Of a stretch of DNA of 34,449 nucleotides, positions 1 through 34,449 are shown piece by piece; the first letter of the stretch is position 1, and each line of letters starts with the position of its first letter. The notes below the pieces were generated by a model. That model worked only from the letters and a program-made list of their open reading frames with translations, was not told the DNA's origin and did not search any database. The stretch is from Chrysophaeum taylorii (taxonomy: Eukaryota; Sar; Pelagophyceae; Pelagomonadales; Pelagomonadaceae): positions 1-34,449 of the forward strand of contig JAQMWT010000452.1 of assembly GCA_029834535.1 (NCBI GenBank), given 5' to 3'. Position numbers and translations under genes: made by a program.

Positions 1-19
1 GCGCACGATAGAGACGCGC

Positions 20-424
20 CGCTTATGTGCCACCGCGCGGTAAGAATGGCAATGTTCTTTTTCCGTTGACGCTGGCGTGCCCCCCTGAGCTTTTTTGGCT
101 TGAATGCATCGGAAGTAGAGGGTGCGCATGTGCACGTTGAGTTGTGTACGACCAAGTCATACACAAATCCGAGCTTGAGGAACTCCTGTGGCGTTGGTGG
201 TGCGTGTAAGTACACCAAGATAAATTTCGAAATGAGTTCCTGAAGACGATGATATGTGTGAAGCCTCCCCATTCGGATGGGATGGTCACATAGCCGCCGT
301 CGCACGCCCAGACTTCGCCGGCTTTGTGGGTTTGCTCAAAAGAAGGCTTGGTCGCATTGAAATGCTTGTGCGGGTGGCGCTTGTTGTGTGCGATGCAGTC
401 GGTGCATAAGTCGCGATATGTATG
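20..424 (-). CDS. Integrase N-terminal zinc-finger end and start of catalytic core (partial)
   Basis: This frame is open from the TGA at 425-427 down to the TAA at 23-25. It begins with a C-x2-C pair (CTDC) followed by a basic stretch, then GEVWACDGGY and IPSEWGGFTHIIVF. That resembles the integrase sequence Cys-x2-Cys, then D for the first catalytic aspartate, then the beta strands of the core. The zinc-finger histidines probably lie in the preceding ORF (FHRMHH, around 500), so a frame change is needed between about 500 and 340. After about position 200 a different frame looks more integrase-like, suggesting another indel. The second catalytic Asp and the Glu are not identifiable. It could be mistaken for a hypothetical protein; domain order supports integrase. 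Confidence 0.55.
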
Positions 425-2024
425 TCAGAAGCAGAGAATCCAGGGCGAGCAAGTACGTTGGGGGCCTTGGCAGCGACATTGTCGGGCAGTGATGCATCCG
501 GTGAAAGCGATTGGCACGTTCTTTGGCATTGAGATATTCGGTGGATCCGTGTGCGATGGACTTACGAGGAATTGGATGAGCGGGAATGTGCCGTTTGCGC
601 CGAACATCGAACTTGAGTTCGGTGTCTAAGGCAGTGGAAGGCGGTGCGTCGTCATCCTGGTGCGCAGCAGGGTCACTTGGAGGTGCATCCTCATTATCAC
701 GAGTAGCGAGAGTATCTTCGTAGGACGACGATATATAGTTTAACGACATTTCGGTCAAGCAGTTGCTGGAAATAGACATCATAAAAGATTGTGCCAAAGA
801 CAAGGTATCTGTGCTGCACGTGGTGGAGGCTTGGTCAACGGTCATGAAATTGGATAAATAGGATTTCTTCGTCACGGCAGCAGTATGTTGGAAGGTAGGG
901 TCCAACATAAGGGATTTAATATCGGCGACGATGAGCGAAAGGTGCTTGTACAGAGTGCTATACGTACCGGCAGGCAGAGCATTGCTGAGCATGTCACAGC
1001 AAAGGTCATGGCGTAGAGACAAGAGGAAAGATTCCTGTTGTTTGGTGTGGTTGTTAGCACGAATCAACTCCGGTCGAGTGGGGTAGCGTAATTTCCCGTT
1101 GCGAGGGTCGAGTAAAATAATATTGGCATACCCTCGGACGGTTGGCAATGGAGCAAGCATTGAGTGGATTTTAGAGCCGAGCTTGCGGTCACTTCCACGA
1201 AGGTACCCTATATAGCGACTATGAGATAGGTGATGATCTTCCAGAGCAAAAAGAGAATCCTTGTAATCGAAAGAGTTGTCGGTGGCCTTGTAGGTAAGGC
1301 AACCAGGCATAATGAGAGCGCATCTGGACACGAGGTTTTGTATGGCGGTGCCATAGGTGGTAGCGGAGCCAACTTGGGGAAGGGCTTGGACTATCCGCAA
1401 GTAACCCATAAGCGGCCCCAGATATATGGACCTGTCCCGGTCGCGGGGGATGTCGGAAGCAGTGAACGTATACGTGCTCCCAAAGGCGTTAATGGGAGTG
1501 GAGTTTTTTGTGGTGGCGTTCTCTATGGTGAGGTCGCCGTCGGAATGGTGGCCACCAGTTAAGAAGTAGGAGTTGTGTGATGTTGATGAGGTTGTAAGTA
1601 ATAACCTGTGTGACGGTTGGTTAGTTTCGAAAACGGTTATGTAATAGGACACAGGAGTGGGTGAGTTAGTGTGTAAGCTGGCAAACAAGCTATAGAGGAT
1701 TGTAAAAATCTTGACGTGTATAGGATGTGTTGCATTGGGCAATGGCTCCATAGAGGAGCGTTTAAAGCACAACTGATGGTAAGTACACTCGGATTGAACA
1801 GAGTGAGTACGTTGCTCGTGAGCCTGTTGTGAGTGAAGGCGAAGTAGTAACATATTGAGGGATTCAAGGTCAGCCATAGTAAGCTGAGCAGAACCTGTGC
1901 GAGAGTAAGGTGCAAACGTTTTAGGAACGGTTATATATGGAGGATCGGGGAACACCCGGATCCAGTCTTTGGATATGTGGTTAGGTAGCCAAAGGCGCTT
2001 GGGAATAGCTTGTAGATCATCCAC
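336..2024 (-). CDS. C-terminal half of retrotransposon C5-cytosine methyltransferase plus linker to integrase
   Basis: This ORF (562 codons; the start is a GTG, so no true initiation is implied) lies in the same frame as the methyltransferase N-terminal half at 2660-2115. The two are joined through a TAA and about 30 open codons. Residues 1-310 would hold the target-recognition region. Near residues 313-321 RYPTRPELI fits motif IX (R-x-x-T-x-x-E-x-x-R). Residues 346-353, SNALPAGT, fit motif X (GNAVPP-like), followed by an amphipathic helix to about residue 370 (position 914). The last 190 residues are an acidic/proline linker (APPSDPAAHQDDDAPP) then a basic segment and FHRMHH, probably the start of the integrase zinc finger. 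The two-part methyltransferase assignment is strong because motif order and spacing are correct. Confidence 0.75.
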   Translation of the reverse strand: MDDLQAIPKRLWLPNHISKDWIRVFPDPPYITVPKTFAPYSRTGSAQLTMADLESLNMLLLRLHSQQAHEQRTHSVQSECTYHQLCFKRSSMEPLPNATHPIHVKIFTILYSLFASLHTNSPTPVSYYITVFETNQPSHRLLLTTSSTSHNSYFLTGGHHSDGDLTIENATTKNSTPINAFGSTYTFTASDIPRDRDRSIYLGPLMGYLRIVQALPQVGSATTYGTAIQNLVSRCALIMPGCLTYKATDNSFDYKDSLFALEDHHLSHSRYIGYLRGSDRKLGSKIHSMLAPLPTVRGYANIILLDPRNGKLRYPTRPELIRANNHTKQQESFLLSLRHDLCCDMLSNALPAGTYSTLYKHLSLIVADIKSLMLDPTFQHTAAVTKKSYLSNFMTVDQASTTCSTDTLSLAQSFMMSISSNCLTEMSLNYISSSYEDTLATRDNEDAPPSDPAAHQDDDAPPSTALDTELKFDVRRKRHIPAHPIPRKSIAHGSTEYLNAKERANRFHRMHHCPTMSLPRPPTYLLALDSLLLTYISRLMHRLHRTQQAPPAQAFQCDQAFF

Positions 2025-2114
2025 GATCTTTAGGAAGGGGCGTGGATGGAGGATGGGCCACGATGATAGTTTAATTGGTCCAGTAGAATATCTGCGGGCG
2101 ACGCATATCCACCT

Positions 2115-2117
2115 TTA
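2115..2117 (-). other. In-frame TAA inside methyltransferase motif VIII
   Basis: The upstream ORF ends GDYQSR-stop, and the same frame continues RWICVARRYS. Aligned to the canonical motif VIII pattern (Q-x-R-x-R followed by a hydrophobic strand), the stop sits exactly at the variable x between the two arginines. The frame stays open on both sides, so this is either one nonsense mutation in an otherwise intact gene or a read-through site. Confidence 0.8.
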
Positions 2118-2660
2118 TCTAGATTGGTAGTCGCCACAGAGGTAGGTCGGGAACCTATCAACAACATCGACACAGTAATCAAGAGTAGTATAGATAAGGT
2201 TGGCCACTGTGATGTGGTCTTGGTGACAGTACTTATGCGGAGGCGTCATCTCAGCCAGTAGTACCAAGGGCTGGAGTAGTTTGATGACAGACAGCATGCT
2301 GTCGAAAAGAGAATCGTCCAGCAGGCTGTGTAAGTCTTCTGACTTTTGTTGTTTTAGTAAATTCCTGTTTGTGCAGGGAGGAGTGATCTCAATTATATCA
2401 CAATAGAATGTGCGCCTTTCCTCTGGTGAGATTAGGTGAAGATGGTTAATAAAGGCGGGGAGAGATTCAAATAATAGTACAGTAGGAAAACGGTGGCGTA
2501 ACATACGAACAAGCGTATCATCAGACTCAACAACAACTTTTACATTGATATTTAAGCCTAAGTCATTAGTGGCTTGAGACAGGAACGCCGGAGTTGACAA
2601 ACCAGAACAAAGTAACATGACAGAGGGTTTGCGGAGATTGGACTCTTGTGAGAGAAACAC
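2115..2660 (-). CDS. N-terminal half of retrotransposon C5-cytosine methyltransferase
   Basis: The SAM-binding half of a DNMT/Dcm-type enzyme, which transfers a methyl group from SAM to C5 of cytosine. Residues 14-22 (VMLLCSGLS) match motif I, canonically LFSGxGG, with the second and third glycines altered. Residues 41-47 supply the acidic SAM-ribose strand (VVVESDD). Residues 94-96 are PPC, the motif IV catalytic Cys-Pro pair (Cys codon at 2375-2373). Residue E137 in LLAEMTP fits motif VI (ENV). The ORF stops within motif VIII and continues in frame at 2114. It lies 15 bases and one TGA downstream of the protease ORF in the same frame, so it was probably expressed as part of the polyprotein. 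Confidence 0.8.
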   Translation of the reverse strand: MFLSQESNLRKPSVMLLCSGLSTPAFLSQATNDLGLNINVKVVVESDDTLVRMLRHRFPTVLLFESLPAFINHLHLISPEERRTFYCDIIEITPPCTNRNLLKQQKSEDLHSLLDDSLFDSMLSVIKLLQPLVLLAEMTPPHKYCHQDHITVANLIYTTLDYCVDVVDRFPTYLCGDYQSR

Positions 2661-2675
2661 AGGGCGTGAAAGTAG

Positions 2676-4298
2676 TCAACTTAATGGCTGCGTATTTTGC
2701 TGAACAAATTTGTTCTGTTTCCGAAGATTGAGAACCAAAGGGCGAATCCACGGCCGATCTGGTAAAACTCGTTGGAGTAGGTAATTGTAGTATGCCAGTA
2801 GGTCCCTGTTTTCATGGTATCGCTTGAGGGGAAATGCAAGGGAGCGAAGTTCCAGCCGCATGTCGCGCGCGATATTGTAAGTGATACAAGGGAGAGCGGG
2901 TAAATTAGCTGCTACATAATGTATGGGTATACGTACATCTTTGTCTATGCGGCTCGTGACAGCGCTGAGCTTTGGCTCAGCTCGATCGTTGAACACGGTG
3001 GTAAGATTGGTCTGGTTCCATTCGAGCATGCTCAGGATAGCGAGATGTCGGTCATGCACTGGTTGAAGACATAAAGCGAAGTCGATCTTAACGTAGCCAA
3101 CTTGTGGATGATCTGGTATGGGAATAACGATGTTGCGTGTTAACATCATGTGTGATGCCCGTTGTTGTCCTGTTGCCGTCTGAATAACAATCGGAGCGAA
3201 TGTGAAGTCCAATGGAATTATATGATTGGGTATTGCGAAATCGTAGGTGGACATCAACGAGATGGTAGCACAAGAGTCAAAATATAGAAAAGAGCAATGT
3301 GGAGGGACACTGTTTACCTTCATGTAGTTGGTGAGGAAGGCGTTTTCCGAATGTGGGCAAGTAGTGGAGAGGCTGGCTGTAAAGAAGTTCTTCAGCAATA
3401 ACAGATTTGTTGGAATAAAGATCGGTTGAACGGGTGGTGATGGTTCGTCAGCCTCATCAGCCATGCCCTGCTTTTCATCAAATGACGATAGCAAAGTATG
3501 ATCGGCATCCCTTTTGGTTTCGGCTTGTGATGATGTGTTGAGGGCAGATTGGACCTGTGAAGATAGCGAGGACAATAATGCTGGTGTTAAAGCCGAGATG
3601 GCGGAAGCGGTAAAGAGGCTAGACACAGTATTGGAAGGATTACCCTGTGTGTTTGTAGTAGGAGGAGTTGTTGTTGGGGTGGGAGCAGTAACGACAGTAT
3701 GGTGTTGTGGCTCCACGTAGTTTAACGACTTTTCGGTCGAGGATAGATGAACGTCTACATCACAAATGATGTCTTCTGCAAACATGAGCTGTTCGTTTAG
3801 ACGAAGTAAACTACTGTTGTCCTCAGTAGATGTCGTTGACAGGATATCAGCTGATTGTAGCAGAGTCTCAAATAACTTGTTGATATTATGTTGTAGCTGA
3901 GCCGTGGTATCATTATCTGTCACATGCTTCGTGAGTTCGCTACACTGTTCTCGCAGGGTGTTTAAGGTGTGGTTTGTTCGATCTAATAATTTCATGTTAG
4001 ACCGAGAGGACCTGTCAAAAGTGCGGGGGTAAATTGGACGGTCATGGGACTGTCCGGCAGTTTTCTTGGTGACGTAAGAATCACCAGGACGATAATACGA
4101 TAAATCGCTGCGAGAGAAAGGCTGGCGAGCATCATTAGAGTTACGCAAGCGTCTAGCATTAAACGTGGAAGATGTACCAGGTTGGGACGAAGTGATGAAG
4201 GCGAGTGTGTTAGCAGTTTGAGTCAGACTTTTGTCCGATGAGTCCAAAGTGTGTAAGTAGTAACTTTGGCTTTGGTTGAGATGATAAACCTTCGACAT
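2676..4298 (-). CDS. Retrotransposon polyprotein segment with aspartic protease (540 codons)
   Basis: Residues 1-330 are low-complexity Ser/Thr-rich with Gln/Asn, containing a possible helical stretch (about 105-195) and a Thr/Pro hinge (204-222). A retropepsin-like domain follows at about 335-440. FLYFDSCATISLMS carries the catalytic Asp at 341 in the setting of copia DSGAT, but Gly is replaced by Cys (DSC). AILSMLEWN at about 420-428 resembles the second protease strand, canonically ILGMDWL. The first 89 bases overlap the preceding ORF in another frame (equivalent to +1). The frame ends with TGA at 2676-2678 and resumes in frame as the methyltransferase. The role would be to cleave the Gag-Pol precursor; activity with DSC is uncertain. 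Confidence 0.6.
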   Translation of the reverse strand: MSKVYHLNQSQSYYLHTLDSSDKSLTQTANTLAFITSSQPGTSSTFNARRLRNSNDARQPFSRSDLSYYRPGDSYVTKKTAGQSHDRPIYPRTFDRSSRSNMKLLDRTNHTLNTLREQCSELTKHVTDNDTTAQLQHNINKLFETLLQSADILSTTSTEDNSSLLRLNEQLMFAEDIICDVDVHLSSTEKSLNYVEPQHHTVVTAPTPTTTPPTTNTQGNPSNTVSSLFTASAISALTPALLSSLSSQVQSALNTSSQAETKRDADHTLLSSFDEKQGMADEADEPSPPVQPIFIPTNLLLLKNFFTASLSTTCPHSENAFLTNYMKVNSVPPHCSFLYFDSCATISLMSTYDFAIPNHIIPLDFTFAPIVIQTATGQQRASHMMLTRNIVIPIPDHPQVGYVKIDFALCLQPVHDRHLAILSMLEWNQTNLTTVFNDRAEPKLSAVTSRIDKDVRIPIHYVAANLPALPCITYNIARDMRLELRSLAFPLKRYHENRDLLAYYNYLLQRVLPDRPWIRPLVLNLRKQNKFVQQNTQPLS

Positions 4299-4836
4299 AG
4301 GGTTGCCAAGAAACAGGGCGTTCTAAGCGTCTTTTGTTCGACCCATTTGATACTACATTGTAAAGGTCTAATGCGCATTCTAAAATGTAGCTTGGGTTGG
4401 TAGGGTGACACAATCGTTCAGCTTCTGGTACAGGTCGAGATGAAGATCGGGTTTCGTACATATAACACCAATCTACCCAACCACGATCGTAACGATTGTT
4501 GCTGGTATTATCGGCATAATGCCGATGTATCTCTTCATAGATTTTTCTGCAAAGAGTGCCAAAGTCGAATTGAAGGTCAGTCTCTTCCTGGTTAAGTTGG
4601 TAAGAGATTTGCCTAAATGCTAGGACAGCTTCGATAAATACATGGACATACCAGTTAGGATTATAAACAACAGAGTTAAATTGCTGTTTCAAATAAGACA
4701 CATCAGTAGTCGTAACAGACTCGTAGTGATAAAGGCGATGAGCATAATAGCTCGAGCCTTGTTGGGTAAATAACTTTGTTGTATATCTCATTGATGGCGG
4801 GCCAGGCCGCAAGTGCCGGTTTTCCAACACTTTCAA
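4210..4836 (-). CDS. Gag-like segment 2 of the left retrotransposon
   Basis: This 208-codon ORF overlaps the end of the first gag ORF (4836-4703) and the start of the protease ORF (4298-4210), each time in a frame one base further on. Continuous protein-like composition on both sides of the overlaps suggests it is the middle of a Gag protein rather than a separate gene. It is rich in aromatic residues (RGWVDWCYMYE, NPNWYVHVF), as capsid folds often are. No zinc knuckle is visible. The repeated +1 shifts could be programmed or simple indels; I cannot tell which. Confidence 0.45.
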   Translation of the reverse strand: MKVLENRHLRPGPPSMRYTTKLFTQQGSSYYAHRLYHYESVTTTDVSYLKQQFNSVVYNPNWYVHVFIEAVLAFRQISYQLNQEETDLQFDFGTLCRKIYEEIHRHYADNTSNNRYDRGWVDWCYMYETRSSSRPVPEAERLCHPTNPSYILECALDLYNVVSNGSNKRRLERPVSWQPYVEGLSSQPKPKLLLTHFGLIGQKSDSNC

Positions 4837-5536
4837 GATTGAAGTAAGTATGCAAGAATGTAGCGTACGTGTTCTGGTAAGTGTGCCAGTCAGCTGCAGT
4901 TAACGAAAACATGGTAACCGGGGCACGAACACGAGTGTCGAAAGCTAGTGCCTTCGGGTGCGCGCGATTTAAGATTCGTTCCTCTTCTAAGAAACGAGCG
5001 TTGATTTCAGGACGTAATGCCTTGACTTCATAGTCGTAACAGACGGTAGTTAGCTGAGCTACTTCTGCATCAGGTAAGTGGGGGAAAGCTTCGTTGGTGA
5101 AATGCCATTCCTGATACTCAGGGGGTAACTCATCAACAGCTAAACGGAGATCAGCAGCCCTATCGGTCTTCCATTCCAGGAAAACGCGATCGAGAATTTG
5201 ATTCCGGAGGATTTCGTAGTCCTTGCATGACCGAGTATATGCTTCATACGAGTCGTACTCGAGGAAAGCATCGGCATGACTGGACCGTAGTAATTGCTTG
5301 ATATGCTTGATTTGCAAGGATACCTTGCGGTTCTGAAGCTGAAAGCGGTTTCCCTCATTAAGAAACTCAACTACAGGAGCTTCGAGCTTCAATATATCCG
5401 CACCTGTGATCGCCTTAGGTGCGGCTCGTGCTGCGTGTTCTGCCATAGCAGTTGACGGGGAACCTGTGGGTTCAGTCACGCAGTTGACACTGTCTAGACA
5501 TTCTAAGGGGGTCTGTCTATCGGTGTCTATGTACAC
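4703..5536 (-). CDS. Gag-like capsid protein, first ORF of the left retrotransposon
   Basis: The first substantial ORF of the element on the minus strand, 277 codons from an ATG at 5536. After about 45 disordered residues comes a mainly helical region (ADILKLEAPVVEFLNEG, KHIKQLLRSSHADAFLEY), consistent with a retrotransposon capsid. I do not recognise a specific family signature, so the gag call comes from position (first ORF, upstream of the protease) and size. The useful part of the frame probably ends near 4780, where the overlapping ORF takes over; the last 15-20 codons look like out-of-frame translation. Confidence 0.5.
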   Translation of the reverse strand: MYIDTDRQTPLECLDSVNCVTEPTGSPSTAMAEHAARAAPKAITGADILKLEAPVVEFLNEGNRFQLQNRKVSLQIKHIKQLLRSSHADAFLEYDSYEAYTRSCKDYEILRNQILDRVFLEWKTDRAADLRLAVDELPPEYQEWHFTNEAFPHLPDAEVAQLTTVCYDYEVKALRPEINARFLEEERILNRAHPKALAFDTRVRAPVTMFSLTAADWHTYQNTYATFLHTYFNLESVGKPALAAWPAINEIYNKVIYPTRLELLCSSPLSLRVCYDY

Positions 5537-6287
5537 TCATCGATTTTTCGATGGAAAATGTGTCTATATGACGACTGTGCAAGCTGTGAGTCCAGAGTAG
5601 TGTCGCTAAGCGTAGTCACTCAGGCAGCTGGTTAGTTTTGGTGCTCTCAAGGAGCTTGTTAAGCATTGCCATGGAATGTACGAGTGGACGTACCCAAAAT
5701 ATTCCATAACATGTGTGCAAGAGTACAGGTTAGCCAATTACACACACATCAACATTAACATGACAATACGATGCTATGAACAGGTGCACACAAGGTTACA
5801 CGATCACGTGTGCAAAAAGATATTATATACAGCCCAATGGTAATGGCGATATATTGACAAGCGTGTCACATGTCGAGGCTAGGTCGGCGCGGTAACGACC
5901 CAATACCCATAGGTTACGTGCATGTTGACACATGGTTTCTCAGGGACCCGCCTGGGCCCATAACCTGCAGAGCATTTAGCAAGCAGTGGTAAGTCATCTG
6001 GGAAACCACCCCGTCTCATCGTGAACGTCTGGAAAGGCTAATTCGGGGAATGAAAGGTTATGTTCCCTATATCCTCAGAACACGACAAGCGGTATCTAGA
6101 ACTACGAGAAAGGTTAAGTGTATAGTGCTACATACCTCGGGACGCGCTAGACCATGATGATGAGCGTAGGCACAAATCAGAGGACTATTTGATTGTGTAG
6201 AAAGGAAGAAGAAGGGTAAGGAAGAGATCACGTTCTCAACGGACGGATAAGGGTAAAAGGCAGCAGATTTCTCTGCACTATTTTCGA
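5537..6287. other. Non-coding stretch upstream of gag: probable leader/LTR of the left retrotransposon
   Basis: No convincing ORF on either strand. The stretch is AT-richer than the neighbouring genes and lies where the 5' untranslated leader and 5' LTR of the minus-strand element should be. A small imperfect inverted repeat is present at 5671-5707 (ATGGAAT ... ATTCCAT, with GTACG/CGTAC nested inside). I could not identify LTR ends or a tRNA primer-binding site, since the matching 3' LTR is outside the window. Confidence 0.35.
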
Positions 6288-6374
6288 GAAATCGACCAAA
6301 AAAGTTTATGTTTTATATAGGTTTCTATACATGGAAATCGACCAAAAAAGTTTATGTTTTATATAGGTTTCTAT
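6288..6374. repeat. 41-bp direct repeat, two copies at 46-bp spacing
   Basis: The 41-base sequence beginning GAAATCGACCAAAAAAG and ending GGTTTCTAT occurs at 6288-6328 and again identically at 6334-6374. The AT-rich repeat includes a TTTTATATAGG segment. It could be a tandem duplication at the retrotransposon edge. Confidence 0.9.
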
Positions 6375-6478
6375 GTGTGTGGCGCGATGGGAGCGGGAGA
6401 TCGGCGTATTACATGAGTTTTTTTTGGGAGGGGGTGCTCGACTCGAAGAAGCAGGAGAGTGGGGTGGGAAGAAGAAAG

Positions 6479-6482
<4 letters not shown>

Positions 6483-6546
<64 letters not shown>
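6483..6546. repeat. (AG)32 microsatellite
   Basis: A perfect 64-base AG dinucleotide tract, preceded by a purine-rich GAAGAAGAAAGAAA lead-in. It lies just beyond the 3' end of the EF-hand gene, about 50 bases from its stop codon, so in the transcript it would be a CU-rich 3' UTR tract. Confidence 0.97.
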
Positions 6547-6550
<4 letters not shown>

Positions 6551-6598
6551 TTGAAGAACAAGACGAAAAAAGACGACGACTTCGAACTGCGAAAAATA

Positions 6599-7816
6599 TT
6601 ATGCGGTTTTGTCTTCGACGTCGATGACCGTGTCGGTGGAGCAGAGGTAGAGGTCGAGGGGGGTGGGCTTGGTTCCCCCAGGGCGTCGCTGGTTTCCTTG
6701 CGCTGCCCGTCGGACCGGCGTGGTGCCGTCGAGGATTCTGTCCGTCTCGGTCGCGGAGTGGGGTTGGTGCTCGGGTTCTTTTTGCTCTTCTTCTTCTTCT
6801 TCTTCTTCTTTGCGGGAGTCGCGCTGCTGGGGCGGAAAGGCGGACAAGTTGTCTAGCTTGCGGGAGAGCGACGCGACAATATTTGTGAGATCGTCGAGGC
6901 GGTCGCGCACATCGTTGAGGTCCTTCCAGACGGGTATCACTCGAAGCGGGCCAGGGTCGTCCGAATCCTGCGATCCGCGCGGACTCTCATCGGATAGATC
7001 GCGAGATGTGCGCCTGTAGAGGCGATTGTCGACGACAGACTGTCGGATCTGGTAGACCCAGCCCGCCATCATGCGATTGACCGTCCGCGGGTCGTGGGAA
7101 ATGCCAACGTCGTCTAATAACTTGTTGTCTAAATCGTCTTTTCTGCCGGTTTTGAAGTTCATCTCGCTCTGCGTCAACGTGAGGTTGAACTTTTGGAAGA
7201 TCGGCAAGAGGATCGGTCCTGCCATGACGGCGAGGATGAGACCAAAGAAGGCGAGCTCCCAGGTGCAAATGACGATCGCGACCATCTTGCCCAAGGGGCC
7301 CGGTCGAAAATCTTTCCCCGAGACGAGCACGAAGCCCTCGACTTGGAGTATTTCCTGGATGAGGATCATGAAACAGTCGATCCAGGGCCAGTCCTCCGCG
7401 TATGACAGCATCGTCCCGAACACGGCCGCGACGGTGATCATGACGCTGGGGACGCCCACGAACGTGAAGAGCACGAGCTTCTGCAGGGCCTCGATGAGTT
7501 GGAGCCTGTCGACGTACGTCTCGGCGTCGCGCTTGAACGCGATGATCATCTCGCGGAAGTCAACCCGACCGTTGTTCGCCGTGTCGAGCTCGGCCCACAG
7601 CTCGGCAACGGTCTCGGGCGTGCTCTCGATGCCGAGCTCGCGGAGCCCGGCGCCGAACTCGTGCAGCGTGAGCTCACCCTTGCCCGACGAGTCGAGCGCA
7701 TGGAACACGTCGATAATGTCCGTGTTCGTGTCGTAGAGCCGCGCGTAGATTCGATGCTTGAGGCGCACGACTGACTTCTCCAGCGGCCCAAGCCGCATCC
7801 AGGACGGCAAACACAT
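6599..7816 (-). CDS. EF-hand protein with two transmembrane segments (possible ion-channel-like protein)
   Basis: An intronless 405-codon ORF from an ATG at 7816-7814. Residues 42-53 (DSSGKGELTLHE) and 78-89 (DTANNGRVDFRE) are two canonical EF-hand calcium loops with acidic residues at positions 1 and 12. Hydrophobic spans follow at about 113-138 and 178-205. Between them is a partly hydrophobic, Trp-flanked segment (WPWIDCFMILIQEIL), a layout like a pore loop between two helices. No potassium selectivity motif (TVGYG) is present. The C-terminal third is polar and probably cytosolic, with a heptad-like segment (about 290-320) and a Glu run encoded by a TTC repeat at 6786-6811. A calcium-regulated membrane protein is a fair inference; transported ion and partners are unknown. 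Codon use is GC-rich, unlike the adjacent retrotransposon. Confidence 0.75.
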   Translation of the reverse strand: MCLPSWMRLGPLEKSVVRLKHRIYARLYDTNTDIIDVFHALDSSGKGELTLHEFGAGLRELGIESTPETVAELWAELDTANNGRVDFREMIIAFKRDAETYVDRLQLIEALQKLVLFTFVGVPSVMITVAAVFGTMLSYAEDWPWIDCFMILIQEILQVEGFVLVSGKDFRPGPLGKMVAIVICTWELAFFGLILAVMAGPILLPIFQKFNLTLTQSEMNFKTGRKDDLDNKLLDDVGISHDPRTVNRMMAGWVYQIRQSVVDNRLYRRTSRDLSDESPRGSQDSDDPGPLRVIPVWKDLNDVRDRLDDLTNIVASLSRKLDNLSAFPPQQRDSRKEEEEEEEEQKEPEHQPHSATETDRILDGTTPVRRAAQGNQRRPGGTKPTPLDLYLCSTDTVIDVEDKTA

Positions 7817-7920
7817 ACTAAGACGCCGGCGGATGCGGCGGCGTGGTCTTTAAGAAAATTGACACAGGCATGAGGAGTTCATTCATGAATTATTCGGCTA
7901 TATGTGTCTTTAAATGTCGA

Positions 7921-8919
7921 CAAGTGCAGGCCAGTAAGTTCACCTAGTCCCAATCTCTAACCCCAGTAAGTTCACCTGGTCCCAGTAAGTTTCATATAAG
8001 TTCACCTGGTCATGAAGTTCACCTAGCTCACACCCACTCCTTTGAGCTCGTCGCTCTCGCCTCCGCCAATCTAAGCTGCTTTGATCCGCACGCGCCGCCA
8101 ACCTTTGAGTTTACTCTAAAACTCCTTTACTCTAAAACCCCAGTATGCTCACCTGGTCCCAGTTTCACCTGGTCACTCACTTCACCTAGTCCCAATCGCA
8201 AACCCCAGTAAGTTCACCTGGCCCCAGTAAGTCCACCTACAGTGCGCGTGTAGACGCCAGGAGGGGGCTTATCGGTATTGCGCAGCACGTGTGGGGTAGG
8301 GTGGAGTCGTCGACCCAGATGAGTTTATCCCCGGGGTTGCCGATCGACAGAGAGCCACGTAGAGCTGGACGTGGCAGAAGACGGGCTTGGGAAAGAGGAC
8401 GCCGACCTAGCGGGGCGTCTGGCCCTGGCTCTTGTTGATCGTTTGGCGTAGGCGGGCCTTAAGCGATACAGGTTGGAGGAGCCTCGGTGACAACGCCACG
8501 ATCGATCATGTATCTGGTACCGTTGCAGTGGCCGTGCGACGGGTCGAGGTTGCGAAGACATTAAGCTCGCGATCAAAGTCAGCATGCCGTTGGTTGTCAG
8601 GGAGTTGAAAACTCTACTGTAAAGAGCGAGGCGTCGTCTTCCGACCCAGCCTAGTCAGCCGAAAAGAACTCCGACGCCTCGTCTCCGGGAAAAAAGGCCG
8701 CGGTCATGCGCGCGTTGTCAGCATCGACAACATCGTTTCGACGGGGCGTGAGAATGGCGCGCTGAAAGAGCCGCCGCGGGTCGTGGAAATAGTCTGCGAG
8801 GTCGCCGTAGACGGCTTGGAGGATCACTGTCTGGCTCGCGGGCCTACCTGATCCTTACCCTAAATCGAGGGACAAACAGACAGACAGACAGACAAACATC
8901 TGTCGATTAGTAGTTAGGA
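7921..8919 (-). mobile_element. Helitron-derived repeat, copy A
   Basis: Bounded by CAAGTGCAGGCCAGTAAG at 7921 and CGATTAGTAGTTAGGA ending at 8919, the same two ends found in copies B-E. From left to right it holds the short GTTCACCTGGTC-type repeats (7921-8240), a decayed helicase segment (about 8240-8830, minus) and a short GACA/GACAAACA tract before the right terminus. Copy B follows without a gap. Confidence 0.8.
8240..8825 (-). pseudogene. Helitron/Pif1-family helicase C-terminal remnant, copy A
   Basis: On the minus strand, split over frames, I see RAILTPRRND, CLRNLDPSHGHCNGTRYMI and QTINKSQGQTPR followed by VFCHVQLYVALCRS. These match the end of Helitron (Pif1-like) helicases, where the conserved strings are LRNLDxxxGLCNGTRL, KSQGQTL and SHGQLYVAxSR. 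Copy A keeps INKSQGQT, closer to consensus than the other copies (ITKSQGQT). Frameshifts and stops exclude function. Confidence 0.8.
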
Positions 8920-9983
8920 CAAGTGCAGGCCAGTAAGTTCACCTAGTCCCAATCTCTAACCCCAGTAAGTTCACCTGGTCCCAGTAAGTTCACCTGGTCA
9001 GTAAGTTCACCTAGTCCCAATCTCTAACCCCAGTAAGTTCGGCGTAAACCCACTCGTGCTCACACCCACTCACCCCACTCTCCTTCGAGCTCGTCGCTCT
9101 CACCTCCGCCACGCCAATCTAAGCCGCTTTTATCCGTACACGCCGCTAGCCTTTGCGTTCACTCTAAAAACCCCTGTAAGTTCACTTGGCCCCAGTAAGT
9201 TCACCTGGTCACTCCGCTCACCTAGTCCCAATCTCTAACCCCAGTAAGTTCACCTGGTCCCAGTAAGTTCACCTACAGTGCGCGTGTAGACGCCGGGAGG
9301 GGGCTTATCGGTATTGCGCAGCACGTGTGGAGTAGGGTGGAGTCGTCGACCAAGAAGAGGATATCCTCGGGGTTGCCGATCGACAGAGAGCCACGTAGAG
9401 CTGGACGTGGCAGAAGACGGGCTTCGCCAAGAGGACGCCGACCTCGCGGGGCGTCTGGCCCTGGCTCTTGGTGATCGTTTGGCGTCGGCGGGCCTTAAGG
9501 GATACAGGTTGGAGGAGCCTCGGTGACAACGACACGATCGATCATGTATCTGGTACCGTTGCAGTGGCCGTGCGACGGGTCGAGGTTGCGAAGACTTTAA
9601 GCTCGCGATCAAAGTCAGCATGCCGTTGGTTGTCAGGGAGTTGAAAACTCGACTGTTAAGAGCGAGGCGTCGTCTTCCGACCCAACCTAGTCGGCCGAAA
9701 AGAACTCCGACGCCTCGTCTCCGGGAAAAAAAGGCCGCGGTCATGCGCGCGTTGTCAGCATCGACAACATCGTTTCGACGGGGCGTGAGAATGGCGCGCT
9801 GAAAGAGCCGCCGCGGGTCGTGGAAACAGTCTGCGAGGTCGCCGTAGACGGCTTGGAGGCTCACTGTCTGGCTCTCGCGCCTACCTGATCCTTACTCTCG
9901 CGCCTACCTGATCCTTACCCTAAATCGAGGGACAAACAAACAGACAGACAGACAGACAAACATCTGTCGATTAGTAGTTAGGA
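8920..9983 (-). mobile_element. Helitron-derived repeat, copy B
   Basis: Starts at CAAGTGCAGG directly abutting copy A and ends in CGATTAGTAGTTAGGA at 9983. GTTCACCTGGTC-type repeats fill 8920-9273. The 40-base sequence containing CTCGCGCCTACCTGATCC is duplicated at 9875-9920. The right end carries GACA/AACA tetranucleotides that continue into the spacer with copy C. Confidence 0.8.
9290..9864 (-). pseudogene. Helitron helicase C-terminal remnant, copy B
   Basis: Carries the same helicase strings as copy A, in at least three frames: RAILTPRRNDVVDADNARM near 9790-9735, LRNLDPSHGHCNGTRYM near 9590-9540, and SQGQTPREVGVLLAKPVF near 9470-9415. The positions of the frame changes match those in copy C, so the lesions predate duplication. 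Confidence 0.8.
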
Positions 9984-10029
9984 AAACAGACAAACAAACA
10001 GACAGACAGACAGACAAACATCCTTACTA

Positions 10030-11264
10030 TCCTAACTACTAATCGACAGATGTTTGTCTGTTTGTTTGTCTGTTTGTCTGTCTTTAAATGTCGACTGCTA
10101 AGAGGGGGGTGTGTGTGGGGAGCATGAAGGATGTGGGTGGGTTTGTGGGGTATGAGGGATGTGCCTGACGGGCGGAGATAAGTACGCGGGACCTAGTCGG
10201 GGTCATCGCCGAGGCGTGGGGCAGGCGAAGAGAGGACGGGCCCCGCCCAGCGTGGTGTCTGTCCCTCGATTTAGGGTAAGGATCAGGTAGGCCCACGAGC
10301 CAGGCAGGCATTGATCCTCCAAGCCGTCTACGGCGACCTCGCAGACTGTTTCCACGACCCGCGGCGGCTCTTTCAGCGCGCCATTCTCACGCCCCGTCGA
10401 AACGATGTTGTCGATGCTGACAACGCGCGCATGACCGCGGCCTTTTTTTCCCGGAGACGAGGCGTCGGAGTTCTTTTCGGCCGACTAGGTTGGGTCGGAA
10501 GACGACGCCTCGCTCTTAACAGTCGAGTTTTCAACTCCCTGACAACCAACGGCATGCTGACTTTGATCGCGAGCTTAAAGTCTTCGCAACCTCGACCCGT
10601 CGCACGGCCACTGCAACGGTACCAGATACATGATCGATCGTGTCGTTGTCACCGAGGCTCCTCCAACCTGTATCCCTTAAGGCCCGCCGACGCCAAACGA
10701 TCACCAAGAGCCAGGGCCAGACGCCCCGCGAGGTCGGCGTCCTCTTGGCGAAGCCCGTCTTCTGCCACGTCCAGCTCTACGTGGCTCTCTGTCGATCGGC
10801 AACCCCGAGGATAAACTCATCTGGGTCGACGACTCCACCCTACCCCACACGTGCTGCGCAATACCGATAAGCCCCCTCCTGGCGTCTACACGCGCACTGT
10901 AGGTGGACTTACTGGGACCAGGTGAACTTACTGGAACCAGGTGAACTTACTGGGGTTAGAGATTGGGACTAGGTGAACTTAGTGACCAGGTGAACTTACT
11001 GAGACCAAGTGTGAACTTCTGGGGCGTTTAGAGTAAACTCAAAGCTTAGCGGCGTGTGCGGATCAAAGCAGCTTAGATTGGCGGGGGTGAGAGCGACGAG
11101 CTCGAAGGAGAGTGGGGTGAGTGGGTGCGGGTTTACGCCGAACTAAAGAGATTGGGTTTACGCCGAATTTACTGGGGTTAGAGATTGGGACTAGGTGAAC
11201 TTAACAGGGTGAAAATGCTGGGGTTAGAGATTGGGACTAGGTGAACTTACTGGCCTGCACTTGT
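10030..11264 (+). mobile_element. Helitron-derived repeat, copy C
   Basis: Begins TCCTAACTACTAATCG at 10030 and ends CCTGCACTTG at 11264. It differs from copies A, B, D and E by containing about 200 extra bases (10081-10280) between the GACA tract and the CCCTCGATTTAGGG block. These include one unit of the minisatellite that is amplified in copy F. Subterminal repeats occupy about 10905-11264. Confidence 0.8.
10311..10880 (+). pseudogene. Helitron helicase C-terminal remnant, copy C
   Basis: The longest undamaged reading of this family's helicase piece. RAILTPRRNDVVDADNARM lies at about 10380-10435, LRNLDPSHGHCNGTRYM at about 10580-10632 in another frame, and TITKSQGQTPREVGVLL with VFCHVQLYVALCRS at 10698-10800 in the frame of a 76-codon ORF. 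The helicase Walker A and B motifs are absent, so only the C-terminal quarter of the protein was ever present in this repeat. Confidence 0.8.
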
Positions 11265-11280
11265 TGAATTTAAATGCAAA

Positions 11281-11706
11281 CAAGTGCAGGCCAGTAAGTT
11301 CACCTAGTCCCAATCTCTAACCCCAGTAAGTTCACCTGGTCCCAGTTAGTTCACCTGGTCAGTAAGTTCACCTAGTCCCAATCTCTAACCCCAGTAAGTT
11401 CACCTGTTCCCAGTAAGTTCACCTGGTCAGTAAGTTCACCTAGTCCAAATCTCTAACCCCAGTAAGTTCGGCGTAAACCCACTCGTGCTCACACCACTCC
11501 TTCGAGCTCGTCGCTCTCGCCTCCGCCAATCTAAGCTGCTTTGATCCGCACACGCCGCTAATCTTTGAGTTTACTCTAAAACCCCCAGTAAGTTCACCTG
11601 GTCCCAGTAAGTTCACCTGGTCCCAGTAAGTTCACCTGGTCACTATATTCACCTAGTCCCAATCTCAAACCCCAGTAAGTTCACCTGGTCCCAGTAAGTT
11701 CACCTA
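11281..11706. repeat. Subterminal short-repeat array (GTTCACCTGGTC family)
   Basis: About a dozen near-identical 15-20-base modules of CAGTAAGTTCACCTGGTC or CACCTAGTCCCAATCTC type, separated by a short unique segment (about 11490-11580). The same array sits at the equivalent end of copy A (7921-8240), B (8920-9273), C (10905-11264, inverted) and E (14577-14905, inverted). The regular spacing next to one terminus suggests subterminal protein-binding repeats or a small satellite captured by the element. Confidence 0.85.
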
Positions 11707-11729
11707 CAGTGCGCGTGTAGACGCCGGGA

Positions 11730-12324
11730 GGGGGCTTATCGAAATTGCGGAGCACGTGTGGGGTAGGGTGGAGTCGTCGACTCAGAAGAGCATATTCTCG
11801 TGTCGTCGAGTCAGAAGAGCATATTCTCGTGGTTGCCGATCGACAGAGAGCCACGTAGAGCTGGACGTGACAGAAGACGGGCTTGGGCAAGAGGACGCCG
11901 ACCTCGCGGGGCGTCTGGCCCTGGCTCTTGGTGATCGTTTGGCGTCGGCGGGCCTTAAGGGATACAGGTTGGAGGAGCCTCGGTGACAACGATACGATCG
12001 ATCATGTATCTGGTACCGTTGCAGTGGCCGTGCGACGGGTCGAGGTTGCGAAGACATTAAGCTCGCGATCAAAGTCAGCATGCCGTTGGTTGTCAGGGAG
12101 TTGAAAACTCGACTGTAAAGAGCGAGGCGTCGTCTTCTGACCCAACCTAGTCGGCCGAAAAGAACTCCGACGCCTCGTCTCCAGGAAAAAAAGGCCGCGG
12201 TCATGCGCGCGTTGTCAGCATCGACAACATCGTTTCGACGGGGCGTGAGAATGGCGCGCTGAAAGAGCCGCCGCGGGTCGTGGAAATAGTCTGCGAGGTC
12301 GCCGTAGACGGCTTGGAGGATCAC
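11730..12324 (-). pseudogene. Helitron helicase C-terminal remnant, copy D
   Basis: The reading resembles copies B and C, with SQGQTPREVGVLLPKPVF (about 11930-11875) nearer the Helitron consensus LPKPVF than the LAKPVF of B and C. An ORF begins RAILTPRRNDVVDADNARM near 12260. The same internal frame changes are present. Confidence 0.8.
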
Positions 12325-12589
12325 TGTCTGGCTCTCTCGCCTACCTGATCCTTACCCTAAATCGGGGGACAAACAAACAAACAGACAAACAAACATCTGT
12401 CGATTAGTAGTTAAGAAGAAGTTGTGACACATATAACAACCGCGCCCTTCATGGATTCAGACGGGCGTTGTGGCCACAACTACAACGACAGCGTCATCAA
12501 TTCATCGTCTCGTGTACGTACATGGGGGAAACGGTACTGGGAGTGTTCCAGTCAACAACAAGGTGTGCTTCCTTGTTCCTGGTTCCCTT

Positions 12590-13780
12590 CTAAATGTCGA
12601 GGGGGGCTAGCTTGGTCGCTATAGAGAGGAGCACGGCCATGGGGACCAAAGCGCCGAGGTAGAGGAGAGCGAGGAGGCGGGCCATCGAGGGCGCCGCCGC
12701 TTCGTCGTCCTCGGGTTCGGACAACTGGAGGATGACGATGGCGTTCTGCGCGGACGGCATCGAGGCGGCCATCAGGATAACGAATCGGAGGAGGGGGTCG
12801 TCGGCGAGGAGGTGGAGCGAAGTCCCGAGGTGGAGGAGTACGACGGTGGCGACTGGAAGCCACACAAAGCGACACAACGCGAGGAGTCCGAGCCTCGTCG
12901 CGAGCGCGATGGCCGGGACGTCGTCGTCATCGTTTTCGGGTGTGTCTCGATTAGCGGGCGCGCGGAGCGAGGGGAGTAGCGCGCGGGCGAGGGTCCCCGA
13001 CAAGACCAAGGCGACGGCGGGGAGGTAGGCGGAGCCGAGCAAGCGGAGACTGTCGGTGAGGGGGCGGGCTATCCCTCGGAACATGGCTGCGGCGACGACA
13101 TCGTTCGAACCGGCGACGACGCCCAGAATACTTGCCACGACGGGCGGAGACAGGAACCGTCGCTGTCGTCGTTTTTGATTGAGCACGAGGGGCCCAATGG
13201 TCCAGAAGAGTGGCGACCAGCCCACTAGATAGAAGGATATGTAGGCGACGGCCCTCGCAAGCTGCTCGCCCTCGAAGAAGCCTTCGGCGAACACAAAGGG
13301 GAGGGGTCCCGCGTTTCCAAAGGCGCACAACGCCCGCAGCTCCCGCGCCTCAATCGAGGCGGGTTTCCCGCGCAGCGCGACGGCGCCGAACGCCGCACCC
13401 ATCGCGATTTGCAAGCCCGCGAACGTCGGAAGCGCCAGGAGACGAGCCCGATCTGATGTCGTCCATATCGTGCTCGCGCAGTTCACAAAGAGCATGGCGG
13501 GTTGAAACACGTGGTACACGAGCCTCGAGAGCGTCGTACAGGCCTGAGCGTCGAGGACGCCCGCGCGCGCGTAGTACGCACCGAGCCCGCAGACGGTCGT
13601 GAGCCGCAACACGGCGGTCGAGGCGACCGAGACAGCCGCAGGCGACACGACGGCGCGGCTCTTCACACTCTCCCGTCTTCTTGGTCTAGTTGTTCTTGTT
13701 GTTGTTGTTGTTGTTTGGGGCGGCGCCGGAACCACGAAGAACGCCGTCGCGATCGGCGCCAGCATTGTGACCACCAGCAT
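12590..13780 (-). CDS. PIN-like / auxin efflux carrier family membrane transporter
   Basis: A 396-codon intronless ORF from an ATG at 13780-13778. Residues 1-45 form a hydrophobic start followed by a Thr/Arg-rich segment, possibly a signal or organelle-targeting presequence. The rest contains about eight to ten hydrophobic helices in two halves separated by an acidic loop (residues 278-288), the layout of the PIN/PILS (membrane transport protein) family. Family-like signatures are CAFGNAGPLPFVFAE (152-166; compare the conserved N-x-G-x-L-P), SPPVVASILGVVAG (211-224), LLGSAYLPAVALVLSG (247-262) and MPSAQNAIVI (341-350). Members export auxin or other small organic anions in plants and related compounds elsewhere; the substrate here is unknown. 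It is flanked by inverted Helitron copies D and E. Confidence 0.8.
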   Translation of the reverse strand: MLVVTMLAPIATAFFVVPAPPQTTTTTTRTTRPRRRESVKSRAVVSPAAVSVASTAVLRLTTVCGLGAYYARAGVLDAQACTTLSRLVYHVFQPAMLFVNCASTIWTTSDRARLLALPTFAGLQIAMGAAFGAVALRGKPASIEARELRALCAFGNAGPLPFVFAEGFFEGEQLARAVAYISFYLVGWSPLFWTIGPLVLNQKRRQRRFLSPPVVASILGVVAGSNDVVAAAMFRGIARPLTDSLRLLGSAYLPAVALVLSGTLARALLPSLRAPANRDTPENDDDDVPAIALATRLGLLALCRFVWLPVATVVLLHLGTSLHLLADDPLLRFVILMAASMPSAQNAIVILQLSEPEDDEAAAPSMARLLALLYLGALVPMAVLLSIATKLAPLDI

Positions 13781-13868
13781 GGGTGAAAAGCGAAGTTCAC
13801 TTTGCGGGTAAGTGACGGCTACAAGTAAGTAGTGAAGAAGCTGGGACGGATGACGTCATTCACAGTCT

Positions 13869-14905
13869 TCCTAACTACTAATCGACAGATGTTTGTCTGT
13901 TTGTCTGTTTGTCTGTTTGTCCCTCGATTTAGGGTAAGGATCAGTTAGGCGCGAGAGTAAGGATCAGGTAGGAGCGAGAGCCAGACAGTGATCCTCCAAA
14001 CCGTCTACGGCGACCTCGCAGACTATTTCCACGACCCGCGGCGGCTCTTTCAGCGCGCCATTCTCACGCCCCGTCGAAACGATGTTGTCGATGCTGACAA
14101 CGCGCACATGACCGTGGCCTTTTTTTCCCGGAGACGAGGCGTCGGAGTTCTTTTCGGCTGACTAGGCTGGGTCGGAAGACGACGCCTCGCTCTTTACAGT
14201 AGAGTTTTCAACTCCCTGACAACCAACGGCATGCTGACTTTGATTGCGAGCTTAAAGTCTTCGCAACCTCGACCCGTCGCACGGCCACTGCAACGGTACC
14301 AGATGTATGATCGATCGTGTCGTTGTCACCGAGGCTCCTCCAACCTGTATCCCGTAAGGCCCGCCGACACCAAACGATCACCAAGAGCCAGGGCCAGACG
14401 CCCCGCGAGGTCGGCGTCCTCTTGGCGAAGCCCGTCTTCTGCCACGTCCAGCTCTACGTGGCTCTCTGTCGATCGGCAACCCCGAGGATATCCTCTTCTG
14501 AGTCGACGACTCCACCCTACCCCACACGTGCTGCGCAATACCGATAATCCCCCTCCCGGCGTCTACACGCGCACTGTAGGTGAACTTACTGGGACCAGGT
14601 GAACTTACTGGAGTTTGAGATTGGGACTAGGTGAACTTAGTGACCAGGTGAGCTTAATGGGACCAAGTGAACTTACTGGGGTTTTTAGAGTGAACGCAAA
14701 GGCTAGCGGCGTGTGCGGATAAAAGCAGCTTAGATTGGCCGAGGTGAGAGCGACGAGCTCGAAGGAGAGTGGGGTGAGTGGGTGTGAGCACGAGTGGGCT
14801 TACGCCGAATTTACTGGGGTTAGAGATTGGGACTAGGTGAACTTAATGGGGTGAAAATGCTGGGGTTAGAGATTGGGACTAGGTGAACTTACTGGCCTGC
14901 ACTTG
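13869..14905 (+). mobile_element. Helitron-derived repeat, copy E
   Basis: Begins TCCTAACTACTAATCG at 13869, about 90 bases upstream of the PIN-like start codon, and ends CCTGCACTTG at 14905. Its right end lies about 80 bases from the broken edge of the gypsy gag remnant. Orientation is opposite to copy D on the other side of the gene. Confidence 0.8.
13990..14560 (+). pseudogene. Helitron helicase C-terminal remnant, copy E
   Basis: Reads TITKSQGQTPREVGVLL and VFCHVQLYVALCRS in the 14317-14547 frame and RAILTPRRND near 14060. Copy E carries private changes (for example the TAC-to-TAT change at the GTRYM site) but the family frameshifts are shared. Confidence 0.8.
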
Positions 14906-14957
14906 TTTGCTCTCTAAAAGTACAAGTTTAGTCAACCAAGATACGGATTGACCAAAC

Positions 14958-15404
14958 TTAAGTGACCAAACTTGTTGAGGGTTTACGGTGACCAAACATA
15001 TATGGTGGTTGGAAACTTGACTTTTCCCTACTTTTAAATTCATTTCTCATCGACGCCATGGCGGATCCGATCTCGGAGAGCGCCATCTTGAGGTCGTGAG
15101 TGGATTCCGATCCGCGCGTAGCGTGTGCACTGGGGGCGGCGACTTGCCTCTCCCAGGCTGTCCGGGGTATCAGCTTCTTCTTATCTTTCATAATACGTTT
15201 ATGCATCGCGAGATAATAGGGATTCGGGGTCTTATTGCACATCACTCGATTCCCGTGCTCATCTCTGTCATGTGTGGTCCAGAAATATCCGCAATCCTTG
15301 CACGTCAACCAGCACCATTCTTTGGGGTTGTCTTCGATTCGTACTCCAGGATTCCCTGGCGATTTTCCCCCCGGATTGTCTTTCGTCTGCTGATCCGAGG
15401 CCAT
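14958..15404 (-). pseudogene. Gypsy gag C-terminal zinc-binding segment (remnant copy)
   Basis: Contains CKDCGYFWTTHDRDEHGN followed by R-V-M-C, that is C-x2-C-x6-H-x4-H-x5-C, and then NAHATRGSE-like SAHATRGSESTHD. The right-hand element has the same motif as CKECGFFWSTHDEDEHGN at about 27813-27890. The last residues of the ORF (after about 15010) have no counterpart there, so the element is truncated within this domain. Confidence 0.75.
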
Positions 15405-15934
15405 AGCTCAATCTCCCCGCCCTCGAGCCGGTTTATTGTACTTTGGATTCGAAGATGGCCGCTGTCCTAGTTCCTTTTCTTCCTCTACAAATTTCCGAAA
15501 ATCGTTGTCTAATCGTGTGATAAGCGCCACCGTAGCCTTAAATGTGAGAGATAACTGTCGGGATGGCCGCTCCTCATAGTCCGCACGCGGGTTCGTACAT
15601 CCTTGGACTCTAACCCACTGATCAGGTAGTCGATGATATCGACATCATCCATCGTGCGTGTGGATGTGGAAATAAAAGCCAGCGCTACCGTCTGAAACTT
15701 CGCGCAGTACGTCTGAGCGTGTCGTTTAACGCTCTGTTTGGGAACCGACGCTTGGGTGACCTTCCGGAGCGAGTCGAGGAGCTCCTGCTGCGTACTCGGC
15801 GGCCGGCAGGTCGATCGAAAGTAATCGAAAGTGCGATCACAGTATTGATTATTCAGACGGCGGATCCGACGTACCGCCGCTCCGTGGTCCTTGTCGTCCG
15901 CCTCAAACTTGAGGTAAAAGGACGGAGAGTGCTC
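15405..15934 (-). pseudogene. Gypsy gag core, middle part (remnant copy)
   Basis: No long ORF, but minus-strand frames align with the right-hand gag: RRIRRLNNQYCD (against RRIRRLNKTYCD), STCRPPSTQQELLD and MDDVDIIDYLISGL (against MDDVDILDQLISGL). The frame shifts near 15480. This is the capsid C-terminal region. Confidence 0.65.
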
Positions 15935-16831
15935 TTACTCTTCGCAGAGCTCCTCGTATTTATTCAAATGCTCTTCGAAAATCGGAGCGACCGTGTCACG
16001 CAGGTGCACGGGCAGTAAGTATTGAAGCTGTTCAACCGGAAAGTGCTCCTCCGAAAACGAGCTCATCACCGCTACCGAGTCAAGGTTGAACTGTCGCTGG
16101 TCGCGACCGTCAACCACTAATTTGAAATTGTCGGCTTTCAAGCCGGAGTCAGGGCGGCGGGATCGGCCAAGATTAGCCTTCTCGAATGCGTTCGCAAGAG
16201 TCTCCGATAGTCCCTTGAAAAACTTCACCCCGTCATCTTCGGGTTCCGCCTAATCATCGGTTCCCGCTTCGGTTCTGGAACGGGGTTCGTCCATGGATTC
16301 CATGTTCCTTTCCGGTTCGGTCCGTCTCTCGGGTCGTTCGTGGCTGCTCGGTCGTCGAGCTGCTCGTTCGGCTGCCAACTCGTCCCGATCGCGTCGAAAT
16401 TGGTCGACCTGCTCGCGCAAGGTCTTGGAGGTCTCGAGTTCCTGCTGTAGTGCTTCATTTAACTCGAGGACATCTTGCTGAAGTTCTTGTTCTCTCGCTT
16501 CTGCCCTTTCACGGGCGAATCGTTCAGCAAACCGTTCATTCTCGTGCCGAATTCGTTCGAGGTCCTCTCCAATCCGTCTTCTGTGGTCCGTCACCTGCTC
16601 GGCTGTAGCGAGTTCGCCGCGGTCGGGGGTTGCCGGGCTTACCGGCGAAAAAATAGCAGTTTCTGCCGGTATTTCAGTAGCGTCGACGTTTTCGTCGTCG
16701 CGCATTTCTCCTTCCTCGCGGCCTGGTTCAGCGGCTGCGGGAAGCCTCGGAGGTGGTCCTTCCTCATGCTCGTCAGCGCCCTCCATTCTTTCGATGATGC
16801 TGAATCTCCAGGTCCCGCTGGGATCCGTCAC
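15935..16831 (-). pseudogene. Gypsy gag N-terminal and central part (remnant copy)
   Basis: One frame from an ATG at 16831 to a TAA at 15935, interrupted by a TAG at 16250-16252. The N-terminus is acidic (PAAAEPGREEGEMRDDEN), followed by a long charged helix, likely a coiled coil (LQQELETSKTLREQVDQFRR), then the conserved gag core (KADNFKLVVDGRDQRQFNLD and PVHLRDTVAPIFEEHL). Each part has a counterpart at 26304-27230. Homology across both sides of the TAG shows the stop is a lesion, since the right-hand copy reads through at that point. Confidence 0.8.
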
Positions 16832-16980
16832 TCGTCACTCGTAGCACGCGTTTTAAATCTCAACACGACCCTTCGCCGCCCCAATCCAAATCTGGGAACA
16901 GTGGCTGCGAACTCCTCGTCCGCAGCGAGTAGCTAACTCACACGCTCGACAGCTTCCGCCGTCCTCACGATTTCCCGGGT

Positions 16981-17313
16981 TCACGCGTCGGTATTCCGAA
17001 ACGCGCGTTCGTCGTCTAATCGACGTAAGAAAAAATCAAATTCCGCGTAGAACTCTCCACGCAACTCGGCCTTCTGGAATCTGGCGCGCTTGATCAGGGC
17101 GCGCACGTGGATCCGGACCGCGTAATAGATAGTAGTGCAACGCGGGCACTCGTCCGTCGGCGACCGATATAGTCGCACGATCTCGTATCGTCCACCACTT
17201 GCGGCGGGCCAAAAACGTTCCCGACCCGGGGTGACAGGGGGGGTACTCGCCGACACGCCGGAGACCTCAGTGCTCGAAGTCAATACGGACTCGGGGTCGG
17301 TTACGCTCGCCAC
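16981..17313 (-). CDS. Short conserved ORF upstream of gypsy gag
   Basis: 110 codons preceding gag by about 150 bases. It contains GRYEIVRLYRSPTDECPRC and a basic/aromatic C-terminus (EFDFFLRRLDDERAF). The right-hand element has the equivalent GVYEIVRLYRSPTNEC (25757-25978), then frame damage. Conservation at the protein level in two diverged copies suggests a real element-encoded product or a conserved leader peptide. No known domain is recognised; the CPRC could be half of a metal site. Confidence 0.5.
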   Translation of the reverse strand: MASVTDPESVLTSSTEVSGVSASTPPVTPGRERFWPAASGGRYEIVRLYRSPTDECPRCTTIYYAVRIHVRALIKRARFQKAELRGEFYAEFDFFLRRLDDERAFRNTDA

Positions 17314-17660
17314 AGCACTTGCTCACGCTCATCAAGCCTCCCGACTTGAGGCTGGAGAGTTGATTTATGGTAGCAAGATTTCTCTTCTCGAAAGAAAAGT
17401 GTGACATCACTAGGATGAAATCCCGTCACATCATAAGGAAAGGAAGGAAAGGCGTCCCGTTGAACGGGTATAAGCCTTGAGGAGCGGGGTAAGTCTCAGC
17501 GGACAGGAGTTGCCGCCACACCGGCCGCGCGCCCAAACCTGCCCTAACTTCAGGCCAGCCCAGTGCATGCCCTAAGGCGTAGGCTAATTGATCCCAACGC
17601 CATAGCGTGCAGGACCAGAAACCATCCTTGCCCGTGAAAACGACCTGCGTCTGCGTCATC

Positions 17661-17969
17661 TTGTCCTCCCTCCTCGAACGCCCCGCCCACCTCGAACACC
17701 CAGGTCTGATCCACCCCGCTTACGCGGCCGCGCTGCCCCTACGCGTTGAGGGAGTGTACTCCTTCCTCCCTAATAAATAACCCTGGAACCGCGCCCTGTT
17801 TGTCTGTCGACGTCTCCTTGTTCGAAGTGCTCTCTCCTTCCTGCCTCCCTCTGTGTCCTCGCGTTTCCCAAAAATACAGCTCCAAATGACGGTGGCGTTT
17901 GGAACCATCTTTTCCCCGGCCGCCGAAAGCACCCTAAAAATTGGTTCCGGAACGCAAAACAACGATGTT
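17661..17969. other. Intergenic stretch between gypsy remnant and coiled-coil gene
   Basis: No supported gene. ORFs here on the minus strand are out-of-frame continuations of the coiled-coil gene's 3' region. It probably holds that gene's 3' UTR and the outer end of the gypsy LTR; I found no defined LTR boundary. Confidence 0.4.
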
Positions 17970-19181
17970 TCACGGGTTGGGCGGAGGCATCGCAGTCCCA
18001 TTGCGATGATGCTGGAGATATTTGGTGTTGGATATGTTGAGGAGAGCCTCGGCCTGGAGGATGCGCTGGGCGGCCTTGCGGAGCTCGGCGCGGAGGCGAT
18101 CGCACTCGTTTCGCGTCGCGTCCCGGTCGGCCTGGAGGTCGGCCATCGCTCTCGAAAGGCGGTGGAGATCGTCGCGCGCAGCGACGAGCCGGTGGTCCCT
18201 CGCCGCCTGGTGGAGGTCGGCGAGGGCCGCGTCTCTTGAGAGGAGGTCGGCTTGAAGCATCGCATAGGTCTCGCGGGCCTCGGTGACCTTATTTCGAGCG
18301 GCAGCCTCGACGCTTTGGCGCTGGTCGCGAAAGTAGGCGTCAAGGAGTCTCCGGGCATCGTAGGCCGCGCCCAGCGCCGCTTCGGTGTCCCGGAGGCGTC
18401 GCGCCGTTTCCTCGCTCCTCACAACCTCGGCGGCGAGCTGGGCGGCGGTGCGGTCTCGCGCGTCGGTCGCAGCCCTCGCTTCCCGTCGCGCTCGCTCGAC
18501 GCTTTCGCGCGCGTCAGCCGCGCTGCCCGAAGCGCGTTCGAGGCGGCGGCGCATGTCGCCGAGCTCGTCCTCGAGCGCGCGGCACCGCTTCGAAAGCTCG
18601 ACGACGCGCGCCTCGGCTCTCGCGCGGTCTCGCGCCTCGGCCGCGACTTCCCGTCGCATCGCGGATTCGACGACAGGCGCGTCGTCGCCCGGCGCGCGAC
18701 GCAGCGCAGCCTCCAGGTGCGCCTGGAGCTCGTTCTCCGCCGCGAGCGCCCCAAGCAGCCTCCTGTGCTTGGCGGCGGCCGCTAGCGTCGCCGCGGCGGC
18801 CTCGCACGCCGCACTGGCAGCCCTCCGGTCGTCCTCTTTCGCGCGCTCCGCCCACCGCGCCGCCTGCTGCCGCTCGCGCGCCTCGGCGGCCGCCGCAGCG
18901 CCCAGCCGCCGGAGAGCCTCGTCCTTCAACCGCTGCTCGCGCCCCACACCGGCTCTCAGGCTCTCGACTTGGCGTCGTAACGCCCCGACCTCCGTGCTCT
19001 CGGGCTTGGCGTACTTGCGTTCCAACTGCCGCACCAGCTCCTCCTCCTTGCCGGCGAACTTGGCCAGAATGAGGTCCACCGACCCCAGCTTCTCGGGGTT
19101 GTGGGCCTCGTAGAACGCGACGACCCACTCGCGCAACGACGACGACGACGAGGCCTCCATCAAATAGTCGTCGTCGGCCAT
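17970..19181 (-). CDS. Long coiled-coil protein with conserved N-terminal helical domain
   Basis: 403 codons from an ATG at 19181-19179, intronless and very GC-rich. Residues 16-57 (LREWVVAFYEAHNPEKLGSV then ILAKFAGKEEELVRQLERKY) form a short module of the type W/F-Y-x3-N-P-x-K, I-L-x-K, G-x-E-x-x-L, K-Y. I recall it at the N-terminus of many algal and protist coiled-coil proteins of unknown role. Residues 60-375 are nearly all Ala/Arg/Glu/Leu heptads with few prolines, typical of a long dimeric coiled coil. The tail ends in a short polar segment (MPPPNP). A structural or cytoskeleton/cilium-associated role is plausible but not shown. Long antisense ORFs here are a by-product of the GC-rich codons. 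Confidence 0.8.
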   Translation of the reverse strand: MADDDYLMEASSSSSLREWVVAFYEAHNPEKLGSVDLILAKFAGKEEELVRQLERKYAKPESTEVGALRRQVESLRAGVGREQRLKDEALRRLGAAAAAEARERQQAARWAERAKEDDRRAASAACEAAAATLAAAAKHRRLLGALAAENELQAHLEAALRRAPGDDAPVVESAMRREVAAEARDRARAEARVVELSKRCRALEDELGDMRRRLERASGSAADARESVERARREARAATDARDRTAAQLAAEVVRSEETARRLRDTEAALGAAYDARRLLDAYFRDQRQSVEAAARNKVTEARETYAMLQADLLSRDAALADLHQAARDHRLVAARDDLHRLSRAMADLQADRDATRNECDRLRAELRKAAQRILQAEALLNISNTKYLQHHRNGTAMPPPNP

Positions 19182-19366
19182 CTCAGGGATGGTTACTATC
19201 AGCGGTGCTAACTGGAGTCATGCGGCGGGGAGGCTAAACCCAATAAACCCAAGAGGATCTTTGAGGAAGCTATGACACTTACCCCTGCACCACGTGTCCA
19301 GTATACCTACGTCATCCCCTTATCGCTAGTCTAACGCCCATTCTTCCAATTGTAACATGGTAGCAG

Positions 19367-20494
19367 GTGTTCGTTTCCATTGGTCCTCTCGACAAAAATC
19401 GTGGTCTTCCTTCTCCTGCACCCACTCTTTCCGCCCCTCATGGCATCCATGTCGCATTCCCGCACACCCTCCTCTCTCCTGGCCTTGGTGACAAACGGAC
19501 TCTTTCGGATCATGCCCTTGAGCAGGTTGGTTACGATTGTCATACGATTCAGGCTGTTACTACTCATCCGCAACGAATTTTACGTCACCGTCAAACGCAT
19601 CACGTTATTCCCATGCTTCGTCGCTGTGGTCTTCTTTTGACCGTCTGCTGGATCGGCAATACGACCGCTGCGCCCTACGCGGACTTCGTTTCACCTTTTG
19701 TGGCATTTTCTTCTTGCCCTCGCGTACATGACCCTTCTGCGTTTCCCGTTGTGTCTCAACGCACTCAACTTACCTTCGACCTTTGGCATGCTCGTCTTGG
19801 TCATTATAGTCCCTCTTATATCCGACGTTTGTCTTCTCTCGCTGTTGGCGCACCGCTTTTCCCCAGCTCCGTGTCGCTTTCTTTTTATCCTGCTTGTGCT
19901 CTAGGTAAAATGCATGCTGCGCATGTTGGCCAACGTAAAGCACATGCCTCCACTTCCACCTCGCTTCCTGCCTCCGAGCCTTTGTCCCGTCCACGTGCCG
20001 TTGCGCCCTATCTTATTATCCACGCCGATCTCATGTTCACGGGCGTTCCTTCTTTCATTTATCAAGACCGTGCCATCCTTACGTTTGTCGATGATCATAC
20101 GCGCCGCCGCACACGTTATTTTGCTCCACGACACGATGCACTTACGAACGCTCGTCAACTCGAACTTTTTCTGTCTACCGTGGCTCGCCCATTTGGATAT
20201 CGTATCGCCCTCATCTACACCGATCGTGACCGCTCTCTTATGGACCAATTCGAAACCTTCTGTCTGGGCAACAACATCTCCCTCAAACGGGCTCCTGTTG
20301 CTCAGTCCAAAACTTCACAGGCGCACGCTTTTTCTGGTGTTGTGGAACGCTCTCATCGCGAAACTGCTGATATTACTCGCAGCTCGACGAGTTGGTTCTC
20401 AGTCACATCGCGGTCTCCTCGTCGCATGGCGACAAGCTTGATGGTCACTCTCCGCCGACCGACCTTTCGGCGCTCCTCGTCTACAGGCCCGTGA
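19367..20494 (+). pseudogene. Copia integrase with gag-pre-integrase zinc region
   Basis: LWHARLGHYSP is the H-x4-H half of the copia GAG-pre-integrase finger. The cysteine half reads YPACALGKMH, where the canonical C-x2-C-x-x-G-K has lost its first Cys (Tyr). The DDE core is visible as IIHADLMFTG (D), LTFVDDHTRR, LIYTDRDRSLM (D) and FSGVVERSHRE (E). After about 20380 the frame becomes non-integrase and ends at 20494. Upstream, LSDHALEQVGYDCH resembles the copia segment between protease and integrase. Confidence 0.85.
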
Positions 20495-20567
20495 TTCCGG
20501 ACTGGCTCCTGTCGGTCCGGCCTGGCTCCCATGCTCGGGAGAGGTCTGAAGTTAGTTAGTTAGTCTT

Positions 20568-21050
20568 TTGGTGCATGCGCACCGTCCACCTGATTTTTGG
20601 CGTTGGGCCATGGAAACAGCTGACTTCATCTCCGAGCGCATGCCAAACGCCTCTAACCCTGGTTACATGACGCCATATGAAATGCTACACGAGACTCTGC
20701 CCCGTGTCGATTTTCTTCGTGTTTGGGGCTGTCCTGCTGCAATTCTTACTGGCGACAAATGGCCTACCAAAGCTATAACAGGTATCTTCATTGGGTATCC
20801 CTCTGCCGGACCTGGCTATCGCATATTGCTTCAACGCTCCACTGGTCCGGTCCCGTCATCCATACTTCGATTGACGTTGTTTTTGACGAAATTTTTGCTA
20901 TGCGTAAGTCTCTGTCCTCCCAACCCCTTCCTCCTCCTCTTGTGGATTCTCGTTTTCCTGACTTATTTTATTATGACCCTCGTTTGTCTTCCGCCGTTGC
21001 TCCCTAGTCTCCTGTTTTTGATGCTCAGGAGCCGGCCTTATCGGGACTGA
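20568..21050 (+). pseudogene. Copia integrase C-terminal region
   Basis: AHRPPDFWRWAMETADFI, then TPYEMLHETLPRVDFLRVWG and CPAAIL, with IFIGYPSAGPGYRI, is the conserved copia post-core segment (canonical T-P-x-E, L-R-x-x-G-C, G-Y). An overlapping frame (20850-21007) holds HTSIDVVFDEIF, matching the usual V-x-F-D-E box, so one indel lies near 20850. A second lies between 20380 and 20568. Confidence 0.8.
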
Positions 21051-21255
21051 TCACCCCAGAAACAATACCACAACCGTCAACGGACAATACGAAACGTGCA
21101 CCATTACGTCGAGCCAAAAGGGGCCGACCGCGCAAAGTCGACCAAAGCGCATTACCAAACACTCAATCATCGAACTTCCATTCTGGCGTTTGTCCACAAC
21201 GCAATGTCGATTCTGTTTCCTCCTGTCACAATGTCGATTCTGTTTCCTCCTGTCA
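21051..21255 (+). other. Copia linker with AT-hook-like motif and 27-bp tandem repeat
   Basis: In one frame the linker between integrase and RT reads PLRRAKRGRPRKVDQS, containing the RGRP core and flanking Lys/Arg of an AT-hook DNA-binding motif. It is followed by an in-frame duplication of 27 bases (21202-21228 and 21229-21255) giving NVDSVSSCH twice. An AT-hook-like motif could aid DNA targeting; its role is inference. Confidence 0.5.
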
Positions 21256-21332
21256 CTCTTTGTATGTCTCTTATTCTAGCTTTCGTTTGTTGGTTCATTA
21301 TGTCTTCCTTCCCCTTTGTCTAGCTCACACCC

Positions 21333-22457
21333 TTGTTGGTTCCCGATGCACATGTTCAGTACTCTGCTTCCGAAGAAACCTCTCAGTATTCATACATTGA
21401 CGACTCGGCCATTACTTCCACCCATTTACGCGAAGAATTGGCTCAGACAAATCCTGAGCGTCCTGGCTGGTTGCAAGCCATCGCCAAAGAATATCATTCC
21501 CTTGGTCAGCTTGGTTGCTGGGATGTTGTTCGCGTTCCTTTGGCTTTTTCTGGCAACATCTGTAACCTCAAGTGGATCCTCCGCAAGAAGTATGACTCTG
21601 GCCGCTTCAAGTCGTACAAGGCTCGCCTCGTTGTCCGCGGTTACATCCAGGTTCACGGCATTGATTATCACGACACCTACTCGCCGGTTGCTAACATCGT
21701 CACAATACGTCTCTTTCTAACCTATGTTGCTGTTCATGACTGCGATTTGCACAAGTTGGACGTCAGCTCCGCTTTTATCCAAGCTCCCATTGACGAAGAC
21801 ATCTATGTCTGGCCACCCGAAGGCTATGCTCCTCGCCAACCCACCGATGGTTCCAAAATCGTTTACAAGCTCCGTCGCTCTTGGTATGGTTGCAAACAAG
21901 CTTGTCGTATTTGGCGGCTTTATTTGGAACGCTTCCTTGTCAATGATTGTGGCTTCGTCCGCGGATCTGGTGGCACTTGCAATTACAAGCTCGTGCTTAA
22001 TTCTACCGTTGTCCCACGTCTCGTTCTTGTCGTTGATGATCTTCTTGTGGCGCACCCTCGTCATTGCCTTGGCCATTACCAAGCCTTCTTCCTACGTTTC
22101 CGAACCATCACTGACGTCAACGAGCTTGATCTCACCACTTACGTTGGTCTTCGCATTACGCGTGACCGCCCTCGACGCACGCTCACTCTTGACCAATCCC
22201 ATGCTATCCGTGAAATCCTTACCGAACATCGCTCCATCAACAGTAAACCCGAACTGACTCCCGCTCCCAAAGGTCTTCATCTTTCTGCGGCTGATTGTCC
22301 TGCTCCTGGTTCTCCAGATCACATCTTCATGGCGCGCATCCCTTTTCGTCGTATTGTTGGCTGTGTTCTATTTATTTCCATTATGACTCGCCCTGATATC
22401 ACTTGGTCCGTCAATCAGTGTGCGCGTTTTTCAGGGAGTTCAAAACTCGACTCTTGA
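21333..22457 (+). pseudogene. Copia reverse transcriptase, truncated before RNase H
   Basis: The 374-codon ORF shows WLQAIAKEYHSL, CNLKWILRKKYDSGRFKSYK, ARLVVRGYIQVHGIDYHDTY, LHKLDVSSAFIQAPIDEDIY (first catalytic Asp 143), SWYGCKQACRIW and LVLVVDDLLVAH (catalytic VDD 234-236). It then gives YVGLRITRD, FRRIVGCVLFISIMTRPDI and NQCARF, the RT connection. The last eight codons (SGSSKLDS) are encoded by the Helitron repeat, which joins at about 22433. No internal stop is present in the RT core. Confidence 0.9.
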
Positions 22458-22665
22458 GAGCGAGGCGTCGTCTTCCGACCCAACCTAGTCGGCCGAAAAG
22501 AACTCCGACGCCTCGTCTCCGGGAAAAAAAAGGCCGCGGTCATGCGCGTTGTCAGCATCGACAACATCGTTTCGACGGGGCGTGAGAATGGCGCGCTGAA
22601 AGAGCCGCCGCGGGTCGTGGAAACAGTCTGCGAGGTCGCCGTATTCGGCTTGGAGCATCAATACC
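22433..22665 (-). pseudogene. Helitron helicase remnant, copy F (partial)
   Basis: Only the first third of the family's helicase piece is left. The minus-strand equivalent of RAILTPRRNDVV lies near 22605-22550. The start CAGGGAGTTCAAAACTCGAC at 22433 corresponds to an internal position of the other copies. Confidence 0.7.
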
Positions 22666-22710
22666 TGGGCTCGTGGGCCTACATGATCCTTACCCTAAAT
22701 CGAGGGACAG

Positions 22711-23380
22711 ACATCCTTCATGCTCCCCACACACACCCCCCCCTCTTAGCAGTCGACATTTAAAGACAGACAACCCCCCCCCTCTTAGGAGTCGACATTT
22801 AAAGACAGACAACCCACACACACCCCCCTCTTAGCAGTCTACATTTAAAGACAGACACCTCATACCCCACAAACCCACCCACATCCTTCATGCTCCCCAC
22901 ACACACCCCCCCCTCTTAGCAGTCGACATTTAAAGACAGACAACCCACCCACATCCTTCATGCTCCCCACACACACACCCCCTCTTAGTAGTCGACATTT
23001 AAAGACAGACAGACAGACCCACAAACCCACCCACATCCTTCATGCTCGCCACACACACCCCCCTCTTAGCAGTCGACATTTAAAGACAGACAGACATTTA
23101 AAGACAGACAGACAGACCCACAAACCCACCCACATCCTTCATGCTCGCCACACACACCCCCCTCTTAGCAGTCGACATTTAAAGACAGACAGACATTTAA
23201 AGACAGACAGACAGACCCACAAACCCACCCACATCCTTCATGCTCGCCACACACACCCCCCTCTTAGCAGTCGACATTTAAAGACAGACGGACATTTAAA
23301 GACAGACAGACAGACCCACAAACCCACCCACATCCTTCATGCTCGCCACACACACCACCCTCTAAGCAGTCGACATTTAA
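22711..23380. repeat. Minisatellite, 99-bp unit (with shorter variants)
   Basis: ACATCCTTCATGCT recurs at 22711, 22881, 22951, 23033, 23132, 23231 and 23330. The last four starts are spaced exactly 99 bases apart. Each unit contains CCCACAAACCCACCC, CATGCTCGCCACACACAC, CTCTTAGCAGTCGACATTTA and one or two AAAGACAGACAGACA tails, so every unit carries a seed of the GACA repeat that follows. A period of 99 keeps a reading frame open, but no protein is implied. Confidence 0.95.
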
Positions 23381-25350
<1,970 letters not shown>

Positions 25351-25355
25351 TCGAT

Positions 25356-25547
25356 TAGTAGTTAGGACATACTGAAAAACTGATACTGTAACTGAGCTGG
25401 CGACAACGCCTTCTCTTCGAGAGGGCTAGTTTTTCAACCAAAGGCTGGTAATAGTAGTTAGGACATACTGAAAAACTGATACTGTAACTGAGCTGGCGAC
25501 AACGCCTTCTCTTCGAGAGGGCTAGTTTTTCAACCAAAGGCTGGTAA
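25356..25547. repeat. 96-bp tandem duplication containing the Helitron terminus
   Basis: Two near-identical 96-base units, 25356-25451 and 25452-25547, both starting TAGTAGTTAGGACATACTG and including CTTCTCTTCGAGAGGGC, which holds a small inverted repeat (CTCTTCGAGAG). Because each unit begins with the last bases of the Helitron end, the duplication occurred after insertion. Confidence 0.92.
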
Positions 25548-26303
25548 TTAACGCTGTCGCGGCAACTCCTGACCGCTAAGGCTTACCCTCTCTTCTCGAG
25601 GCTTTATACGCGTTCAACGGGACGCCTTTCCCTACTTTCCTAGTGACATCATACCTCTCCCTTGTGAGAAGCATTCTTGCAGCATACTTGTAGCATTCTT
25701 GCTATCATATACCATCTCTCCATCTTGTTGAGAGGCTTGGTGAGCGCGAGCAAGGTGTGTGGCGAGCATATCCGACCCCGAGTCCGTGTTTTCCTCGTTC
25801 AGTGAGGTCTAGGACGAGTCGGCGAGTACCCCCTTTGTCACCTGGGGGTCGGGAGTGGTTTTTCTGTGCCGCCATACGTTGTGGAGTATACGAGATCGTG
25901 CGACTATATCGGTCGCCGACGAACGAGTGCCGCCGTACGTATTGTATTACGTGGTCCGGATTTGCACGTGTGCCCTGATCAAGCACGCGGAGTTCCAGTG
26001 GACCGGTTTGCGTTGAGAATATACGCGGACTTTGTTTTGTTCGTGCGTCCCGAGAGACGACGAACACGCGTGCGAGTTGGAAATCGCAGCGCACTCACCC
26101 GGGAATTGATTTTGGTATAGCTGAACGGCGGAAGCTGTTAGCGAGTGGGATCGCTACCCACGGGCATTTTGGATTGTCAGCGGATCGGAAATACGTGTGT
26201 GTTGTTTTTACAGCGACAGACAGCGTTGTTGTGATCAACGTGCATTACTTCGAGTGATCGGATCCGGACTTGTTTCGAGATTCCTCATCGACATTGATAC
26301 AGT
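25548..26303 (+). other. Leader / 5' LTR-derived region of the gypsy element with decayed upstream ORF
   Basis: Matches the minus strand of 17530-16900 in order and spacing: CGGCAACTCCTG, GTTCAACGGGACGCCTTTCC, CCGACCCCGAGTCCGT and CGGCGAGTACCCCC. The upstream ORF GVYEIVRLYRSPTNEC (within 25757-25978) terminates early compared with the remnant copy, so it is broken here. No primer-binding site was identified. Confidence 0.6.
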
Positions 26304-27140
26304 ATGGATACAGACGCAGACGTGCGTGAGGAAGAATCTCCTCCAGTGCTTCCCGCCGCCCCTGAGATAGGCCGCGAGGAAGGTGAATTACGAGAGGCAG
26401 AGCCAGTCGACGTTGCTGACTTGCCCACTGACGTACCTCCAGATACCGCCCTTTTTTCGCCGTTGAGTCCAACGACCCCGGACCGTGGCGAGCGTGTTAC
26501 GATTGAGCGCTGATCCGTAGCCCGAAGTCGACTTCGTGAAGACCTCGAACGGAGACGTCGCGAAAATGAACGATTAGCTGAACGTTTTGCCTGTGAAAGG
26601 GCTGAAGCGAAAGAGGATGCGGCTCGACGAGAAGTTGATATGCTCAATGATGCCTTACAGCAAGAGATTGAGACCTCGAAGACCCTACGTGAAGAGGTTG
26701 AACGATTTCGTCGTGAGCGAGATGAATTGTTAGCCGAACGTACGCGTCGTGAGAGTAGCCGCGAACGACCCGTGAGTCGACCCGAACCGGAAACGCCCGT
26801 GAGGCGGCCTGAACCGGAAAGGAACACTGAAACGGGGGATGAACCTCCGCCCCGAGTCGATACGGAGACTGAGGGTAGGGCGGAAACTGAAGATGAAGGT
26901 ACGAAATTTTTACGGGGATTATCACGGGGATTATCGCAGACGGTTGCAGACGCCTTCGAGAAGGCCAACTTGAGCGGGTCTCGTCGCCCCACTTCCAGTT
27001 TGAAGCCTGACAACTTCAAACTCGTCATCGACGGCCGAGATCAACGGCAGTTCAATCTGGATTCGGCGGCGGTGATGCATACTTTAACAGATGACCATTA
27101 CTCGGTCGAGCAATTACGTAATGCCGGTGCACTTACGTGA
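26304..27140 (+). pseudogene. Gypsy gag, N-terminal and central part
   Basis: Starts at an ATG at 26304. The acidic start (LPAAPEIGREEGELREAE) is interrupted by a TGA at 26511-26513 but continues in frame: ENERLAERFACERAEAKED, LQQEIETSKTLREEVERFRR (coiled coil), then KPDNFKLVIDGRDQRQFNLD. The frame fails at about 27115, where the remnant copy continues with PVHLRDTVAPIFEEHL, which here is found one frame away. Gag forms the virus-like particle in the cytoplasm. Confidence 0.85.
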
Positions 27141-27782
27141 TACCGTTGCACCAATTTTTGAGGAGCATTTGCGGAAATACGAGGAGCTCTGCGATGAGGT
27201 ACCGCACGGTCCGTCATTTAATTTGAAATTGGATGCTGACGACGAAGAGCATGAAGCCTCGATTCGGCGCATCCGTCGTCTTAATAAGACGTATTGTGAT
27301 AAAATTCTGGATTATTTTGGATCGACTTGCCGACCTCCGAGCACGCAGCAGGAGCTGCTCGATAAGCTGCGGACGGTCATTCAGTCTTCAGTTCCGAAGT
27401 AGTCTGGGGAACGGCACGCACAAACGTGTCGTACCAAATTTCAAAGTGAGGCTTTGGCCTTTTGTACCGTGTCCAGCCGCACGATGGATGACGTTGATAT
27501 CCTCGACCAGCTTATCAGTGGTTTGGCGTCCAAGAGTTACGGACCCGTGTGCGGACTATGAGGAGCGGACACCCGGATAGTTGCTTGACTTTTAAGTCGA
27601 TGGCGGCGCTTATTACTCGACTCGATAACGACTTTCGAAAGTTGATGGAGGAGGAGAAGGACCAAGGGCCTCCCAATCCGAAATCAAATAAACCGCCGCG
27701 AGGGCGGGGAGGTCGAGCTATGACTTCCGATCAACAGCTAAGCAAGATGCGGATAAACCGTCTGGGAATATGGCTCCGCTGA
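27100..27782 (+). pseudogene. Gypsy gag, capsid C-terminal part
   Basis: The first frame (27091-27540) gives PVHLRDTVAPIFEEHLRKY, RRIRRLNKTYCDKILDYFGS and MDDVDILDQLISGL, with a TAG at 27400-27402 in place of the Gln codon expected from the remnant copy. After about 27540 another frame continues with MRTMRSGHPDS and the basic PPRGRGGR to 27782. Confidence 0.75.
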
Positions 27783-28567
27783 TCTTACGAGATCCTTCTT
27801 GGTGGTGCAAGAAGACGTGCAAGGAGTGCGGATTCTTCTGGTCCACCCATGATGAAGATGAACACGGAAATCGCGTGGTTTGCAACCGCGATCCGGACCG
27901 TTAACACTGTGCGATGTGGAAGCGTATTCGGAAACATAAAAAGCAACCCATATCGCGTTCCGATTGGGAGAAGCGTGATGATGCATCTAATGCGCACGCC
28001 ACGCGCGGATCGGAGACTACTAATGAAATCCAAACGGCCCTCACCGAGCTTGGAACCACAATGGCGACCATGGTGAGCGAGGTCGGAGGTATCAAAGATA
28101 GCAAGTCGTCTCCTACACGACAGCGAGACGGACGATCACCTTCTAGACGATCGTCGCGCCGACACCGAAGTAAGAGCTTTGATCAAAAGGCCAATAGTCC
28201 TACATCAAGCCCGAGCCCCCGCCGTCGCCGCCATAGCCGGAGCTCTAGTCGCAATTCGCGCCGGCGCAGACGTCATCGACAGCGCGATGACGAATATGAC
28301 GGAGGCCGATATCATGATAGTTCGGGACATTCGAGCGCAACTTTCGCGTTCCAATCTCTATGCGAAGCGCCGCCATCGTCGGGAGTTGTCTTTCACCCGA
28401 CGGCGCGCCCCGCCCGAGTCTCCGATGATGTTGCCGATGCCGCTGTGACGAGCAGCCATCGCTTGCAACAGGAGCAAAATACCACCAACGCTCGGATCGT
28501 TCGGTGGCCTTCTACATCGCATGTGGAAGCAATATCAGGTGCAACTTGGGATTCTCCGCGCTACTAG
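27783..28567 (+). CDS. Gypsy gag C-terminus: Cys/His motif and Arg/Ser-rich nucleic-acid-binding tail
   Basis: CKECGFFWSTHDEDEHGN with the following R-V-V-C repeats the C-x2-C-x6-H-x4-H-x5-C pattern of the remnant copy. A TAA at 27902-27904 follows. The long open part (27914-28567) then gives NAHATRGSETTNE and an Arg/Ser-rich region (SPSRRSSRRHRSKS, SPRRRRHSRSSSRNSRRRRR), probably the nucleocapsid RNA-binding tail. The frame ends with TAG at 28565-28567 and resumes without shift into the protease ORF, so one amber codon separates gag from pol. Confidence 0.65.
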
Positions 28568-28597
28568 GAAGACTCAGACTCAGAGACCGACGAACCC

Positions 28598-30085
28598 ATG
28601 CCGCAGGTTCCAGTGTCCCCCCATTCGTCAATGTGCATGTCTTGCAGGGCAGTTCACGATGGTGACGTTAGACCTTTTGAGTTGACGTCGGGGGTGACGT
28701 ATTCTTTTCCTACGGGGCCCCCCGAAACTGTATTAGCCGATGTTTTAGCCGATACAGTTTTGGTCGCAGCAGAGCAGACCACAGCGGCGCCGATGGAGGA
28801 GAAGTTGACGGGAATGTCCGATTTGATGGACGAGAAACGAAAATTATCAGAGGAGATAAAGGAGGAAGTATATGTGCCTCCGATTGAGAAGTGTCAGAAT
28901 TTGTTGCCAGCGAAACTGGGGAATGAGGAAGCAGCCGAAGCGGCGAGCGCCAATATAGATTCAGAGGCGAGATGTGGGACGCCAGATATGGCAGCGGTGA
29001 CGATGCAGATGCCGGGCGATGCGAAACCGGAGATACGATGTCATCACACTGCACTTTCGCCGAGCGATGGGGAAAAGATCGAGCAAGACCTCATCACCAT
29101 CGGTTGTCTGGACCCTGGTACGCATACGTTCATAGTTGGTCATATTTACAGACGACAAGACGGGCCGAAGTTCGCAACGACTTTAGGCGTGGATGGAATG
29201 GCTGATGTCTCCTATATTTGTCGTGGGATGGTCGAAAAACTGGCAAAGGATAGCATCATCCTTGACCGGGGCGATCTTCCAGTCGAGCGCACCCTGTACG
29301 GGTCAGGATTGGATAAGACGACTATCCACAAATGGGTCGCATTGCGGATTGCGCTTGCGGACGACGTGGCCGTTCCAGTTGTTGCTATTGTGGCCGATAC
29401 TAATCATATATTTTTGCTGGGAGCGCGCGATATTAGGGTGTTGGGAGCCATAGTGGACTACCCGCGAAGTCGCATGGCGTTTCTCCGCACACAAGTCGCT
29501 TATGGGCGCAAGAAGTTAAAGGTGCAGGATCGACGAGTCGATTCTCCGATTTTGACGTTCAGAACAACTTATGACGAGCGCAATCCCGTGGTAGTTCAGG
29601 TTTATGGGCAACAGCACCATGCGATGCAAAAGAGCCTGTGCACAGTTGAGCACCGAGTATACGCTCGCTTGTGCAAGATTGAAGACCTCCAGCGTCCACC
29701 GCCGAAACGAGCGGGAGCTTCGACGACTTGGGGAGTCCCTCCAGTTACGCCTTCTCAAAGTTCGAACAGCGATGCCTATGAAGTGATAGCCTATGCTGCG
29801 CGCACGATGAAGGTCGAGCCTGGGCGCACTTACTGCGTGCCAGTCGCTCTTTCAGAGCCCATGGAAACCGGGCAAGTTTTCGTTGCTACGTCTTCTGGAT
29901 ACGAGCAACTTGGGGTAGTCGATGGAATTCGTTCTTCTCCTGAGGATCATGACAAGTTCGCAGCTCGAGTGGCGATCTCCTTTACCCAGGATGTGCCGAC
30001 CGTGATTACTCAAGGTGAAGTTCTCGCTTTGGGCGATATTGTTCGTTTTGATGATGAACTGAATGTTGAAACGGTCGACGATTAA
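28598..30085 (+). CDS. Gypsy Pol N-terminus with retropepsin-like protease, 495 codons
   Basis: An intact ORF in the same frame as the gag tail. Residues 1-165 are an acidic linker. The protease region has FATTLGVDGMADVSYICRG (residues 192-210), where D199 occupies the place of the catalytic Asp but D-T/S-G has become D-G-M. The second strand IFLLGARDIRVLGAIVDYP (271-289) matches the usual ILG-x-D-x-L region. Residues about 400-490 are beta-rich (VEPGRTYCVPVAL ... TVITQGEVLALGDIV) and resemble the beta domain often found before RT in gypsy elements, similar in pattern to dUTPase-like folds. The ORF overlaps the methyltransferase frame by 16 bases, equivalent to a -1 shift. Confidence 0.7.
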   Translation: MPQVPVSPHSSMCMSCRAVHDGDVRPFELTSGVTYSFPTGPPETVLADVLADTVLVAAEQTTAAPMEEKLTGMSDLMDEKRKLSEEIKEEVYVPPIEKCQNLLPAKLGNEEAAEAASANIDSEARCGTPDMAAVTMQMPGDAKPEIRCHHTALSPSDGEKIEQDLITIGCLDPGTHTFIVGHIYRRQDGPKFATTLGVDGMADVSYICRGMVEKLAKDSIILDRGDLPVERTLYGSGLDKTTIHKWVALRIALADDVAVPVVAIVADTNHIFLLGARDIRVLGAIVDYPRSRMAFLRTQVAYGRKKLKVQDRRVDSPILTFRTTYDERNPVVVQVYGQQHHAMQKSLCTVEHRVYARLCKIEDLQRPPPKRAGASTTWGVPPVTPSQSSNSDAYEVIAYAARTMKVEPGRTYCVPVALSEPMETGQVFVATSSGYEQLGVVDGIRSSPEDHDKFAARVAISFTQDVPTVITQGEVLALGDIVRFDDELNVETVDD

Positions 30086-31488
30086 CGAAGGATGGTGAAG
30101 CCGAATCTGACAAGGCTAACCTATCGTTCACTGTTTCGGTCGCAAGCCATCTGACTCAAGGCGATGCGGCTCCCGAACCGATGCTTTTGAGCTCGGTGCA
30201 GAAGGCATCTCCTTCTGCTGATAAGAATAAGAATTCTCGTCAAGAATCGCTCGGTAACGACGATTTCGACCGACGAACCGACGAGGAGGAAAAGAAATGC
30301 CGAGAAGTTACAGAAGGCGAGATTCGCCGAAGGTTTGAAAAAGTCCACTGGGTGCCGATCACGTATCGCAAGGTCGTGATGCTCTTTAGCGGCGCCGGAG
30401 GAAGTACTTTAGGACTGCAACGAGCGAACGAGTTGTGCGGGACGTCGTTTCGAGTCGTCCTTGCTCTTGACTCTTCAACAGCTGCCAACACGATTCATCA
30501 GAAGAATTTTCCGAAGATACCTGTGGTACAGCACACGCTCTGCGGACGATATGACTCGACCCTCCGATTGATCAAGGCTTATTTGCCTGAAGCGGAATGG
30601 TCATCGTCGACGTGTGTAGCGTCTCCACCCTGCGTTCATTCAGCACTCTGCAACTTGACATCCAGAGATGTTGGCAGGGGAGTTACGGCCACTAATTGGA
30701 CGATGAAGCTGTGCAAAACGGCTGGCTTCATGATGTGGCTGATTGAACAGGTGGCGTCCATTATTTCTTATATAGCGCGCTTGCACCCTTACGTGTACGT
30801 CGTCAATTTTCATGATATTATGCCCACTTTGATGAGCTCTCGCGTGCGATTCTTGGTTTCCAGTCACCCACTGCACTTGCAAGAGGCTCCGAACACATGT
30901 GCGAATATGCAACAAAAATTTGCTGCAGCTTTAGGTTACGCTCATGAACGCCACCTGCTCCAGCGGAAGAATCTCGGCTCGTCCCGAGAAGCAACAGATA
31001 CGGCATACACCGTTACGCGAGTTCCTCTTCGTTTGGGACCGCATCGCTCGGACACTCGGCCTTTGATTCTCGAGATGACGGCCGAGTTGCTAACGATGCC
31101 GCTGGACCATGATTGGGCTAGCTTGTCTAAGACAGATTCGTTCAAACGTTTAGCGTCTGTCGTCCCTCTAGACACTCTTGCGATTTTAGCAGTCGATCTG
31201 CACAACTCCGTGATCAGAGGTTTCCGCCAAAGTGGCGAAGTCCTGCCGACCGCGTTGAGCCCGACAGATCGATCCTTTGAGCAGTGTTTGCGAATTTCCG
31301 ACACCACCCTTCGTCACGTACAGATTCCGCTGTTAAATACGCGTACTCGTGTCGTTAAGTGGGTGTCAAACGATGATCTCCAGGATCCCACTAAATGGGA
31401 ACCGCCAGATGCCCCTATGCTTCCGCTTCCAACAGATGCGCCTGGGACGGCTCATGTTTTTTCCGCTGCCCCCCCCCCCGACACCTGA
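30070..31488 (+). CDS. C5-cytosine DNA methyltransferase domain in gypsy Pol
   Basis: The frame is open from 30070; its first ATG is at 30181, and numbering below starts there. Motif I is VVMLFSGAGGSTLGLQ (65-80), SAM-ribose strand VVLALDSS (92-99), motif IV CVASPPC with catalytic Cys151 (codon 30631-30633), motif VI LIEQV (187-191, for ENV). Motif VII-VIII is VVNFHDIMPTLMSSRVRF (207-224, keeping both arginines of Q-x-R-x-R but not the Gln). Motif IX is RPLILEMTAELL (293-304) and motif X FKRLASVVPLDTL (321-333). Order and spacing are those of a full, if short, Dcm/DNMT enzyme. After motif X a Pro-rich linker runs to a C9 tract (31472-31480), where the frame stops. No PHD, bromo-adjacent or chromodomain partner is seen. 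Confidence 0.88.
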   Translation, partial: NGRRLTKDGEAESDKANLSFTVSVASHLTQGDAAPEPMLLSSVQKASPSADKNKNSRQESLGNDDFDRRTDEEEKKCREVTEGEIRRRFEKVHWVPITYRKVVMLFSGAGGSTLGLQRANELCGTSFRVVLALDSSTAANTIHQKNFPKIPVVQHTLCGRYDSTLRLIKAYLPEAEWSSSTCVASPPCVHSALCNLTSRDVGRGVTATNWTMKLCKTAGFMMWLIEQVASIISYIARLHPYVYVVNFHDIMPTLMSSRVRFLVSSHPLHLQEAPNTCANMQQKFAAALGYAHERHLLQRKNLGSSREATDTAYTVTRVPLRLGPHRSDTRPLILEMTAELLTMPLDHDWASLSKTDSFKRLASVVPLDTLAILAVDLHNSVIRGFRQSGEVLPTALSPTDRSFEQCLRISDTTLRHVQIPLLNTRTRVVKWVSNDDLQDPTKWEPPDAPMLPLPTDAPGTAHVFSAAPPPDT

Positions 31489-31766
31489 ACCTGAACAGGA
31501 GCCGAAAGTAAGGAGCGAGCTGAATGTGCGCGTCAAAGGTGACAAGATCAATAAGAGCCACCCTGAGGTGAGGTCCACGAAGAAAAGTTCGATGTGCCAT
31601 GGAAGGATGCGCCGCGCGACGCGGACGGTGTACCGTTACCGCAGACTCCGGAGCACGTCAAGGACAATGAGGCGACGAAAGTCGTAACTTCGACGAAGGA
31701 AGAAGTCGAAAAGGTTGTTCGAGAACTGGGAATTCCCGACAACCCGCATCTGGATGAGGATGCAAG
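31489..31766 (+). pseudogene. Linker between methyltransferase and RT, frame-damaged
   Basis: Beyond the C-tract, the plus-one frames give a Pro/Glu-rich segment (PTPEPEQEPKVRSE) and then PHLDEDAR in another frame, ending in TGA codons near 31768. Probably the flexible link leading into RT. The C9 run is a likely site of the indel that separates it from the methyltransferase ORF. Confidence 0.5.
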
Positions 31767-33050
31767 ATGATGCTGAGCCACTGCGTGCAATACGCGTGGG
31801 CCTTTTTTTATCCGATTATGAGACCCGTGGACTCGCCACCGGTTTCTCTACGATTTAAAGACGCAAACCCACGACCGATCAAGATGACGCCTTATAGGTT
31901 GACGCCAGCAAAGCTCGAGTGTCTCGGAAATCAGGTCACTGAGTGGTGTCGCGATGGAGTCATCTGACCGGCGAACTCTCCGTGAGGATTCCCTGTACTG
32001 ATGCTGCCTAAGAAGGGAGCAGAGGCCGGGACGTCGAATGCTTGTCGTGCTGCAGTTGACTTGCGTCAGCTCAATGATCAACTGGTCAATGACAGTTGGC
32101 CGAATATTCGTCAAGATGATGCTTTGGCTTTTCTTGCCATGCGCCGTTGGCGGACGTGCATTGATATTCGATGGGGTTATCATAACCTACGTTTGGACGC
32201 CGCTGCTCAGGACGCCGTTACGATGGTTAGTCCACTTGGAGCCCATAGTTTCTTGCGCCTGCCTCTAGGAGTAAAAACAGCAGGAGCTCTCTTTTGTAAG
32301 CAGATGGCTAGCGATTTGTCCACCTGGATGTATAAGGACTTGGTCGCGTTTGTCGACGATATTATGATGGGATCGGATGAACTCCATCGACATTTACAAG
32401 TTTTGATTGAAGTGTTGTGCCATCTAGCACAGCGAGGATATAGTGGACGAACTTCGAAGTTCCACCTCCTCAAGGATGAAATCGAGTTTTTGGGACATAT
32501 TTCGACTCCGGAAGGCTTGAAGCCGAATCCCAAGACGTTAGAAGCGCTGCGGCAGATGCCGACTCCTGGTACGTTGCCTAATACGTCCCCGAAGACCCAG
32601 ATTCGATCTTTCATTGGCATGAGCAACTATTGCCGCCGATATGTGAAGAATTATTCGAAGATTGTGGAGCCGCTTAGGCGATTGTGTCTTGAAGGCGTTA
32701 AGTTTGAGTGGACGCCTGAGTGCCAAAAGGCATGGGACACGCCCATCGAAGCTTTGGTGGACTCTCGCGGAGTTTATCATCCTGACTACGATCTTCCTTT
32801 TCAGATCCGCTCGGATGCTTCCAAGGATGGTCTGGGCGCGTATCTTTTTCAGCTCGTGGAAGTCAAGGACGAAACCGGTAAGGTGACTCGAGAGGAACGA
32901 GTAACTGAGTATTGGAGCCGAGCTGTGCCGAAAGATATGCGGAACTATGAGCCTCGCCGGCTAGAGCTACTGGCGGTTATTCTTTCTCTTGAGCATTTCC
33001 CGCTCTTATATCGAAGGTCACAAGACGATCCTTGAAACGGATCATCGCAA
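31767..33050 (+). pseudogene. Gypsy reverse transcriptase and N-terminal RNase H
   Basis: RT begins KMTPYRLTPAKLECLGNQV and GVI-stop-PANSP-stop-GFPVLM, where the gypsy consensus has Arg and Trp at the two TGA codons (31965-31967, 31983-31985). It then runs clean from 32001: AVDLRQLNDQL, WRTCIDIRWGYHNLRL (catalytic Asp), FLRLPLGVKTAGALF, LVAFVDDIMMG (catalytic FVDD, 117-120 of that ORF), IEFLGHIST and the connection IRSFIGMSNYCRRYV. RNase H starts with PFQIRSDASKDGLGAYLFQL (Asp) and NYEPRRLELLAVI (Glu). At about 33005 a frameshift moves the IEGHKTILETDH strand to another frame; a compensating shift near 33050 restores it. Confidence 0.9.
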
Positions 33051-33686
33051 ATGACGTTCTTACGAAAGGCGAAGCACTCGTCTGGGCAGTTGGCTCGATG
33101 GGCGATGCGGCTCGCCAATTTTGATCATGAATTGGGTTACAAACCAGGGAAGTCGCCGGGAATGAGTATCCCTGACTGTCTCTCTCGCAATCCTATAGAT
33201 CATGTCATCGTGACGGATGAGTTAGGTGAACCCTTGAACCACGCGTATCTAGTGTGCCAAGAACTCCCTCGCCCTGTCGATGATGAAGGAGTACCTTTAC
33301 CTGGGTGCCATGTCATTCTGTCGTTTGTTACGACTGAGTTGCCTGTGGAGGAAGAGGAAGAAGACCTCGATGATCCGATGCAATTGGTCACGTCTCATGC
33401 TACGAGACAACGTCGGAAGCAACGTCTGCAGACCCAGCCTAGTATTTTCAGTGATGCCGATGATTACCAAGAGTACATCGACAAGATTCCGGATAATTTG
33501 ACTTTTGACTTGCACCCGATGATAGTCGCACCCCGAACCTTACGGACGCGCATCATCCGATTGTACCATGACACACCTCTCAATGGTGGTCACATGGGTC
33601 GTCAAAGTACAGTGCAGTCGATACTTGGACGTTTTTGGTGGCCCCACATGTCTAATGAGTGGGTGCTTATATTGCTGGTTGCATAG
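33051..33686 (+). pseudogene. RNase H C-terminus and integrase zinc-finger domain of the gypsy element
   Basis: Begins MTFLRKAKHSSGQLARWAMR and YKPGKSPGMSIPDCLSR (the usual YxPGxxNxxADxLSR with the catalytic Asp region decayed), then an acidic linker (EEEEEDLDDP). It continues into the integrase N-terminal HHCC region: YHDTPLNGGHMGRQSTVQSI and FWWPHM give the two histidines. The Cys pair is lost to a frameshift at about 33680, just after the expected region. Confidence 0.85.
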
Positions 33687-34439
33687 TGGGCAAGAAAGCT
33701 GCGTACGCATGAACCAATGAGAGCAGGTCTTCTTCAGCAACCGGTGTATGATGGTGATTGCGCCGTCTTTGTATGGATGTTCGGACTTTGCCCAGTGCTG
33801 GTCCCGAGAATATATTTGATATCTTTTTGATTCCATTTTCTCATTTCTTGATTCTCGACGTACTACACCATAAGACTGCTGAGTCAATCCTCGAGTCTTT
33901 GTCGCGAATATATTACTCAAAGGTATCTACCTCACGAGGATTCGTACCGACAATGGGAAGAGTTCGTCAACAAGTTGATGGAAGAGTTTTGTCATCTCTT
34001 TCAATGTTCGGTATAGTACCACGATTCCGGATCATGCTCAGGCTATTAATCCTGCGGAAAGGGTCAACCGCCTTTCTATTCAAGACTTTCTCTCCTAATT
34101 CGATTTCCTCTCTCTCTGAATCACGGGTGTGTTCCAAACCCCGCATAATCGGACTGGCACGAATTAGCGGAGACATGCTTTTTGCTACCAATCGTAGTTA
34201 TGCCGGGACCCACTCAGATTTCTCCCACCTCCATGCTACGTCTGACACGGCAGCCTCTATTGCCAACAGACTTAAATACGATCAGGATTGATGTCCCCGC
34301 TGCCGAAACTCCGCCGCTTTTTTTCCCCCCCAGTCGAGTTGTGGCGGAGACTCGCGAGAGATTTGAAAGTCTACTACCACTACGTGAACGAACGCTCGCT
34401 AGGATGGCTCTTCGTAAAAAACGTCGCGCCTACCAATGA
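33687..34439 (+). pseudogene. Gypsy integrase core and C-terminal region, multiply frameshifted
   Basis: Pieces in different frames match an integrase: GLLQQPVYDG near 33730, a decayed strand region FSHFLILDVL with TAESILESLSRIYY near 33840-33920, EFVNKLMEEFCHLF near 33965, and AINPAERVNRLSIQDFL near 34050-34100, where the Glu belongs to the DDE triad (consensus GQTERVNR). The last frame (34182-34439) has RQPLLPTDL and a charged helix (TRERFESLLPLRERTLARMA), as in the segment after the core. No chromodomain is visible before the window ends. Confidence 0.7.
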
Positions 34440-34449
34440 ACACGGACCA

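Follow-up and report, generated by a model that had tools for sequence, protein, structure and literature searches.

C5-cytosine methyltransferases (C5-MTases) encoded by retrotransposons are known from dinoflagellates (Symbiodinium) and from a charophyte Gypsy element, as described in the available part of PMC5890265; the sequence-only reading of the present locus had named these precedents, and that paper bears them out. The charophyte element, KnitGypsy-Dnmt3 of Klebsormidium nitens (de Mendoza et al. 2018, PMC5890265), resembles the one described here in that the C5-MTase lies within the Pol polyprotein of an LTR Gypsy element and is intronless, multi-copy and under purifying selection, with Ka/Ks <0.2 given for KnitGypsy. 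Tested in yeast, KnitGypsy-Dnmt3 showed no activity, which its authors regard as inconclusive; the MTase domains encoded by DIRS elements of Symbiodinium carried out de novo CG methylation there (PMC5890265). Methylation of the element's own cDNA has already been proposed in the same paper for the DIRS types. SymbioDIRS-Dnmt3 and SymbioLINE-Dnmt of Symbiodinium are likewise retrotransposon C5-MTases of high copy number; however, their elements are of the DIRS and LINE classes, unlike the present Ty3/gypsy element, and Symbiodinium Copia elements are described in the available text as free of any DNMT domain (PMC5890265). A later paper that cites this work speaks of DNMT3 previously reported in 'LTR Copia and DIRS', possibly a slip for Gypsy (PMC12344493, available part). 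Another transposon-encoded DNA methyltransferase is the ParB-MTase protein of Sola1-1 in the brown alga Ectocarpus, but Sola1-1 is a DNA transposon and its enzyme is predicted to be an N4-cytosine or N6-adenine, not a C5, methyltransferase (PMC12477816, available part). No retrotransposon C5-MTase of an ochrophyte or haptophyte appears in the available text of PMC5890265, PMC9998398, PMC12344493, PMC10449503, PMC12477816, PMC3145265 and PMC6338049, a coverage outside which preprints and most subscription papers lie.

The window, i.e., the whole stretch of 34,449 nucleotides analysed here, carries a Ty3/gypsy copy. As judged from domain and motif matches, a divergent C5-MTase is shown to lie within the polyprotein of this element, between a protease-like region and the reverse transcriptase (RT). 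The features are as follows.

15048..17523, minus strand: older fragment of a related element, with long terminal repeat (LTR) and Gag-like part (blastn)
25554..25950, plus strand: 5' LTR of the window copy, 3' boundary approximate (blastn)
26304..28567, plus strand: Gag-like region by position, frames broken, boundaries approximate (blastn, 90-94% to L046, L047, L048, L051)
28568..30085, plus strand: ORF of 505 aa, protease-like region by position (LDxG, VDG and LLGxRD strings)
30070..31488, plus strand: ORF with the C5-MTase domain, 472 aa (PF00145 match)
about 30352..31239, plus strand: C5-cytosine methyltransferase domain, motifs I to X
30385..30402, plus strand: motif I, FSGAGG (SAM binding), invariant in 42/42 rows
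30622..30633, plus strand: motif IV, SPPC, Cys codon 30631-30633, Cys in 42/42 rows
30739..30753, plus strand: motif VI, LIEQV in the window and LIEQE in the family (canonical ENV), Glu in 41/42 and Gln in 40/42 rows
30835..30852, plus strand: motif VIII, SSRVRF (RxR), both Arg in 42/42 rows
31057..31101, plus strand: motif IX, RPLILEMTAELLTMP (residue counts, hhalign, MAFFT)
31150..31167, plus strand: motif X, LASVVP, canonical GN replaced by AS (residue counts, MAFFT)
31986..33035, plus strand: RT and RNase H ORF (PF00078, E 1.3e-13; PF17919, E 9.1e-18)
33036..33686, plus strand: ORF with integrase H2C2 zinc-binding domain (PF17921, E 5.9e-11)
33758..34449, plus strand: decayed stretch after H2C2, integrase core by position, cut off by the contig end (blastn, 83-84%)

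Along most of its length, the window copy shares about 90-95% identity with related copies of its subfamily. It is decayed: its protease-like, MTase and RT parts lie in different frames (28568-30085, 30070-31488 and 31986-33035), and the contig end truncates its 3' side. From 33506 onward it matches L047, L048, L050 and L051 at 83-84% (blastn), and the putative integrase core gives no Pfam match in 33758-34288. Gag and protease remain putative assignments made by position, the protease also by weak strings: no Pfam match above cut-off was obtained in the one Gag-like ORF tested (27905-28564), and Pfam found no protease match in the ORF 28568-30085, where the LDxG, VDG and LLGxRD strings are kept in 32-35 of 36 copies. 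The match of the window LTR to L050 spans 25554 to 25942, and in related copies blastn detects a repeat close to either end, e.g., at 60-181 and 9780-9896 in L047. Terminal direct repeats of L047 and L051 are 86-89% identical over the parts present; the remaining 10-kb stretches from subfamily 2, none of which includes both ends, gave no such repeats. At up to 3 mismatches, a TGGTCCGG-like primer-binding-site string follows the LTR in 6/15 sequences (window, L046-L049, L051) and in 0/6 subfamily-2 loci. The older minus-strand fragment is 67-75% identical to L046, L047, L048, L051 and the window's own LTR (blastn).

Less decayed copies show the organization of the element. L042 is a single 3063-aa frame, in which Pfam places RVT_1 (1997-2161), RNase H (2256-2368), H2C2 (2552-2610) and rve (2628-2721) after the MTase. 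L041 is a single frame of 3067 aa, shared by its MTase and RT places according to search positions, not Pfam. Other copies are split in two frames, e.g., L044 (1840 and 1209 aa). The order of RT, RNase H and integrase in L042 and the LTRs of L047 and L051 thus place the family in Ty3/gypsy. The earlier claim of an MTase between protease and RT of a gypsy element stands for its position and for RT, RNase H and H2C2, found by Pfam; its protease is a putative assignment by position and weak strings. Likewise, the single polyprotein that had been claimed exists in L041 and L042, where MTase and RT share one frame, and not in the window, whose parts lie in different frames.

The frame 30070-31488 is open over 472 aa and contains all six motif strings that had been quoted from it. 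Comparison with C5-MTase profiles confirms that it holds a divergent C5-cytosine methyltransferase domain. PF00145 scores 21.5 bits (E 1.8e-4) against the whole ORF, just below the cut-off of 22, and 23.5 bits, above it, against the trimmed domain (30352-31239); 16/16 aligned gypsy copies match (best E 7.9e-7), so the proposed PF00145 check came out positive. The match in the window protein spans the motif I stretch only. The whole L042 polyprotein reaches 18.4 bits at residues 1443-1498, below the cut-off, and NCBIfam dcm gives 16.9 bits with the window ORF (E 0.0039), far below its cut-off of 100.65. When compared by hhalign with 82 prokaryotic and phage C5-MTases, the domain scores 35.4 against 27.7 for the best of 60 column shuffles and 15.7 when reversed; this match sits in the motif IX-X half and has a probability of only 31%, the hhalign probabilities of the gypsy domain being modest (31 and 56%). 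An unguided MAFFT alignment brings motifs I, IV, VI, VIII, IX and X into line in order, and a seeded run puts motif VIII elsewhere. A profile built in-house from 84 C5-MTases detects the domain in 9/9 gypsy proteins, with E between 7.7e-6 and 5.2e-5 in a set of 20 sequences, and reversed sequences have a best E of 1.7; the profile from the 82 non-host C5-MTases alone gives only E 0.0015 to 0.014.

The identity of the domain to 41 bacterial C5-MTases, M.HhaI among the known systems compared, is just 18-23%. No homologue at E 0.001 was found in a protein collection, where one search scored the best 7994 candidates by shared words, and a viral-contig scan based on the aligned domain yielded 27 matches to the pattern, none of them a relative. 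A structure model built with an alignment has a pLDDT of 69.5, and all 50 structural matches listed for it are C5-MTases or complexes of one; the alignment consisted of true C5-MTases, these bacterial sequences among them, and so supplied the family, which makes this agreement not independent. The single-sequence model is poor (pLDDT 36).

Residue counts were taken from 42 aligned rows that represent 36 distinct copies, six loci being represented twice. The FxGxG of motif I, the catalytic Cys, the Glu of motif VI and RxR, by which C5-MTases are recognized, are all present; the full ENV and GN signatures typical of active enzymes are absent. EN of motif VI and GN of motif X occur in 84/84 reference C5-MTases, where the gypsy domain has EQ and AS. 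The catalytic Cys is followed by Val (PCV) in place of the Gln of canonical PCQ, and Cys-Val is found in 1/84 reference sequences, which is the host DNMT5. Both gypsy subfamilies show these replacements (EQE for ENV, AS for GN, PCV for PCQ) in all or nearly all copies, and the activity may have been changed or lost with them. In the MAFFT alignment the stretch from motif VI to VIII is short. Hence the 'complete' C5-MTase of the sequence-only reading needs a qualifier: the domain does run through motifs I to X, with three signatures replaced family-wide and this stretch shortened. Its LIEQV is present in the window, but the third place of EQE is E in 40/42 rows and V is private to the window copy, so that the likeness to ENV is partly accidental. 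With the core catalytic residues kept and the signatures altered, the domain is of C5-MTase type; the missing ENV and GN lower the claim of ordinary catalysis, not, on these alignments, that of homology. DNMT3 enzymes have FDGIATG as motif I and SPCN as motif IV. The present domain, in what is apparently a red-plastid alga, has FSGAGG and SPPC at these places and may be of another type than the DNMT3-type domain of the charophyte KnitGypsy (PMC5890265, available part).

The MTase domain occurs at no fewer than 208 distinct places on 169 contigs, some of them allelic; for instance, contigs C10 and C297, of near-equal length, carry a copy at near-equal positions. The place count joins 51 of the best 90 of 1196 candidates scored with the window ORF, all of the best 135 of 998 candidates from the L042 domain, and 46 of the best 150 of 682 from a 100-aa piece, these 46 being absent from the other lists and judged by eye. 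Of 1273 RT candidates, the best 106 matches include 73 with an MTase match up to 2.5 kb upstream on the same strand, so the proposed check for further genomic copies in this order also came out positive; the other 33 have no MTase upstream among the matches listed, and some of these may have lost it. A first pass with 162 MTase places gave 64 linked MTase-RT pairs with gaps of 406 to 879 bp.

Selection was assessed by Nei-Gojobori dN/dS medians over copy pairs within and between the two subfamilies. The MTase core gives 0.239 within subfamily 1 (427 pairs), 0.168 within subfamily 2 (15 pairs) and 0.056 between them (167 pairs). The corresponding values are 0.369 (321 pairs), 0.291 (15 pairs) and 0.033 (152 pairs) for RT-RNase H, and 0.305, 0.298 and 0.119 (167 pairs between) for the protease-like region; integrase gives 0.050 between subfamilies (15 pairs). 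Between-subfamily dS is near 2 and thus saturated, which makes these ratios approximate. The MTase is constrained about as tightly as the replication enzymes of the element.

The non-element PF00145 matches listed comprise so far only a DNMT5 and a DNMT2-like enzyme, a repertoire that is provisional since a six-frame search of the best candidates could miss intron-bearing MTase genes. The host DNMT5 is identified by its match to PDB 7r76 (L032, E 3e-143), an entry listed as Rad8 that has the same sequence as 7r78, titled DNMT5; it had no match in the viral-contig scan. L031 on contig C634 has a full PF00145 match and a motif of DNMT2 type, and is presumably DNMT2-like. It adjoins a chlorophyll-binding protein frame (PF00504) whose best PDB matches are VCPI-6, FCP8 and PCPI-8, and the same contig has a gypsy MTase place at 92143-92442. 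The element thus resides in an algal genome, and the names of these matches suggest a red-line plastid, so the host is apparently a red-plastid alga.

We suggest that the decayed window copy belongs to a high-copy Ty3/gypsy element whose divergent C5-MTase, kept by selection, most likely methylates the element's own cDNA, and that DNMT5 could copy the marks; we assign this reading a probability of about 0.55. Since the frame is shared, the domain would be translated as part of Gag-Pol. It would then be released with Pol and be present where cDNA is made, most likely methylating cytosines of the reverse-transcribed DNA during or just after synthesis. After integration, the host DNMT5 could copy these cytosine marks. 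DNMT5 acts as a maintenance methyltransferase elsewhere.

An alternative that we consider possible, though distinctly less probable, is that the C5-MTase fold was kept and catalysis lost, the domain now binding DNA or cDNA, or acting as a scaffold, within Pol, similar to DNMT3L, which works without catalysis. EQE, AS and PCV, constant or nearly so in both subfamilies, and the shortness of the motif VI-VIII stretch are consistent with this, but a pure scaffold need not keep all of Cys (42/42), Glu (41/42) and both Arg (42/42). RNA cytosine methylation, of the element's genomic RNA or of a primer tRNA, is unlikely. It would fit the best PDB matches of the domain, the DNMT2 enzymes known as tRNA methyltransferases (4h0n, 1g55, 9hgm), yet these are not significant (E 0.035 by sequence, 0.1 by profile), weak and confined to the N-terminal part. 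A CFT-type DNMT2 motif was not seen by eye in the domain, which also differs from DNMT2 in its replaced ENV and GN and short motif VI-VIII stretch; DNMT2 proper as its identity is not supported by these comparisons. An RNA substrate was suggested by the authors for the LINE type (PMC5890265, available part).

The remaining explanations deny either the homology or the linkage. Chance likeness to C5-MTases might account for a whole-ORF Pfam score just under cut-off and limited to motif I, and for the modest hhalign probabilities; it is very improbable, and we reject it, given that Pfam and hhalign detect separate halves of the domain (motif I and motifs IX-X, respectively), that 60/60 shuffles score lower, that PF00145 is found in 16/16 copies and that selection is strong. 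A host MTase gene beside a retrotransposon, or an assembly join, would agree with the broken frames of the window copy only. Copy number and contiguity refute both, with practically no probability left: MTase and RT lie together in the single 3063- and 3067-aa frames, and the 64 linked pairs and the places on 169 contigs repeat the arrangement. Methylation of the element's cDNA is the preferred reading. Two points appear to be new against the available text. The element-borne domain lacks DNMT3-like motifs, and its host is apparently a red-plastid alga that has DNMT5; that genome also contains a second family, in which a Ty1/copia Pol (L054) bears a C5-MTase of its own.

If this is true, retrotransposon C5-MTases are not confined to dinoflagellates and a charophyte but occur in one more lineage of algae, include an enzyme that lacks DNMT3-like motifs and, with the second family, reach into Ty1/copia. 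Two such families suggest that C5-MTase capture is a repeated strategy and no curiosity. A DNMT5 host with this many element-borne MTase places would allow a clean test of the idea that mobile elements set marks and the host maintains them. The broader proposal that Ty3/gypsy and Ty1/copia elements of one alga each captured a different C5-MTase and together form its main source of de novo cytosine methylation, copied by the host, is tentative and on balance doubtful. It builds on a non-element repertoire in which DNMT5, a maintenance enzyme, and a DNMT2-like enzyme are so far the only members.

The second family emerged from a PF00145 search of the genome, which gave at least 57 places, all above cut-off (best 123 of 474 candidates scored): L031, L032 and 55 others, nine of which were read (L033-L040 and L054) and belong to one family by tblastn. 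In L054, a Gag-like frame accompanies a Pol frame of 1952 aa, which contains PF00145 at 349-475 (E 1.1e-7), a weak rve match under cut-off at 1016-1110 (E 0.006) and the Ty1/copia RT, RVT_2, at 1686-1933 (E 1.6e-38); RT and integrase are known from L054 only, the other eight loci being too short. When compared directly, profile against profile, the MTase domains of the gypsy and copia families gave no match, so common descent of the two captures is without support. The copia-family MTase has PCQ and the EN of ENV in 9/9 loci, a median dN/dS of 0.154 (36 pairs) and an hhalign score of 57.8 against the 82 C5-MTases (probability 93%); its motif I is degenerate, AGGLHQEG.

Upstream of the long terminal repeat (LTR) of the methyltransferase-bearing Ty3/gypsy copy lie two tandem arrays and a duplicated 96-bp unit, and the window holds further retroelement parts:

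15048-17523, minus strand: older fragment of the same element group, LTR and Gag-like
19364-22454: an additional Ty1/copia element with matches to gag_pre-integrs, rve (weak), SH3_retrovirus and RVT_2
22994-23412: 99-bp tandem array, ahead of the AGAC array
23381-25350: array of 492.5 perfect copies of the tetranucleotide AGAC
25356-25548: 96-bp unit, two copies, after the AGAC array and adjoining the LTR
25952-25967: candidate primer-binding site TGGTCCGGATTTGCAC, directly 3' of the LTR

The candidate primer-binding site is common to 6 of the 15 sequences searched, and the AGAC array contains several open frames on both strands.

No PF00145 match was found in the seven ORFs scanned around the Ty1/copia element of the window (18287-22760). 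A Ty1/copia-type Pol of 1952 aa with its own C5-methyltransferase domain, placed after a protease-like region and before the integrase, is encoded at another locus, L054 (G000:C96:60500-69500, 2597-8452 within the locus). Among the matches listed, 55 PF00145 places, nine of them read, may be members of this family.

As judged from sequence, L032 (G000:C621), which matches PDB 7r76 with 482 bits, is the host DNMT5, and L031 (G000:C634), adjoined by a chlorophyll-binding protein frame, is a predicted DNMT2-like enzyme. Elsewhere in the window, the ORF at 6599-7849 (minus strand) carries an EF-hand pair (PF13499, E 2.9e-10).
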